From: Isosphaera pallida ATCC 43644
GTDB lineage: Bacteria > Planctomycetota > Planctomycetia > Isosphaerales > Isosphaeraceae
Direction: 5' to 3'
Length of the DNA: 64,000 nt
Assembly (NCBI RefSeq): GCF_000186345.1
Contig: NC_014962.1
Coordinates: forward strand, 4,368,450-4,432,449
Shown here: positions 1-64,000 of the stretch, in pieces
How positions within the stretch are numbered: the first letter of the stretch is position 1
How the letters are laid out: each line of letters opens with the position of its first letter
Notes under the pieces: generated by a model
Databases searched by the model: none
Told to the model about the DNA's origin: nothing
Seen by the model: only the letters and a program-made list of their open reading frames with translations
Translations under genes and position numbers: made by a program

Positions 1-560
1 ACGGCGTCGATGACCACCATCGCGGGAACTTCGCCGCCGGAGAGGACGTAGTCGCCGATCGAAACCAGCTTAGGTTGCAGCAACTCTATGATCCGCTCGT
101 CGAAGCCTTCGTAGCGTCCACACAGCAGGATCAAGCGGGGCTGAGTCGCTAGGCGACGCACCCACTCCTGGTCGAGCCGACGCCCCGAGGGGGTCATCGC
201 CAACACAAGTCCGGGAGGGGCGGTCAAGGCTTGAACTGCTTCCACGGCCTCGACGACCGGCGGAGCCATCAAAACCATCCCAGGGCCGCCGCCGAAGGGG
301 CGGTCGTCCACTTGATGATGCTTATTCGAGGCCCAGGTCCGCAGATCATGACGATGAACCGCGATCAAATTGCGCTCCAACGCCCGCTTGAGGATACTTT
401 CAGAGAGAAACCCCTCGAAAAGGTTAGGAAACAGGGTCAGCACATCAAACCGGATCAACGGACGAGAGGCGACGGTTGACGAGTCCTCCACGGACGACGC
501 TGGTGGGACGGCATCGGACCCGGATTTCACCTCGTGGTTTGGCGTTGACACCGCAGGCAT
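1..560 (-). CDS. trmD: tRNA (guanine-N1)-methyltransferase TrmD, partial (3' end outside window)
   Basis: TrmD methylates G37 of tRNAs that read CNN codons, using S-adenosylmethionine, and prevents +1 frameshifting. Read on the minus strand, the conserved N-terminus RFDVLTLFPNLFEGFLSESI, the segment DDRPFGGGPGMV and the SAM-knot signatures LLCGRYEGFDER and SIGDYVLSGGE are all present. The frame is open to the window edge, so the C-terminal domain is missing here. The ATG at 560 gives about 35 extra residues before the conserved start; in-frame GTG or TTG codons nearer the core are possible starts, so the N-terminus is uncertain. It lies 188 bases downstream of rpsP on the same strand. In many bacteria rimM sits between these two genes; no rimM is seen here. 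Confidence 0.93.
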   Translation of the reverse strand, partial: MPAVSTPNHEVKSGSDAVPPASSVEDSSTVASRPLIRFDVLTLFPNLFEGFLSESILKRALERNLIAVHRHDLRTWASNKHHQVDDRPFGGGPGMVLMAPPVVEAVEAVQALTAPPGLVLAMTPSGRRLDQEWVRRLATQPRLILLCGRYEGFDERIIELLQPKLVSIGDYVLSGGEVPAMVVIDA

Positions 561-748
561 CCTCCCCAACCACCCAATCCGACCTCCTCTCGTGACGGCC
601 TGTTCGAGTCGATCCCGCTCGACCAAGGCCAACGCGAATCCCGCATGGTCAAGCCACGCACGGAATGTACCAGCCGAGGAGAGGGAAGGTGGGCGGGACG
701 CAACGCCGCGCCCATCCGATCCCGGAGGCGCGACGACGAGCCGTCACG

Positions 749-1135
749 TCAACTTGAGGTCGTGGGGGTCGCCGACGCCACCACGGGGGTACTGCCAGCA
801 ACCGCCGCGCGAGCGTCCGGCGACGCGCCGCCGAAGGGCAAGGCGGCAATCTGTTCGGGGGTCAACTCAATCGGTTCCCCGGGAGCCGGTTTGGTCACCC
901 CGTACTTTTTGAGCAGCACCGCCACCTTTTCGGTCGGCTGCGCGCCGACTGACAGCCAGTAACGCACGCGGTTGACGTGCAACACCGTGCGGGCATCCTT
1001 GTTGCGTACCATTGGGTCGTAGTAGCCCAGCTCCTCGATCGCTCGTCCATCGCGGGGAGCCTTAGCGTCCATCGCGCAGATACGATAAAACGGTCGATGC
1101 AACCGACCCATCGACTTCATCCGAATCTTGACCAC
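749..1135 (-). CDS. rpsP: 30S ribosomal protein S16
   Basis: Small-subunit ribosomal protein S16, a 30S assembly protein. The 128-residue product begins VKIRMKSMGRLHRPFYRI and contains IEELGYYDPM and VNRVRYWLSVGAQPTEKV, the typical S16 core of about 85 residues. A low-complexity Ala/Pro/Thr/Ser tail of about 25 residues follows. The start is a GTG at 1135, with a GGAGGAG run about 12 bases upstream. It heads the minus-strand pair rpsP-trmD, part of the classical translation operon. Confidence 0.96.
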   Translation of the reverse strand: MVKIRMKSMGRLHRPFYRICAMDAKAPRDGRAIEELGYYDPMVRNKDARTVLHVNRVRYWLSVGAQPTEKVAVLLKKYGVTKPAPGEPIELTPEQIAALPFGGASPDARAAVAGSTPVVASATPTTSS

Positions 1136-1774
1136 GGCGGGTCGTCTCCTCCCGGCAACCTCTCGGTTCGGTTTCGATAGGGTTTTGGGGTTTCAATCAA
1201 TCACTTGGGGAACCACGCCGCACGCCACGAGAACCAAACAGGGGTCGCGGCAGTCTCGTCCCCCCAGACTCCGGCTTTGGCCTTCAGGTCGAGTTGTTGG
1301 TCCAACCCGCTTGACGTCAATCGGTGGGAAAAGGCGTGGAGCGCGCCAGAGGAACCGGACGCGATGCACTCCGGGTCCCTGGTTGACGGCAAAGCGCCAT
1401 TGTAGTCCATCAATCCGATCTTGTCAGGAGCATTCCTGTCAGCCCGCGCGGTTTTCCATGCGACGGCCACGCCGCAACCACGGGCGGAGCGAAACGCCAT
1501 GAGCGACGCGAGGTTGGGGGTTGGATTTTCCCTGGACTTGAACGTGACTTACCCAACCTGACTCGACCCAATCTGATCCGACCCAACTTGAACACACGCG
1601 GCCACGACGTCTTGTTCCCCGGCGTTCTCAAAACGCCACAAGCCGCGCTAAGTCCGCTGTCGTTCCCGGTGGCGTCCCCGCTCCCGAGGTTTGGCTCACC
1701 CGGTGGTTGACCCTCCGCGTCGCGGTCTCGACAATCAGCCGCCACCTTGTTTTTCGCTCCAGGATCGACCGCCC
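1136..1774. other. Gene-free divergent region between rpsP and deoA
   Basis: This 639-base stretch separates the minus-strand rpsP-trmD genes from the plus-strand deoA. It must hold the promoter of rpsP on the minus strand and that of deoA on the plus strand, but I see no convincing paired -35/-10 boxes. A degenerate series of short units resembling ACCCAAnCTGA lies at about 1549-1600. No convincing coding frame or RNA gene was seen. Confidence 0.5.
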
Positions 1775-3157
1775 ATGCTCCATTCATCGCCCACTTCCGC
1801 ACCCCAATACCGCGCGGTCGATCTCATCCGCCGCAAACGCGACGGTCAACCGCTTGAACCCGACGAAATCGCCTGGATGGTCCGCGCCCACGAAACCGGC
1901 GCGGCCACCGATTATCACTGGGCCGCCATGCTGATGGCGATCCTCTGGCGCGGGATGAACCCCACCGAAACCGCTGCCTTAACCCGCGCCATGATTGACT
2001 CGGGTTCGGTCCTGACCTGGGACGACCTCGACGCGCCGCCGATCGACAAGCACAGCACCGGCGGCGTGGGTGACAAGACCTCCTTGATTCTGGGACCGAT
2101 TGCGGCCGCCTGCGGCGTACCGGTGCCGATGGTCTCGGGACGCGGATTAGGACACACCGGCGGCACCCTCGACAAGCTCGAAGCGATCCCCGGGGTTCGC
2201 GTCGCTCTCTCGACCGAGGAGTTCCGCCGCCTGGTCCGGCGACATCGTTTGGCCCTGATCGGCCAGACCGACGAGATCGCCCCTGCCGACCGCTGGATGT
2301 ACGCCCTGCGCGACGCTACCGCCACCGTCGAGTCGATCCCGCTCATCACCGCCTCCATCCTCTCCAAGAAGTTCGCCGAGGGGATCGACGGCTTAGTGTT
2401 GGACGTGAAAACCGGTGACGGTGCATTCATGGCCACCTTGGAGGACTCCCGGGCGTTGGCCGAGTCGCTGATCGTCTCGGGACGTGCCCTGGGCAAGCGG
2501 GTCGTCGCCCTGGTAACCCGGATGGATCAACCGTTGGGCCGTCAGGTGGGCAACGCCCACGAGGTCGCCGAGGCGATCGCCTGCCTCAAGGGAGACGGCC
2601 CCAACGACCTGACCGATCTCTCGCTTGAACTGGCCGCCGAGATGATCTGTCTAGGAGGCGTCGAACCGAATCTCGACTCAGCCCGCCGCCGCGCCCAAGG
2701 CGCTTTAGAGGACGGCTCGGCCCTGGAGGTCTTTCGACGGGTCATCGCCGATCAAGGCGGCGATCCCCGAGTGATCGATCAACCCGAAGCAATCCTGCCT
2801 CGGCCGCGAGGCCACGTCCTCATCGCCGCTGACCCCTCGACGCTTCCCGCCACGGGTGGCTTCGTCGCAGCCATCGCCTGCCGTCGCCTGGCCCTGGCGA
2901 TCATGCGGTTGGGAGCCGGGCGCGCCTTGACCACCGATCGCATCGACCATGCGGTGGGTCTTGAACTCTTCAAAAAAGTGGGCGATCCCGTCGCCCCCGG
3001 CGAACCGTTGGCCCGACTCGACCACACCCTCGAACCAAACGATCCCCGGTTGGTTCACGCACACCGCGAACTAACCGCCTGCTGGAGCTTCGCGCCCCTC
3101 CCCATCCCCAACCCCCCTTCCTTGATCGTCACTCGACTGGCCAACCCCAACGAATGA
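1775..3157 (+). CDS. deoA: Thymidine / pyrimidine-nucleoside phosphorylase
   Basis: Cytosolic enzyme of nucleoside salvage that splits thymidine (or uridine) with phosphate into the base and (deoxy)ribose 1-phosphate. The 460-residue length matches the family (about 435-440) with a short extra N-terminus. It carries the phosphate-binding segment KHSTGGVGDKTSL and the family signature SGRGLGHTGGTLDKLE, then the pyrimidine-nucleoside phosphorylase C-terminal domain. The ATG at 1775 is preferred over the upstream ATG at 1691 because the added 28 residues are Pro-rich and unlike the family. It appears monocistronic. Thymidine versus broad pyrimidine specificity cannot be decided from the sequence alone. 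Confidence 0.95.
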   Translation: MLHSSPTSAPQYRAVDLIRRKRDGQPLEPDEIAWMVRAHETGAATDYHWAAMLMAILWRGMNPTETAALTRAMIDSGSVLTWDDLDAPPIDKHSTGGVGDKTSLILGPIAAACGVPVPMVSGRGLGHTGGTLDKLEAIPGVRVALSTEEFRRLVRRHRLALIGQTDEIAPADRWMYALRDATATVESIPLITASILSKKFAEGIDGLVLDVKTGDGAFMATLEDSRALAESLIVSGRALGKRVVALVTRMDQPLGRQVGNAHEVAEAIACLKGDGPNDLTDLSLELAAEMICLGGVEPNLDSARRRAQGALEDGSALEVFRRVIADQGGDPRVIDQPEAILPRPRGHVLIAADPSTLPATGGFVAAIACRRLALAIMRLGAGRALTTDRIDHAVGLELFKKVGDPVAPGEPLARLDHTLEPNDPRLVHAHRELTACWSFAPLPIPNPPSLIVTRLANPNE

Positions 3158-3393
3158 AAGCAGGAACCGGCTAGGCCGATCAAACGTCCGACCCGGCATC
3201 AACCCGGTTTCCAGAAAAAAACTCCCAGGACTCTCAGAAGATTGGAACGCGGGCGGCGAACAGCCTTGCGAGACGAAACCCGGCGCAAATAGCTCTCCTC
3301 TCAAACCCACTTGTCTGATCCGACTCCCAACCGGATCAACACGGGTTGGAGTGCACGAACATCGCTCGACCCATCCTTTGGAGACATCCCCTC

Positions 3394-3480
3394 ATGTGGT
3401 TTGGCGTGATGTTGATGACCATCATCGCGGTACTCTCAGCCGGGGCCGCGGTCGTTTTGTTGATCGGCTCTTGCCGGTAA
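3394..3480 (+). CDS. Possible 28-residue single-span membrane microprotein
   Basis: A very short frame encodes MWFGVMLMTIIAVLSAGAAV followed by VLLIGSCR and a stop. Almost the whole product is one hydrophobic helix ending in a Cys-Arg pair. GGAG lies at 3380-3383, ten bases before the ATG, better than many starts in this window. It sits 136 bases upstream of the SPFH protein on the same strand. Many SPFH proteins act with small membrane partners, so co-function is plausible but inferred. It could also be a leader peptide or a chance frame; its size allows no family assignment. Confidence 0.35.
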   Translation: MWFGVMLMTIIAVLSAGAAVVLLIGSCR

Positions 3481-3616
3481 AGGACAATCCCTCACTGCAA
3501 CGTCTTGGCACCGACTCGCCTCCCAACCACTTGAGGCAAATTGAAATCAAATCCAACCTTCCCCTTGTTTGGTTGGCCTCGCCTAGTCCCACTTCCCCCT
3601 CAAGGAACCGTTCCCC

Positions 3617-4555
3617 ATGCCATACCTTCTCACCGGGTTCGCCATCGCCGGCCTGATCATCCTGTTCGCAGGGGTGTTCACGGTCAGCCAACAAGAAGCC
3701 AAGATCATTCAACGCTTTGGCAAGTTTCACAAGGTCGCCATGCCCGGCCTCAACTTCAAGGTGCCAATAATCGACACCATCGCCGGTAAGGTCAATCTCC
3801 GCGTTCAACAACTTGACGTACCAGTGGAAACCAAGACCCACGACAACGTTTTCGTGCGCGTGACCGTCTCAGTACAATACGCCGTCGAACAAACCAAAAT
3901 TGATCAAGCATTTTACTCCCTCTCCGATGTGCATAGCCAAATGTCCGCCTATGTATTCGACGTGGTCCGCGCCCGCGTCCCAACCCTCAACCTCGACGAC
4001 ACCTTCGAGAAGAAAGACGACATCGCCGGCGCCATCAAAACCGAACTCACCGACGAGATGAACAACTTCGGCTTCCGCATCATCCGCACTCTGGTCACCG
4101 ACATCGACCCCGACCACAAGGTCAAGGAGGCGATGAACGAGATCAACGCCGCCCAACGCTTCCGGGTCGCCGCCACCGAGAAGGGCGAGGCCGAACGCAT
4201 CCTCAAAGTCAAGTTGGCGATGGCCGAGGCCGAAAGCAAAGCGCTCCAGGGCAAAGGCATCGCCGATCAACGCAAGGCGATCGTCGAAGGTCTCCGCGAG
4301 TCGGTCGACGAGTTCCAACGCTCCATCCCCGGCGCGACTCCCCAGGATGTCATGAACCTTGTGCTGATGACCCAGTACTTCGACACCCTCAAGGAAATTG
4401 GTGCCTCCTCCGCCACCAACACCATTCTGATTCCCCACTCCCCCGGCAACCTGACCGACCTCTCTGCCCAACTGCGCAACGCCATGATCGTCGCCGACCA
4501 GGTCGGCCACCCCCAACCCCACCAGGGACACGAACGATACCATCACCATGCCTGA
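3617..4555 (+). CDS. SPFH/Band 7 (stomatin/prohibitin-like) membrane protein
   Basis: Membrane-scaffold protein of the SPFH superfamily, which forms oligomeric membrane microdomains. The 312 residues show one N-terminal transmembrane helix (about 4-22), then the Band 7 domain starting at SQQEAKIIQRFGKFHKV and including MPGLNFKVPIIDTIAGKV. A helical segment rich in Ala, Glu and Lys follows (about 180-245), typical of the stomatin/flotillin coiled coil. The tail is His-rich. AAGGA lies ten bases before the ATG. No NfeD-type protease partner is adjacent; only the 28-residue frame upstream could be a partner. The precise cellular role is not visible. Confidence 0.9.
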   Translation: MPYLLTGFAIAGLIILFAGVFTVSQQEAKIIQRFGKFHKVAMPGLNFKVPIIDTIAGKVNLRVQQLDVPVETKTHDNVFVRVTVSVQYAVEQTKIDQAFYSLSDVHSQMSAYVFDVVRARVPTLNLDDTFEKKDDIAGAIKTELTDEMNNFGFRIIRTLVTDIDPDHKVKEAMNEINAAQRFRVAATEKGEAERILKVKLAMAEAESKALQGKGIADQRKAIVEGLRESVDEFQRSIPGATPQDVMNLVLMTQYFDTLKEIGASSATNTILIPHSPGNLTDLSAQLRNAMIVADQVGHPQPHQGHERYHHHA

Positions 4556-4993
4556 GGGTCGGTCCAAGTCGTCACATCAAACCAACCCCCTCCTCAAAAC
4601 CAAACACCATAGCCACCCCCGGCTTGCTCCAAACAGCGCGGGGGTGGCGATTGCCATTCTTCGATACGTCCAACTTCTCTCTTTTCCCCAAGATCGCGCC
4701 TTTTTGAAAGTCGATTTCGTTTTGGAAAAAACTGTTCCCAAAATTCGCAACATGCCGTAGGATAACTTACGTTGACGTCACGCGACGGCGGTTGCGTGAT
4801 CGCGGTGGAGTTGATCCTCGCGTGAACCAACGCGGGGTCGGCGACTCGATGGAGTTGTCGCGTTCGGAAGGGTTCCGATTCGCTCGACTTGCGAGATGAG
4901 ACCGTCAAGCGATGAGCGAACTCGTTCGAACGACCGCGAGCCGACTTCCCGAGGAAATCGGCTCGCCGTTGACGTTATCCGAAGGTGTTGGAG
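4556..4993. other. Gene-free stretch between the SPFH gene and tRNA-Met
   Basis: No credible coding frame. The stretch holds a locally AT-rich patch at about 4690-4760, unusual against the GC-rich background, and the hairpin at 4936-4966 listed separately. It lies downstream of both the plus-strand SPFH gene and the minus-strand tRNA-Met, so it is a convergent intergenic region. Confidence 0.5.
4936..4966 (-). terminator. Hairpin downstream of tRNA-Met
   Basis: A perfect 9-bp inverted repeat, GCGAGCCGA at 4936-4944 and TCGGCTCGC at 4958-4966, with a 13-base loop. It lies 28 bases past the 3' end of the minus-strand tRNA. There is no T-run after it, so this is a hairpin-type terminator or processing signal only by position. 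Confidence 0.4.
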
Positions 4994-5066
4994 TTGCGCC
5001 GGTAGGAATCGAACCTACGACCTCCAGGTTATGAGCCTGGCGAGCTAGCCGCTGCTCCACGGCGCA
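4994..5066 (-). tRNA. tRNA-Met (CAT), initiator type
   Basis: A 73-nt cloverleaf without encoded CCA. The acceptor stem is TGCGCCG/CGGCGCA with A73; the anticodon stem is CCAGG/CCTGG with loop CTCATAA (anticodon CAT); the T arm is GTAGG-TTCGATT-CCTAC. The D stem GAGC/GCTC gives the purine11:pyrimidine24 pair (A11:U24) that marks bacterial initiators, and the loop and variable region resemble E. coli tRNA-fMet. Two initiator hallmarks are altered. Position 1:72 is a U:A pair rather than the C:A mismatch, and the three anticodon-stem G:C pairs are A29:U41, G30:C40 and G31:C39. Initiator identity is therefore likely but not canonical. Confidence 0.9.
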
Positions 5067-5261
5067 CCAGCATTTTACCGCGGGCTCCTCGTGAAGAAAA
5101 GGGCCCCGACGTTTTTTTGCGAAGAGCCAGAGAGGGGTTGGGGAGGAAAGGCGGTTCGGCGGCGGAATTAGGCAAGGGTGGAACGGGAGAGGTCACAAGA
5201 CAACTCGTGATTTCCCCTAGGGTTAGGGCGAATTTCCTCTCGGTGGAGTCGAGGTCGGGCG

Positions 5262-6590
5262 ATGATGGGAATGAGCAACGTTCAAGACGCGGGGGTGGCG
5301 AATCTGGTTGGATGGGGTCCGTTCCTTAGGGGCGGAGTCCGAGGGGGGGGGCGGCGAGTCTGTCTCGACACCTCGGCGCGACCAAGAAGGGTCGCGGCCT
5401 CGCGCTGGGAGTCGGCGGGACGAATCCCCGAGTCGGGTCCGTGGTGGATGGCGACGGCGGGGGAGGTTCAAGCAAGGAGTGGGAGCGACGTGGAATCCCC
5501 ATCATCGAGAGGCCGTTCCAACGGCGATCAACCATCCAACCCCGTTTTCCAACCGGTGCCCGCCGAAACGTGGACGGACCGGCCCGTTGGTGGCTCCAAA
5601 GCACAAGCCAGAGGAAGCAGGAAGCGCGAACCGAACGGACGGCGAACGCCGCCCGGCGCGCGGGACTCGTCTCCCAAGCCGACGCTTCATCCTCTGATCG
5701 TCGAGTTCGTGACCAGCTTGGAGCGTAACCGCGAGGTCTCCGAACACACCTTGCGGGCGTATCAAGAAGACTTGGGACTTTTCAGCCGGTACCTGGCTGA
5801 AAGTCAACCGGGCTGCGCCTCGTCCGATCGGGAGCCGATCGACCCCCGGTTGGCCGACGCCCGGCGTCTGCGGGGTTATTCCTCATGGCTGAGCCGTCAG
5901 GGGTACGCGCCCGGCACGATCGCCCGCCGTCTGGCCAGTTTGCGGACCTTCTACCGCCATCTGCGCAAACACGGTCATCTCGAAGGCGACCCCACCGCCG
6001 CGATGCGTAACCCCAAACCCGCCCGGCGTCTGCCCCGCCCCCTGCGCCTCGACCAAATCGAACGACTGCTGGAGGCAGTTCCAACCGACCAAAGCCTGGG
6101 CGTCCGCGACCGCGCGATTTTGGAGCTCCTTTACGGAGGCGGGTTGCGGGTGGGAGAACTCGTGGCGCTTGACCTGGAGGATCTCGATTTGGAGCGGAAC
6201 GTCGTGCGCGTCCGAGGCAAGGGCCGACGCGAGCGTTTGACTCCCATCGGAAAACAAGCGGCCGAGTGGGTCCGGCGGTGGTTGACTCATCGCCGTCCCG
6301 ACCACGGCGGCGAACACGCTCTCTTCCTCAACCGCTATGGCCGTCGCCTGACCGCGCGGAGCGTCGATCGCCTCTTCGAGACCCACGCGCGGGGTCTGGG
6401 TCTGGACGCCGACGCCACCCCCCATTCATTGAGACACAGTTTCGCCACCCACCTGCTGGACCGGGGAGCCGACCTCCGAAGCGTTCAAGAGTTGTTAGGG
6501 CACCGTCGTCTGACTACCACTCAGATTTACACCCAAGTGACCCGCGAACGCCTGCTGGAGACGTACCGCAAAGCCCACCCCAGAGCCTGA
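5262..6590 (+). CDS. xerC: Tyrosine recombinase, XerC/XerD type
   Basis: Site-specific recombinase that resolves chromosome dimers at dif. The N-terminal SAM-like domain begins near residue 145 (LHPLIVEFVTSLERNREVSE) and the catalytic domain follows. The catalytic residues are visible: Arg in GGGLRVGELVAL, Lys in VRGKGRRERL, HxxR in PHSLRHSFATHLLDRGADLR, His in LLGHRRLTTTQIYTQV and the nucleophile Tyr in QIYTQV. The ending YRKAHPRA is XerC-like. The frame opens with about 140 low-complexity, basic residues that do not belong to the family (usual length about 300). The ATG at 5262 is therefore uncertain, and a start at 5448 or a non-ATG codon nearer the core is possible. It appears monocistronic. 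Confidence 0.9.
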   Translation: MMGMSNVQDAGVANLVGWGPFLRGGVRGGGRRVCLDTSARPRRVAASRWESAGRIPESGPWWMATAGEVQARSGSDVESPSSRGRSNGDQPSNPVFQPVPAETWTDRPVGGSKAQARGSRKREPNGRRTPPGARDSSPKPTLHPLIVEFVTSLERNREVSEHTLRAYQEDLGLFSRYLAESQPGCASSDREPIDPRLADARRLRGYSSWLSRQGYAPGTIARRLASLRTFYRHLRKHGHLEGDPTAAMRNPKPARRLPRPLRLDQIERLLEAVPTDQSLGVRDRAILELLYGGGLRVGELVALDLEDLDLERNVVRVRGKGRRERLTPIGKQAAEWVRRWLTHRRPDHGGEHALFLNRYGRRLTARSVDRLFETHARGLGLDADATPHSLRHSFATHLLDRGADLRSVQELLGHRRLTTTQIYTQVTRERLLETYRKAHPRA

Positions 6591-6913
6591 ACACCCTCTC
6601 CAAACCCAAACCACCAACACCGATCGTTCGGCTTGAGACTCGAAGGCGAGAGAGATCCCCCCTTCCCTCGACTCGTCTTGACTTGCAACGCCTCGCTCCG
6701 CCACGCCACCCGCGACCACCACGGGCCACCGTGGAATCGTTTCACCCCGAACCATGACGATCGGGACTACTCCCCTCGCGCGCTGAATGTCGAATCTCGA
6801 ACCGCTCTCGGCCGCGGGAGTCCCCCTCCGCCCGATCTCCAACCGTCCCGATTGAGATCGACCCGTCGTCGTTCCCAATCGTATCGACTCTGATCTGAGG
6901 AGAGTGACGCTCG
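6591..6913. other. Gene-free leader region before the AAA+ regulator
   Basis: A 323-base intergenic stretch with no supported gene. A good ribosome binding site (GAGGAGAG) lies at its end, ahead of the ATG at 6914. No clear promoter pair or terminator was recognised. Confidence 0.45.
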
Positions 6914-8500
6914 ATGAACCAGGCACGTCTCTTGGTGGTTCACACCGACCAACATCGTTTCGACCTGCTGGAGTCGATGCTGCAATCGCTGGGGCATCGG
7001 ATCGACTCGGCGGAGAACGACCGGGCGGCTGTCAAGATCCTGGAGAAGATGACGCCCGACTTAATCCTCGCCGGAGCCGACCCGACCGACCCTGAGGCGC
7101 TGGAACTGCTGGCGTATGTGAGGCGAAAATACGCCCGCGTCCCCATCCTCATGGTGTTTACTGATGAGCATCGCGATCGCATGAGCGAAGCGCGACGCAT
7201 GGGAGCGGCCGGAACCTTGCGTTACCCGTGCCCGGCCCACGATCTACGAGCCGCAGTGCTTCAAGCCCTGCCGCCCCACTATTGCTCAACCGCCCCGACG
7301 TCTGGGTTGAACGGGACCGCCGCGGTGATCAACCCCGTCGGCGCGCACGCCTTCGATCCCAAAGCGACCACCCGCAGCGCGCCGTCTTCGCTTGCGTCTC
7401 AGCCCTTCTGGAACGGGCGGATTAGCAACCTCCCCGGCCCCATGACCAACCCGTTGAACAGCATCCATTTTGTGGGTGACGATCTTCGCATCCGTCAAGC
7501 GCTTGATTTAGTTCATTCAAGCGCGACAGCTCGGTTGCCCATGTTGATTGTGGGCGAAACCGGCGTGGGCAAGAGCCTTCTGGCGCGACTGGCGCACCAG
7601 ATCAGCCCAAGACGTGAAGGGGTTTTTCTGGAAATCCCGACTCCGCCCCACGACGACCGCTTAGAACACTCGGTTTTCGGCGACGCCGATCCCAACGACT
7701 CCGCCCCCGCGCCCGATTCGGACCTCGACCCACTTCCTCCCCCAACCACCGCGCTTGGTCGTCTCATGCGGGTCCAGCGGGGCACCCTGGTCATCGACGA
7801 GCTGGCCAACCTCACCGCGTCGTTTCAAAGCCGTTTGTTGCGATTCCTCGACGAGGGATGCCTAGCCCGCGGGCGGTCCGACGGGTCGTCGTCCCGAGCT
7901 GGCGTGGACCTTCGCTTGATCGTGACCACCCGCCACGATCCCGAACGGTTGCGCGACGAGGGATGGCTGCGACCCGACCTGTTCTATCGCCTGGCCCCTC
8001 TGAGAATCGACCTGCCTCCGCTGCGGGAGCGTCTGGGCGACTTGGAACGGCTGGCCGAGTTCTTCCGCGAACTGGCCTGCCTCGAACAGAGCAAGCCCGT
8101 TCTCGGCTTCACCTCCGAAGCCCTTGAACACCTTCGCGGACACTCTTGGCCCGGCAACCTCGCCGAACTCAAAAGCGTCGTCGAGCGCGGCGTGATCCTG
8201 GCGCGGGGACACCGGCTTGGTCCTCAGCAACTCGTCTGGTCTAGTTCGCTCCACCACGCCGCGGTTGGATCCCCCCCCCATGTCAACGCCGCTCAACCAG
8301 CATCAACCCAGGCAATCATCCCCCTCAAGGAAGCTCTCGAGGAACCTGAAAAAAGGATCATCCTCCAAGCCTTGCAACGCCTCAACTGGAACCGACAAGA
8401 AACCGCCCGACGTCTCGACATCAATCGAACCACGCTTTATAAGAAGATGAAAAAGTACGGACTCTATGACGAATCCCACGCCCAGACCCTGGTTCCGTGA
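6914..8500 (+). CDS. Degenerate sigma-54-activator-like AAA+ regulator with pseudo-receiver
   Basis: NtrC-family architecture over 528 residues: receiver-like domain (1-120), AAA+ domain (about 180-430) and Fis-type helix-turn-helix (about 470-520, ending in RRLDINRTTLYKKMKKYGLY). Walker A is GETGVGKS, Walker B is GTLVIDELAN, and the DLFYRLAPLRIDLPPLRER segment is intact. The receiver lacks the phospho-acceptor: the usual DLxLLD is DLILAG, the N-terminal acidic pair reads VVHTDQ, and the late Lys-Pro is lost (LRYPCP). The GAFTGA loop that contacts sigma-54 is absent; in its place lies an Asp/Pro/Ser-rich stretch before GTLVIDE. It is thus probably a DNA-binding ATPase regulator not driven by ordinary phosphorylation and perhaps not acting through sigma-54. 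It stands alone, with no kinase nearby. Confidence 0.85.
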   Translation: MNQARLLVVHTDQHRFDLLESMLQSLGHRIDSAENDRAAVKILEKMTPDLILAGADPTDPEALELLAYVRRKYARVPILMVFTDEHRDRMSEARRMGAAGTLRYPCPAHDLRAAVLQALPPHYCSTAPTSGLNGTAAVINPVGAHAFDPKATTRSAPSSLASQPFWNGRISNLPGPMTNPLNSIHFVGDDLRIRQALDLVHSSATARLPMLIVGETGVGKSLLARLAHQISPRREGVFLEIPTPPHDDRLEHSVFGDADPNDSAPAPDSDLDPLPPPTTALGRLMRVQRGTLVIDELANLTASFQSRLLRFLDEGCLARGRSDGSSSRAGVDLRLIVTTRHDPERLRDEGWLRPDLFYRLAPLRIDLPPLRERLGDLERLAEFFRELACLEQSKPVLGFTSEALEHLRGHSWPGNLAELKSVVERGVILARGHRLGPQQLVWSSSLHHAAVGSPPHVNAAQPASTQAIIPLKEALEEPEKRIILQALQRLNWNRQETARRLDINRTTLYKKMKKYGLYDESHAQTLVP

Positions 8501-8513
8501 TCAAAACATCGTC

Positions 8514-8547
8514 GAGTCGGACGGGCCTCCCTGATCCCGTCCGACTC
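8514..8547. terminator. Bidirectional hairpin terminator between convergent genes
   Basis: A perfect 12-bp inverted repeat, GAGTCGGACGGG at 8514-8525 and CCCGTCCGACTC at 8536-8547, with a 10-base loop. It starts 13 bases after the stop of the AAA+ regulator and faces the end of the minus-strand M16 peptidase gene. Strong stem and convergent position; no T-run. Confidence 0.7.
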
Positions 8548-8611
8548 CACCTTGAATCAAAATGAACACCCTTGGATTAGGACGGTTTGCTACGCGACGG
8601 GCCGTCGTCGA

Positions 8612-11374
8612 TCAAATCAAGGTCGGATCGTCTTGGGTCAGCACCACGGGATCGACCCCATCCAGGGCGCGGAGTTGGTTGCGAATGGCGTTCAAATCGG
8701 CCACCACAACCACAGCGAGCCGTTGGGGGTCGATCCAACGTTGGGCCAATTCAGCCAAGCGGTCGGCGGTGAGATCGGCCACGTGGTCGTGAAGCTGGTC
8801 GAACTCGTCCAGCGGCTGTTCGTGCAGAAACAGGCTGGAGAATTCCGAGGTCAACCCGGCGGCGGTCTCGAACCGCTGAGGTAACTGCCCGATGAGCGCA
8901 GCGCGGGCCTCGGCGGCTTCGCGCGTTGTGGGGGGCCGATCGCTGGTCAGGTCGATCAGTTCGCGGCGAATCTCCCCCAACGCCTCGGCCAAGCGGTCGG
9001 CTTGAAGCGCGGCAGTGATCCCAAAGAGTCCTCCTTCGCGGCGATGGTCGAAGTGGGACTCGATGGAATAGGTCAGGCCTTTTTCCTCGCGCAAACGAGT
9101 ATTGAGCCGCGAAACGAACTGACCGCCCAAGATCAGGTTGAGGACGGTCAATCCCCAGATGTCGGGATGACGCCGAGGCGGAGCGGGGTGCCCAAGTTTG
9201 ACCACCGCTTGCGAGGCTCCGGGGCGATCGACCACGACGAGCCGTCCGGGACGCTCGGACTTCCACGGGGTACGGGCCAGTTGGGACTTGGGACACGCGA
9301 CAGCGTCGCCGACTTCCGGGGTGGGCACTTCGCCGCCAGGAGGACGCGCGACTAACCAGGCGTCGAGGCGGTCGCGCACCCACTCGGGGTCCAACCGCCC
9401 CACCACGATCCAGACCGCCGCACTCGACCGATGCCGCAACTGGTGAAACGCCCGCAAATCGTCGCGGGTCAGGTTGGCGACGGTCGCCTCGACGCCTTGA
9501 AGCGGCACTCGATAGGGATGATCGACTTCGTAAATCAACCGCAGCCAATGGCGATGCGCCACCGCGTCGGGCGAGTCAGCGGCCGCTTTGAGGGCGGTCA
9601 TGGTTTGGGCGTGGACCCTGGAGAACTCCCGAAGCGGCCAGGAGGGGGCCGAGAGCAGGTCGCTTAGCAGGTCCAACCCCTCGTCAAGGTAGTCGGCCAA
9701 GCCGGAAAACCCCAAATGCGTGCCATCCCAACCGGCCCAGGCCGAGACCGTCGCGCCCAACGACTCGAAGGCGGCGGCGAAGGTGTCGGGGTCGCGGCGT
9801 TGGGTTCCCAGGGTCAAACACGCAGCGGTAAGACGGGCCAACCCGCCCAGGCTAGGAGGGTGACTGGAGGCACCAGCCCGAAACGAGGTGCGAATGGTGA
9901 CCAGCGGGGTTTCCCGCCGGGGGAAGACCCAAAGCGTCGCCCCGTCGCTCAACGTGAAGGCTAACGGGCGAGGCGGGCGAGGTGGGGACGAGACCGGCGG
10001 CGACACCACCGCGACAGGGTTGGGCATGGTCACGAAACGACGGTTCGATCGGCCGGTGACATCCAGTTGGACTCGGGGACGATCGGCCAACCAACGCTGG
10101 GCGGCGGCGGCCAGGTCTTGCGGAGTCCGCGTCGCCATCGCCTCGAGCGGGGACAACCAGGCCAGAGGGTCACCCCGAAAGACTTGGGCAGCATTGAGTT
10201 GGTCGGCTAGACCGCCGAATCCCCCTACCCTCTCCAGCGCGGTGATCGCCGCGACCCGTTTGCGCAGATGGGCGGCATTCAACTCCTCCGGAGTGACGCC
10301 GTGACAGGCCACTGCGCGCAGCTCCCGCTCCAGAATCTCCCGAACCGCCTGGGCCGATCGCCCTGGACGCAACCCCACAACGACCGCAAAACTGCCCGCC
10401 AGCAGCCGCCCCCACTGGGAACAAGAGACCTCGGTAGCCAGTTCCGACTCGATCACCAACGCCCGATGCAACCGCGACCCGCGACCACCACAAAGCGTCT
10501 CAGCCAGTAACTCCAAAGTCGGGTCGTCGGGATCGTCCATCGCGCAGCTGGGCCACATCTCGTAGAGCCGATCGACCTCGACCCGATCATGCAAGCGAAT
10601 CCAACGATCCGCCTCCAAACGCGGCGGCGCAGGGGCCGGACGATCCCAACGCGCCCCGCCGTCGATCGCCTCAAACCAGTGTTCGATCCGCTCCCAAGCG
10701 CGGTCGGGATCGAACGCACCGGCGACGCACAGGCAGGCGTTGGCCGGGGTGTAATGACGACGCAGGAAGCCCACGCATTCGTTGAGTTCGACCGCCTCGA
10801 CCTCCTCGATTACGCCGATAGGCGTCCAGGAATAGGGGTGACCGGGCGGAAAGAGGGTTTCGGCCAGCAGGCTCCAGACCCGTCCGTAGGGTTTGTTGGT
10901 GTAATCCTGGTCGGCCTCGTTGCGAATGACCCCCTGTTGAACCGCCAGCTTCTCGGGCGTGAGGGCTGGAACGAGGTTGGCCATCCGGTCCGCCTCCATC
11001 GCCAGGGCGACATCGAGATGGTCCGGCGGCAGATCGACGACGTAGTTGGTGCGATCGGGAGCGGTCGAGGCATTGACCCGCGCGCCGAGGCGTTGCAACG
11101 GTCCCACGAAGTCGCTGGGATAATGCTGCGACCCGGTGAACATCAGATGCTCGACCAGATGGGCTAGGCCGCGGCGGTGAGGCGGATCATCTTTGGAACC
11201 GACCCGATACCAAAGGTTGACGGCGACCATCGGCGTTTCATCCCGAGGGGCCAGGATCACCTCCAGCCCATTGGCCAGAACCCGACGCCGGGGCGGTTTG
11301 AGAAACCCAGCGAACCAGGACGCCAACGATTCCGAACCGGAAACCAACGAGCTGGAATCCTCCGGCCCACTCAT
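8612..11374 (-). CDS. Fused two-unit M16 family zinc metallopeptidase
   Basis: Pitrilysin/insulinase-type (M16) peptidase that cleaves peptides inside a clam-shell chamber. The first half carries the inverted zinc motif HLVEH in RGLAHLVEHLMFTGS, with the distal Glu in GVIRNEADQDY. The second half is the non-catalytic partner, with SYSIESHFDHRREGGLFGI-like features near residues 790-815. At 920 residues it is a single-chain fusion of the two roughly 450-residue units that other bacteria often encode separately. The start ATG at 11374 has GGAGG nine bases upstream; the longer frame to 11476 adds unlikely sequence. No signal peptide is obvious, so location is undecided. It appears monocistronic. 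Confidence 0.92.
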   Translation of the reverse strand: MSGPEDSSSLVSGSESLASWFAGFLKPPRRRVLANGLEVILAPRDETPMVAVNLWYRVGSKDDPPHRRGLAHLVEHLMFTGSQHYPSDFVGPLQRLGARVNASTAPDRTNYVVDLPPDHLDVALAMEADRMANLVPALTPEKLAVQQGVIRNEADQDYTNKPYGRVWSLLAETLFPPGHPYSWTPIGVIEEVEAVELNECVGFLRRHYTPANACLCVAGAFDPDRAWERIEHWFEAIDGGARWDRPAPAPPRLEADRWIRLHDRVEVDRLYEMWPSCAMDDPDDPTLELLAETLCGGRGSRLHRALVIESELATEVSCSQWGRLLAGSFAVVVGLRPGRSAQAVREILERELRAVACHGVTPEELNAAHLRKRVAAITALERVGGFGGLADQLNAAQVFRGDPLAWLSPLEAMATRTPQDLAAAAQRWLADRPRVQLDVTGRSNRRFVTMPNPVAVVSPPVSSPPRPPRPLAFTLSDGATLWVFPRRETPLVTIRTSFRAGASSHPPSLGGLARLTAACLTLGTQRRDPDTFAAAFESLGATVSAWAGWDGTHLGFSGLADYLDEGLDLLSDLLSAPSWPLREFSRVHAQTMTALKAAADSPDAVAHRHWLRLIYEVDHPYRVPLQGVEATVANLTRDDLRAFHQLRHRSSAAVWIVVGRLDPEWVRDRLDAWLVARPPGGEVPTPEVGDAVACPKSQLARTPWKSERPGRLVVVDRPGASQAVVKLGHPAPPRRHPDIWGLTVLNLILGGQFVSRLNTRLREEKGLTYSIESHFDHRREGGLFGITAALQADRLAEALGEIRRELIDLTSDRPPTTREAAEARAALIGQLPQRFETAAGLTSEFSSLFLHEQPLDEFDQLHDHVADLTADRLAELAQRWIDPQRLAVVVVADLNAIRNQLRALDGVDPVVLTQDDPTLI

Positions 11375-11858
11375 CACAGCACGCCTCCGACTCAAACCAA
11401 ACCAAACCAAACCAAAACGAAACGGGACCGACCTCCCTCGACGAAAGCGTTGGTCGCCACGCGGGTTCCACAACACATCGGTACTGAACCACCTTGAAGA
11501 ACAAGTGGAGTGTGCGCGAAGCTGGGAACAGCTACAATGAGTCCTGGGACGAGACGGCTCCAGGAACGCGGTGGGAATCCCTCACTCCCCCCTTTCCAAC
11601 ACCCCACGCCGCGCGATTTGCGCGTCACAACGATCTTCCTCCACCGTGACGCCCAAGGCAGAGCGACGTTCCAACGCGACCAGACGGACCTCTCCCCCAG
11701 GAAGCGGCTGCCTTGTCGCGGACTCCCACTGCCGCTTTTTCCGTGCGTCCCCCGTCGCGGTTTGATTCGCTCCGACCCAATTGATTGGATTGAGTGGGAA
11801 CCAGTTCAACCGCGCCAACGTCCAACAAGACCGACGACCCGATGAGGCGAGGCGTTCC
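11375..11858. other. Divergent intergenic region, M16 peptidase / PP2C
   Basis: 484 bases between the divergent starts of the M16 peptidase (minus) and the PP2C phosphatase (plus). It must contain both promoters, but no clear boxes were found. A pentanucleotide repeat at 11393-11412 is listed separately. The frames that cross the region have no recognisable family features. Confidence 0.5.
11393..11412. repeat. Pentanucleotide microsatellite (CAAAC)4
   Basis: Four perfect CAAAC units, followed by a degenerate CAAAA unit to 11417. The array lies in the 5' leader of the M16 gene, just upstream of its GGAGG site. Slippage there could alter leader length but not the reading frame. Confidence 0.85.
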
Positions 11859-13019
11859 GTGAAGTGGGAAGAGGTCATTCTTGACGCCGCCGAAACCGAC
11901 ACCGGAGTTCGGCGTGCCAACAACCAGGACAGCTTCGCCGTTGTCCGCGCCACCAACCCCGAAGCTTGGCGCAAACATGGCCACGTCTTCCTCGTGGCCG
12001 ACGGCATGGGAGCCCACGCGGTGGGTGAACTCGCCAGCAAAATGGCGTGCGACCACATTCCCCACACCTATAAACGCCTCGCCAAGGACTCCCCCGAGGA
12101 GGCGCTGATCCGCGCTTATCGGGACGTGGCTCAGCAGATCTACACCAAGTCCAAAGCCAATCGCGACTTTGAGGGCATGGGCACCACTTGCTCGGCTCTG
12201 GTCTTGGGACCCGAAGGGGCGCTGATTGCCCATGTGGGCGACTCCCGCATCTATCGCACCCGCAGCGACGTGATTGATCAACTGACCTTCGATCATAGTC
12301 TGGTCTGGGAACTCCGGCGCAAAAGCGGTTTGCCGTTGGACGACGACGCCAACGACGTGAATGCCCGCAAGAACGTTATCACCCGCAGTCTGGGACCAGA
12401 CCCCGAAGTCACCGTTGACATCGAAGGACCGCTCGCGGTCAAGACCGGCGACGTGTTCCTGCTTTGTACCGACGGGCTTTCCGGCCAGGTACGCGACCCT
12501 GAGCTTGGTCTGTTCTGCGGCCACCTACCCCCCGAGGAAGCGACCCGCGCTTTGCTTCAGCTGGCCAACCTCCGCGGCGGCCCCGACAACATCACCGTCA
12601 TCGTGGTCCGGGTCGGCCCCTGGGTCGATCCCGACGCCTCCCACGACAACCAACCCGTTGCCGCCGCCCCCGCCGCGGGTCGCAAGTTCTCGCTGGGCGG
12701 TCTGCTCGGCTCGCTGCGCAAACCGGCCGAGCCACCCGTCGAGGAGGAGGAGCCCTATCGCTCGTTCGAGTGCCCGCTGACCGCCGAGGCGGTCGAAAAG
12801 TACGCGGAGTTCGTCGCCCGCGTCGAACAACTCGCCCACGAACACACCTGGCCGGCCGACTTCACCCAACTCGACAAGCTACGCGCCCGCTGGCTGGACG
12901 CCTTGTCGCATCAACGTCTCCACACCGCCCTGCGTGCCATCGGCGAGGCGATCGTGTTGCTCGGCCTGGCCAAACGAGTCTTCTTCAAGAATCGAGCGGC
13001 AGCCGCCTCCTCGGGATAA
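11859..13019 (+). CDS. PP2C-type Ser/Thr protein phosphatase with C-terminal extension
   Basis: Metal-dependent phosphatase that removes phosphate from Ser/Thr, usually opposing Hanks-type kinases. The core (about 8-250) has all main motifs: RRANNQDSF, VADGMGAHAVGELAS, GTTCSALVL, HVGDSRIYR, CTDGLSG and GGPDNITVIVV. An Ala/Pro linker follows, then a helical extension (about 285-386) with no recognised domain. GTG at 11859 is chosen because GAGG lies upstream and the phosphatase core begins at once; a TTG at 11781 would add 26 unlikely residues. No kinase gene is adjacent, so the target is unknown. Confidence 0.92.
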   Translation: MKWEEVILDAAETDTGVRRANNQDSFAVVRATNPEAWRKHGHVFLVADGMGAHAVGELASKMACDHIPHTYKRLAKDSPEEALIRAYRDVAQQIYTKSKANRDFEGMGTTCSALVLGPEGALIAHVGDSRIYRTRSDVIDQLTFDHSLVWELRRKSGLPLDDDANDVNARKNVITRSLGPDPEVTVDIEGPLAVKTGDVFLLCTDGLSGQVRDPELGLFCGHLPPEEATRALLQLANLRGGPDNITVIVVRVGPWVDPDASHDNQPVAAAPAAGRKFSLGGLLGSLRKPAEPPVEEEEPYRSFECPLTAEAVEKYAEFVARVEQLAHEHTWPADFTQLDKLRARWLDALSHQRLHTALRAIGEAIVLLGLAKRVFFKNRAAAASSG

Positions 13020-13147
13020 AGGAAGAACGGGGACCACCCAGGCTTCCCCAATCCCCTTGATCCCCCCGTTGAAACGGGTCACCAAACCGGATCTCACACG
13101 CGATTCTCCCCGTTGGAACCTCTCCTTCACACCTCGACCCCGCGACG

Positions 13148-13663
13148 ATGATCGAACTCACCGAAGCGCCTCTGAATCCCACCGCCCTTCTCGAACGAGC
13201 CCGCTCCACCAAGGCGGGGGGACTTTGCCTCTTTCTGGGGACGGTACGCGACCTAACCGGCGACCGCGCGACCGCCTCGCTCGATTACGAGGCCCATCCC
13301 GAAATGGCCCGGCGCAAAATGGCCGAACTCGACGAGACCGCGCGACGACGCTGGCCGCTGCTGGCTGTGGAGATCGCCCACCGTTTGGGTCACCTTGAAC
13401 CCGGCGAGATCGCCGTGGTCGTCGTGGTCGCCTCGGCCCATCGGGGCGACGCGTTCGAGGCCTGCCGCTGGATCATCGACACCTTCAAACAAGTCGTGCC
13501 AATCTGGAAGCGGGAAAACTGGGCCGACGGCTCCTCCGAATGGGTTCACCCCGGCCAGGACAATCCGCCCATCCCTCCGCCTCCGCCGTCACCCCCCACG
13601 TCCGCCTCTCCCCCAACCCTTTCCCCCTCTCCCACCGCCGTCTCCCAGGTGGATCACCTATGA
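13148..13663 (+). CDS. moaE: Molybdopterin synthase catalytic subunit MoaE
   Basis: Large subunit of molybdopterin synthase, which places sulfur from MoaD onto cyclic pyranopterin monophosphate. Visible features are FLGTVRDLTGDR, LDYEAHPEMARRKM, HRLGHLEPGEIAVVVVVAS and AHRGDAFEACRWIID, then the catalytic Lys region VPIWKRENW. The conserved domain ends near residue 138; the last 33 residues are a Pro/Ser tail not typical of the family. The stop overlaps the start of moaA (ATGA), so the two are translationally coupled. No moaD is seen next to it. Confidence 0.95.
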   Translation: MIELTEAPLNPTALLERARSTKAGGLCLFLGTVRDLTGDRATASLDYEAHPEMARRKMAELDETARRRWPLLAVEIAHRLGHLEPGEIAVVVVVASAHRGDAFEACRWIIDTFKQVVPIWKRENWADGSSEWVHPGQDNPPIPPPPPSPPTSASPPTLSPSPTAVSQVDHL

Positions 13664-14685
13664 CTCCCCTCCCCACCAAACCACCCTCCCCGCCTCCGCT
13701 CCCTTTGATCGACGGTTTTGGACGCATTCACAATAACCTGCGCATCAGCGTGACCGACCGCTGCAACATCCGTTGCGTCTATTGCATGCCCGAAACGGTT
13801 CAGTTCCTTCCCCGCGCGGAGATCCTCAGCTTCGAGGAAATTGAACGGGTCGTCCGAGTAGCCGTCGGCTTGGGAATTAACAAACTGCGTCTGACCGGAG
13901 GCGAGCCGTTGGTCCGACGCGATCTGACCAAGCTGGTAGCGCGTCTGACGGCGATCCCCGGCATCCAGGATGTCGGCCTGACCACTAACGGCCTTCTGCT
14001 GGGTCCACTGGCTCAACCGTTGTGGGACGCCGGTTTGCGACGTATCAACGTGAGCCTCGACACCCTCGACCCCGTCTCCTTCCGCGAATTGACCAGACGC
14101 GACGGCTTGGAGCAGGTCATCGAAGGCATCCTAGCCGCCAAACGGGCCGGATTCGACCCGGTCAAAATCAACGCCGTGGCCATCAAGGGGGTCACCGAAA
14201 GCCAGGTAGTCCCCCTGGCGCGATTCTGTCGGGAACACCATCTTGAAATGCGTTTTATTGAATATATGCCGCTTGACGCTGAGAACCGCTGGGAACGCGA
14301 CAAGGTGCTGTTCGCCGAGGAGATTCTCAACCTGCTGACTGAGGCGTTCGGCCCCCTAAGGCCGTCTCCCAACCAGGATCCCCGCGCCCCGGCCCAGGAT
14401 TACGACTACCTCGACGGCGGCGGACGGGTTGGTCTCATCGCCTCGGTGAGCCGACCGTTTTGCGCCAGTTGCAACCGGGTTCGGCTCACCGCCGACGGCA
14501 AATTGCGCCACTGCCTCTTCGCGCTGGAGGAAACCGATCTACGCGCCTTGTTGCGCGGTGGGGCCGACGACGAGACAATCGCCCAGGCGATTCGGGACAA
14601 CGTCGCGGCCAAGTGGGAAGGTCATGAGATCAACACCGCGCGATTCATCAAGCCGGAGCGCCTCATGCACTCCATCGGCGGTTGA
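13660..14685 (+). CDS. moaA: GTP 3',8-cyclase MoaA (radical SAM)
   Basis: Radical-SAM enzyme that catalyses the first step of molybdenum cofactor synthesis, turning GTP into 3',8-cyclo-7,8-dihydro-GTP. The N-terminal cluster motif is CNIRCVYC, followed by LRLTGGEPLVRRDL. The C-terminal 4Fe-4S cluster cysteines are in CASCNRVRLTADGKLRHC. The 341-residue chain ends in the functional Gly-Gly (HSIGG). The ATG at 13660 overlaps the moaE stop by four bases and is preceded by AGGTGG; an upstream in-frame ATG at 13540 lies inside moaE and is rejected. Confidence 0.97.
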   Translation: MTPLPTKPPSPPPLPLIDGFGRIHNNLRISVTDRCNIRCVYCMPETVQFLPRAEILSFEEIERVVRVAVGLGINKLRLTGGEPLVRRDLTKLVARLTAIPGIQDVGLTTNGLLLGPLAQPLWDAGLRRINVSLDTLDPVSFRELTRRDGLEQVIEGILAAKRAGFDPVKINAVAIKGVTESQVVPLARFCREHHLEMRFIEYMPLDAENRWERDKVLFAEEILNLLTEAFGPLRPSPNQDPRAPAQDYDYLDGGGRVGLIASVSRPFCASCNRVRLTADGKLRHCLFALEETDLRALLRGGADDETIAQAIRDNVAAKWEGHEINTARFIKPERLMHSIGG

Positions 14686-15462
14686 AACAAGGTGATTACG
14701 ACCACGTCGTGCAGCAGGGCGTTTCAGGACCAATCCCGATCGGATCGTTTGTTGGAGACGGCAATCGGCTCCGTTCCCAGCAAGGAATGGCCCTCTTTCA
14801 AGGCCAAGTCGGATCGGCTCTCCGGGGTCGTCAAGCTTTCGCGCGGGATCCAGGCCAAATTGAGTCCCGGCCGCCGTTCCCAAGCCCATCGGCCACGATT
14901 GTTCCCACCGCCACTGCCACGACTCGCGCCTCTCGTGTTCATCATTACTTCTAAGTAAGAGGATCTCTGTATTACCTCAGACTGCGTCCTTCCGAGCGAC
15001 GGCGACTTTGGAAACGTCGGGGTTGATTCTGGTTCGGGAGTGTGCGGAAATCAGGAGGGACTACCCCAATCGAGGAAGGAAGGATCACCCGGTGTGGTTT
15101 CGGTGGCACAACGCTTGAGCGAAGAGACAACGGACGTTAAGGTTGCGCGATTCCCGATTCGATCGGCGAGCTGAGGATCATCGGGTTGGTGGCAACCAGA
15201 TCAGGGAGCGGTTTTGGGAGTCTCCCATTCGAGTTGCAAGTCCGCCGGGTTCGCCCAGATCCTGTTGTTCTGTTGGTCTTTCGCGGTTTTCGCTCGCTCT
15301 CGAATCGATTGGCTTTTCTCGATCCGCTTCGACACGCCTCGCGCCGCACAAGCCGTCGGGTTGGCTCATGGGGCCGAATCCGCGGGATGGATGACCAGTC
15401 GAGTTGATCCCCCCTCGTTTCCCTCGTCGTGTTCATGTTCGCAAGGAGATCCGCAGCCTCTT
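14686..15462. other. 777-base gene-free stretch after moaA
   Basis: The longest stretch without a supported gene in the window. Small frames occur but lack family features and have poor starts. I looked for RNase P, SRP RNA, tmRNA and riboswitch signatures and recognised none. An AT-richer patch lies at about 14935-14985. The leader of the following YkgJ-like gene begins within it, with AAGGAG at 15447-15452. Confidence 0.45.
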
Positions 15463-16053
15463 ATGTCCGACCCGACCCGCCATGCCGATTGCGACTCGCC
15501 AACTTCTCTGGAGAACCCGGGCGCGATCAGTTGGTACGCGCAGGGTTTACGGTTTGCCTGCACCCGCTGCGGCGCGTGTTGCACGGGTGAGCCTGGGCAT
15601 GTCTGGGTGGATGGTGAGGAAATCGCGCGGTTGGCGACGTTTTTGGGGATGTCGGTGGAGGAGTTTGGACGGCGTCACCTGCGGGCGTTGGCGTCGGGAT
15701 ATAGTCTCAAGGAACGTCCCAACGGCGACTGCGAGTTTTGGGATCGTCAACGGGGATGCACGGTCTACGCCGCCCGTCCCGACCAGTGCCGAACCTGGCC
15801 ATTCTGGCCCGAGCATGTGCGAACCGCTCAGGATTGGGCCGAGGTGACTGAAGTTTGCCCGGGGGCCGGTCGCCCCGATGGGCGTTGGTATTCCCGCGAG
15901 TGGATCGACGCGGCCACGCTGTTGACCGCCAGCCGTTGGTCCGGGCAGGGGGCCCCTGCGGACAACCTAGTAGCGCGGGCCGAGCTTCCAGCCTCGACCC
16001 ACGAGGTCTGCGGTCCGGACGCGGTTGTGAACCCAAAGGATCCCACCCCGTGA
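15463..16053 (+). CDS. YkgJ-type Cys-cluster (zinc/iron-chelating) protein, first copy
   Basis: 196-residue protein of the YkgJ/UPF0153 family, proposed to bind zinc or an Fe-S cluster. Cysteines lie in FACTRCGACCTGEPGHVW, in the middle (GDCEFWDRQRGCTVYAARP) and in DQCRTWPFWPEHV, with a last Cys in EVCPGAG. The ATG at 15463 follows AAGGAG by ten bases; the longer frame to 15214 is rejected. The stop overlaps the GTG start of the next gene (GTGA), which encodes a second protein of the same family. Function is unknown. Confidence 0.85.
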   Translation: MSDPTRHADCDSPTSLENPGAISWYAQGLRFACTRCGACCTGEPGHVWVDGEEIARLATFLGMSVEEFGRRHLRALASGYSLKERPNGDCEFWDRQRGCTVYAARPDQCRTWPFWPEHVRTAQDWAEVTEVCPGAGRPDGRWYSREWIDAATLLTASRWSGQGAPADNLVARAELPASTHEVCGPDAVVNPKDPTP

Positions 16054-16643
16054 GCAACGAACTCGAACACGCACTGGCGTTTGGACCTTCCCAGGGCGAA
16101 GGGGTTGCCCCCTCGCCCAGCACACCCTCGCCCGCTGGCCTGCCTGCGGGATTTTTGGAGGAATTGCGGCAGTTGTACGATGATCTGGGGATCGAGTTGG
16201 CTAAGTGGGGTCCGGTTTGCGCCTTGTCGGGACGCTGCTGCCGGTTCCACGAGTTCGACCATGTCTTGTTTCTCTCCGAACCAGAAGCGCGGTTCCTAGC
16301 GAGTGAGGCCCCCGCGCCGCTTCGGCCTCTCGACGCCGGCGCGACCTGCCCTTGGCAGGACGATCGGGGGCGCTGCCAGGCGCGTCAGGCGCGGCCGCTG
16401 GGATGTCGGATCTCCTTTTGCGATCCTTCGTTTCAGGAAGCCATGCCCGTGGTGGGCGAGGCATTCCTGAAACGCCTCAAGGCGTTGACCATGCGGTACG
16501 GTCTCGCCTGGAACTACGCGCCGTTGCATCATCAACTGCGACGGTTGCGGGACGAGGGCGTCGTTCAGTTGGACCTGGAGGAGCCTCGTTCTCCCAAACC
16601 GTGGGTGGCGGATCACTCCGCGCCGTCGGGTTTGTCGGCTTGA
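16050..16643 (+). CDS. YkgJ-type Cys-cluster protein, second copy
   Basis: 197-residue second member of the YkgJ-like family, coupled to the first by a four-base GTGA overlap and preceded by AAAGGA. Cysteine groups are [36 protein letters not shown] and [12 protein letters not shown]. It differs strongly from the upstream copy in sequence and ends with a helical tail. The overlap suggests that the two act together, perhaps as a heterodimer; that is inference. Confidence 0.85.
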
Positions 16644-16780
16644 CTCGTAGGGGAAGCAACGGTGGAAAGATCCAGGTCGGGCGTCTTGCGTTGTTCACAC
16701 TCCGCGTCCTCCCTTGGAGTCCTCAAGTCGCCAGGAGATTCCGGGACGCGGGATTCATCCATGCCGCCGGAGACTCGGTC

Positions 16781-17161
16781 GTGACCAAGAAGGATATCGT
16801 CAAGCGGATCTCCGACGAGGTTGGCCTGACCCAGTTGAAAACCAAGCAGATCGTTCAACTCACCCTGGACGCGATTATTCAAACGCTGGTCCAGGAAGGG
16901 CAGATCGAGCTGCGCAATTTCGGCGTGTTCAAAGTCAAGCGGCGGGCCGCCCGCAAAGCGCGCAATCCCCGAACCGGAGCCAAGGTGACGGTCCCGGCCA
17001 AAACGGTCGTGACCTTCAAGCCGGGCAAGGAAATGGAGGATTTGGTCAGAAGCATGAATCCTGACGATCTTCCGCTATTGGCGGAGGCCGCGGATGCCGA
17101 TGAATCCAATAGTCGTCCGGCTGCCTCGCCCAAACGGGCCGCCGCCCGCCACCGCGCGTAA
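16781..17161 (+). CDS. HU/IHF-family DNA-binding protein
   Basis: Nucleoid-associated protein that bends DNA as a dimer. The HU fold spans about residues 1-95: [16 protein letters not shown] at the start, [20 protein letters not shown] in the arm region and [19 protein letters not shown] with the intercalating Pro. A tail of about 30 residues, acidic then Ala/Pro/Arg-rich, is added. The GTG at 16781 has GGAG eight bases upstream; the nearby ATG at 16761 is in another frame. HU and IHF subtypes cannot be told apart safely. Confidence 0.92.
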
Positions 17162-17466
17162 CCCAAGCGCTCGTCGCGGGGCCAACGTCGGGGTTGCCCC
17201 GGCTTGTCGGGGCGGTGTCCGGTGGAGAGGCCAAGTCGGCGTGGATGGTTTTGGTCCCACGCGATCCTCGGCGGAGCCGGGGGCCGTTGGGACGGCACGG
17301 CCCCGAGGCGGCGATCGGCCAGACGGATGGCTCGATTCCCCCGCCTCGATCCCGGCCTCGGGCGGCGCGTTCGCGTCACGAAGCCTTGGGAGCCGCCCGC
17401 AGGGCGCGCCCCTTCCTTCGTTCCCGCCGCGACCCGCCTCCCCCCACCTGGCGGAAGGATTCCCCG
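17162..17466. other. Gene-free stretch between HU and small lipoprotein genes
   Basis: 305 bases of very GC-rich sequence with no supported gene or clear signal other than GGAAGGA just before the ATG at 17467. Confidence 0.4.
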
Positions 17467-17700
17467 ATGCGCAAGACCAGGACGGCGTTGTTGGCGTTGG
17501 GAGCGGTCATCGCCCTGGCCCAGGGCTGCGCCCCCATTCCCCTGCCTCGTTACGCGGCCTACCCGCCCAAGCGGGTCGAGCAACTCCTGTACGAGTCCGA
17601 AAACCTTCGTCAAATCGGCGACGAGTGGAACCGCTTCTGGTTCCTCGACCAACCCTCGCACCTGACCCCCTACCGCACTCACGGTGGTCTAGGCTTCTGA
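17467..17700 (+). CDS. Small predicted lipoprotein
   Basis: 77-residue exported protein. The N-terminus MRKTRTALLALGAVIALAQG followed by Cys is a signal peptide with a lipobox-like end, so lipid attachment at Cys21 is likely, although Gln at -2 is not typical. The mature part has a helical segment (KRVEQLLYESENLRQIGDEW) and ends in FLDQPSHLTPYRTHGGLGF. I believe similar short proteins with this DQPSHLTP-type ending occur in other planctomycetes, but that is recollection and should be checked. GGAAGGA lies upstream. No function is assigned. Confidence 0.75.
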   Translation: MRKTRTALLALGAVIALAQGCAPIPLPRYAAYPPKRVEQLLYESENLRQIGDEWNRFWFLDQPSHLTPYRTHGGLGF

Positions 17701-17748
17701 GCGCGACTCGCCCGCGAATCCGCTTGGACCAAAACCATCGCGACCGCA

Positions 17749-17783
17749 CCCGAGCCGAATCTTCCCCGCGCGTTCGGCTCGGG
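17749..17783 (+). terminator. Hairpin terminator after the small lipoprotein gene
   Basis: A perfect 11-bp inverted repeat, CCCGAGCCGAA at 17749-17759 and TTCGGCTCGGG at 17773-17783, with a 13-base loop, 48 bases past the stop. It has no clean T-run but a strong stem. Confidence 0.6.
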
Positions 17784-17886
17784 CTTGCGCTCTGCGCTGG
17801 TTGATTCCACCCATTGCGACCCGTCATGAGATCCGGGAAAGCCGGTCGGGTGTCGCTTTTCCCCCGCTTCGCCGTAAGATTGGTCA

Positions 17887-17912
17887 AACCGCGTTAATCG
17901 TTAATCGCGGTT
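17887..17912. promoter_or_regulatory. Near-palindrome upstream of the GldF-type gene
   Basis: AACCGCG at 17887-17893 and CGCGGTT at 17906-17912 flank two direct TTAATCG-like units. The AT-rich centre in GC-rich surroundings and the position upstream of the export genes make it an operator candidate. No regulator is known for it. Confidence 0.3.
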
Positions 17913-18004
17913 CTTAAGCTGTTTGGATTCGACCCATCAGCCCCGCGCCCTCGCCGGCTCGTCCCTTGCGGCCTCTTCTCCCCGCCGCGGCGACCCGGAT
18001 CAAC

Positions 18005-18853
18005 ATGATGAGCGCGGCGAGCTCGCCGCGACCCCCGACCCAACAACGCGCGGTCCTCGGCGTGATTCGCATCCTCGTGCTAATCGGACCTGGTATGAGA
18101 CACGTCCCCGCCTTAGCGTTGCGAGAACTCGGCGCGTATTTCGCCAGCCCTCTGGCTTACCTAGTGTTGATCGCTATTCAGATCCTCGCCTTCTTCAACT
18201 TCTGGCAATTGGTCGAACGGCTCAAACTTGGACCCGTTTTCGTCGCGGGACTCTCCGACCCCCTCAACACCTACCTTTCCTCCAGTGTGCAGTTCTGGGT
18301 GACCCTGATGTTCGCCCTGCCCGCGCTGACGATGCGGCTCGTCGCCGAGGAAAAGCGCCAAGGCACCTTGGAGGGTCTGCTTACCGCCCCGATCGAGGAA
18401 TACGAGATCACCCTGGGTAAATTCGCCGCCGGCTGGGTCATGGCCTTGACCCTGCTCCTCCCCTACCTGATCTACCTGCCGTTCCTCCACGCCAACTACC
18501 CCTTCGACACCGGACCCATCCTGTCGCTCCTAATCGGTCTGGCAACGCTGAGCATGATGTTCACAGCGATTGGCCTCTTCTTCAGCGCCCTCGCCGCCAG
18601 CCAGGTCGTGGCCGGCATTTGGACCTTCGCTACGATGTTCGCCCTGACCGTGCTGGCGCTGTTCGCCCACGCCTCGGCGGTCAACACCCGTTCAGAATGG
18701 GCTGAGGTTCTGGAGTTCCTGGCTGTCATCCATCAGCTCGGCGAGTTTGGCGCGGGGCGACTTGACCCTCGCCTGCCCGCGCTTCATCTCTCGGTTACCG
18801 TGTTGCTCCTGTTCTTGACCACGCTGAGCCTCCGCAATCAACGCGGCCGTTGA
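18005..18853 (+). CDS. ABC-2 type permease, GldF-like
   Basis: Inner-membrane permease of the GldF/NosY group. The recognisable core starts at MRHVPALALRELGAYFASPL and shows about six transmembrane helices, with the soluble motif RLVAEEKRQGTLEGLLTAPI typical of ABC-2 exporters of this group. ATG at 18005 is used; ATG 18095 would begin exactly at the conserved core and is a serious alternative, since the first 30 residues are Pro/Ser-rich. It is followed by GldG-like and DUF4340 genes on the same strand. The ATPase gene (gldA) that normally accompanies this permease is not adjacent. Confidence 0.85.
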   Translation: MMSAASSPRPPTQQRAVLGVIRILVLIGPGMRHVPALALRELGAYFASPLAYLVLIAIQILAFFNFWQLVERLKLGPVFVAGLSDPLNTYLSSSVQFWVTLMFALPALTMRLVAEEKRQGTLEGLLTAPIEEYEITLGKFAAGWVMALTLLLPYLIYLPFLHANYPFDTGPILSLLIGLATLSMMFTAIGLFFSALAASQVVAGIWTFATMFALTVLALFAHASAVNTRSEWAEVLEFLAVIHQLGEFGAGRLDPRLPALHLSVTVLLLFLTTLSLRNQRGR

Positions 18854-18973
18854 CTCATCCCGATCCTCACCTAGCCCAACATCATTCCTCCAATCCAATC
18901 CAGTCTCGTCCAGTCCAATCAACCCCATCCGGGTGGGTGTGGTTGCGGTTCCAATGATCCTACAACGACGCTC

Positions 18974-20854
18974 ATGTTCACAACCGAAATGGACCAAGCC
19001 GACGCCTTCTTCGCCCTGCTCATGGCGGCGGTTCTGCTGATGTCGCACTGGGCCATCCGAGGCGCGCCGGTGGGCCAAGCGTTGCCGAAGGATCCCGAGG
19101 GCGATCCCTCTTGCTCCTCGCCGGTTCGCCCCCCGCGGGAGCGCCTGGCGGCCTTGGCGGCCTTGGGGATCGTGGTCAGCCTGACGGCTGCCTATTTGGG
19201 ACTCACTCGCGGCGTCGCCTGGGCCATTCTGCCGGCACTGGCAGGTCCGGGTTTGCTGGCGTATTCCGCGTTCGGAGCCACCCCTTACCGCCACCGCAGT
19301 CCTACGACCCGCCGAATCGGCTCCATCAGCCAAAATCTGCTCTCAGCGAGCCTGCTGGGCGGCATCTTGCTGTTGGGCAACCTGATCGCGTTTCGCTACG
19401 GCGGTGGGTCGTGGGATCTGACCACCCAACGGGTTCATTCGCTGTCGGACCAAACCAAGGACCTGCTGGCAGCGCTCAAAGTTCCGGTTCGCTTCACCAT
19501 CATTTACGGCCGAGCGCAGGGGGTCGGCGAAAAGGTCGAACTGCTCGACCAGTTGCTGCGTCTGTACGTCACGGCGCGAGCCGATCAAGTGCGGTTGGAC
19601 CGTCTGGACGCTCTGGGCGACCCGGCGGGCTACCGCGAGCTGGTCCGAGCGCGTCCGGAGGTCGCCATGATGGTGGCCACTGTCGGCGGCGGCCTTTTGA
19701 TTGAACTCAGCGATCCGCGGGTGGACGAACCCGACGCGCCGATCAATTTGAACCCGGCCCGCGACCGTTTGGCGTTGAGCTTCGCTGACCTGTTTTTCAG
19801 TCGTCCCGAGGACGCTGAAGCCAACCAAGCCCGCGATCAGGCCACCTTCGTCTTCCGGGGCGAGGATGTGGTCACCTCAGCGCTGACCCGTCTGCTGGAG
19901 GGGGACCAGCCGGTGATCGCCTTTTTGGTAGGTCGAGGCCAACTCACTCCGCAGCGGCTCGCGGCCCTAGAACCGTCCGCCTCCTACCTCAAGAGTCGTC
20001 TAGAGGCCGCTGGCTTCCGGGTCGAGGCGATCAACCCCGCCGTAGCCGATCTCGACCCCTCTCGGGTTCCCCTAGCGCTGTTGCTCTCGCCCCGCGAACC
20101 GCTCGACGGCACCGAACTCATCAAACTGCGCGGCTACCTCAAGGACGGCGGGCGTCTGATCCTTACCACTGGAGCCAGCAACGATCCGGTGATTCATGAG
20201 CTGCTGGCGTTGCACCTTCTGAAGCTAGGATCGCGTGTGGTGGTGGACAACCGCCCTGCGTTGCCCAATCAACCGTTTGTCGTCGCTGCGCCGATCGCTC
20301 CGGAGGAACCGCACCCGATCGTTCAAAGCCTGGGCAATCGGGCCGCGATCGTGTCCAACGCCGTCGAACTCCTCATCGAGGACGGTCCGTTGCCCAACGT
20401 GGTCGTTGATCCGATCCTCCGCAGCCGTCCTGGATCCTGGGCCGAACAAGACGCCGAACAACGTCCTCTCCGGTTCGACCAGGAGACCGACCAACCTGGT
20501 CCCATCCTGCTGGGTGCGGCCGTCTCGGTGGTCCCCAGCCCTGAAGGCGACCTGACGCCCAACCGCGATCCCACCCGTCCTGCCGTTCCCCGGATGGTCG
20601 TCTTCTCCAGCCCGTTCCTGGCCGAGGACTCGATCCTCACCAACGCCCCAACCAACGAGCAACTCCTCCTCAACGCGGTCAACTGGTTGCGGGGCCGGCC
20701 CGAACTGCTGGGCATCAGCCCCCGGGTTCAGACCGCCATTGCCCTCAATCCCGACGACCGCGCGATCCAAAGGATGATGCTGGTCCCCACTGTCACCTCG
20801 CTGGCTCTCATCCTGATCGCCGGAGGCGCGGTCTGGTCCACCCGCCGCGGTTGA
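18974..20854 (+). CDS. GldG-like ABC transporter auxiliary protein
   Basis: 626-residue membrane-anchored protein of the Gldg/ABC_transp_aux type. Three hydrophobic segments lie in the first 145 residues, then SWDLTTQRVHSLSDQTKDLL, the usual entry into the periplasmic domain. That domain (about 155-590) has an alpha/beta fold with VIAFLVGRGQ and LKDGGRLILTTGAS, resembling ThuA/GATase-like sheets, and a final transmembrane helix follows at about 600-620. In gliding bacteria GldF and GldG work with GldA; elsewhere the role is unclear. It sits 120 bases downstream of the GldF-like gene and 84 bases upstream of the DUF4340 gene. Confidence 0.85.
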   Translation: MFTTEMDQADAFFALLMAAVLLMSHWAIRGAPVGQALPKDPEGDPSCSSPVRPPRERLAALAALGIVVSLTAAYLGLTRGVAWAILPALAGPGLLAYSAFGATPYRHRSPTTRRIGSISQNLLSASLLGGILLLGNLIAFRYGGGSWDLTTQRVHSLSDQTKDLLAALKVPVRFTIIYGRAQGVGEKVELLDQLLRLYVTARADQVRLDRLDALGDPAGYRELVRARPEVAMMVATVGGGLLIELSDPRVDEPDAPINLNPARDRLALSFADLFFSRPEDAEANQARDQATFVFRGEDVVTSALTRLLEGDQPVIAFLVGRGQLTPQRLAALEPSASYLKSRLEAAGFRVEAINPAVADLDPSRVPLALLLSPREPLDGTELIKLRGYLKDGGRLILTTGASNDPVIHELLALHLLKLGSRVVVDNRPALPNQPFVVAAPIAPEEPHPIVQSLGNRAAIVSNAVELLIEDGPLPNVVVDPILRSRPGSWAEQDAEQRPLRFDQETDQPGPILLGAAVSVVPSPEGDLTPNRDPTRPAVPRMVVFSSPFLAEDSILTNAPTNEQLLLNAVNWLRGRPELLGISPRVQTAIALNPDDRAIQRMMLVPTVTSLALILIAGGAVWSTRRG

Positions 20855-20938
20855 CCCCCGCCTCGGCTCAGGCGACCCACGCCCGCCGGCCTTGTTCCCG
20901 CTTCTGTCACCTACAAACGCGCCTTTCAAGCCCTCCCC

Positions 20939-23416
20939 ATGACGTCACGACCCGCGACCCTGCTCCTGTTCGTGCTGTTCGCCGCCGGGTTGGCGGCTAC
21001 CTGGTATCTCGAGTGGTCCGGAACGCTCACTGAACGCCAGCGCCGCATCCGACGCGACCTGGCGGTGCCGAGTCTCGCCGAAGTCGCTCTCAGCGAGATC
21101 GACCAGGTCGAGATCGAAGACCCCGTCGCCTCGCAAACCCTGGTGTTGAAACGCGAGGGCGATCGGGTCTGGGTGATGGATCAACCCAAACGGCTGCTGG
21201 CCTCTGCCGCCGCGATCGAGGGCCTGTTGCTCAACCTCAAGAGGCTGCGACCTTTGCCCGGCTCCGGTGCTATCATATTGGGCGATTCCTCCCGGGACGC
21301 CGAGTTCGGTCTGGCTCCACCAGCGCGTCGAGTCACGCTGCGAATCGGTCGAAAGGTCGTCACTAAATTGGAATTGGGCACAGAGCCGACCGAGGGTCAG
21401 CTCTACCTGGCCACTGACGGCGTGATCCGGGTGGTCGATTCTCGGTTTCTGGCGATTCTGTTGGACCCGCCCAGTGTCTGGCGGGAACGCAGCCTGTTTC
21501 AAATCGCGACGCTTGACGTGATTGGAGTCGAACTCAATCGAGCCGACCCCGACTCGGCCACCGGACGCCGCCGCCTTGCCTTGAGACGCGGTCCCGCCTC
21601 CAACCCGACCGCGGTGGGGGGACGTCTGGAATCCAACGCCTGGCAGGTGATCGAACCCCGAACTTTCCCAGCCGACCCCCGCATGGTCGAGTCGCTGCTG
21701 GCCGACCTCGCCTCCTGGACCGTGCCCAGCAACGACGAAACCGGTTTCGTCGCCGACGACGTGAGCGACTTCGCCCCCTACGGCCTGGACGACCCGGAAT
21801 GGATCGTCACCCTGGTTCCTCAAACCGGCGACCCCCAAACCGTCGCCCTCGGATCGCCCGTCGCTGACGCGCGCGACACGTGGTTCGCCCGCCGGTTAGG
21901 ACACGACGAGGTGTACCGCATCCGGCCCGGACGCCTCGTCGAAACCCCCCTCAACCCCCTCGACTTCCGCGACCGTCGCCTCGTCCGACTCGACCTGCGC
22001 CGGGTCGCGGTGCTGGAAGTGGACCAGCCCAGCCTCAACCGAACCTTTCGCCTCGTCCGTGACGCGCAAGGGATGCGCGTCCTCGAACCCCAACCAGGGC
22101 GCGCCGACGCCGACACCGTTGCCAAGCTCCTAACCACGCTTCAAGGTCTTGAGGCGATCCGGTTCAACCCGCCCGCGACCAACCTCGACCCCCACGCGAC
22201 GGCGGCGATCTCGGTTCGCGTCTGGACCCTGCCGGACCCCGCCGAATCGTCGGTGTCTTCGTCCCCTCCCACCCCAACCCCAGACCCTATCGCCGAGGCC
22301 AAACTCGGACGCCCCACCTCTCCCCCCGCGCTCCACCTGCAAGTCCTAGGAGTGGATAGCCTGGCCAAGGTCTCCCTGGTTCGCCTTGACGACGACCCCA
22401 CCACCATCGCGCTCAATGATTCGTGGTTGAATACGCTTCCCAACCATTTGCTTTTTTTCCACAGCCGCGATCTGGAACCGATCGACGTGACCCGGTTGGA
22501 GATGGTGGAGATCGAGTCGGCGTCGGGCACGATCACCCTCAAGGGAGAAGCCGGGGCGATCGGCTGGCGACGAACGCGGCCCCTCGACGCGCTGGCCGAC
22601 CTCGACGCGCTGGATGGCCTGTTCCGCTTCCTCAACGACCTTAAGGCCGACACCCTCGTGAGTCTGGAGGCCGACGAGGCGGAATTAGCCCGCTACGGCC
22701 TGGCCCCTCCGCAGGCGCGGGTGCGTTGGCGCGGTCGAGGGCCACTCGCCAACGGCGGTCTGGAACTGGGCAGCCCGACCGGACCCGACGGCGTGAGCCG
22801 TTTTGCTCGCCGCGAGGGCGAGCAGATGGTCTTCACCTTGAAGGAAGCCTCCCTGGCCCCGCTGAGGGCCGAGTTTCGAGACCGCGACATCCTCAGCTTC
22901 GACCCAGTCTCGCTGGAACGGATCTCGTTCCAGTGGACCAATCGGGTCTGGACTCTCAAGCGGGTGCCGGGCAACCCGGCGGCCGAGTCGGGCTGGAGCC
23001 TCGAGGAGGGCGACTGGCCGGAGGGTCTCAACCCCGTCAAACTCGACGACCTGGTGCGGCAACTCTCGGTCCTGCGGGCTTATCGGTTCGCGCGGGAGAC
23101 CGGGCCGTTCCCCGACGACTTCGGTTTGCGGCAACCCGCCTTGACGATCCGTCTGGAGTTTCGCCGCGGCGCGGCGGCCCGAATCCTCAAACTGGGCCAC
23201 TCGGTCGAGGGGTTGCCCAATGGCCGGTTCGGCACGACCGAGTTGGGGGTTTCGGGGGTGGTCTTCGAGGTGGTCTCGCCGTTGCTCAACGAATTCATTG
23301 TTGCCGGAGCGCCGTCTCAAGCCGCCTCTGCCTCTTCAAGCCGCCAGACCTCGAATAACCCCTTCCCCGAACGCCTGCCCGACAACGTGTTCCAGGAACC
23401 GCCGCCGAGTCGCTGA
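20939..23416 (+). CDS. DUF4340 domain protein (large, membrane-anchored)
   Basis: 825-residue protein with an N-terminal transmembrane helix (about 6-24) and repeated DUF4340 units marked by phrases such as YGLDDPEWIVTLVPQTG and YGLAPPQARVRWRGRG, together with FGLAPPARRVTLRIGRK and FGLRQPALTIRLEFRRG. Four such phrases point to about four repeats, where many family members have one or two. DUF4340 genes commonly follow gldG-like genes, so the three genes 18005-23416 probably form one export or envelope complex of unknown substrate. Confidence 0.85.
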   Translation: MTSRPATLLLFVLFAAGLAATWYLEWSGTLTERQRRIRRDLAVPSLAEVALSEIDQVEIEDPVASQTLVLKREGDRVWVMDQPKRLLASAAAIEGLLLNLKRLRPLPGSGAIILGDSSRDAEFGLAPPARRVTLRIGRKVVTKLELGTEPTEGQLYLATDGVIRVVDSRFLAILLDPPSVWRERSLFQIATLDVIGVELNRADPDSATGRRRLALRRGPASNPTAVGGRLESNAWQVIEPRTFPADPRMVESLLADLASWTVPSNDETGFVADDVSDFAPYGLDDPEWIVTLVPQTGDPQTVALGSPVADARDTWFARRLGHDEVYRIRPGRLVETPLNPLDFRDRRLVRLDLRRVAVLEVDQPSLNRTFRLVRDAQGMRVLEPQPGRADADTVAKLLTTLQGLEAIRFNPPATNLDPHATAAISVRVWTLPDPAESSVSSSPPTPTPDPIAEAKLGRPTSPPALHLQVLGVDSLAKVSLVRLDDDPTTIALNDSWLNTLPNHLLFFHSRDLEPIDVTRLEMVEIESASGTITLKGEAGAIGWRRTRPLDALADLDALDGLFRFLNDLKADTLVSLEADEAELARYGLAPPQARVRWRGRGPLANGGLELGSPTGPDGVSRFARREGEQMVFTLKEASLAPLRAEFRDRDILSFDPVSLERISFQWTNRVWTLKRVPGNPAAESGWSLEEGDWPEGLNPVKLDDLVRQLSVLRAYRFARETGPFPDDFGLRQPALTIRLEFRRGAAARILKLGHSVEGLPNGRFGTTELGVSGVVFEVVSPLLNEFIVAGAPSQAASASSSRQTSNNPFPERLPDNVFQEPPPSR

Positions 23417-23640
23417 GGGCCACGCCAACCAACGTCCGCCCCTGAGAAGGCCGACCAAACCGGCGGGCGTGATGCCAATCTCGGTCCGTATCGTCGTTCC
23501 CTCACGGCTGGGTTGTGGTAAGCTGAAGCACCTGGATGGGACGGAAAAACGAACGGACCCGGCCCGCCCGCTCGGGGAGGAACTCTGTTCAAGCCACGTT
23601 GGACCACCCTCCCTCCACGGATTGAAGGATCGCCTCCACG

Positions 23641-24186
23641 ATGTTTCACCCTTGGCACGACGTGACGCCCGGCGAAAAACTCCCCGAAGAGTTCTCCGCC
23701 CTGATCGAGATTCCAATGGGTTCGTCGGTCAAGTACGAACTCGACAAAGAAACCGGCTTGCTCAAGATGGACCGGGTCCTCTATTCGGCGGTGTACTACC
23801 CGGCCAACTACGGCTTCATCCCCCAAACCTTGGCCGAGGACGACGACCCGCTGGATGTGCTCGTCTTTTGCCAAGAAGCGGTCGTGCCGATGACTTTGGT
23901 GCGGGCGCGAGTCATCGGCCTGATGACCATGATCGACATGGGCAAGCGCGACCACAAAATCCTGGCCGTCGCCGAAGACGACCCCGAATTCAACGGCTTC
24001 CACGAGGCCAACGAACTCCCCCCCCATCGACTCCAGATGCTGCGACGGTTCTTCCAGGACTATAAATATCTCGAAGGCAAAACCGTCGAGGTGGACGAAT
24101 TCCAACCGACCGCCGCGGCCCTGCCGATCATCGAAGACGCGCTCCAGCGCTACAGCCGCAAGCGTCGCGGAGGCTTCCGCACATGA
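23641..24186 (+). CDS. ppa: Inorganic pyrophosphatase (family I)
   Basis: Soluble magnesium-dependent enzyme that hydrolyses pyrophosphate to two phosphates. The 181-residue length is normal. Active-site features are EIPMGSSVKYELDKETGLLK, YYPANYGFIPQTL, the signature EDDDPLDVLVF with its metal-binding Asp residues, and MIDMGKRDHKILAV. The stop overlaps the start of the next gene by four bases (ATGA). Confidence 0.96.
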   Translation: MFHPWHDVTPGEKLPEEFSALIEIPMGSSVKYELDKETGLLKMDRVLYSAVYYPANYGFIPQTLAEDDDPLDVLVFCQEAVVPMTLVRARVIGLMTMIDMGKRDHKILAVAEDDPEFNGFHEANELPPHRLQMLRRFFQDYKYLEGKTVEVDEFQPTAAALPIIEDALQRYSRKRRGGFRT

Positions 24187-25139
24187 GCGGTGGTCAGGAT
24201 CGCTGCCACGTAGCGTTTCAGCCGATCGGCCCCGCTTTGGTGGTAGGTGGCTCGGGACAGATCGGCGGTTGGTTGTTGGAATCCCTGGCCCGACGCGGTC
24301 TCCCCGCCGTCGGCACCCATCAGACTACCCCCGCGCCCGGCACCGTCCCGCTTGACCTAGGAGACGCCCAGTCGGTCGAAGCCCTCTTGGTCGAACTTCG
24401 GCCCCCACTCATTTTCCTCCCCGCGGGCTTCACCTGGGTGGACGGCTGCGAACGCGACCCGGTCCGCTGCGACGCCGCCAATCGCCGGGAACCGATCCGC
24501 CTGGCCCGCCTGGCCTCGCGGATCGTCCCTGAGGTCCGCGTCATCCACTTCTCCACCGACTACGTCTTCGACGGCGCGCACGGACCTGATGACGAGGAGG
24601 CGATCCCCAACCCGCTTTCGGAGTATGGTCGGGCCAAGCTCGCCGCCGAACGGGAGTTAACCGAGCTGCTGGGCGAACGTCTGTTGATCATTCGCACCAC
24701 CTGGGTCTTCGGGCCGGAGCGCCAAGGCAAGAATTTCGCCTATCAAGTGGCCCGAACCCTACGCGAAGGCAAGCCTCTGGTCTGTCCGTCCGATCAGATT
24801 TCCAACCCCACCTACTCCCCCGACCTGGCCGATGCGGTGGTCGAACTGGCCCTTCGATCGGCCCACGGCCTCCTTCACCTAGCCGGTCCCGATCGCCTGC
24901 CCCGTTGCGAGTTCGCCCGACGCCTGGCACAGGGACTGAACCTCGACCCTACGCCGATCCAATCCAAACCCACCGCCGAACTCGGACAGACCGCCCGGCG
25001 TCCCCTCAACGGCGGACTCGTCTCCCGACGCCTCTCGACCTGGTTCCCCAACCATCACCCAATTCGCCCACTCGACCAGGCCGTCGCCGACTTCCGCGCC
25101 ACGGCCAAGCCCCCCTGGCGCGATCCCTTGACCGACTGA
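24183..25139 (+). CDS. dTDP-4-dehydrorhamnose reductase family protein (RmlD-like)
   Basis: Extended short-chain dehydrogenase that, in typical members, makes dTDP-L-rhamnose with NAD(P)H. The nucleotide-binding Gly motif is VVGGSGQIGGWLLESL, followed by VIHFSTDYVFDGAHGP and the catalytic YxxxK in LSEYGRAKLAAE. The 318 residues fit the family. It overlaps ppa by four bases, but no other rhamnose genes are near, so the true substrate is open; the MAT2B-type reductases are a related alternative. Confidence 0.85.
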   Translation: MSGGQDRCHVAFQPIGPALVVGGSGQIGGWLLESLARRGLPAVGTHQTTPAPGTVPLDLGDAQSVEALLVELRPPLIFLPAGFTWVDGCERDPVRCDAANRREPIRLARLASRIVPEVRVIHFSTDYVFDGAHGPDDEEAIPNPLSEYGRAKLAAERELTELLGERLLIIRTTWVFGPERQGKNFAYQVARTLREGKPLVCPSDQISNPTYSPDLADAVVELALRSAHGLLHLAGPDRLPRCEFARRLAQGLNLDPTPIQSKPTAELGQTARRPLNGGLVSRRLSTWFPNHHPIRPLDQAVADFRATAKPPWRDPLTD

Positions 25140-25179
25140 ATCCCCACCCCGCTCCCTCCAGCTTCAGCTTCCCTCCACC

Positions 25180-25956
25180 ATGAGCGTTGCTTCTCAGGCT
25201 TCCCCCTCGGTCCCAAACGCCAGCGACCCGGCCATCCCCACCCCCAACCTCGACCACGCCACCTTCGAACCGTTTCCTGGCCCGCTCGCCTGGCTGGGGT
25301 TCTGGATCACCCTGGCGATCGCGGCCGCAGCCGCGTTGTGGTTGACCGGCTACCGGGACTACCAAATCGCCTCAGCCATACAAACCGGTGAACGGATCAT
25401 CGAGTTTCAAAGTATCGGCGAACGCGACGACCAAACCATTCGGGAGGCGATTCGAGTGCAACGGGCCTCGATTCCCTTCTGGACCACGCTTCGAATGCTG
25501 ACCGATTTCGTCTTCCTTCCGTTGGGCCTGGCCGCCCGCGCGCTGGCCGCGGCGACTTTGGCGGCGGCGTGGGCGGCGATTTGGGGACGCCCGCACCGTT
25601 TCACCGACGGCTGGCGCGAATCCGCGGCGGTTCAAGGCTTCTGGGCGGTTGGTCTGGCGCTTCAAACGGGTCTGATTATCGCCTTGGGCCAACCCGAAGC
25701 AACCTTCTCAGCGGCCCTCTGGCTCGATCCGACTGTCACTCAACCGGCTTGGCTTAATCTGTCGCTGCGTTGGCTCGACGGCTTCGCCCTGGCTGGGTGG
25801 ATCGCCCTGGCCTGGGGTATCCGACAACGAGGCCAGGCAGGAATCTCCGGGGCGGTTTTGCTGACCTTGATGCTCATGAGCCTCGAGTTCCTCCTGGTGA
25901 TCCCCTGGGAACTGGTGCTTGGCGCGGGGATGAGGTTGACCGTGGTTCCCCAATAA
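25180..25956 (+). CDS. Unrecognised multi-span membrane protein
   Basis: 258 residues with five or so hydrophobic segments (about 37-56, 100-135, 150-170, 190-210 and 220-250) and a Pro/Ser-rich cytosolic N-terminus. The topology resembles Yip1-type proteins, but no signature is strong enough for a name. It starts 40 bases after the RmlD-like gene on the same strand and ends 210 bases before the MacA-like gene. Confidence 0.75.
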   Translation: MSVASQASPSVPNASDPAIPTPNLDHATFEPFPGPLAWLGFWITLAIAAAAALWLTGYRDYQIASAIQTGERIIEFQSIGERDDQTIREAIRVQRASIPFWTTLRMLTDFVFLPLGLAARALAAATLAAAWAAIWGRPHRFTDGWRESAAVQGFWAVGLALQTGLIIALGQPEATFSAALWLDPTVTQPAWLNLSLRWLDGFALAGWIALAWGIRQRGQAGISGAVLLTLMLMSLEFLLVIPWELVLGAGMRLTVVPQ

Positions 25957-26166
25957 CCGCGTCGGCCACCGAAACGAATCCCGGGAAGGCGGGGTATCGT
26001 TCTCCATTGGCTTGGCGCGGTCGGTCGTGGACCGGCAATCGCGGGGTGAGGTCAGAAATCAATCCCGCCCCTCAAAACGCTTTGAGCAACCGCCTGTCCA
26101 CACCATGTCTCACCATCCTACCGTATGCTTCGTTCTCCCCATTCCCCTTTAAGACGCGAGGGCGTG

Positions 26167-27561
26167 ATGAAACAGGGTCTCTTGGCGGCTCTGGTCATGC
26201 TGGCTCTCTCCGCGGCCGCGGTCTGGCTCAACCTCAAGCGGGCCGACAGCTTGGCGTCCTTGAAGATTGACTGGACTCTGGCTCCCCGCGTGCTTCCCGC
26301 GGTTCAAGTCGAGCCCCCCGCTATCCGCACCTTGACCGCCACCATCTCGGCTCCAGGCGTGGTGGAGGCGATCGAGGAGGCTCAAATCGCTTCTCAGGTG
26401 ATCGGGCGGGTCGTCAAGGTCGCGGTCAAAGAGGGCGATCGGGTCGCCCAGGGCGATCTGCTGGTCAAGCTCGACCCCGCCGACGCCCAAGCCCGGTTGG
26501 ATTCGGCCACCGCCCGGCAAAACGCGCTCCACGCCGCTATCGACCAGGCCAAGGCCGACTTGGAAAAAGCCCGCCGCGACCTAGAACGGCTGCGCGACCT
26601 CTCCACCCGACGCGCCTCCTCCTCCACCGAAATGGCCGACGCCCTGTCGATGCAAGCCAAAATGAGCGCCGCCCTGGAACGGGCTCGGCACGAGTTGACC
26701 GAAAGCGACGCGGCCATCCGCGAAGCCCGCGAATATCTGGAACGCACCGAGATCAAAGCCCCCATCCCTGGGGTCGTCGCCAACCTCGATGTCGAAGTCG
26801 GCGAGGTCGTCATCGCCGGCACCACCAACTTGCCAGGCACCGTGCTGATGAGCATCGTTGACTTGGAACGCATGAGGATCCGCGCTGAAGTGGACGAGAC
26901 CGACATCGTCCGGGCACGCCCCGGCCAAATAGCGCGGGTCTATCTCCAGGCCGACCCTGACCACCCCATTCCCGGCGTGGTCGACCGAATTGCTCCCAAG
27001 GGAACCAAAACCGGCGACGTCGTCACCTTTCAAACCCTGATCGACCTGCCCAGCCCCTCCGCTCTGGCCCGAGCCGCCATGACCACCACGGTCGAAATCG
27101 AAGTGGAAACCGCCGAAAACGTCCTAAGCGTGCCGATTCAGGCGGTGGTCCACCGTCGCCGTAAAGACCTGCCCGACACCCCCGAGGTCCGCGCTTGGGC
27201 GGCCCGCGACGCGGCCCGAACCCGTAGCCGCCGCTCCTACCAACCGGAGGAAACCCGCTACGTCAAAGTCGTGTTCCTCCACGACCCGGCTACCGGTACG
27301 GTTCACGCCCGCCCAGTCGAAACCGGCGTCTCCAACGAACGGTACGTTCAAATCCTCGACGGCTTGACCGCCGAGGATCGCGTCGTCGTCGGTCCCTTCC
27401 GAGCCCTTGACGAACTCAAGGACGGCGACGCCGTCACCCTCGAACCCTACACCGCATCCCCAAGCGAGGAGTCCCCCCCACCCGGCTCCGACCCCGTACC
27501 CCATCCTAATACGCCCACCCCCCCTCCTTCTCCACCAGCTATCGCCTCAAGCTCTAAGTAA
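26167..27561 (+). CDS. Membrane fusion (periplasmic adaptor) protein, HlyD/MacA type
   Basis: Adaptor that links an inner-membrane exporter to the periplasm or outer membrane. An N-terminal anchor helix (3-18) is followed by the split lipoyl domain (QVIGRVVKVAVKEGDRVAQG and the mate EIKAPIPGVVANLDVEVGEV), an alpha-helical coiled-coil hairpin between them (about 100-195), and beta-barrel and membrane-proximal domains. An Arg-rich insert (about 345-365) and a Pro-rich tail are additions. The ATG at 26167 has GAGGG just upstream; the longer frame to 26125 is rejected. It leads a MacAB-type set with the next two genes. Confidence 0.92.
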   Translation: MKQGLLAALVMLALSAAAVWLNLKRADSLASLKIDWTLAPRVLPAVQVEPPAIRTLTATISAPGVVEAIEEAQIASQVIGRVVKVAVKEGDRVAQGDLLVKLDPADAQARLDSATARQNALHAAIDQAKADLEKARRDLERLRDLSTRRASSSTEMADALSMQAKMSAALERARHELTESDAAIREAREYLERTEIKAPIPGVVANLDVEVGEVVIAGTTNLPGTVLMSIVDLERMRIRAEVDETDIVRARPGQIARVYLQADPDHPIPGVVDRIAPKGTKTGDVVTFQTLIDLPSPSALARAAMTTTVEIEVETAENVLSVPIQAVVHRRRKDLPDTPEVRAWAARDAARTRSRRSYQPEETRYVKVVFLHDPATGTVHARPVETGVSNERYVQILDGLTAEDRVVVGPFRALDELKDGDAVTLEPYTASPSEESPPPGSDPVPHPNTPTPPPSPPAIASSSK

Positions 27562-27637
27562 CCCCTCCCTCCCCTGGTTTGACGCCGCTCTGTCTTGAGA
27601 TGGTTTCGGTTCGGTTCACGGCCGCGAGGAGGACCGG

Positions 27638-28462
27638 ATGCGTTCTTGGTTCCAACGCCCCCACTCCACTGCGTTCCCCCTGTCCAACCGCCCCCAGGCG
27701 GCTGACTCGCCTCACCACCCCGCGCGTCCCGATTCAGTCCTGATCGAACTCCAGGGAATCCGCAAGGAATATCGGATGGAGGCCGAGCTTGTCCACGCCT
27801 TGAAAGGCGTCGATCTCACCATCCACTTTGGCGAGATGGTGGCGATCATGGGTTCCTCCGGCTCGGGCAAATCGACCTTGATGAACATCCTCGGCTTGCT
27901 CGATACTCCCACCGCCGGGCGCTATCTGCTAGAAGGCCGCGATGTGGCCGGACTCTCCCAATCGGATCTCGCCCGCGAACGCGGCCGACGAATCGGCTTC
28001 GTCTTTCAAACCTTCGAACTGCTGCCCCGGCAATCGGCCCTACGCAACGTCGAATTACCCCTGGTCTACGCCGACGTCCCCGCCAGACAACGACGACAAC
28101 GCGCCCAGGAGGTGCTGGAGCGGGTCGGCCTGGCCGATCGGATCGGCCATCGTCCCAACCAAATGTCTGGCGGCCAACGCCAACGGGTCGCCGTCGCCCG
28201 CGCGTTGGTCATGCGTCCCTCACTGCTGCTGGCTGACGAACCCACCGGCAACCTCGACACCAAAACGGGTCAAGAGATCCTCCGTCTCTTCGAGGAACTC
28301 CATGCCGAGGGTCAAACCATTGTGATTGTCACCCATGAACCGGAGGTGGCCGCCCGCTGCCCTCGGGTGGTGCGTCTGCGCGATGGCCAGATCGAATCCG
28401 ACACGCGGGATACCCCCACCGTCCACCCTAAAACCACCGCGTCCTCGTTCCATACCGCCTGA
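27638..28462 (+). CDS. MacB/LolD-type ABC transporter ATP-binding protein
   Basis: ATPase of the mechanotransmission ABC type. Walker A is GSSGSGKST, the Q loop lies in [15 protein letters not shown], the ABC signature reads [15 protein letters not shown] (Met for the usual Leu), Walker B is [12 protein letters not shown] and the switch His is in IVTHEPEV. About 30 extra residues precede the domain, but the ATG at 27638 has a good GGAGG six bases upstream. It lies between the adaptor and the permease, and unlike E. coli MacB the ATPase is a separate chain. Confidence 0.93.
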
Positions 28463-28510
28463 CCCGGGAATCTCCCGCCCCTCCCGCTTTCGACGCCGCG
28501 ATCCTGTCCT

Positions 28511-29737
28511 ATGAAAACGATGTCGATTGTCGTCTGCGCGTTTGAGCAGATCCTGGCACAAAAGATCCGGTCGTTGCTGACGATTCTTGGGATCGTGATC
28601 GCGGTCACCTCGACGATCGTCGTAGTCAGTGTGGTGCGCGGGTTCACCGACTACGTTTCGGAGTTCCTTCAAGGATTGGGGACCAACGCCATGTGGGTCT
28701 GGCCCCAACGCCCGCCGGGCGAGGCGGGCAAACGTCTGGGTCGGGTCGAGATGGACTTGCGCGATTACGAGGCGATTCAAGCCTTCTGCTCGAGTCTGCG
28801 TGGCGTCTCGCCGCTGATCCGCAACCCCGCCGCCCGCGTCCGCGCTCCCTACGGCGGGGTCACCGACGAGCTGATTTTAACTACCGAGGGAGTCGCTCCG
28901 GTCTATCACGTCATCCGCAACATGCCGGTCGAATTGGGACGCACCTTCAGCCTAGTGGATATTGAACAGGCCCATCAAGTCTGCGTCGTGGGCCGCGAAG
29001 CCATGCGCAAACTCCAACTCCGCGACGACGATCTGGGCGGCACCCTACTGATCCAGAACCGCCGCTTCCGCATCATCGGCATCCTCAAAGAAAAGGGGTC
29101 GTTTCTGGGAACAAGCCAGGATGACCTCATCCTCATCCCCTACACCGTTGCCCTCAAGCTTGATCCCTCGGCGCTTCGCAACGTGGTGCTGACAGCTCGC
29201 TGCGAAACGGCCGAACTCGTTCCCGAAGCCCGCGCGCAGATCGTCAATGTCCTCAGACGCCGCCACGGTCTCCAGGCCGATCAACCCAACGATTTTCAGA
29301 TCCGCACCCAGGACGAGATCCTTCAGGCGTTCACCACCATGAGCGCGGCGGCCACCGCGGTGCTGGCGGGGATCGTGGGCATCTCGCTGCTAGTCGGCGG
29401 TATCGGCATCATGAACGTCATGCTCGTGAGCGTCACCGAGCGCACCCGTGAAATCGGCTTACGCAAAGCGGTTGGCGCGCGTCGCCGCGACATCCTGACC
29501 CAGTTTCTCATCGAGTCGGCCACACTCAGCCTGATTGGCGGCGGCCTGGGAATCGCTCTGGGCTACGCATTGAGCGTGCTGGCCAGTATGCACCCCCAAA
29601 TGGTCGAGGTGATCGTCCCCTGGTGGGCCGTAGCGCTAGGCTTTGGAGTCTCAGCGGGCACGGGATTGGTCTTCGGTATGGTCCCGGCCATCAAAGCCGC
29701 CCTTCTCAACCCCATCGACGCCCTGAGGCACGAATGA
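28511..29737 (+). CDS. MacB-type ABC transporter permease
   Basis: 408-residue permease with the MacB/FtsX layout: first transmembrane helix (about 20-42), a large periplasmic domain (about 45-275), then three helices in the FtsX domain, with VGGIGIMNVMLVSVTERTRE and IGLRKAVGARRRDILTQFLI, a strong family signature. It completes the adaptor-ATPase-permease set from 26167. The substrate is unknown; drugs, lipoproteins or peptides are options. No TolC-like gene is nearby. Confidence 0.93.
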   Translation: MKTMSIVVCAFEQILAQKIRSLLTILGIVIAVTSTIVVVSVVRGFTDYVSEFLQGLGTNAMWVWPQRPPGEAGKRLGRVEMDLRDYEAIQAFCSSLRGVSPLIRNPAARVRAPYGGVTDELILTTEGVAPVYHVIRNMPVELGRTFSLVDIEQAHQVCVVGREAMRKLQLRDDDLGGTLLIQNRRFRIIGILKEKGSFLGTSQDDLILIPYTVALKLDPSALRNVVLTARCETAELVPEARAQIVNVLRRRHGLQADQPNDFQIRTQDEILQAFTTMSAAATAVLAGIVGISLLVGGIGIMNVMLVSVTERTREIGLRKAVGARRRDILTQFLIESATLSLIGGGLGIALGYALSVLASMHPQMVEVIVPWWAVALGFGVSAGTGLVFGMVPAIKAALLNPIDALRHE

Positions 29738-29794
29738 CCCCTGACTCGATCGACAACGCCTCTTTTCCTTCAAACCCGTCGTGTTCCAACCAAC

Positions 29795-29824
29795 AAAAAA
29801 CGGCACCTCCAGTTAGGTGCCGTT
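29795..29824 (-). terminator. Intrinsic terminator for tRNA-Gly
   Basis: Read on the minus strand, a perfect 10-bp stem (AACGGCACCT at 29815-29824 and AGGTGCCGTT at 29799-29808, loop of six) runs directly into a T-run (29795-29800). It lies ten bases past the tRNA 3' end. This is the clearest Rho-independent terminator in the window; the stem may also serve the plus-strand permease gene. Confidence 0.85.
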
Positions 29825-29833
29825 GAAGAAAAG

Positions 29834-29905
29834 AGCGGGAGATGGGATTTGAACCCACGACAACCACGTTGGCAACGTGGCGCTCTACCCCTGAGCTACT
29901 CCCGC
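29834..29905 (-). tRNA. tRNA-Gly (GCC)
   Basis: 72-nt cloverleaf: acceptor GCGGGAG/CTCCCGC, D arm GCTC-AGGGGTA-GAGC, anticodon stem CCACG/CGTGG with loop TTGCCAA (anticodon GCC), T arm GTGGG-TTCAAAT-CCCAT and discriminator T, as expected for Gly. CCA is not encoded. Confidence 0.97.
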
Positions 29906-30293
29906 AAGGTTATTGGTTCCAATACCTGGAAAGCGTGGTGTTGAAGCCTGTCAGTTGGGACAGTGATATGTTATCGCACGCCTCTGGTCAGGGCAAGCCC
30001 CTCACGCGAAAAAAGAAAATGAGAACGGGAGGGTGACTTGCGTTCATCGGGTGGATCCATATCACCGAAACCAAAGCGGCGCGGCGGTTCCACTGCTACG
30101 AGAGCGACGACTTCCAGGTGCCAATGCCCACCGGCTCCAGCCAACTCCTCAACTTCAATTCACAGGCTAACGAACCCTCACAACGCTTGATCGCCCTGTT
30201 CGAGTCGCCCGAGAGGCTCGGCCCCCCCAGGCGGTGGCGGCTTAGCCCTCAGCGGCCATCTCCACCTCTCCGTTACGGATTCAACATTCCACA
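29906..30293. other. Gene-free stretch upstream of the zinc-ribbon membrane protein
   Basis: 388 bases containing the minus-strand tRNA-Gly promoter region and the plus-strand leader of the next gene. An AT-richer part lies at 29910-30030. No gene or clear paired promoter boxes are seen. Confidence 0.4.
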
Positions 30294-31541
30294 ATGAGCG
30301 ACGCTCTCGATCCGACCACGGTTCCCACTCTGATCTGTCCCGACTGCGGGCGACGCCTGTTGGCCCGCGGTGCCCGGCCCGGACGGGTGGGCCGCTGCCC
30401 TTCCTGCGGAGCGCGTCTGACCTTTCCTGAACCCCTTCGGACATCCACCACGCAAGCGACCCCTTTCCAAGGATCGGAGACCGTTCGTGCCCGTCCCAAA
30501 CCCCATCCCCCCTCGCTTCGGCCAGATCGGGCCCCCCCTGGTCGCGCTGATCATCGGCCGGCCTTGGGATTCGTGGTCAATCCCGACCATCCATCCGCAT
30601 ATTCAAAGCAAAGCGGCCACCCGGGCGCGCCTTCTTGGTTCATCGCTGCCCCCGCGGAAACGCGAACCGGCCTGAGAGATGCCCTCGCCTACCCCTGTTG
30701 GGACGCCCAGGCTCCCGCGTTGATCGGGATGACCAGCCCGTTGTTGACTCTCTTTTCGATCCTTTCGATCGGATTAATAAAGAGGTATGGGTTCGAGGGT
30801 GGTTTCGTCGAGCGCTTCGCCTTCTGGATGCTGTTCTTCCCGCCGATGTTCGCCCTCTTTCTGAACGTGCTGGGTATCGTCCTGACCTTTCTGGCCGACG
30901 TCCTAGCCGAATCGGCTCAAGGACGGGTCCAACACCCTCATTGGCCGGAATGGAGCATCGCCATTGGTCTGGGACCGCCCCTGGGTTGGACGATCGCCTG
31001 GGGATTGGGCGCGACCCTCGGCGTGGTTCCCGCATCAGCCGCGGTCAACGCGCTGAACTGGAACGAGTCGTGGATGGGGTCGGCCCTGCTCATCGCCGGA
31101 TGGATCCTGACTTCCGCTTATGCGTTGGCGTCGATCCTCGGGTGGCGGGTGGCCGAATCCTGGGCAGCGCTCAATCCCTGGGTGGCGGTCCGCACCCTGA
31201 GCGCGTTGGGGATCGACGCCGTCCGCGCCGCTGCGCCCGCCGGAGTGTGTGGATTCCTAGTCAGCCGAATCGTTCCTCGTCTCGACGAGGTGAACGGACC
31301 CAACCAAGTGTTGGTCCAGGTCTTTCTGGTCTGGTTGGCTGGTTTAGTCGCCGCAGTGGTCGCTGCGCGGCACTTCGGCACGATCTGCCACCACCACCAC
31401 CGCGCGCTTCCCTGGACCCGCCAACCACGACGGCCCGAGGGCGACCCCGGTGTTCTGCCGCTTCACCGCGAACCACCATCCGAACTCCATCGCCCCGCAC
31501 GCGACGAATCGAACCTGCCCCGCGGTCTCGATCTCGATTAA
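30294..31541 (+). CDS. Zinc-ribbon-headed multi-span membrane protein
   Basis: 415 residues. The N-terminus holds a four-Cys zinc ribbon (CPDCGRRLLARG and CPSCGARLTFPE, residues about 15-45), followed by a Pro-rich linker, then about six hydrophobic segments between residues 135 and 365, and a His/Pro-rich tail. A zinc ribbon fused to a membrane domain is common in planctomycete proteins of unknown role. It converges on the giant minus-strand gene, with only 24 bases between the two stops. Confidence 0.78.
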   Translation: MSDALDPTTVPTLICPDCGRRLLARGARPGRVGRCPSCGARLTFPEPLRTSTTQATPFQGSETVRARPKPHPPSLRPDRAPPGRADHRPALGFVVNPDHPSAYSKQSGHPGAPSWFIAAPAETRTGLRDALAYPCWDAQAPALIGMTSPLLTLFSILSIGLIKRYGFEGGFVERFAFWMLFFPPMFALFLNVLGIVLTFLADVLAESAQGRVQHPHWPEWSIAIGLGPPLGWTIAWGLGATLGVVPASAAVNALNWNESWMGSALLIAGWILTSAYALASILGWRVAESWAALNPWVAVRTLSALGIDAVRAAAPAGVCGFLVSRIVPRLDEVNGPNQVLVQVFLVWLAGLVAAVVAARHFGTICHHHHRALPWTRQPRRPEGDPGVLPLHREPPSELHRPARDESNLPRGLDLD

Positions 31542-31565
31542 GAACTTTCCTCGTTTCGAGCCGAG

Positions 31566-34500
31566 TCACTTCGCCGGGTTGGACCCAGGCGAGGGGGTCC
31601 CGCGCACTTCGATTTCACATGTATGGAGATTACGATAAAGATTGCCCAGCACGACGTAGCGAATCCGAGTCGCACCTTTGAGATTAAGGGCATAAGTGTG
31701 AATAAACGAACGCAAGAACAACCCGCGGGTCGCGGTGTGCCACGTGTTGGCGGCTTCGTCCCAGACTTGAATCACGGTGTCGGTCGGCCAGGCTTCGGGG
31801 CGTTGTGGATCCTCATAAACCGTCAGGCTTGTCACATCGGTGGGAGCGTGAAAGCGGATCTCGACCCAGGGTTGACGAGCGGCGGAGGCGGCCCAGAACA
31901 GTTCGTCAAGCGAGAACCAGCCCAACGCCAAGCCATCGGCGCGGCCATCGGTAAGAATTTCCGAACTGATCTGAAGACGTCCTTCGGACATCCACCCTGG
32001 CGTTCCGCCGACGCTCAGGACGGCCCACGCCTTGGTTGGATCGCCGGGGCGGGGCGACTCGGCGGGCGAGAGCAGGTTGGGACCATCGGGCAGAGTCGCC
32101 GAAGCGGTCGCCGGGCGAACCACGCGATGCACCAACGCCGCGGGGTTGGCACTTGGTTGGGAGGGCGCTTGCTCGCCGCGCGGGAGGTCCTCGGTCACCG
32201 ACTTCGACCAAAGCGGCCGGCCATCCTCCGCAAAGCCGCGCAGTCGGCCATCCCAACAGGCCACGATCAGTCGATCCGACTCCGCAGCGCGAACCAACGG
32301 ACCGGCGCTGGGCAACTCACGGCTCCAGACCACGTTGCCGTTGCGGTCCAGACGCTCCAGACGTCCCAAAGCGTGCGCTACGAACACCGACTGCCCATCG
32401 CTTGCAAACGCCAGACCGATCGCCGGCAAAGGCAACCGCCGGGAGACTCGCAAATGGCCTTGAGCGTCGCGCAGCTCAAGCATCCGGTCCCGGGTCGCCA
32501 GCGCGGTCCAGCCGGTCGAGTCGGCCACGGCCAACGCCGAGGGCGCGGCTATGGAACTCCACGAGGCCAAAACCCGGCCGTCGCGGTCCAGCAGGTCGTA
32601 GGCGAAGGTTTCGGTTCCCCAGGAACCAACCTGGGTTTCCAGCACCAAACGGGTTCCCAACGGGGCGACATGCAGCTTGGGAAACCGCAAGGCGCGGGGA
32701 CCGGCCGGCTCGAAACGCCAGCGGGCCGCGCCGTCGCGGGGATCGACCGCCACGACGCCCGTCTGACAAGGCCGCTCGGCGGTGATCCATTGGTTGTTCG
32801 TCATCTCGCCATAGACAATGTACACAAGATCGCCCGTCGGCGGCGCGAAGGCGTGAAATTGGGCTTCGCGGTTGGCCGAGTCGGACACCGGCCAATCCAT
32901 CTTGTCGAACGCCCTCCACGACTCGATCGCCCAGGCTTCGCTCCAACGGGCAACGGCGGGTTGGCCTTCGCCCGGCTCCTCGGCCCGCCAGGCCACCACG
33001 CCGTTGGTGCCGGTAACAATCACGGTTTGGCCATCGGGCGTGACCGCGTGACGACGCGAATGGCCACCTAGATCACCAAAGGCAGCGAACAGGTCGCGCG
33101 GACGAGTCAATTGGCCATCTTGATTAAGTTCGATCAGATGCAGACCTTCACCAAAGACAGCAAGATCACGGTTGGAGGCGGCCGCCCAAGAGCCGTCAGG
33201 AGCGATCTGGATTCCAACCGGCGCGTGACCATGACCGACGGATTCGAGCCGCACCAGCTGGGGGCCGGACTCATCATCAACACGATAGATCACCAACTGC
33301 GGTGGGGTTCCGGCTAGCGAGACCGCCAAATGACGTCCGTTGGGACTGATCGCCAGCTCCTCCAAACGGACCCCAAACAAATCGCTCAGGGTCGGCGGCA
33401 GGTCGGACGCCTCATCCATCATTTCCATGTCCGTGCGGGGCTTGCCGAGAATCGACTCCTGCTCAACGCGGCCAAACGGCGGAGTGGAGCGATCGGAAAG
33501 ACGGGCCAGATTGACAAAAGCGTGATGATCACCCGACCCATCTCCCATCTGTTCCTCTTTCGAGGAGCCAATGACTTGGTTGAGGGTTTCCAGCGCGCGG
33601 TCAAGCCCTCGGTCGTCGCCGCCGAGGATGATGATCGCGTCCTCTCGGTCAATGCGAGGCGCGAGCACGGCGGTCACCGCGGCGCGTTGTGGTCCTGGGA
33701 AGTCGGATCCCGCATCAAATCCCAACAGCCCTTTGCGCCAAGCGATTTTCACGGGGTCGCGGTCGCCGCGAGTGTTCCCGGGCCGTGCCTCCTCCAGCAG
33801 ATCGGTCATGGTGGCCACCGCCACAGTCAATCCCGGTTGGGGAGTCTCGGGCCACTCCATCGCGGTTCGAACCGTCAAACCGTGGGCGTCAAGCATGTCG
33901 CCCAGCAAGCGGCGACGAGCGGCGTTCAACAGACGGGCCGGTCCCACCAAAGTCACCACCCTCCGCTCCGCATCGCGGGTGGCCTCGTCAAGCAAGAAGG
34001 CGATCCGATCAGCGCGGAACCAATCGACTGGGCTTCGACCAGCCACCACGGGATAAATCGTGGGTGGTCCTTGCGCGCTGAGGGTGGTAACCCGGCCCGT
34101 GAGCAGTTCAACCACCTCCAACTCCCAGGCCGCGCCATCCGGTCCGCCCTCGATCGGCAACGGCAGGATCGTCTCGAACCGGCCTTCAGAATCGGTCAAC
34201 CGAAAGAGTTCGCGGGCGTTTACATGACCAGAGCGCAGTCGAATACGGATTGGAACCCGGGCCGCCAGCGGCCGCAACTCCGTGGAACCGGCCGACGCCT
34301 GCCGATCCTGAACCCGCGCTTGAACCCGAATCGCCAATCCTCCCCCGGAAACCACCTGACCGACCACCTCGGGAGCTATGGGAACTCCGGGAACCAGAGC
34401 ATACAGTCGGCCGGGGAACGTAGTGAGATCAACGGTCAAAGTGCGGCGGTTGTCCAAATCGGATTCCAGTTGGGAGGGATCAACGACGCGGCGCTCAAAA

Positions 34501-37500
34501 ACGTCGATGGTCACCAACTGACTCCAAGTTTGCTCCGACTCAGGAGGCAACGACAAGCGGATGAAGCCAGGGGTCCAAGACATCGAATACCGCCGACCCA
34601 ACGACCAATGACGGCCCGCATCCCACGTCGTTGGCGACGACTCGCGGGCGAGCATGGCGTAACGAATCGCGCCGCCGTCGTAAAGGCCAATTGCGGTGAA
34701 GGGATCGTCGGCTCGGAAATCGAACCGGCGTTGATCGGGGTTAGCGGGCGAACCAAGCGCTGCGTCAACCGCCCTGGCGAGCCGTTGCAGGATCGGGAAG
34801 GCCAGGGGAAAGACGCTGTCGGCGGCGTAGCCTTCGGCCAACGCCTGGGAGAACTCGCTGGTCGAACCGGCCACGATGATCGTACCGTCGCGGGGCTTGG
34901 CGTCCTGATCAACCACAATCCGGCCACCGGCGGCGACGAACTCGGCCAAACCACGCTCGACCGCCTCGGGGAGCGGTTGGGTCTGACCGACCAGCCAGAC
35001 CGCCTCCACAACCGGCTGGCCCGCCTGGTTTCGCAAACGACCAGCGGCGACATCTTCCTCGTAGACCACCATCGGCGCGCGATGGGCCATCGTGGCGGCG
35101 CAGAAGGCGGCATAGACCCGTTCCCAGTGCGGAGTCCCCTTGGTCAAACGTCGTTCTGTCAGGTCTTGAGTCCGCGACGAGAGGATCGCCACCCGGAACC
35201 GCGGCGGACACTCGGCGAACAGACCGCCGTAGGTCGTCGCCAGCAGATTGCCCGCGCGAAGCGCGGCCGCGGCTCGGGATTGGGTCAGCGGGTTGGTGTG
35301 CTGCACTCCAATCCCCTGGGGTGCCTGCGTGAGCATCTGAGCCAGATTCTTGAGATAGCCCTCGCCGGTCTCGTCGCGGTGGGCGTTGTCGAAGACCGCC
35401 CGCAGCGGCAAACCGGGGCGGCGAAACAGCGCGGCGCTATGGGGAGCGTACCAGGGGGTCAAGTAGCCTTCCGAGAGAAAGTGGGTGTAGCTCTCGGTCA
35501 TGTCGCGGAAGACGGTGGGGGGATACGATCCCTCGACCGGCGGGGACTGCCACATCGGAGTGGTAGTTCGGGAGGCGTGGGGCATCGCCCGCCGCACTGC
35601 GTTGTTGAAGCGTTGATAGGTTTGATCGAGCAGATAATCGAGCGTATCAGCGCGGGGACGACCCGGGAATTGTTCGGCGGCGACCCGAGCAACCAGGGCG
35701 TCGTCCTGAGCGGTCCAACCCGCGGCCAAGCCGCCACCGAAAAACAATTCGTCGTGGTAGTTGAATCCCCAAAACGAAGGATACCGACCCAGCCATTGGC
35801 CGATCCGTTGCAAACTGCCGGCGTGACGCGCCAGCATATCAGGACGGATTGGTACCCCTTCGCAGTGTCCCAACAATTGGGTGTCCCAAACGACTCCGGC
35901 GGCGGTGGCCCGATCGAGATAGAACTCGGGTTCCCAGCGTCCTTGGTCGGTTAACCCTAAAGCTCCGGCGACTGGCAGCCCCGCCGGTCCCAGATCAACG
36001 CCCAAGGCCGGTTGGTCGCGCCGCGAGGCCAACGGATCGACCACCGGATCGAGCTTGAACGCCAGGCGGTCGGTCTCGCGGTTGAAGCCCAACGCAGCAG
36101 TCGCCTCGACGTGATCCAGAATGCGGCGGCGACGTTCGGGCAGTCCCGTTAGCCCTGGTTGAGTTGTCGTGATCGGTTGTTGTTCAAATTCATGATAGAG
36201 GATACGTTGAAGGGGTGAATCCGGCTCATCTTGGGCGATGTCGAAATCAAACGGCGCGGCCCGATGGCCTTCCAGTTCGACGATCAGGCGGTAACGGCCC
36301 GGCACCAGCCGCCGAGTCAATCCTCCGGGAATGATGCCGGCGACCAGACGATCCAGACCGAACGCCACTTTGGCCAGCACCGGCGGGTGAGGGCCGGCGT
36401 CCAAACGGGTCAGGCTGAGGGTGGCTCGTTGCGGGCCGTTGCGTTTGGGGTCGCGGCGCACCAGTTGGATTGGAATGTCCTCGCCTTGTTGATAGCTCCA
36501 ACGGCCCAGAACCGGCACAATCGAGGTCGAGCGGGTCGCCCCTTTGGGAATCAACGTGACAACCGCTCGAACGTGGGGATCGTCGTCGGGACGCGCCTCG
36601 TCGATCGGACTGTTGCCGAGTTTGACCGCCAAATCCACCGGCCCTGACAGACCAACCGGCCAGAACCAAAGGGTGTCGCCCCGACGATTGACTGGCAACG
36701 CCGTCCACGTGGGCGTCGAGCCGTCGGTCGGACGCGCCCAAACCCGCCAAACCTGATCCGAGGATGGACGCGGACGACCCTCGACCCGAATCGGCAATGG
36801 AATCGGCCGTTCGGGATCGGCTTCGATCGCCCGGTCGGGAAAATCTACGGACACGTTCAAATACCGCGGTCCAATCACCTGTGGACCTCGACCGTCAGCC
36901 TCCCAACGCAGCACGAGAACCTCCGGCGCATTGAGGCTGGCGTACACGCGCCCGGCGTTGTCGGTCTGGACATCGACCACCGCAGCCGCGCCTCCAGCGC
37001 CTAGGTCGGATGGCACGGGCCACTCGCGCTCGATCTTGAGACCACCCCCCGATCCCGAGACGAGACGGATCAGCTTGAGCGACCGTCCGCAGCCCACCAG
37101 AATGGTCCCGTCGGGACGCAAGGCCACCCCGCCGTTACCGTCGCCCAGACCGGGAATCGCCAGCTTCGCTTCAATCGTCCCATCATACGAGACGGTCCAG
37201 AGTTCACCGGATCGACGCGCCAGCAGATAAAGCCACTTGCGGGCTGGATCAACCGCCAGCGCGTCGTACCAGGTTCGCAAAGGGTCAAGTTCGGCGTGGG
37301 AACCCGCCGCGTCGGCGTCGTATTTAAGGAGATCCTTTTGAAAGGCTCCGGTCAGGTCGAACACCGCCACCCGCGACCAGGCCGGATCGAGTTGGCCGGG
37401 TTCAGCGCTCGTGACATCAAGAGCGAACATCCGTCCCGCTTTGAGATCGACCGCCAACCCCATTGGACTGGTCCAACTCGTCTGGTCGGCTCGAAGGGCG

Positions 37501-38000
37501 CGGGTGTCCCGGCTTTTGCGGACGAGCACCATCGCCTCGGAGCCATCCGACCGCAACCGGGCGATCCGACCCGCCGCCGAGGCGGTGGCCGAGAGGAACG
37601 AACCATCGGGTAAAGGAATGAGAGTGCGGGGGGTGGTTCCTTGAGGGGTGTAGATTCGGTCGATGAACCGGCCCTGAGCGTCGAAGACCAGAAACGCCTC
37701 CCGTCCGGCGAAGTAAAACCGCGAACCGTCGGGCGCGACCTGGAATCGCCCGCTCCGGCTGGGCGACTCGTCCAACGAGACCCACTTTTCGACCGTGTTG
37801 GCACCGTGGGCAGGCCACTGCCACCCCATCCCGATCCCGATTGGTAGCAGCCCCACCACCCAGCCCAACCAGGCCCAGATCCACCCCTGAACAAGACAAG
37901 CCCGCGTCGTTGTCACGGGTCGTCGTGGTTCCCGTACCCCGTCATCGCCGTTTGCTCGCATGGGGATCGCGTTCCCGCTTCGCGTCCTCGCCGAACACAT
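31566..38000 (-). CDS. Giant exported multi-domain protein: propeller, glycosidase-like core, propeller, discoidin-like end
   Basis: 2144 residues. A signal peptide lies at about 33-66 (hydrophobic, ending WPAHGA). Residues about 70-385 are NHL-like propeller repeats (VAPDGSRFYFAGREAFLVFD, VALRPDGTILVGCGRSL). About 390-590 are beta-sandwich-like. About 600-920 resemble a glycoside-hydrolase TIM barrel with acidic motifs FWGFNYHDELFFGGG and RAVFDNAHRDETGEG. About 930-1045 have a GATase-like sheet (LAEFVAAGGRIVVDQ) as in beta-galactosidase trimerisation domains. About 1335-1480 end in IIILGGDDRGLDRALETL, like GH-associated alpha/beta domains. About 1540-1960 form a second WD40/PQQ-like propeller. 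The C-terminus (about 1990-2135) is discoidin-like. A G-run precedes the ATG at 38000. Enzyme activity is inferred, not shown. Confidence 0.85.
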   Translation of the reverse strand: MCSARTRSGNAIPMRANGDDGVREPRRPVTTTRACLVQGWIWAWLGWVVGLLPIGIGMGWQWPAHGANTVEKWVSLDESPSRSGRFQVAPDGSRFYFAGREAFLVFDAQGRFIDRIYTPQGTTPRTLIPLPDGSFLSATASAAGRIARLRSDGSEAMVLVRKSRDTRALRADQTSWTSPMGLAVDLKAGRMFALDVTSAEPGQLDPAWSRVAVFDLTGAFQKDLLKYDADAAGSHAELDPLRTWYDALAVDPARKWLYLLARRSGELWTVSYDGTIEAKLAIPGLGDGNGGVALRPDGTILVGCGRSLKLIRLVSGSGGGLKIEREWPVPSDLGAGGAAAVVDVQTDNAGRVYASLNAPEVLVLRWEADGRGPQVIGPRYLNVSVDFPDRAIEADPERPIPLPIRVEGRPRPSSDQVWRVWARPTDGSTPTWTALPVNRRGDTLWFWPVGLSGPVDLAVKLGNSPIDEARPDDDPHVRAVVTLIPKGATRSTSIVPVLGRWSYQQGEDIPIQLVRRDPKRNGPQRATLSLTRLDAGPHPPVLAKVAFGLDRLVAGIIPGGLTRRLVPGRYRLIVELEGHRAAPFDFDIAQDEPDSPLQRILYHEFEQQPITTTQPGLTGLPERRRRILDHVEATAALGFNRETDRLAFKLDPVVDPLASRRDQPALGVDLGPAGLPVAGALGLTDQGRWEPEFYLDRATAAGVVWDTQLLGHCEGVPIRPDMLARHAGSLQRIGQWLGRYPSFWGFNYHDELFFGGGLAAGWTAQDDALVARVAAEQFPGRPRADTLDYLLDQTYQRFNNAVRRAMPHASRTTTPMWQSPPVEGSYPPTVFRDMTESYTHFLSEGYLTPWYAPHSAALFRRPGLPLRAVFDNAHRDETGEGYLKNLAQMLTQAPQGIGVQHTNPLTQSRAAAALRAGNLLATTYGGLFAECPPRFRVAILSSRTQDLTERRLTKGTPHWERVYAAFCAATMAHRAPMVVYEEDVAAGRLRNQAGQPVVEAVWLVGQTQPLPEAVERGLAEFVAAGGRIVVDQDAKPRDGTIIVAGSTSEFSQALAEGYAADSVFPLAFPILQRLARAVDAALGSPANPDQRRFDFRADDPFTAIGLYDGGAIRYAMLARESSPTTWDAGRHWSLGRRYSMSWTPGFIRLSLPPESEQTWSQLVTIDVFERRVVDPSQLESDLDNRRTLTVDLTTFPGRLYALVPGVPIAPEVVGQVVSGGGLAIRVQARVQDRQASAGSTELRPLAARVPIRIRLRSGHVNARELFRLTDSEGRFETILPLPIEGGPDGAAWELEVVELLTGRVTTLSAQGPPTIYPVVAGRSPVDWFRADRIAFLLDEATRDAERRVVTLVGPARLLNAARRRLLGDMLDAHGLTVRTAMEWPETPQPGLTVAVATMTDLLEEARPGNTRGDRDPVKIAWRKGLLGFDAGSDFPGPQRAAVTAVLAPRIDREDAIIILGGDDRGLDRALETLNQVIGSSKEEQMGDGSGDHHAFVNLARLSDRSTPPFGRVEQESILGKPRTDMEMMDEASDLPPTLSDLFGVRLEELAISPNGRHLAVSLAGTPPQLVIYRVDDESGPQLVRLESVGHGHAPVGIQIAPDGSWAAASNRDLAVFGEGLHLIELNQDGQLTRPRDLFAAFGDLGGHSRRHAVTPDGQTVIVTGTNGVVAWRAEEPGEGQPAVARWSEAWAIESWRAFDKMDWPVSDSANREAQFHAFAPPTGDLVYIVYGEMTNNQWITAERPCQTGVVAVDPRDGAARWRFEPAGPRALRFPKLHVAPLGTRLVLETQVGSWGTETFAYDLLDRDGRVLASWSSIAAPSALAVADSTGWTALATRDRMLELRDAQGHLRVSRRLPLPAIGLAFASDGQSVFVAHALGRLERLDRNGNVVWSRELPSAGPLVRAAESDRLIVACWDGRLRGFAEDGRPLWSKSVTEDLPRGEQAPSQPSANPAALVHRVVRPATASATLPDGPNLLSPAESPRPGDPTKAWAVLSVGGTPGWMSEGRLQISSEILTDGRADGLALGWFSLDELFWAASAARQPWVEIRFHAPTDVTSLTVYEDPQRPEAWPTDTVIQVWDEAANTWHTATRGLFLRSFIHTYALNLKGATRIRYVVLGNLYRNLHTCEIEVRGTPSPGSNPAK

Positions 38001-38342
38001 AATTCCCCCCTAACGCGCCAGCCCGTTCGCGGGCGTGGACTCGATCCGCTTCGTTAGATGCTCGTTCGGCGTTCGTTTCCTTCAATTGTTTCCCCAATTC
38101 CTTGGCGATTCAAGCGCGCAACACCTACCGACGCCCCGAAATCGAAGCCTTTGGGGGGGGCCGACGGCACAACACTGACTTTGGCGGAGAGGAGGAACCC
38201 TCGGCGGATCAGTCAACGGATTCGGTTGACCAACCCTATTCCCGCCTGGTTCCCCCATTCTCTCTCTTCTCTCAAAACCGCGGCGGGAGCGATTGGAACA
38301 CGGATGCAAGGACATGGACGTACTGTTGAGATCGGTCCCAGT
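38001..38342. other. Gene-free stretch between the giant gene and the DUF1559 gene
   Basis: 342 bases separating two minus-strand genes. It should hold the promoter or leader of the giant gene (purine-rich TTAGGGGGG close to its start). No other feature was recognised. Confidence 0.4.
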
Positions 38343-39038
38343 TCAACGGGGCTTGGCGAAATTTTCGTTGCGGTCGGCATAGCCCTTGATGGTTTGAGCG
38401 GGAATGAACTCCACATGCCCATCGACGTAAAGATAGTTCGCTCCGCCGACGGTGTGGGTGCGTGTGTTGGGAACCTGGCCGTGGCGGTCAGGTTGGATGT
38501 CGGCCAGGATGCGGTTCCAAGCGCGGCCGTCGATGGTAGAACGAAACCAGTTGCGCGAATGCGTGTGGTCGTTCATGATCGACGGACCGACTCGATCCGA
38601 CACCGTGAAGACCGCGATCGTGGCGTGGGTCGATTCGACATGGTTGATGTTGAGGGCAGCGTCCTCGCCGGGCACCATCAGGTATTCGTTGAAGACGTAG
38701 CTGGAACCCATCTCGCGGACTCGTTCGGGTCCTCTGGGATCAGCCGGGCAAATCCTCACGGCGTCCACGTTTTCCAGATAGGGGGACAGGGTGAAGATCC
38801 AGGAGCGTTCCAGGTTGACGCCAACGGTGTGGGTCGATTCGGGGAAGTTGCCATTGTTGTTAATAACAAAGTGATTCAAGGCGATCCCAATTTGCTTGAG
38901 GTTGTTGGCGCATTGGATTCGGAGGGAGGCGGCACGGGCGGCTTGGACGGCGGGCAGCAACAGGCCTACCAGGACCGCGATGATGGCGATGACCACCAAG
39001 AGTTCAATCAGCGTGAAGCCGCGGCGGTGAGATGTCAT
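38343..39038 (-). CDS. DUF1559 prepilin-like secreted protein
   Basis: 231 residues. The N-terminus [20 protein letters not shown] is a type IV prepilin/type II pseudopilin signal, cleaved between Gly7 and Phe8, followed by [20 protein letters not shown], a hallmark of the planctomycete DUF1559 expansion, and ending with an H-X9-DG-type motif ([13 protein letters not shown]). It is shorter than the usual 300-350 residues. The ATG at 39038 is chosen because the prepilin signal starts there; the frame to 39170 adds unlikely sequence. It lies upstream of the giant gene on the same strand. Confidence 0.92.
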
Positions 39039-39190
39039 ACCGGGGGATTCCCTGTCAGAACGAAGAACCAGATCATCATGCTTAGGCTTAGCAGAAAGAA
39101 AGATCGTGGGGATCCCAGCTCGTGTCGGATCCCTGACAACCCCTTTGGTTGAGACTCGTCGGCCCATCACCGCGAGGGTGGGTTGCCGAC

Positions 39191-42100
39191 TCAGTTGGAG
39201 ATCCGTTCCAACCTCAAGGCGTCAGCGATCACCCAGCCGTTGGCGGCGTTGGTGAGTCGGACGGTCAAACTGGTCCCGGTCAGGACGAATGGTCCTCCCA
39301 GGTTGCGCCAGCCGACTCCGGCGTACTGAAAATCGTTGGGCGCGAGCCGTTGGTTGACCGCGATCGAGGCGATCAGGTTGGAGCCGCTTCGGATGGTAAA
39401 CGGGGCATTGGTGGCACGGTTGATCTGAGCGGTCCAGGTGGCGGCCAGGCGATAGGTTCCCGGGGTCAAACCGGAGAAGGTCCAGACTGCCTCAGCCTGA
39501 CCGTTGCCAGAGGGAGCAGCGTGGAGCGACCCATGAAAGCCCGAACCGGCGTAACGGGTGAACCCGGTGGTCTGGAAGCTGGAATCGTCGTTATCGGCCA
39601 GTTGCAGGCCGACCGGCACCAGACGCACCGCGTCGGCTACGACCACGCCGTTGGCGGCGTTGGTCAAGCGGACGATCGCCGAACCGCTTCCCAGGTCGAA
39701 GCGGCCCAACACCTTCCAGGACGACCCGGCGTCCTGAAAATCGTTGGGCGCGAGCCGTTGGTTGATTGTCACGGTGGCCAGACTGGCGTTCCCTTGCTCC
39801 ACCGTAAACGGCGCGTTGGTCGCGCGGTTGGAGCCAGGGGTCCAGGTCACGGCGATCTGATAACGTCCCGGGCTCAGATTTTCAAACATCCAGGTAGCGA
39901 ACCTCGAGCCGGTTCCCGCGGTGGCGAGGCGATGCCCGCCCTGGTGGCCCGAGCCGCTGACCACGGTGAACCCGCTCGACGAAGCGAAGCCCGCGCCGGC
40001 GTCAGCGTCGTCAACCACCCGCGTCAGGTTCGATTCAGCCACGATTCCAGCGACCTGGAAGGTGAAGGGGTTATTGTTGGGATCGTTACTTGTGAATGAG
40101 ACGGAACCACCGAACAAACCGGCGGTGGTCGCGGTCAAACGCAGGGTAAAGCTGGCTGACGCGCCAGGGTTCAACAGGGTGCGGCTGAAGCCGGAGGCGA
40201 CCACGAACCCGTTAGGAACGGTGATCACGGGGTTGAGAATCAAGTTGGCGTTTCCGACGTTGGTCACCACATAAGTCCGCGTCAGGGGATCGCCTAGAAT
40301 CGTGCCCCCGAAGTCGCTTAGACCAACGCCCGAGGCCAGGGTCTGGTCGCCGTCGCGCAGGTCAATCCTGGGCGCTGCGGCGGAGGCGTCAACCGTGCCG
40401 GTCACCAGGAAGCCGAACGGGTTGGCGTCAGGGTCGTTGGTCGGGAACGAAATGGCACCGCTGAAAATCCCGGCGGTTTGGGCCGCGAGTCCCACCGTGA
40501 AGTGAGTCGAACCGCCGGGAGCGACAGTCGTTTGTCCGAAGGGAGACACTAGGACGTATCCAGTCGGCAACGAGATAGGCGAACCCAGTTGGAGCGGACC
40601 GTTGCCACGGTTGAAAACTGTGAACGTTCGTTCAACCATTGAGCCCACTAATGTTGTTCCGAAGGAGACAGGCCCTGAACCATTGGCGATCACCGTCGTT
40701 CCCAGACGAACCTCGATGTCGGGCGTCTGTGTGGGGGTTGAGTTGACCACGCCGGTCAACGTGACGACGTAGGGTGATTCGTCCGGGTCGTTGCTGGTGA
40801 ACGACATGGGGCCGCTGAACGTGCCGGCGCTTTGCGCGTTCAAGCGGACGGTGAAGCTGGTACTGGCTCCAGGTGTGAGAATCAATGCGCCGAAGCCCGA
40901 AATCAGAGTGAACCCGCTGGGAACCGTGATCGTGGGGTTGAGGATGAGGTTGGCGTTGCCCGTGTTGACGATGGTCAAGAGGCGATCGACCGGCGTTCCA
41001 ATGGTGGTGGGGCCAAAGGTGACCGTGCCGGTTCCTGAAGGAATCACGGTGGTTCCCAACCGCAGTTCGGCGTCGGGCGTGGGGGTTGGGTTGACCACGC
41101 CGGTCAACGTGACGACATAGGGCGATTCGTCCGGGTCGTTGCTGGTGAACGACATGGGGCCGCTGAACGTGCCGACCGTCGTGGCGTTCAGACGCACGGT
41201 GAAACTGGTGGACGCGCCGGGAGCCAACGTCGTTTGGCCAAACCCGGCGAGAATGCTGAAGCCGTTGGGCAAACTGATCGAGGGATTGAGGACCAGGTTG
41301 GCGTTGCCGGTGTTGATCACAGTGAAGACACGGCTAAGTGGAACGCCCAGGGTGGTCGTACCGAAGTTGACGCTCCCGGTTCCCGAAGCAATCGGCACGC
41401 CTGCGATTCGCAACTCGACATCGGGCGTAGGAGGCGGCGCGACGGTCCCGGTCAAGGTGACGGTGAACGGGCTGTCGTCCGGGTCGTTGCTGGTGAACGA
41501 CATGGGGCCGCTGAACGTGCCGACCGTCGTGGCGTTCAGACGCACGGTGAAACTGGTGGACGCGCCGGGAGCCAACGTCGTTTGGCCAAACCCGGCGAGA
41601 ATGCTGAAGCCGTTGGGCAAACTGATCGAGGGATTGAGGACCAGGTTGGCGTCGCCGGTGTTGACGATGGTGAAGAGGCGATCGACCGGCGTTCCTAAAG
41701 AAGTTGTGCCGAAGGTCACCGCGGCACCATTATTCAAAACGCCGCCGTTGAACCGCAGCTCGACGTTAGGCGCGGGCGGAACGACCGAGGCGGAGAACTC
41801 AGAGGTGCCATCCGGCCCGGTGGCGGTGGCTGTCACGAGTTCGTTCGCCAAGGTGGGGGTGTTGAGCGTCACATTGATCGAAGCGATTCCCTGGGCGTTG
41901 GTGACGACTTGAGAGCTTCCCAACCAGCGGGTTCCCTCGCCAAAGCCGGTCGGATCAAGGACGGTGTTGGCGTAGAAGTCAATCAGATAGGAGGTGTTAG
42001 GGCGACTTGAGAGCGAACCGACAATCGTGGTCGTGGAGCCGGTGGTCACGGCGTTGAGGGTGGGAAAGTTCTGCAAGCCGTTGGGGCCGGTGTCGTTGTC

Positions 42101-43588
42101 GCCGGGGTCGTTGGGGGTCACGCCGTTGCCGCCCAGATCGATCCCCAGGCCGCCGTTGGAGTGAATCGAGTTGAAGCGGATCGTGTTGCTCAGAGCGGTC
42201 GTCCCGGTGATCGCCACCCCAGCCCCAGCGTTGTGGCTGAGGGTGTTGGTCGAGTTGGGCGGCGCTTGAGTCTCGACGCCAAACGCAAAGGTGATGATGC
42301 AGCTTTCCGAGAAAATGTCCACACCGGGATCGACGCTGCCATTGCCGTTGACGTCGATCCAGGCGGAAGCACGGAAATCAATCTCATAGTATCCCGGCGC
42401 AGTGAAACCCCAATTGTAGTGCAGGTGTCCACCGGCGGTGATGAACGCGCGGTCGTTCGTAGTGATGCCGTCAGCACTGGCCATCCAGACGATCGGGCCG
42501 GCGTCGTCGTTTTGCCAGAGCGAGAAGTGACCAGGTCCGCGGACATCCACCAGATTGAGCGTCATCCAGCGAAAGGCGAGGTTGGACGGCACACGGGGGT
42601 CGTTGGGAATGTAACGGGCCACTAGGGAGGGACTGGTTTCCTGGGTGCCGAGGCCAAGGTAGAGCAGGTTGGGATTTTGCTGTTGGGGAAGACGCCAATA
42701 GGTTTGTCCGGAACCGACGCCAATGAAGTCCCACGTGGTTCCCGCCGGACGATTAGTTCGAGCCTGGGAAGGCACAAAGAGCAAGGTTCGCTGGCCGTAG
42801 GTGAAGGTGTCAGCGTCGCGATCGGCCACACGAGGAAGCCAGCCGTCGGCGGCCAGGTTCAAGGTGAGGTCAACATGCTCGTTGGTTTTCACCACGTCCC
42901 AAGGAATCGGGCCACCGATCGCGTTGCCGTCGGCGTCGCCGACCAGACGAACCCCATCTTGGGCGTTGCCCCGTCCCGGAGCGCCTCCGAGAATGGAGTG
43001 ACCAATGACGGTTTGATCGGCCCCATCTATCACAATCCCTGGGCCATTGAAATTCTGAATGGCCACGCCAACTACCTGATGTTGCGCGCCGACCAGACGA
43101 AGACCGGGAGTCGCGCCGGCGAGTGAACCATCGAGGATGATTTCCGGGCCGAGGGCGTGGGTGTCGCAGGTGAAGAGGGTCTGGGCGCGGCCGTCGATGG
43201 CAACGCGATGATTCGGGTTGGAGAGAGCCGGTAACGCAGTCGTGGGCCGGATCACGAAGGCGTCGGGCTCGGCATCGCCGCCGGGAAGGTTGGAGTCCAC
43301 ATCGACGAAGCCTGGGTCACTCGTAGGAATACGAAAGTCGATGAGCGCAGGTTGATTGGAAGCGTTGGCGTTGAGGATTGCCTGGCGAAGCGAGCCAGGG
43401 CCGGAATCGCTCGTGTTGGTCACAGTGAAAACCACCGACGGCACCACGCGATCCTCCAGGGTCTCAAACCAGGGCGTGTTGTTCACGCGCGGGTGGAAAC
43501 GATGGGCCGCTGAATGGGCCAATTGCGAGGGACGGTCTTTGATACCGCTTGACAAGATGGAGAATACGCGATGGCGGCGGCGAAACAT
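39191..43588 (-). CDS. Surface repeat protein: anchor-M-like domain, five anchor-D-like repeats, two golvesin-like domains
   Basis: 1465 residues. A basic N-terminus leads to [11 protein letters not shown] (about 41-51), the planctomycete extracellular signature. Then [16 protein letters not shown] opens a beta-helix-like part; residues about 231-440 form a choice-of-anchor-M-like domain ([53 protein letters not shown]). About 600-1180 hold five repeats of about 110 residues ([33 protein letters not shown]) of the choice-of-anchor-D type. The last 280 residues are two golvesin-like carbohydrate-binding domains ending [12 protein letters not shown] and [15 protein letters not shown] 43588 is preferred to a TTG at 43630. 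It is probably exported and surface-bound. Confidence 0.88.
41127..41304. repeat. 178-bp perfect direct repeat, copy A
   Basis: Identical over its whole length to 41475-41652, offset by 348 bases. Both copies encode the same part of two neighbouring anchor-D-like repeats in the surface protein. Silent positions are identical too, which indicates recent duplication or gene conversion. Confidence 0.95.
41475..41652. repeat. 178-bp perfect direct repeat, copy B
   Basis: Identical partner of 41127-41304. Outside these limits the two repeat units differ at many positions, so the identical tract ends inside the coding unit rather than at domain borders. Confidence 0.95.
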
Positions 43589-43808
43589 GGCGGGTCGATC
43601 CTGGCCGGACGTGCGTGGAAACGTGAGCAAAGGGTCCGCGGCTGGAGCCGAAACAACGTGGACGGCCCGCGCCGCCGTTTACCCCGTCGCAACGACGGAA
43701 AGGAACGACGACACGGGCAAGGAAAACGAAACGACCTGGCGAGAATACCACAAGCGTCTAGGATCAATGAAACGAGAAATCCTCATCGTCCTTGACGCTC
43801 ATTTGGGA

Positions 43809-46800
43809 TCAACCGCGCCGTTGAAACGCCGGGACGAAGCGCGAAGTCGGTGAAAGGTCCCATCTCGCGGCAACGGGTCGCGGGCGGTTCCGGTTGGCAA
43901 GCAGCGCGTTGAGCGTTGCCAGATCGCGGCGGTTGACCCCACCTTGTCCGTTCAGATCGGCCCGCGTTCGCATCAGGGGATTCATTGCGAGCGGGGGACG
44001 GCGAATGGCGCGTTGGAGAACCTGACGATCCCGCTGGTTTACCACGCCGTCGCCATTGACATCGCCGCGCAGCAGGTTGGTCTGGAAGACCGCCGAGCCG
44101 CCCACGAGGGCACTATGGGTGATGGTTAGCGTGTAGAGGCCATCCAGCCGCCAGATTGGCGTGGTCATGGTCATGGTCTGGAAAGCGGCGTCGAACGAGA
44201 TGGTGTTCAACGTCACCGATCTTCCCAGAGGATCGACCAACGAGACGGTCGCGGCTTCAGGATTGACCAGCGGTCGGTCAAACGTCAGTTCCAAGCCGCG
44301 CGTCGCGGTCCACGGCAGGGTCGAGACACCTTGGGGATTTTGAACCCCATTGAAGATATCGGCGCGACGATTGCCGAAGAGCGCGACGACTCTCTCCAGG
44401 ACCGTAGTGGACGGAGGTGGAGGAGGCGGGGTGGAAATGATGGTGAATTCAGTGGTCGCACCTGCCGCCAAAGGTACGCTGGTCTGAATATCCACTACTG
44501 GGAATCCCGTAGTGGTCTCGACCCCAAAGACAAACGCGGTGGGTTCCGAGACCACCCGCCGCCCCTCGGCGTCCAGGAAACTCGCCTGGAAGATCACCCG
44601 GTAAACCCCCGGCGCCGTGAATCCTAGGTTGTAATGAACGTGCGTTCCAGAGGGCACGATCACCTTGTCGTCTTCGTTCAGGCCGTTGGCGGTTGAGACC
44701 CAAACCAGTGGCCCCTCGTCGCCTGAAGCCCAGATTGAGAACTGGCCGGGACCGTCCACCCCAACCACTTGGAAGGTGACCCATGGTTGGGCGGTTGAAA
44801 TCACCCGGGAGTCAGTTTCGACATACGAACCGACCGCTCCCGTAGGCAAATCCTCGGTCGAAAAGCCGGGGAAGACCAGGTTGGGATTGGCGTTTTGAGG
44901 CAGACGCCAGTAGGTCGCGCCGGGCTGGACCCCGATGAAGTCGAACGCCGCATCTGCGGGACGAGTGGTCAGCGCCATCGGGCCAACGAAGATCAAGGCG
45001 GCGTCGGGTTTGAAGACGACGTCGTTGGTGTCGTCGTGGATCTTGAGTTCGAGTTCGCCGTCCTCCTGTTCGACCTCGAAATCCAGATGGACCTGATCCA
45101 GCACCCTGCGTCCTAGTCCGGTCTGGACCACCGACAGAGCATACGCGCCCGGGATGGTGGTCAGCGGAGCCAGGCCACTCAAGGTCCAGGTTCGGCCGCC
45201 GTCGGTGCTGGTCAGATTTTCCGAGCCGGTCAGCAGGTTGGGGCCGCCGTCGCGGGTTAAGCTCAGGTCGGCGAGGCTCAGACCGCGTACTGGGCGGTCG
45301 AATCGGATTGTCGCCTGTTGAGGGGCGTTCCTTCCCGAGGGGATCGGGTCGATCGCCACGATCGGAGCCGGCGCGGGGGTTGGATCGGTGATCGTAAAGC
45401 GAGCCGGTACCGCCTGGGTGATCGGCGCGCCGGTTAGGTCGAAGACGCCGAAGCCGCTTTCGGACTCCACGCCGAACAGGTATGTGAATGGCGCGCTGAC
45501 GATCGTTTGCCCCGTGAGCGGATCGCGCGCTGAAGCGGTCACAATCACTTCATAGAGACCGGGTTGGGAAAAGCCCCAGTTCACATGGCGATGGGTTCCA
45601 GACAACAGCAAGAAACGGTCGGTCTCGTCCAGACCGTCCAGGGTGGAGACCCAGAGGATTGGTCCGTCGTCGCTCGAGGTCCAGATTGAGAATTCGCCAG
45701 GGCCGTTGACCTGGACGACCTGAAACGAGACCCACGGGAAGGCGGACGCTTCCGGAACACTCTCGACCCGCACCGCATCAGCCAGCACGATCGAGCCGGC
45801 TTGGGCGTCGTTGCTCAACACGACCCGCAAGACGCCGCTGGTGACGTTGAATGGTCCCGTCAACTCATGCCACATCGCGCCCCGATCGTTAATGGAGGCG
45901 GGCGACCTGGTTTGATCGACGAACTCCACCCCCAAGGGAATCGAGCCGTCGAAGATTTGGAAACGCGCGTTGGGGGCGGCGGTGAAGTCGGCCACCCAGG
46001 TCAGGGCGATTCTCTGGAGTCCCGGCGTGACGTTGAAGACCCATTCGACGGTCTGGCTACCGTCACCCGCCTCGATGGCCAGTAACGACCCATTAAAACC
46101 TTGACCGATCTGAGTCAACCAACCACTTGTGGCGGTGAATCCAGTTTCGCCGTCGTCACTCACCAACGTGATGCTGACAGGTTTAACGCGAGGATCGGTT
46201 TCAACATACGAACCAACCGCCTCGGCCGTCATTCCCTCGGTGGAAATCCCCAAGAACGGTAAATTGGGGTTGTCGGTTTGGGGTAGACGCCAGTAGGTCG
46301 CGCCCGCTTCCACACCGATGAAGTCGAACGCCACATCAGACGGACGTGGGGTTCGCGCAATTGGTCCCGCGAAAAACACGACCTGGTCCGAAGGAAGAAT
46401 CCTTTCATGATCATGGTCATGATGGTCATGGTCATGATGATCATCGTGATCATGATCTTCCAAAATCGCTCCAAGGGTCCAAACGCCTCGGTTGAGCCTC
46501 ATATCGAGGTCGGCATGTCCCGCGGAGTGCAACGTCGCGCCCACGCCTCGGGGCGAGATTGTCAGAATGTAATTGCCAGGCCGCTCGGTGAGGCTCTCCA
46601 AACCGTCAAGGGTCCACGTGATCTCGTCGTCTGTGATCAGGGTCTCTCGACCCGTGAGCAAATTGGGACCGCCATCGCGGGTTAAGCTCAGGTCGCCGAG
46701 ATCGAAGCCGGTCACTGGCTGATCGAATTGAATGACCGCCTGACCGATCGGGTTCGCTCCCGAAGCGATCGGCAACACCCGACCCGTGGTCAACAGGGTG

Positions 46801-46886
46801 CGGGTTTCCAGAGAGAACACCATCGGCGTCCAGAAACGTCGCGTCCGAATCGAGCGACGAACGCCGGAGAGTCCAAGTCGGATCAT
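43809..46886 (-). CDS. Dockerin-tailed surface protein with two anchor-M-like modules and a His/Asp run
   Basis: 1025 residues. The basic N-terminus ends in FSLETRTLLTTG, the planctomycete extracellular signature. Two modules follow. Each has an Ig-like part (FDQPVTGFDLGDLSLTRDGG and FDRPVRGLSLADLSLTRDGG) and an anchor-M-like domain (FDFIGVEAGATYWRLPQTDN and FDFIGVQPGATYWRLPQNAN). Module 1 carries a 17-residue His/Asp run (about 144-160) and has a golvesin-like domain inserted into its anchor-M domain. The C-terminus is a type I dockerin pair (GDVNGDGVVNQRDRQVL and ADLNGQGGVNRRDLATLNAL). ATG 46886 is preferred to a TTG at 46958. It lies 220 bases upstream of the other surface gene on the same strand. 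Confidence 0.88.
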   Translation of the reverse strand: MIRLGLSGVRRSIRTRRFWTPMVFSLETRTLLTTGRVLPIASGANPIGQAVIQFDQPVTGFDLGDLSLTRDGGPNLLTGRETLITDDEITWTLDGLESLTERPGNYILTISPRGVGATLHSAGHADLDMRLNRGVWTLGAILEDHDHDDHHDHDHHDHDHERILPSDQVVFFAGPIARTPRPSDVAFDFIGVEAGATYWRLPQTDNPNLPFLGISTEGMTAEAVGSYVETDPRVKPVSITLVSDDGETGFTATSGWLTQIGQGFNGSLLAIEAGDGSQTVEWVFNVTPGLQRIALTWVADFTAAPNARFQIFDGSIPLGVEFVDQTRSPASINDRGAMWHELTGPFNVTSGVLRVVLSNDAQAGSIVLADAVRVESVPEASAFPWVSFQVVQVNGPGEFSIWTSSDDGPILWVSTLDGLDETDRFLLLSGTHRHVNWGFSQPGLYEVIVTASARDPLTGQTIVSAPFTYLFGVESESGFGVFDLTGAPITQAVPARFTITDPTPAPAPIVAIDPIPSGRNAPQQATIRFDRPVRGLSLADLSLTRDGGPNLLTGSENLTSTDGGRTWTLSGLAPLTTIPGAYALSVVQTGLGRRVLDQVHLDFEVEQEDGELELKIHDDTNDVVFKPDAALIFVGPMALTTRPADAAFDFIGVQPGATYWRLPQNANPNLVFPGFSTEDLPTGAVGSYVETDSRVISTAQPWVTFQVVGVDGPGQFSIWASGDEGPLVWVSTANGLNEDDKVIVPSGTHVHYNLGFTAPGVYRVIFQASFLDAEGRRVVSEPTAFVFGVETTTGFPVVDIQTSVPLAAGATTEFTIISTPPPPPPSTTVLERVVALFGNRRADIFNGVQNPQGVSTLPWTATRGLELTFDRPLVNPEAATVSLVDPLGRSVTLNTISFDAAFQTMTMTTPIWRLDGLYTLTITHSALVGGSAVFQTNLLRGDVNGDGVVNQRDRQVLQRAIRRPPLAMNPLMRTRADLNGQGGVNRRDLATLNALLANRNRPRPVAARWDLSPTSRFVPAFQRRG
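46404..46459 (-). repeat. Low-complexity His/Asp codon tract
   Basis: A run of GAT/GAC and CAT/CAC codons encodes DHDHDDHHDHDHHDHDH (nine His, eight Asp) at the base of the first anchor-M-like domain. The second module has ordinary sequence (LELKIHDDTNDVV) in the same place. Likely a metal-binding segment; the repeat is prone to slippage in units of six bases. Confidence 0.9.
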
Positions 46887-47352
46887 AGATTGATTGTTCT
46901 CAACAGAGGTGGAATGACTCGTGAGGCGCGTCCTGATCCGCCACGATCGGGAAACCAACGATCACCAACGACTCATAGGGCGGTGGTTCTCAGTCGTTGA
47001 CACTTTGACACTTTGCGCGACTCAAGGCGACTCGGTCTCCATTCCTTCGCCAACCTGACCCGCCATTTTCAAAACCGCAATCTCAGTATCACAGACCGAC
47101 TCGGTGCTGTCCAGTCCTTGTTGAGAATTCATTCGCGGTTTTAGTTAATTTGGGAGGAGTTGCGGTCGGTTTGCTGAGGCAAGCACCCATTTCCTGTGAC
47201 TGGGCGATCTTGCCGGGTCGCGTGATTGCGAGCGACGATAGGTCGATCATCGACGCCACGCCACCGACCAGCGTTCTTGGCTGTGGTTTTTTGTTTTGTT
47301 TGTGGCACGAGAGGAGGTTGACGATTGAAATCACTCTTTGGGGCTTTTGTAC
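46887..47352. other. Gene-free stretch upstream of the dockerin-tailed protein
   Basis: 466 bases with no supported gene. It contains a short tandem TTGACACT-TTGACACT (about 46999-47014) on the plus strand and an AT-rich patch at 47275-47350 just past tRNA-Arg. The promoter of the dockerin protein gene must lie here on the minus strand, but I cannot place it. Confidence 0.4.
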
Positions 47353-47426
<74 letters not shown>

Positions 47427-47467
47427 GTGAGTTGGAGTAGTCCGGCGTCTTGAATCCGGACACAAAA

Positions 47468-47496
47468 ATTATCTCGACCGGGGGACGCACTGTCAA
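47468..47496 (-). promoter_or_regulatory. Sigma-70-type promoter of tRNA-Arg
   Basis: On the minus strand, TTGACA (47491-47496), a 17-base spacer, then GATAAT (47468-47473). The tRNA 5' end is 41 bases beyond the -10 box. The -35 box starts five bases after the antitoxin stop codon. Confidence 0.85.
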
Positions 47497-47500
47497 GCGG

Positions 47501-47887
47501 TTAGCGCCGCCGTCGGGGTTTGGCAACATGGTCGGAGTTGGTTTTGCGGTGGTTGTCTGGCTTGGGGGTAGGGGCCGTGGAGGATTCGGATTCGCTTTGA
47601 CCCTCGCTCGGTGGGTCGCCAAGACGTTGCAGGGCGATGTCGGGTGGATCGCCTCCCAGGAGAACGCTGAGTTGAAGACCGACCAACGCCTCGCTAGGCC
47701 GAGGGCTGTGTTGGATCATCTCCAAGTAGGCGTTGGCCCCCACCAATACGGCGCGTGGTTTGCCGTGAACGGTGAGGACGTAACGCACCTCATCGCTTTT
47801 CAATTCGTCTAGAACGTGTTTGAGCTTCTGGTGAAGTTCACGGCTCCCGATAATTCGCACCGGGGACTCCGTCGAGCGACGACTCAT
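47501..47887 (-). CDS. Phd/YefM-type antitoxin, solitary
   Basis: 128 residues. The N-terminal domain RIIGSRELHQKLKHVLDELK, then RYVLTVHGKPRAVLVGANAY, matches the Phd/YefM DNA-binding antitoxin fold. The C-terminal 45 residues, which would bind a toxin, are low-complexity (Ser/Pro/basic). ATG 47887 is preferred to a TTG at 48001. No toxin frame lies on either side: it sits between tRNA-Ala and tRNA-Arg on the same strand. It may be an orphan regulator or a remnant. Confidence 0.8.
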   Translation of the reverse strand: MSRRSTESPVRIIGSRELHQKLKHVLDELKSDEVRYVLTVHGKPRAVLVGANAYLEMIQHSPRPSEALVGLQLSVLLGGDPPDIALQRLGDPPSEGQSESESSTAPTPKPDNHRKTNSDHVAKPRRRR

Positions 47888-48085
47888 GTGACGAGGCGGC
47901 TCCCTCGGGACACGAACGACGACCCACGCGCCGAGACCGTCGCGGCGCGGTGTGAGGGCGTCGATGGGTTCGATTCGGCTGGCGTGCGGCTGCCCGGTCA
48001 AAACTCAAACGTCAACTCGGCGGAAGGCCGAAGAACGGCGGGAAGGAGAGGACCAGAACCGAAAATCCCGCCGCGATGTGGAGAA

Positions 48086-48158
<73 letters not shown>

Positions 48159-48180
48159 GGCAAATTAGATGACATTCCCC

Positions 48181-48208
48181 ATCATACTGGATCGGTCGGG
48201 GCTGTCAA
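48181..48208 (-). promoter_or_regulatory. Sigma-70-type promoter of tRNA-Ala
   Basis: On the minus strand, TTGACA (48203-48208), a 16-base spacer, then TATGAT (48181-48186). The tRNA 5' end lies 22 bases beyond the -10 box, giving a short leader. Confidence 0.85.
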
Positions 48209-48652
48209 CGGTTCGCTCCACCCGCCGGTTTTTTTTCGACCCGCCCCGCTCCTCGTCACCCGGTATCCTGACCTCTGGTTCACCTTTTCTCGGCTCGCGC
48301 CACTTGGCGCTTCCACCATTCGACAACCCGGCACGACTTGACTTGCCGGACGTTCCGCCACGGAAGGCCGCCAACGGCGACCCATCCCGCCTCACCAATC
48401 ATCCGAACCAACGCGAACAGTCCAACGACCACGGACCACGCCACGCTAAAACCGGCGACGACCTATGCCATCGCCGCTGCCGTTTCCATGATCGTCCTCG
48501 AAGTGAATCCCAAGGTCTCTGACAGAATGTCCAAAGGCCGCCAATCCTGACTCAAGCCGGATGAACGCGAGCTTGCTCTTTTGAAATTCCTTTGATCTTT
48601 GCGGAGGAGAAGATGAGAAAACAGCCGTCCTTGATTTTCTCCAGCGACGCGC

Positions 48653-48681
48653 TTGACATAAGTCACACCCTCGCTTAGACT
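48653..48681 (+). promoter_or_regulatory. Sigma-70-type promoter of the DUF1559-DUF1573-peptide gene set
   Basis: TTGACA (48653-48658), a 17-base spacer, then TAGACT (48676-48681). The start of transcription would be near 48688, about 108 bases before the ATG at 48796. It is the best promoter match seen ahead of a protein gene in this window. Confidence 0.75.
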
Positions 48682-48795
48682 CCGATTGTGCCTTCTCTCT
48701 CGACCGATTTCGCCGGTCAAACGCGATCTCTTCGCCATTCCGCGATCTCATCTCAGCGTTTCACCTTCCCCGCAACCGAAGGGAACCTGACCTCC

Positions 48796-49893
48796 ATGAT
48801 TGTCGCCTCGTCTCGCGCCCCCGGTTGGTCTGGACGACTGAGGGCGTTCACGCTCATCGAACTCTTGGTCGTCGTGGGGTTGATCGCCGGGCTGACGGCC
48901 CTCTTGCTTCCGGCGGTTCAATCGGCGCGCGAGGCGGCGCGTCGAATCCAGTGCGGTCATCATCTCAAACAGATCGGTTTGGGGCTGCATTCCTATCATG
49001 ACGCCCAGGGTTGCTTTCCGCCGGGCCGGTTGCCGACTCACGACCCGCGGTTCTCTGGAACCAACCCGCCTTGCACCTCGGCGATGTTGGATCAAAGCTA
49101 TCTGGTTCGGCTGCTGCCGTTCCTGGAGCAGACCGCGCTCGCCAACGCGGTGAATTCGCGGGTCACCATTCACGGGTTCGAGAACCGGACGATTCATCGG
49201 GTGGTGGTGCCCATCTTCGCCTGCCCGAGCGATCCGGCCTCCGGTCGTCCCCGGCCGATGGATCGAACCCATCTGATTCCCTTGGGGTTGGCGTCGGCGG
49301 GCGAGCCTCTTGAGATGGTGTTCACCAGCTACGCCGGCTGTTTCGGCTCGTTCAGGGTGGAGGCGCTGCCCACCCCCTCGCAAGGTTGCCGGGTTCCCGC
49401 AACGATCCGCGCGCAGGCCAACGGCGTGATCGGCGATCACGCTCCCGTTCGGATGGCCGATGTCACCGACGGGTTGAGTTCCACGTTGATGGTCATGGAG
49501 CGATCCACCACGTTGCTTCAACGGCTCGATCGAGTCGATCCGGTGCTGTGGACCCGCTATGGCTGGTTCACCACCGGGAACTGGGGCGACACGGTCTGCA
49601 CCACGTTTCTTCCTCCCAACATGATCGACCGCGTGGGTCTGGCCGCGGGGGTGGAACACGTCCAGGCCGGCTCGAGCCAACATCCCGGCGGGCTTCACGG
49701 GTTGATGGGCGACGGTTCGGTGCGCTTCCTCAAAACCACGATTCAAACCTGGACGTTCGACCCGCTGACCGGCTGGCCGATCGGAGCGCGGCGCGATGCC
49801 GAAGGCGCGTGGATCAACCTGCCCAACGCCGGAATCTGGCAAGCCCTGGGAAGCCGCAACGGCGCGGAGGTGATTGACGCCGACCCACTTTGA
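48796..49893 (+). CDS. DUF1559 prepilin-like protein
   Basis: 365 residues. The prepilin segment is [18 protein letters not shown], with Ala rather than the usual Gly before the cleavage site, then [20 protein letters not shown] and the late motif [20 protein letters not shown], all typical of DUF1559. ATG 48796 follows a GAAGGGAA stretch; the longer frame to 48688 would begin at about the predicted transcript start and is unlikely. It is the first gene of a four-gene co-directional set running to 51775. Confidence 0.92.
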
Positions 49894-49965
49894 CCACCCG
49901 CCCGGTCGATCTGACGAAACGCTCGCGCGCATTCTCAACCCTGTCGGTCAACAAGGAGAACGTCG

Positions 49966-50424
49966 GTGAAGAGCCAGACTCGACTTCTGTTCTGGATACG
50001 ATCGCTGCTCCTGGGTGGCGCGGTCGGGGTCGTCCTGATCCTCGCCTCGGCGACCTGGTTGACCTCGCGATACGGCTCCCTGGAGCGATGGCGGCTGAGT
50101 TGCAACGGAATCGTCGTGGTCCCCGATCAGTCCGTCAAATCGTTTGGACAGGCCCCCATCCGCCACGCCTTTTCCATGCCCCTCGTGGTCTCCAACCTCT
50201 CGGACGTTCCAATTGATCTCATGGGATACCGCACGACATGTTCCTGCGCGATGGTGGATGGGCTTCCCACCTCGATTCCACCCTGGGGCGAGGTTCAACT
50301 CACACTCAAGATTAAGACACCCGGCATCGATGGTCCATTCCAGCAAGACCTGGAGTTTTACACCAACGTGATGAATCAGAGGTCCTTTCGCCTCACCGTG
50401 GTGGGCGAGGTGCAACCCAATTGA
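49966..50424 (+). CDS. DUF1573-like membrane-anchored protein
   Basis: 152 residues: an N-terminal transmembrane helix (about 10-32) and an extracytoplasmic Ig-like domain with YRTTCSCAMVDGLPTSIPPW and an LTLKIKTPGIDGPFQ-type strand pair, the CxC-then-Pro-Gly pattern of DUF1573. Start GTG 49966 has AAGGAG seven bases upstream. It lies 72 bases after the DUF1559 gene and 75 before the Cys-rich peptide gene. The paired cysteines could bind metal or form a disulfide; function unknown. Confidence 0.8.
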   Translation: MKSQTRLLFWIRSLLLGGAVGVVLILASATWLTSRYGSLERWRLSCNGIVVVPDQSVKSFGQAPIRHAFSMPLVVSNLSDVPIDLMGYRTTCSCAMVDGLPTSIPPWGEVQLTLKIKTPGIDGPFQQDLEFYTNVMNQRSFRLTVVGEVQPN

Positions 50425-50499
50425 GCGGAGGTGGACCCCATCCACAGCCCGATCCCGAATCCGCCCAGCAGTTTCTCTTTTTCGATGAGGAGTCTTGTC

Positions 50500-50757
50500 G
50501 TGTCCATGTCGCTCTCAAGCCGAGAACTCAGAGCCTCCTTGCTCATCGCGGTCTCGATCGTTCTGATCGCCTTCGGTCTCCTGGCGGCCACGCCCGTCAC
50601 CAAGGCCGATCCATTCCAACCCACTCCCGTTCCCGCCGGCTGCACGGGATGCACATTCGCTTGCGGTGGCCAAGTCCCTGGAACGAATTGTCACACGCCA
50701 ACTCCAAACTTTGATCTTAATTGTTTATGTAACCGCTTGGGTATCTGCAAAAACTAA
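50500..50757 (+). CDS. Small secreted Cys-rich peptide
   Basis: About 85 residues. A signal peptide (SLLIAVSIVLIAFGLLAATP, cleavage near TKA-DPF) leads to a mature peptide of about 47 residues with seven cysteines: AGCTGCTFACGG, GTNCHTP and LNCLCNRLGICKN. GTG 50500 has AGGAG seven bases upstream; ATG 50506 is an alternative that only shortens the product by two. It sits between the DUF1573-like gene and the membrane-anchored gene at 50783, 25 bases ahead of the latter. No family is recognised. The odd number of Cys allows a metal site, a free thiol or a dimer-forming disulfide. Confidence 0.7.
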   Translation: MSMSLSSRELRASLLIAVSIVLIAFGLLAATPVTKADPFQPTPVPAGCTGCTFACGGQVPGTNCHTPTPNFDLNCLCNRLGICKN

Positions 50758-50782
50758 CTTCCTCCACAACGGAACCCCACCA

Positions 50783-51775
50783 ATGATCCTGATTCTCACT
50801 CTGGCTTGCCTCCCGCAAGTCAACCAGGCCGAATCCGATCCCGCGGGTCGGCTGCGCGACGAGATGCCCGCGGCGCTCAAGCAACTCGAATCGGTCTTGA
50901 GTCAGGCTCAGGCCGAGGCCCGTCTGGTCGAGCGTCAAGGCGAGTTCCAGAGCGAATACCAGGTGCGGCTCTGGATCGACGGGCCGCGGCAGCGTTGCGA
51001 CCTGGTCTGGGCCAAGGAGTTCGCTGGTCATCCTCAAGGTTACGAGCAGATGTTCGTCCAGAATGAGGCCAACGGGTTCGAACTCGCCCGCGACCCGGAT
51101 TCCAAGTCCAAGCCGATGATCCGATCCCTGGGCCCTCCCGGTGAAGAGTACGAATCGGGGGTTGGATACTACGCCCGACGTCATTTGCACGCACCGATCG
51201 GTCTGGATCGTCCGCTGACGACTCTGATGGAGGAACCATCGTTCCGTTTCGAGGCGGTGACGGCTCTGGAACGGGAGGGGCGGCGATTGATCCGGGCCGA
51301 ATTCCGCATCACTCCAACCCGCCCGCTGCCCATCTTTATTCAACCAGTCTGGACGGCCAAGAGTGTCAAGGGATGGGTGATCTTCGATCCCGAGGCGCGT
51401 TGGGCGATCCAGGAGATGGAAGTGACCGCCGAGATGACCGACGGCCTGACCATGACCCGGTTGAACCGGGTGGAATACGCCCCGATCGAGGGCGATCCGG
51501 CCCAGGCGGTCCCCCTGCCTCGCAAGGTGGTCCAAACCTGGAACACCACCGACCGCCAACCGGCGACGATCACCCTGGAGTTTGACACGATCCGCCTGGA
51601 ACCGACGCCCGCCGACCAGTTCACCCTGGCGGCCTTCGGTCTGGGTGACCTGGCGACTCCCGGAGGCGCGGGCGGGAACGAATGGCTGTGGGTGGTCGCG
51701 GCCCTGGCGCTGGTGGGGATCGTGGCGATCCTGGTGGTGACGCGGAGCCGGCGGCGGAACACGGCGACGGCGTGA
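50783..51775 (+). CDS. Exported protein with C-terminal membrane anchor, unrecognised
   Basis: 330 residues: signal peptide at the start (MILILTLACLPQVNQAESD), a beta-rich domain (about 40-285) with LWIDGPRQRCDLVWAKEF and VKGWVIFDPEARWAIQEMEV, a flexible Gly/Thr linker, a C-terminal helix (about 303-322) and a basic stop-transfer tail. The fold may resemble LolA-type or outer-membrane lipoprotein-sorting domains, but this is weak. A frame open to 50666 is rejected because it overlaps the peptide gene. It is the last gene of the co-directional set from 48796. Confidence 0.75.
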   Translation: MILILTLACLPQVNQAESDPAGRLRDEMPAALKQLESVLSQAQAEARLVERQGEFQSEYQVRLWIDGPRQRCDLVWAKEFAGHPQGYEQMFVQNEANGFELARDPDSKSKPMIRSLGPPGEEYESGVGYYARRHLHAPIGLDRPLTTLMEEPSFRFEAVTALEREGRRLIRAEFRITPTRPLPIFIQPVWTAKSVKGWVIFDPEARWAIQEMEVTAEMTDGLTMTRLNRVEYAPIEGDPAQAVPLPRKVVQTWNTTDRQPATITLEFDTIRLEPTPADQFTLAAFGLGDLATPGGAGGNEWLWVVAALALVGIVAILVVTRSRRRNTATA

Positions 51776-52054
51776 GGCGGTCAACAGCGCGGACCAACCC
51801 AACCCGAGAAGGAAACTCAACCAAACCACCGGCTCGCCTCCTCCCGAAGCGGGGAGAATCGAACCATGCGACGAGCGACGGCGTAACCAAGGGCGTCGCA
51901 CCGCCGAAGGTTCGGTTCGTCGTCCGTCCGGACGGGCTCGGTGGGAAGGAACGATCGGGTCGAGTCGCGTGGTTGGTTTAGGGCGACGGCGCTCGGCCGA
52001 AACAACCGCGGCGGCGCTTCAAGCCGGGCGACGGGACGGACGGCAGGCGAGGCG

Positions 52055-52846
52055 ATGGAGCTCGGGTTGATGAGTTCGAATGTGAATTTGGGTCGGGATG
52101 GAACCGCGCGGTTGATCGCGCTGACCAACGACGACGGCATCGACGCGCCTGGGCTGGCGGCTTTAGAACGGGCGGTGAGGCGCTTAGAGGGGGTGCGGGT
52201 GGTAGTCGTCGCGCCGGGGGATCACTGTTCGGGATGCGGCCACCGGGTCACTCAGGGACCTCTGCGGGTCGAGGAACGCGGACCGGATCGCTACGCGGTC
52301 TTCGGTACCCCGGTCGATTGCACGCGGGTGGCGTTCCACCACCTGCGGTTGCGTCCCGATTGGGTGCTGTCGGGCATCAACGCCGGGGGCAACCTCGGGG
52401 TGGACGTGTTCCACTCCGGCACGGTGTCGGCCTGCCGGGAGGCGGCGATCCACGGCGTGCCCTCGATCGCGCTTTCGCACTATATTGCGCGGGATCGCCG
52501 TATCAACTGGGACCATGCCGCGGAATGGACGGCGCGTCTGCTCGAACGACTTCTCGAACGGATTCCCGAACCCGGCTCGTTCTGGAATTTGAACTTACCC
52601 CATCTCGACCACCACGAGGTTGAGCGCGTTCTCAAAAATTGGGGACAAGACGGGGTCACTCCCTGGGTCGAATGCTTTCTGGACCCCTCGCCCCACGACG
52701 TCGCCTATCATCGTCACCACGACGGCAGCCTGGTGGATCAGGGCGACTACCAGCGTCGGCCTCGGCGTCCCGGCGGCGATATCGAAGCCTGTTTTTCCGG
52801 CAAGGTCTCGTTGACCAAACTGCGGGTGGGCGAGACCCACGCCTAA
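52055..52846 (+). CDS. surE: 5'/3'-nucleotidase SurE
   Basis: Metal-dependent phosphatase acting on nucleoside monophosphates, linked to stationary-phase survival. The metal-binding DD is in LTNDDGIDAPGLAAL, with VVAPGDHCSGCGH, and the signature SGINAGGNLGVDVFHSGTVS is intact. The 263 residues fit the family. ATG 52055 is preceded by GAGG; the upstream frame to 51941 is rejected. Confidence 0.95.
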   Translation: MELGLMSSNVNLGRDGTARLIALTNDDGIDAPGLAALERAVRRLEGVRVVVVAPGDHCSGCGHRVTQGPLRVEERGPDRYAVFGTPVDCTRVAFHHLRLRPDWVLSGINAGGNLGVDVFHSGTVSACREAAIHGVPSIALSHYIARDRRINWDHAAEWTARLLERLLERIPEPGSFWNLNLPHLDHHEVERVLKNWGQDGVTPWVECFLDPSPHDVAYHRHHDGSLVDQGDYQRRPRRPGGDIEACFSGKVSLTKLRVGETHA

Positions 52847-52954
52847 GAGCAAACTCGACGCGGCTCACGTCGCCATTTCCCGCCCCACCTTTTCTCTTCC
52901 TTCACATTCCCGCATCCCTCGATTCGTTCTTCTTCTTGGATTGAGACTCAAGCT

Positions 52955-53605
52955 ATGATTCGGCGGTCTTCCACAACACCCCTTGTCCAGACGACTTCCC
53001 GCTTCCTTCGCGTCCAGCGTAGCCTTGCGACAAGAGGAACCCCGCTTTGGGTCGGGGGGCTGGTCGCGGGATTGGTTCTGATCACGGGGAGCGGATGCGA
53101 ACCCCCCACCTCGCCGATGCGGGTGCTGCCGCCCGGCGTGGCCTTCAAGCGCCCCCTGCCCGAAGGCACGCCCGACCCGATCGCCCTGGGCGAAACCGGA
53201 GTGACCGCCGCGGGCTTCGAGCAAACCATCCCCTACCCCGACGAGCCCCTGCCTGCTTCGCCGCTGCGTGAAGTCAGCACGCCTTCGGGTCTCAAAATCG
53301 CGGTGTACAAAGAAGGGACCGGCGCGGAGGCCAAACCCGGTAGCCGTCTGCTGGTCCATTACACTGGACGCTTGGAGAGTGGAGCCGAGTTCGACTCCTC
53401 ACGCAACCGCAATACCCCGCTGGGGTTCGAATTGGGCGCTGGTCAGATGATCAAAGGCTTCGACGAGGGATTGATGGGTGCCAAGCTGGGCGAGCGCCGC
53501 GTGCTGGTGATTCCGCCGGAACTGGGCTACGGCGACCGGGCCCAGGGACCCATCCCACCCAATTCGACTTTGATTTTCGACGTGTTCGTGGTCGAAGTGA
53601 AATGA
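52955..53605 (+). CDS. FKBP-type peptidyl-prolyl isomerase lipoprotein
   Basis: 216 residues. A long basic N-terminus and hydrophobic stretch end in the lipobox LITGSGC, so the mature protein is a membrane-bound lipoprotein. After a Pro-rich linker (about 50-105) the FKBP domain (about 108-216) shows KPGSRLLVHYTGRLESGAEF, then QMIKGFDEGLMGAKLGERRV and PPELGYGDRAQG, with the usual active-site aromatic and Asp residues. It folds or maintains exported proteins. Confidence 0.93.
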   Translation: MIRRSSTTPLVQTTSRFLRVQRSLATRGTPLWVGGLVAGLVLITGSGCEPPTSPMRVLPPGVAFKRPLPEGTPDPIALGETGVTAAGFEQTIPYPDEPLPASPLREVSTPSGLKIAVYKEGTGAEAKPGSRLLVHYTGRLESGAEFDSSRNRNTPLGFELGAGQMIKGFDEGLMGAKLGERRVLVIPPELGYGDRAQGPIPPNSTLIFDVFVVEVK

Positions 53606-53783
53606 AGTCAAGCGACCATTTCATGTCCCTGGTGATCTAACGATCAGCCAACCCAACCACGCGCAGGCGGCAGGGAATGCAAGGGGGTCTTGCGGAGTGG
53701 ATTTTCATCCGCTTGAATCACCCGAATCTCCGATTGGACCGGTTCTCCAATCGGATGTTCCTCCGAATGGGAGAGTCGGCCCG

Positions 53784-54983
53784 ATGAGCGACGCCGTCAC
53801 CACCTCGCCGCCGTTGAGTTCGCCATCACGTTGGGACGCCCTGGACCAGTTCCGGGGCTACACCGTGGCGGGGATGATCGTGGTCAACTTCGTGGGCGGC
53901 CTGGCCGCGGTGCCGGCGATCCTCAAGCATCACAACACCTATTGCAGCTACGCCGACACCATCATGCCCCAATTCTTTCTGGCGGTTGGCTTCGCCTACC
54001 GCTGGACCTTCCTGAACCGTTTAGAGCGGGGCGGATGGCAGGCGGCTGTCCGGCACGCCTTGGGCCGCAACCTGGGGCTGCTGTTGGTCGGCTTCCTGAT
54101 GTACGGCCTGGACGGGAAAGCTGAAAGCTGGTCGGACCTCAAGGCGCTGGGGATCCGCGGCGTTCTCATCCAAGCGTTTCAGCGCGACTTTTTCCAAACC
54201 CTGGTTCATATTGCGATTGCTTCGCTTTGGGTGCTGCCGGTGATCAACCGCAGCGTGTGGATTCGTCTGACCTGGCTGTTGGGATCCTGCACCCTTCATG
54301 TGGTGTTATCTTCTAGTTTCTATTATGAGTGGGTGACGAATCGTCCAGGGATTGACGGCGGCCCGCTGGGGTTCCTGACCTGGACGGTGCCAATCCTGGT
54401 CGGTTCGTTGGCCTACGACGCCTGGCGAGCCCATGCTGGGCGTCCCGTCAAGCTGGTGGTGTGGTGTTTGGCCTGGGGCGTCCTGGCGATGGGGCTGGGT
54501 TACGGGTTGTCCTGCCTCAATGGTCCGGCCCCGGCTTGGGAAGCGTCGGCCAGTGAGGGGTCGTCCGCGGTAGTGGCGGTGGCGGACGCCAACGCGGGTT
54601 GGGGTTGGCGGGTGCCGCCGGGTTCGTGGCTGGCCGATCCGCCGTTTCTGCCGCCGACCCGCCCGGTGGGTTTGTGGACCATGAGCCAACGCGCCGGCAG
54701 CGTGTCGTATCTGGTCTTCTCTACCGGCTTTGCGCTGGTGGTGCTAGGGATCTGTGTGACGGCCTCCGACCTTCTGGGGTGGGGGTCGTTGTGGCTGCGT
54801 CGATTCGGCCAACATGCTTTGGTGATGTATTTGGTCCACGGCATGGCGATCGACGCGGTCCGACCGTATGTGCCTAAGGACGCGCCAGGGTGGTACGTAG
54901 CGGGGGCAACCCTGTTGGTTCTGGGGATTTGCAGTCTGGTGGCCCGTCACCTCGATCGAACCAGATTCCGGCTCCAGCTCTGA
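53784..54983 (+). CDS. Multi-span acyltransferase-like membrane protein (HGSNAT/NagX/DUF5009 type)
   Basis: 399 residues with about ten hydrophobic segments. The start RWDALDQFRGYTVAGMIVVN and YADTIMPQFFLAVGFAYRWT match the heparan-alpha-glucosaminide N-acetyltransferase/DUF1624-type family of membrane acyltransferases. A Gly/Ser/Ala insert lies near 255-285. ATG 53784 follows a GGGAGAG site; a GTG at 53697 would add 29 residues. Substrate unknown; acylation of amino sugars is the family theme. Confidence 0.8.
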   Translation: MSDAVTTSPPLSSPSRWDALDQFRGYTVAGMIVVNFVGGLAAVPAILKHHNTYCSYADTIMPQFFLAVGFAYRWTFLNRLERGGWQAAVRHALGRNLGLLLVGFLMYGLDGKAESWSDLKALGIRGVLIQAFQRDFFQTLVHIAIASLWVLPVINRSVWIRLTWLLGSCTLHVVLSSSFYYEWVTNRPGIDGGPLGFLTWTVPILVGSLAYDAWRAHAGRPVKLVVWCLAWGVLAMGLGYGLSCLNGPAPAWEASASEGSSAVVAVADANAGWGWRVPPGSWLADPPFLPPTRPVGLWTMSQRAGSVSYLVFSTGFALVVLGICVTASDLLGWGSLWLRRFGQHALVMYLVHGMAIDAVRPYVPKDAPGWYVAGATLLVLGICSLVARHLDRTRFRLQL

Positions 54984-55122
54984 GGCCACGCGGGCCCTTT
55001 CACCGGTCATGGATGGATTGTAGACTGGAAAGGCGCGACTTCGCGACGACGACCGATCCGTTGGATCGCGCCGGGACAGTCGCGGAAAGGGGCGGTTCAT
55101 CTCTCCATCGACGAGGTGACTA

Positions 55123-58023
55123 ATGAAGGTCTGGCAGAATGAACGCTCTCGTATCCGACGCGGAACAACAAGCGTCGCGGCGTGGGTGGGTTGGTGGGTA
55201 CCGGTGATCCTGACGCTGGCGGCGATGGGTCAGCCGGCCTCGGCGCGATTGGCTGACAACGGGCCGGGTCGCTACATCCCGGTCGATCCCCGTCCCAGCG
55301 TGGTCGTCGAAGTGGTTGGAATCGACAACCTCAAGACCGAATGGCAACGAGCCGCGGCCTCCAAGATCGTCAACGAGGGTAATGTCGGGCCGATGCTGGA
55401 AGCGTTGCTGATCCAAGCGGCCGACCAGATGCTGCCGCCGCTCCCCGACCGCAAGCTCCAGGGACGCGACGTGGCGCTGGTGGTTACCCACCTGCTCCAA
55501 AAAGGGGGCGTGCTGGCACTGTCGATCACCCCTGAGGACAGCGCGGGCGTTGTCTTCGCGGCTCTGGCCGGGGTGGGTTCCAGCCGCGAGGCGCAGGCTG
55601 CCTTCGCCAAACTCTTGACCTTCGGCCAAACCCCCACGGTCGCCAAGCTCTCCAACGGCCGCTCGGCAGTGGTCTCGGAGGTGATGGGGATGTGGTGGCT
55701 CGAGCCCGAGACCGGCGTGTTGGTGTTGACCTCCTCACCCAAAACGGCCGAAATGGTGCTGAAAACCGCCGCCAATCCCGGCTCCTCCTGGCTCCAAAGC
55801 GACGCCCGCGCCAAGCTGGTCGGTCCCCGCGACGGCGTCACGCCGTTCCTGGCCGCCTCGGTCGATCTCCAAAGCATCGGCTCGGCGGTTGGCGAGCGCG
55901 CCAACACGCCGTTGCCCGTCGATCTGAAGGCACTGGGACTCGACGGCGTCACCAGCCTGGAGTTCGTCATGGGTCTGCAAGGCGAGGCGATGACGACCAC
56001 GATCAGACTGAATGCGCCGGCACCCCGTCGAGGTCTGGTGGCGCTGCTGGACGGCCAACCGACGGTCAACCCAGCCCGGCTCATGGGGATGCCCCGCGAG
56101 GCCAAGGAATTCACCGTGGTCGCCGCCGACGCGGGCTTGTTGTTCGACAAGATCCGCCAACTCGCCCAAAACATCGGCGGGGCCGAGGTCGTCGGCCAGT
56201 TCGACGAGGCCATCGCCAAGATCGAGGCGGCCCGCAAGCTCAACGTCCGCGACGACATTCTGGGCGGCATCGGTCCCAACTTCGCCTTCTACCTTCAAGG
56301 CCCCGCGCCGATCCTCGGCGCGCCAGGAGCCGCCCCCAACCCGCTGACGATTCTCACCGGCTTGACCCTCAACCCGCCTAAGTTCACCGCCATCGCCGAA
56401 GTACGCGACCCCAAGCGCTTCGCCAACTCGCTAGACGGCCTGGTCAATCTGATCAACGAAGCAATGGAATCCGCCGGCCAACTCGCCGGGGGCGCGGGCT
56501 TGGGCGGCGGTTCGGTGGAGGATCGCAAAGGGTCCAAACCCTCGTTTACATTCACCCGTTTGAATTCTGATGGAACCGACACGCCGGCCAGCCTCGCCGA
56601 TTATCAAGGCAAGGTGGTGTTAGTCGATTTCTGGGCGACCTGGTGCGGCCCCTGCCTGCGGGAATTGCCCGAGATTGAAAAGCTGGCCCGCGATTACGAA
56701 CGGAAGAAGAAGGAGGTCGTGGTTCTCGCGCTGAGCCAGGACGAGGGCCGTCAAGGCGAAAGCACCCGACCCCTGATTGAAGAGACGCTCAACAAGAATC
56801 GGTTGGGCCTGATGGAGGTTTCCAACGTCGTCGTGGGGATGGACCCCACTGGCTCGGTGGGCCGGCAGCTGGGGGTTGAGGCGTTCCCCACCGTGCTGCT
56901 GATCGATCAGAAAGGGGTGATTCGCTCGATTCACGTTGGCTACAGCCCCGAGGTGCGCAAAACCCTCACCGCCGAGATCGACCGTCTGCTGGCTGGTCGC
57001 GCCCTGCCGGGCGAGTCTCGAGGCTCGGGAACCGCAGGTGGTTCGACTGCGGGTCTGGCCTTCCGACGCAGCAGCGCTTCGGAGACGCCTACCTACATCC
57101 TCACCATTCCCAAAGACGCTTTGCCGACGCCTCTGCCGGCCTCGGTCGCTCCAGCGATCGTCATGGGTCAACGCCACGTGGCGTTGGGTCTCAACGCCAA
57201 GGTCGCCCGGGACGCTTTGGCCGCGGCTGATGCTGGCGCGCTGGAGGTCTCGGCGCTGGATCCAGCAATCGCCAAAGCGCTGGGGGCCGCCCCGCGTGAC
57301 GCCATGGCGCTGGCGTTGAGCGATCCCCGGGCCACCTTGCCCAACGCGATCAAAACGTGGCCGCAAGTTTTCGCGGCAACGCTCAATCAAGTTCTCACCG
57401 GAGCCGCAGCAGCGGTTCCTGCCGGTGGCGGTCAAGCGGGGTTTGGTCCCGGTGGCGGTCAAGCGGGGTTTGGTCCGGGCGACTTGGATGAGGAGGAGCG
57501 CGGTGGACGCGTGGGCGGCTTCGGTCCTCCGGGAGGCTCAGGACGCGGCCTGGTGCCGGCGATCGGTCCCGGCGGTGGGTCTTCCGCGGGCATGGCCAAC
57601 CAACCGCCCCCCGGCGGCTCTTCGGGCATAACTCTCCCAGGAGGTCCGGGCGGTCTGGGTGGAGCTGGAGGCGCAACTGGACCAATTCGCTTCGTCGTGC
57701 CCACCCAGGCCGAACCGAAGACCGACGTGATCAAGTCGCTGCTCTTCCCCTCTACGTTCACCATCCGCATCAACGACGCGGGCCTCGAGTTGACCACCCG
57801 CGAAGCCTTCCCCGACCTGATGGGCAGCACCCCGATCTCGTTCGTGATTGGCTTCCTCAATGGCTTCCTCAACGCGTCCATGTCGTCGCCAGTCGGCGTT
57901 CCTGGCGTTCCCGGCGGCCCCGGCGGCTTCGCTCAACCCCCGGGCGGCTTCGGTCAGCCTGGCCTGGCTCCCGGTCCCGGCGGCAGCGGGCGCTCGGGCG
58001 GTCCGGGAACGATCCGACCATAA
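55123..58023 (+). CDS. Large exported protein with an internal TlpA-like thioredoxin domain
   Basis: 966 residues: signal peptide (about 20-43), a DUF3352-like region (about 45-450), a TlpA/redoxin domain (about 474-628) with VVLVDFWATWCGPCLREL (active site CGPC) and the cis-Pro in VEAFPTVLLID, then a return to DUF3352-like sequence (about 650-760), a Gly/Pro-rich linker with a duplicated nine-residue unit (about 765-860), a final hydrophobic beta segment and another Gly/Pro tail. GAGG lies six bases before the ATG. A disulfide reductase or oxidase role outside the cytoplasm is likely. The surrounding domain's role is not known. Confidence 0.85.
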   Translation: MKVWQNERSRIRRGTTSVAAWVGWWVPVILTLAAMGQPASARLADNGPGRYIPVDPRPSVVVEVVGIDNLKTEWQRAAASKIVNEGNVGPMLEALLIQAADQMLPPLPDRKLQGRDVALVVTHLLQKGGVLALSITPEDSAGVVFAALAGVGSSREAQAAFAKLLTFGQTPTVAKLSNGRSAVVSEVMGMWWLEPETGVLVLTSSPKTAEMVLKTAANPGSSWLQSDARAKLVGPRDGVTPFLAASVDLQSIGSAVGERANTPLPVDLKALGLDGVTSLEFVMGLQGEAMTTTIRLNAPAPRRGLVALLDGQPTVNPARLMGMPREAKEFTVVAADAGLLFDKIRQLAQNIGGAEVVGQFDEAIAKIEAARKLNVRDDILGGIGPNFAFYLQGPAPILGAPGAAPNPLTILTGLTLNPPKFTAIAEVRDPKRFANSLDGLVNLINEAMESAGQLAGGAGLGGGSVEDRKGSKPSFTFTRLNSDGTDTPASLADYQGKVVLVDFWATWCGPCLRELPEIEKLARDYERKKKEVVVLALSQDEGRQGESTRPLIEETLNKNRLGLMEVSNVVVGMDPTGSVGRQLGVEAFPTVLLIDQKGVIRSIHVGYSPEVRKTLTAEIDRLLAGRALPGESRGSGTAGGSTAGLAFRRSSASETPTYILTIPKDALPTPLPASVAPAIVMGQRHVALGLNAKVARDALAAADAGALEVSALDPAIAKALGAAPRDAMALALSDPRATLPNAIKTWPQVFAATLNQVLTGAAAAVPAGGGQAGFGPGGGQAGFGPGDLDEEERGGRVGGFGPPGGSGRGLVPAIGPGGGSSAGMANQPPPGGSSGITLPGGPGGLGGAGGATGPIRFVVPTQAEPKTDVIKSLLFPSTFTIRINDAGLELTTREAFPDLMGSTPISFVIGFLNGFLNASMSSPVGVPGVPGGPGGFAQPPGGFGQPGLAPGPGGSGRSGGPGTIRP
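57424..57477. repeat. 27-bp tandem duplication in the Gly-rich linker
   Basis: Two adjacent 27-bp units (57424-57450 and 57451-57477) that differ only at the last base. They encode GGGQAGFGP twice in the linker of the thioredoxin-containing protein. Confidence 0.9.
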
Positions 58024-58067
58024 CCCCAGATCGGCTCCGCCGACCGCGCCACGCTTCGGAGCGTGCC

Positions 58068-58101
58068 GATCCTCAAGCCGACCGCGCCACGCTTGAGGAT
58101 C
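58068..58101 (+). terminator. Hairpin terminator after the thioredoxin-containing protein gene
   Basis: A perfect 11-bp inverted repeat, GATCCTCAAGC at 58068-58078 and GCTTGAGGATC at 58091-58101, with a 12-base loop, 45 bases past the stop. The right arm overlaps the second copy of an 18-bp direct repeat (58039-58056 and 58077-58094), so two related stem-loops are stacked here. Confidence 0.6.
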
Positions 58102-58243
58102 GACCTCCCTCCAACTGATTAACGCAACCTCAGCGTGGCGACTTAGCGAGTTCTCTACCTCCCGGGCGAGCCCCGTCTTCCTCATCGGTTATGGTCCGTG
58201 TCGCGACGCTTGATCCTAAACTCATCAGGGCATACCTTTAAAC

Positions 58244-59185
58244 ATGAGCAGCTTATTTCAAGCGCTCGCAAGCCAACCACGCCCTCAACCGCGATCCGAT
58301 GCACCACCGAGACCCACGCTGATGACCACTGAGTCACCTGGTTCGCCCGAGTCCCCTCTTCATTCATCCTCTCCAACCTCTCTGAACGCCTCGTCCCATT
58401 CTGCTCCCCCCCACCCGACCACCTCGTTGGAGACCACCCCCCCAATTCCTTCGCCGAGCGAAGCCGCCTCCAGTTTCCTTTGGGCCATCTGGGAGGTGTT
58501 CAGACCGTTCTCTCAACGGGTTTTGTCGGGTCTGGTGTTGGCCCTGCCGCTGGTGTTGACCTTGGCGGCGATGTCGCTGCTGTATCGGTTCATTCGTTAC
58601 CAGGCGCTAGAGCCGCTGGCCTTTTTCATCGCCGAACTGCGTGACACCCGCGAAGAGTTGGCGAATTTGCCCGATTGGTGGGTGTTCTACGTGGCCCCCT
58701 TGATTGCGCTAGCGGTCCTGATCCTGACGCTCTACCTGCTGGGTCTGGTCCTGCAAACCCGGCTCTATGCTGCCATCGAGTGGATCGTGTTGAGACTGCC
58801 CCTGGTGCGTCCCACCTATCGAGCGATGCGCGCCTTGGTTTCGTCGCTGGATCAACTCAAAACCACGCCCAGATCCAATCGGGTGGTGCTGGTGCCCTTT
58901 CCCCACCCCGGGATGAAGTCCCCCGCCCTAGTAACTCGGGTGCTGACCGACCAACCCACCGGCGAACGCATTTTGTGTGTCTGCATCCTCACCGGGGTTA
59001 TGCCCCCCGCCGGCTTCACCCTGCTGATCCCTGAACGAGACGCCACCGACACCAACTTGACCCTTCAAGACACCGTGCAGGCGATCGTCTCCGGCGGCAT
59101 CACCTTGCCCGAGACGGTCATTTATCACGGCCCCCGCACCCGAAGCGAACCCCTTGCCGCCAAGCCGACCGACCGGCGGACTTGA
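58244..59185 (+). CDS. DUF502 family membrane protein
   Basis: 313 residues. A long Ser/Pro/Thr-rich N-terminus (about 1-75) precedes two transmembrane helices (about 95-115 and 147-172) and the conserved DUF502 part: RLPLVRPTYRAMRALVSSLD, VVLVPFPHPGMKSPALVTRV and a GVMPPAGFTLLIPERD-like segment. The first ATG is not certain; a later ATG at 58322 would shorten the disordered part. Function of the family is unknown. Confidence 0.88.
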   Translation: MSSLFQALASQPRPQPRSDAPPRPTLMTTESPGSPESPLHSSSPTSLNASSHSAPPHPTTSLETTPPIPSPSEAASSFLWAIWEVFRPFSQRVLSGLVLALPLVLTLAAMSLLYRFIRYQALEPLAFFIAELRDTREELANLPDWWVFYVAPLIALAVLILTLYLLGLVLQTRLYAAIEWIVLRLPLVRPTYRAMRALVSSLDQLKTTPRSNRVVLVPFPHPGMKSPALVTRVLTDQPTGERILCVCILTGVMPPAGFTLLIPERDATDTNLTLQDTVQAIVSGGITLPETVIYHGPRTRSEPLAAKPTDRRT

Positions 59186-59511
59186 CTTGGACACCTGGTT
59201 TGTAAGACACACGTTCGACTTGATTCTGGGTTTTCTTGAGGAAGAAATGACAAAAAGCGCGAGGGATCGCCTCGGGGCACGACCGTGATTGGACACGACG
59301 GGAGGATTCGCAACCCCTTGGAAGGTCACGAGTTTGGTTGATTTGCTCAGCGCGGGTCGATCCGCACCCGCTTGACCGCGAGGTGACGGCCGCAATAAAT
59401 AGGGGGCGGTTACGCGACGAACGCCAAACGTTGGGTGCGGGCGACCAGGAGGGACGCCGCGAGGCGCGCTTTCTCCGAAGACCCCGGCCCTGCTTCCGGG
59501 AGTCTTCGGCG
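59186..59511. other. Leader region of the dnaG-rpoD genes
   Basis: 326 bases with no supported separate gene. It includes the candidate promoter at 59372-59401 and, further upstream, a second weak candidate (TTGACT near 59183). Confidence 0.45.
59372..59401 (+). promoter_or_regulatory. Candidate promoter for dnaG-rpoD
   Basis: TTGACC (59372-59377), an 18-base spacer, then TAAATA (59396-59401), in an otherwise GC-rich leader about 110 bases before the chosen dnaG start. Confidence 0.4.
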
Positions 59512-61635
59512 GTGACGACTCATTCTCAGTCCGATCCGTCGCGGGTGAAAGCGGCTGTTGACATCGTGGCCGTGATTGGTTCGTACCTGAACTTAACGCA
59601 AGTTGGTTCGAACTATCGTGGGCTGTGCCCGTTTCACGACGATCACAATCCGTCGCTGATCGTCTCGCCGTCGCATCAGACTTTCAAATGTTGGTCCTGT
59701 GGGGCCGGTGGCGACGTGTTCGAGTTTGTGCGTCGCTACGAACGGGTGGATTTCGGAGAGGCATTGCGGATGGTGGCCGACCGGGCGGGGATCACGTTGT
59801 CTCGGTCACGGTCGGCGGGATCGCCGAAGCCGGGTGGGAACGCCCCGGCCAGCGCCCGTCCAACCGTGTTGGCCGCCTTGGAGTGGGCCGCGAATTGGTT
59901 CGCCGAGACCCTTACGCTGGGTCGAACAGCCGGGGCCGACCAAGCCGCTGCTTACCTGGAACAGCGCGGGATCACCTCCGCAAGCGTGGCACGCTTTACC
60001 CTGGGGTACGCCTCGGAAGAACGCGACGAACTGATTCGGGCGGCTCGTTTGGCGGGCTTCAGCCTGGACACGCTGGAGGCAGCCGGGTTGGTAGGCCGTT
60101 CTGCCGAGAACCCCAAGCTAGTTCGCGAGCGATTCCGCGGCCGTCTGATCTTTCCGATCCACGACGGCCTGGGCCGGGTCGTCGCTTTCGGCGGTCGCCT
60201 TTTGCCCGACCAGGAACGACGGCTCAAGGAGGCGGGTCGCAGCGCGGCCAAATACCTCAATTCCCCCGAGACAATAGTGTTCTCCAAACGTCGGGTGTTG
60301 TACGGCGAACATCTGGCGCGGGCTGCGGCCCGCGTTCGCAACGCGGTGGTGGTGGTCGAGGGATACACTGACGTCATCGCCGCCCACCAAGTCGGCCTAA
60401 CCCACGTCGTCGGCACCCTGGGCACCGCGTTGGGAACCGAACACCTTGGTCCGCTACGCCGGTTGGCCGACCTGGTCTATCTGGTCTTCGACGGCGACGA
60501 GGCCGGGCGGAACGCCGCCGACCGAACGTTGGAGCTCTTCCTCAGTCACGACCTGGACGTGCGGGTTTTGACGCTGGAACCAGGTTGGGATCCCTGTGAT
60601 CTGGCGCTGAGCCGGGGCGCGGCGGGATTCGAGGAGGCTCTAGGACGCGCCGTCGATCCTCTGAGTCTGGCGATCGACCGGGCACTAGAGCGCTATGGCC
60701 TGAACCACGCCCCGATCTCCTGGAGCGGCGAGACCGTGGAAGCCGGTCGTCGCGCGGCCGAGGCGGTGGTGGGTCTGCTGGCCCGCGTGCCGGCCAACGC
60801 CCGCCGTCAACACGGCCTCAAGCTGGCCCGAGCGCTGGATGTGCTAAGCCACCGGCTGCGGATCCCCCTGGACGATCTGCGGGAGGCGTTGAATCAAGCG
60901 CGTCGAACCGCCAAGCCGCGACGGGCCTTGAGGGAGCAGACGGCGGCGTTGGAATCGTCTCGTCCGGTTTCAAGGACCGTCTCGACGGAGGAAGTGGGTT
61001 CAACGTCTGGACTTCCCGCCACTGGGATCGAACAATTCGACGTGATTGATCGCGAATTGGTCACGTTGGCCTTGGAACACCCCGCATCGGTCCTACCTTG
61101 GTTGAGCCGTCGGGTTCCCGTCTCCAGCTTGCGGGATGCCCCGTTGAGAACGATTTTGCAAGCCTGTTACGACCAGTTGGCGGATGGTGGTTTTCTGGAA
61201 CCCGAAACCGCGTCCTGTTCGAGTGAGCGGGAGCCCGGTTGGTCCGTCTTGCTTGACCGACTCGACGAGCCTCACCGCGCCATTGCCCGCGCGCTTTTGG
61301 ACCCGATCGACGCGGGCGTGTTGCCGCCGCGAGTGAGCCCTGCCCCTTGGCAAGAGCGGTTGGCAGGAGCGATGCTCCGCTGGTCCGAGCGTGACCGTCT
61401 CCGTCAAATCGACGACCTGTTGGCGGCCCTGGCCCAGGTCGATCCCCTCGCCTCTCCCGAAGACGTCCAGGGCCTTCGTCTTGAACTCGACCGCCTCTCC
61501 CTGCAACGGTCGGACCTTCCGGTTCCGGGACCACGGGAACCGCGTGGCCGGGCTTTGGACCACCCGTCCCAACCCCGCCCCCGCCCTCCCCTCGGGTCGC
61601 CCACGGAACCAGATACCACCGACCCCGACGTTTGA
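59512..61635 (+). CDS. dnaG: DNA primase
   Basis: Synthesises RNA primers for replication, acting with the DnaB helicase. The N-terminal zinc-binding domain shows CPFHDDHNPSLIVSPSHQTF and CWSCGAGGDVFEFV; the RNA polymerase core has KYLNSPETIVFSKRRVLYGE; the TOPRIM motifs are VVVVEGYTDVIAAHQVGL and YLVFDGDEAGRNAA. The C-terminal helicase-interacting part (about 430-650) is divergent and ends in a Pro-rich tail. GTG 59512 is chosen because GGGAG lies nine bases upstream and the conserved DPSRVKAAVDIVAVIGSYL follows soon; the upstream ATG at 59338 adds 58 unlikely residues. It is followed at once by rpoD. Confidence 0.96.
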   Translation: MTTHSQSDPSRVKAAVDIVAVIGSYLNLTQVGSNYRGLCPFHDDHNPSLIVSPSHQTFKCWSCGAGGDVFEFVRRYERVDFGEALRMVADRAGITLSRSRSAGSPKPGGNAPASARPTVLAALEWAANWFAETLTLGRTAGADQAAAYLEQRGITSASVARFTLGYASEERDELIRAARLAGFSLDTLEAAGLVGRSAENPKLVRERFRGRLIFPIHDGLGRVVAFGGRLLPDQERRLKEAGRSAAKYLNSPETIVFSKRRVLYGEHLARAAARVRNAVVVVEGYTDVIAAHQVGLTHVVGTLGTALGTEHLGPLRRLADLVYLVFDGDEAGRNAADRTLELFLSHDLDVRVLTLEPGWDPCDLALSRGAAGFEEALGRAVDPLSLAIDRALERYGLNHAPISWSGETVEAGRRAAEAVVGLLARVPANARRQHGLKLARALDVLSHRLRIPLDDLREALNQARRTAKPRRALREQTAALESSRPVSRTVSTEEVGSTSGLPATGIEQFDVIDRELVTLALEHPASVLPWLSRRVPVSSLRDAPLRTILQACYDQLADGGFLEPETASCSSEREPGWSVLLDRLDEPHRAIARALLDPIDAGVLPPRVSPAPWQERLAGAMLRWSERDRLRQIDDLLAALAQVDPLASPEDVQGLRLELDRLSLQRSDLPVPGPREPRGRALDHPSQPRPRPPLGSPTEPDTTDPDV

Positions 61636-61656
61636 ACCGCGATGGAGGTTTCCGGG

Positions 61657-63435
61657 ATGGACATGCTGGATGAGGGCCTCAAAGCGCTCCTGGATCTGGG
61701 GAAGCGTCAAGGCTTCCTGACCATGAGCCAAATCAACGAGGTCCTGCCCGACGACGCTGGATCTCAACCCGATCGGCTCGATGCGTTGTTCAACACGCTG
61801 GAGGAGCTGGGGGTGGAGGTACTCCAGCGCGACGAGGAGGCCGACGGGCGGATTGCCCCAGGTGACGACCTCGACGACGAGTCGGATGACCTAATGGCCG
61901 ATCCCGAAGACCTGGCCGCCGTCCACGACCACGAACTCGACCCCGAATCCGACGCCGACGGCGACCCTGGCCTCGATTTGGAGGAACCCGGCTCCGACCT
62001 GGACTTGGACCTCGACGGGGATTTGGCCGTCGAGGATCTCGACGATATGTCCCGCCGGATCGACGACCCAGTGCGGATGTATCTGACCCAGATGGGCGAG
62101 ATCCCCCTGCTGACCCGCGAGCAGGAAATCAGCCTGGCCGAACGGATCGAGTCCACCCGCAAACGATTCCGCCGCCGCGTGTTGGAATGCGACTATGCCC
62201 TGCGGTTAGTGGTGGATGTCCTCAAAAAGGTGGACAGCGGCGAATTGCCGTTCGATCGCACCGTCAAGGTCTCAATGACCGAAAATCTGGAGAAGAACCA
62301 GATTCTGGGCCGGATGCCTCACAACCTGGTCACGCTTGAACATTTGATGGATTGCAACGACCGGGATTTCCGCGACCTGTTGCGAGCCCGCGGCGACAAG
62401 GAGAAACGGCGGCGATTGGCCAGGGCGTTGGCGATCCGCCGCCGTAAGGCGGTCAAGCTGGTCGAGGAATTGTCGATTCGCACCCAGAAGGTTCAGCCGC
62501 TGATGAAGCGTCTGGAGCAAATTTCCGCCCGGATGCAGGAACTGCTCAACCAAATCCGCGAAGTCCGTGCCGGTCGGGGTCGGCTGGATGAACACGCCAA
62601 CCTCGAAAAAGAGTTGCGCGACCTCATGCTCATGACCCTGGAGACCCCCGCTGGCCTGGCGCGACGGGTCCGGGAGATGAACGAGCGGTTCAAGGAGTAC
62701 GAGAAGGCCAAACGCAAGCTCTCCGGCGGCAACCTGCGGCTGGTGGTCTCGATCGCCAAGAAATATCGCAACCGTGGCCTGTCGTTCCTGGACCTGATCC
62801 AAGAGGGCAACACCGGCCTGATGCGGGCGGTAGACAAGTACGAATGGCGGCGGGGCTTCAAGTTCAGCACCTACGCAACTTGGTGGATCCGCCAGGCAAT
62901 CACCCGCGCCATTGCCGATCAAGCCCGGACCATCCGCATTCCGGTGCATATGATCGAAACCATGTCCAAGCTCCGCAACGTCAACAAAAAACTGCTGCAG
63001 GAAAAAGGCCGCGAACCCACTATTGAGGAAACCGCGCGGGCGGCCAACATCTCAATCGAAGAAACCCGGCGCGTCATGAAAATCTCGCGTCATCCGATCT
63101 CGTTGGACCGTCCTGTAGGCGAGAGCGAGGACAGCTATTTCGGTGACTTCATCGAGGACACGACCGCCGAGAATCCGATCAACTCGGCAACTCAGGAAAT
63201 GCTCAAAGACAAGATCGATCAGGTTCTCAAAACCCTGACCTACCGTGAGCGGGAAATCATCAAGCTGCGTTATGGCCTAGGAGACGGCTACACCTACACG
63301 TTGGAGGAGGTAGGCCGCATTTTCAAGGTCACCCGCGAGCGGGTCCGCCAGATCGAAGCCAAGGCGGTCCGCAAGCTGCAACATCCAGTTCGCAGCCGCC
63401 AGTTGGAAGGCTTCTTAGAATCGACGGCGACCTAA
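61657..63435 (+). CDS. rpoD: Primary sigma factor RpoD (sigma-70)
   Basis: Housekeeping sigma factor, 592 residues. Region 1.1 (about 1-60) is followed by a very acidic Asp/Glu/Leu stretch (about 60-130), region 1.2 ([20 protein letters not shown]), a non-conserved region (about 165-350), region 2 ([40 protein letters not shown]), region 3, and region 4 with [23 protein letters not shown] 61657 is preferred because GGAGG lies eight bases upstream; the ATG at 61642 overlaps that site and would add five residues. It begins 21 bases after dnaG, the dnaG-rpoD part of the macromolecular synthesis operon. Confidence 0.97.
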
Positions 63436-63485
63436 TTGGCCGTGTCTCTGCCCGCTCCGACGCGACGGTTGGGCGGAGAGTGGCC

Positions 63486-63511
63486 GCCCACCCCGATCGG
63501 TCGGGGTGGGC
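63486..63511 (+). terminator. Hairpin terminator after rpoD
   Basis: GCCCACCCCGA (63486-63496) and TCGGGGTGGGC (63501-63511) form a perfect 11-bp stem with a TCGG loop, 50 bases after the rpoD stop. No T-run follows. Confidence 0.65.
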
Positions 63512-63567
63512 CGCCCACCCCCGCCCGCACCTCATCCCCTTCCCCGTCGCGTATCGGAACCCTCGCT

Positions 63568-64000
63568 ATGAGCCTCGCCGCACCCTCGCCGGCTCCCCCA
63601 TCCGACCCGGTGATCTTCCCCCCCACCAACCTGGCCGAACTGCACGCCCTGCACCAACGCGCTCAGGCGGTACGCGACCAGCTGGAGTCGGGGCCCAAAC
63701 TCAAGACCGCCCGCCAAGCGCTCTTGGCCCGCGCCCAGGCCGACCTTGAAACGGCCAAGCAGAACCTTCAGCGCGAAAAACTGCAACAGATGCAGCACGA
63801 AACCCAACTCAAAACCCTCCAATCCCGATCCGATGACCTGCGGGTCAAGCTCAACACCGTCAAAAAGAACGACGAATACAACGCCATTCTCAAAGACCTG
63901 CACACCAACCAAACCGCGATCCGCCAGGAAGAGGAAGCCATCCTGGAACAAATGGCCAAGGTCGAAACCCTTACCGCCGAGGTGGCCCGCCTGGAGTCGG
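63568..64000 (+). CDS. Coiled-coil protein, probably C4 zinc-ribbon family, partial (3' end outside window)
   Basis: The first 144 residues begin MSLAAPSPAPPSDPVIFPPT, then a long coiled-coil hairpin starts near NLAELHALHQRAQAVRDQLE. The segment VKKNDEYNAILKDLHTNQTA matches the turn typical of the CT398-like/C4 zinc-ribbon family (NKEYxALxKEI), whose zinc ribbon would lie beyond the window. The ATG at 63568 is 132 bases after rpoD on the same strand, with a terminator hairpin between. Confidence 0.75.
   Translation, partial: MSLAAPSPAPPSDPVIFPPTNLAELHALHQRAQAVRDQLESGPKLKTARQALLARAQADLETAKQNLQREKLQQMQHETQLKTLQSRSDDLRVKLNTVKKNDEYNAILKDLHTNQTAIRQEEEAILEQMAKVETLTAEVARLES

Follow-up and report, generated by a model that had tools for sequence, protein, structure and literature searches.

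Three glycoside hydrolase families, GH164, GH42, and GH151, provide the closest described counterparts of the protein analyzed here. The GH164 β-mannosidase Bs164 (6t6g, 6t5o, 7oms) consists of a TIM barrel, a trimerization domain, and a β domain, and uses Glu160 at strand β4 and Glu297 at strand β7 (PMC7105311). The same three-domain core is found in the GH42 β-galactosidases (Gan42B, 5dfa/4oif; A4, 1kwg; 3tts), and cores of this kind form trimers in both families. In the GH151 α-L-fucosidase ALfuk2 (6tvk), the nucleophile is Asp154 at β4 and the acid/base is Glu235 at β6 (PMC10154630). ALfuk2 has no propellers, and Bs164 has neither propellers nor an MG2-like or discoidin domain. Here we describe a 2144-residue protein of Isosphaera pallida, a thermophilic, gliding, filamentous planctomycete from hot springs (strain IS1B; PMC3072084), in which such a unit is embedded among propellers and probable MG2-like and discoidin-like domains. 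Its parts are ordinary and their assembly is unusual, namely an unclassified GH42-type fold within a giant exported architecture that is common to several PVC phyla. The analyzed window comprises 64,000 nucleotides (positions 4,368,450 to 4,432,449) of the 5,472,964-base chromosome; the whole genome has 5,529,304 bases in two contigs.

The gene occupies positions 31566-38000 of the window on the minus strand as a single uninterrupted reading frame, as the first-pass annotation had called it, and the purine-rich, ribosome-binding stretch AGGGGGG lies just 5' of its ATG. A plus-strand reading frame of 874 aa (33330-35954) overlaps it, and codon-position GC does not tell the two strands apart at this place, both of which would suit a chance frame opposite a plus-strand gene. 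That explanation has practically no probability left and is ruled out by the homologues, since collinear proteins of 1831-2019 aa are encoded in other genomes; in addition, the minus-strand product has recognizable Pfam domains. Family profiles found no second copy in the I. pallida genome, and the gene is therefore single-copy. A DUF1559 pseudopilin gene and two genes for large Golvesin_C proteins lie upstream of it in the same orientation, and downstream on the opposite strand is a gene for a 415-aa protein with no Pfam match; none of these neighbors in the window hints at a pathway. The two Golvesin_C proteins (39191-46958, minus strand; 1479 and 1049 aa) also look exported. The longer one has about five ASPM/SPD-2/Hydin-type Ig repeats, partly near-identical, and the shorter one has a dockerin type I match. 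Elsewhere in the window (26125-29737, plus strand), a MacA/HlyD-like adaptor, an ABC ATPase, and a MacB/FtsX-type permease stand in a row and form a MacAB-type export system.

The central part of the protein was modeled with AF2 as residues 590-1490 (pLDDT 59, with the N-terminal half of the barrel and the later alpha/beta domain poorly modeled), and the N-terminal part as residues 60-600 (pLDDT 70); a part of the relatives from other genomes was left out of the input of these runs. Residues 590-1204 model as the GH42/GH164/GH151 unit, comprising the TIM barrel (residues 593-926; 35223-36224), a GATase-like domain equivalent to the trimerization domain B of GH42 and GH164 (residues 927-1090; 34731-35222), and a β domain equivalent to GH42 domain C (residues 1091-1205; 34386-34730). 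Foldseek ranked the GH151 structure 6tvk best (5e-12) and also returned GH164 and GH42 structures. VIA gave its best match with Bs164 (Z 17.6 over 471 residues at 4.0 Å, about 10% identity), along model residues 1-615 and across all three domains, and further matches with ALfuk2 (Z 16.9, about 9% identity) and GH42 enzymes (Z about 16). The three-domain order of GH42 and that of Bs164 are thus both recovered, and for the GATase-like domain a member of the wider family described below matches PF08532 at 6e-4. The VIA matches also include one glucosyltransferase that shares this core fold, and similarity of fold is not by itself evidence of function.

By sequence, no glycosidase family was found for the core in Pfam or NCBIfam. 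The GH42 model PF02449 matched neither this protein's core nor the cores of 12 relatives at 0.1, core profiles compared with the PDB returned no glycosidase, and hhalign found nothing between the family and planctomycete proteins that PF02449 matches. The WD-40 and sorting-nexin matches of the core profiles to the PDB were taken as chance. The TIM barrel and GATase-like domain that the first-pass annotation had read from the sequence are therefore upheld by structure comparison, and the search against glycoside hydrolase families that it had suggested came back empty in these libraries.

Three acids of the barrel are candidates for catalysis. The segment YPSFWGFNYHDE751 aligns without gaps between anchor motifs to YPAFRGWSWAAN of the relatives, which places Glu751 (35748-35750) at the β4 acid/base position; this placement comes from the sequence, as the model cannot be relied on in this region (pLDDT below 50). 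In the 12 relatives, this segment ends in Asn eleven times and in Leu once. Glu844 (35469-35471) pairs with a Glu that is invariant in the 12 relatives and usually an acid in the wider family, and lies four residues past strand β6 in the model. Asp871 (35388-35390), in the motif VFD871, pairs with the invariant HPE of the 12 relatives, so that Asp takes the place of their Glu at β7, and is the last residue of that strand. The protein thus has an acid at β4, β6, and β7. The earlier expectation that such acids sit at strand ends could be looked at for β6 and β7 only, because of the low pLDDT at β4.

The canonical clan GH-A pair of two Glu residues is not intact in this protein, in that the nucleophile position at β7, a Glu in GH42 and in Bs164, aligns with Asp871. 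The acid/base of the GH42 and GH164 schemes would be Glu751. A pair of the GH151 type could be formed by Glu751, which is preceded by Asp750 and would correspond to Asp154 of ALfuk2, together with Glu844, so the GH164 and GH151 schemes are both possible. In the wider family, several branches have a DE motif at or near β4, an acid near β6 is common, and β7 varies, although these counts are approximate because the automatic alignment slips by a few residues where members are distant. With Asn or Leu at β4 in the relatives and Asp at β7 here, there is no obvious conservation of catalysis. The barrel and a plausible acid set are nevertheless both present, so neither of the two absences that the first-pass annotation had named as fatal to a glycosidase-like core was encountered.

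The domains in front of the core are a likely signal peptide, read by eye as a hydrophobic stretch (residues 33-68; 37797-37904), a propeller (residues 76-378; 36867-37775), and two beta-sandwich regions (residues 379-592 with approximate boundaries; 36225-36866). The NHL-like character that had been suggested for the propeller is confirmed at the level of fold, since Foldseek matched its model to NHL domains and to Vgb lyase with TM-scores of up to 0.71 of the target. With default filters, the 2144-aa protein was not found by a profile of the relatives' N-terminal propellers; the unfiltered and hhalign scores (33.8, compared with at most 20.4 for shuffled sequences) are only suggestive of a link. 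The beta-sandwich regions, seen as strands in the AF2 model and conserved in relatives, had been anticipated as a single beta domain.

Behind the core, residues 1206-1320 (34041-34385) probably form an MG2-like beta-sandwich, judging by the relatives: PF01835 (MG2) has no match in the protein itself and stays below its cut-off in wider-family members, and the family profile reaches the alpha-2-macroglobulin MG2 chain 2p9r at 0.055. The alpha/beta domain that follows (residues 1330-1490; 33531-34013) is poorly modeled and is recognized at residues 1431-1478 (1.2e-5) by a profile of the wider-family members P0003-P0007 that was built without the 2144-aa protein. The second propeller, of PQQ/WD40 type (residues 1540-1940; 32181-33383), passes the Pfam model PF13360 (PQQ_2) at residues 1749-1938 with 4e-8 and 33.6 bits (cut-off 27.6), and NCBIfam adds only a sub-threshold BamB fragment. 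The discoidin-like region (residues 1985-2135; 31596-32048) scores below the cut-offs of the two F5/8 type C models (21.7 versus 28.2 and 22.0 versus 27.8 bits; 2e-4). A C-terminal profile made from relatives only reaches residue 2119 and recovers the propeller and discoidin-like region together at 2.3e-28. The alpha/beta domain, WD40/PQQ-like propeller, and discoidin-like end of the first-pass annotation are thus all retained, as is most of its domain order, from which the GH42-type C domain and the MG2-like domain, both between the GATase-like and alpha/beta domains, had been missing.

The family went unnoticed in a search of 99 relatives with the whole protein, apparently because the few candidates scored in each genome were crowded by propellers. 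When the phylum was searched with the core only, the matches fell mostly within reading frames of 1297-2348 aa, several of them collinear with the 2144-aa protein, and at 1e-10 a profile of seven cores detects the wider family in 32 of 392 planctomycete genomes. Two clear relatives (L087, L088) belong to the same taxonomic family as I. pallida. When GTDB contigs were scanned with the closest subfamily, twelve loci with two propellers (L096-L107) emerged, nine of them full-length and three (L101, L106, L107) fragments at contig ends. They come from an Isosphaeraceae MAG, Zavarzinella formosa (L097), several planctomycete MAGs, a Verrucomicrobiales MAG, and a Lentisphaerae MAG, so that the architecture spans Planctomycetota, Verrucomicrobiota, and Lentisphaerota. 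The first-pass annotation had called it unrecognized, which is correct for the family libraries searched; it is, however, not unique to the I. pallida genome.

The full-length members of this two-propeller subfamily share the domain order of the 2144-aa protein, with a signal region, N-terminal propeller, beta-sandwich regions, barrel, GATase-like domain, C domain, PQQ propeller, and discoidin region, at 19-27% identity by domain; the barrel and GATase-like domain are among their best conserved domains. They differ from it in having Asn (in one case Leu) at β4 and Glu at β7 and in lacking the alpha/beta domain, which the 2144-aa protein shares with the P0003-P0007 branch; some also lack the MG2-like region. 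In the core tree, the 2144-aa protein is a long-branch sister of the subfamily with a support of 0.77, so this placement is moderately secure. The wider family (P0003-P0007, L052-L071, L089, L090) shares the barrel, GATase-like, C, and MG2-like domains and often the alpha/beta domain, but has other N-terminal domains; several of its members lack propellers or a discoidin domain, and the acid positions vary. In one MAG (RYN_439; L103, 7929-13655), an in-frame stop within the C-terminal propeller divides the homologue into frames 7929-12347 and 12351-13655, reflecting either a sequencing error or a broken gene. One planctomycete genome (G152; JABTUM010000001, H5_PLA8; loci L014, L015, L089, L090) encodes about six or seven giant family members, including two tandem pairs. 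Many genomes of a single planctomycete family encode a relative of 1113-1128 aa (L059, L063, L071); it matches no glycosidase family over its cut-off, and in L059 it carries a LamG domain and an MG2-like domain.

Gene context weakly supports a role related to carbohydrates. At one locus (L100), the homologue lies between genes for a BD-FAE-type esterase and a GH39 enzyme on the same strand, and at another (L105) a GH97 gene is a few kilobases away; the other relatives have no conserved neighbors.

The reading that we favor, with limited confidence, is that the 2144-aa protein is an exported, possibly trimeric glycosidase acting on a complex polysaccharide. Its barrel would most likely cleave a glycosidic bond with Glu751 paired either with Asp871, in the clan GH-A arrangement, or with Glu844, in the GH151 arrangement. 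The two propellers and the MG2-like and discoidin domains would anchor the enzyme to a polymer, the cell envelope, or the sheath, and the core may form trimers, as GH42 and GH164 cores do. The modeled fold of the core supports this reading, as do the N-terminal propeller recognized by fold, the PQQ propeller recognized by Pfam, the C-terminal half recognized by the relatives-only profile, the good conservation of the barrel and GATase-like domain in the subfamily, the acids aligned to all three usual positions, and the neighbors at L100. The missing family match by sequence, the drifting acids, and the low pLDDT at β4 count against it, together with the absence of a pathway in the window, the lack of the L100 context in other relatives, and the strongly reduced CAZyme set of I. 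pallida (PMC5352709). Several observations would suit a barrel that binds glycan without cutting it, in a surface adhesin, sheath component, or scaffold: the catalytic positions drift strongly across the family, the β4 acid is absent from all twelve members of the close subfamily, the folds of the two propellers and the discoidin domain are ones that serve binding, and the 2144-aa protein sits on a long branch. We consider such a pseudo-glycosidase a weaker though serious candidate, as the protein itself has acids at β4, β6, and β7, and within the subfamily the binding domains are no better conserved than the barrel and GATase-like domain.

Two further possibilities concern the reaction itself. 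The core might work by a different mechanism, such as that of a transglycosylase or lyase, and use residues apart from Glu751, Glu844, and Asp871 on a glycosidic bond or one related to it. The glucosyltransferase among the fold matches points this way, and a non-classical pair is conceivable because the acids invariant in the subfamily are those at β6 and β7 and not at β4; a shared fold shows no reaction, and we hold this mechanism to be quite unlikely. A bolder extension of the glycosidase reading, speculative and on balance improbable, would make the family a new class of glycosidases whose catalytic pair has migrated around a GH42-type barrel, the acids being at β6 and β7 but not at β4 in the two-propeller subfamily, at β4 and β6 in other branches, and at all three positions in the 2144-aa protein, within three-subunit surface assemblies displaying six propellers.

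The analysis adds to the GH42-type folds an unclassified and previously unnamed group of giant secreted proteins that extends from planctomycetes to Verrucomicrobiota and Lentisphaerota, and it names the residues Glu751, Glu844, and Asp871 as open to testing. If active, the 2144-aa protein would account for part of the hidden carbohydrate-active repertoire that has been suspected in Isosphaeraceae (PMC5352709).
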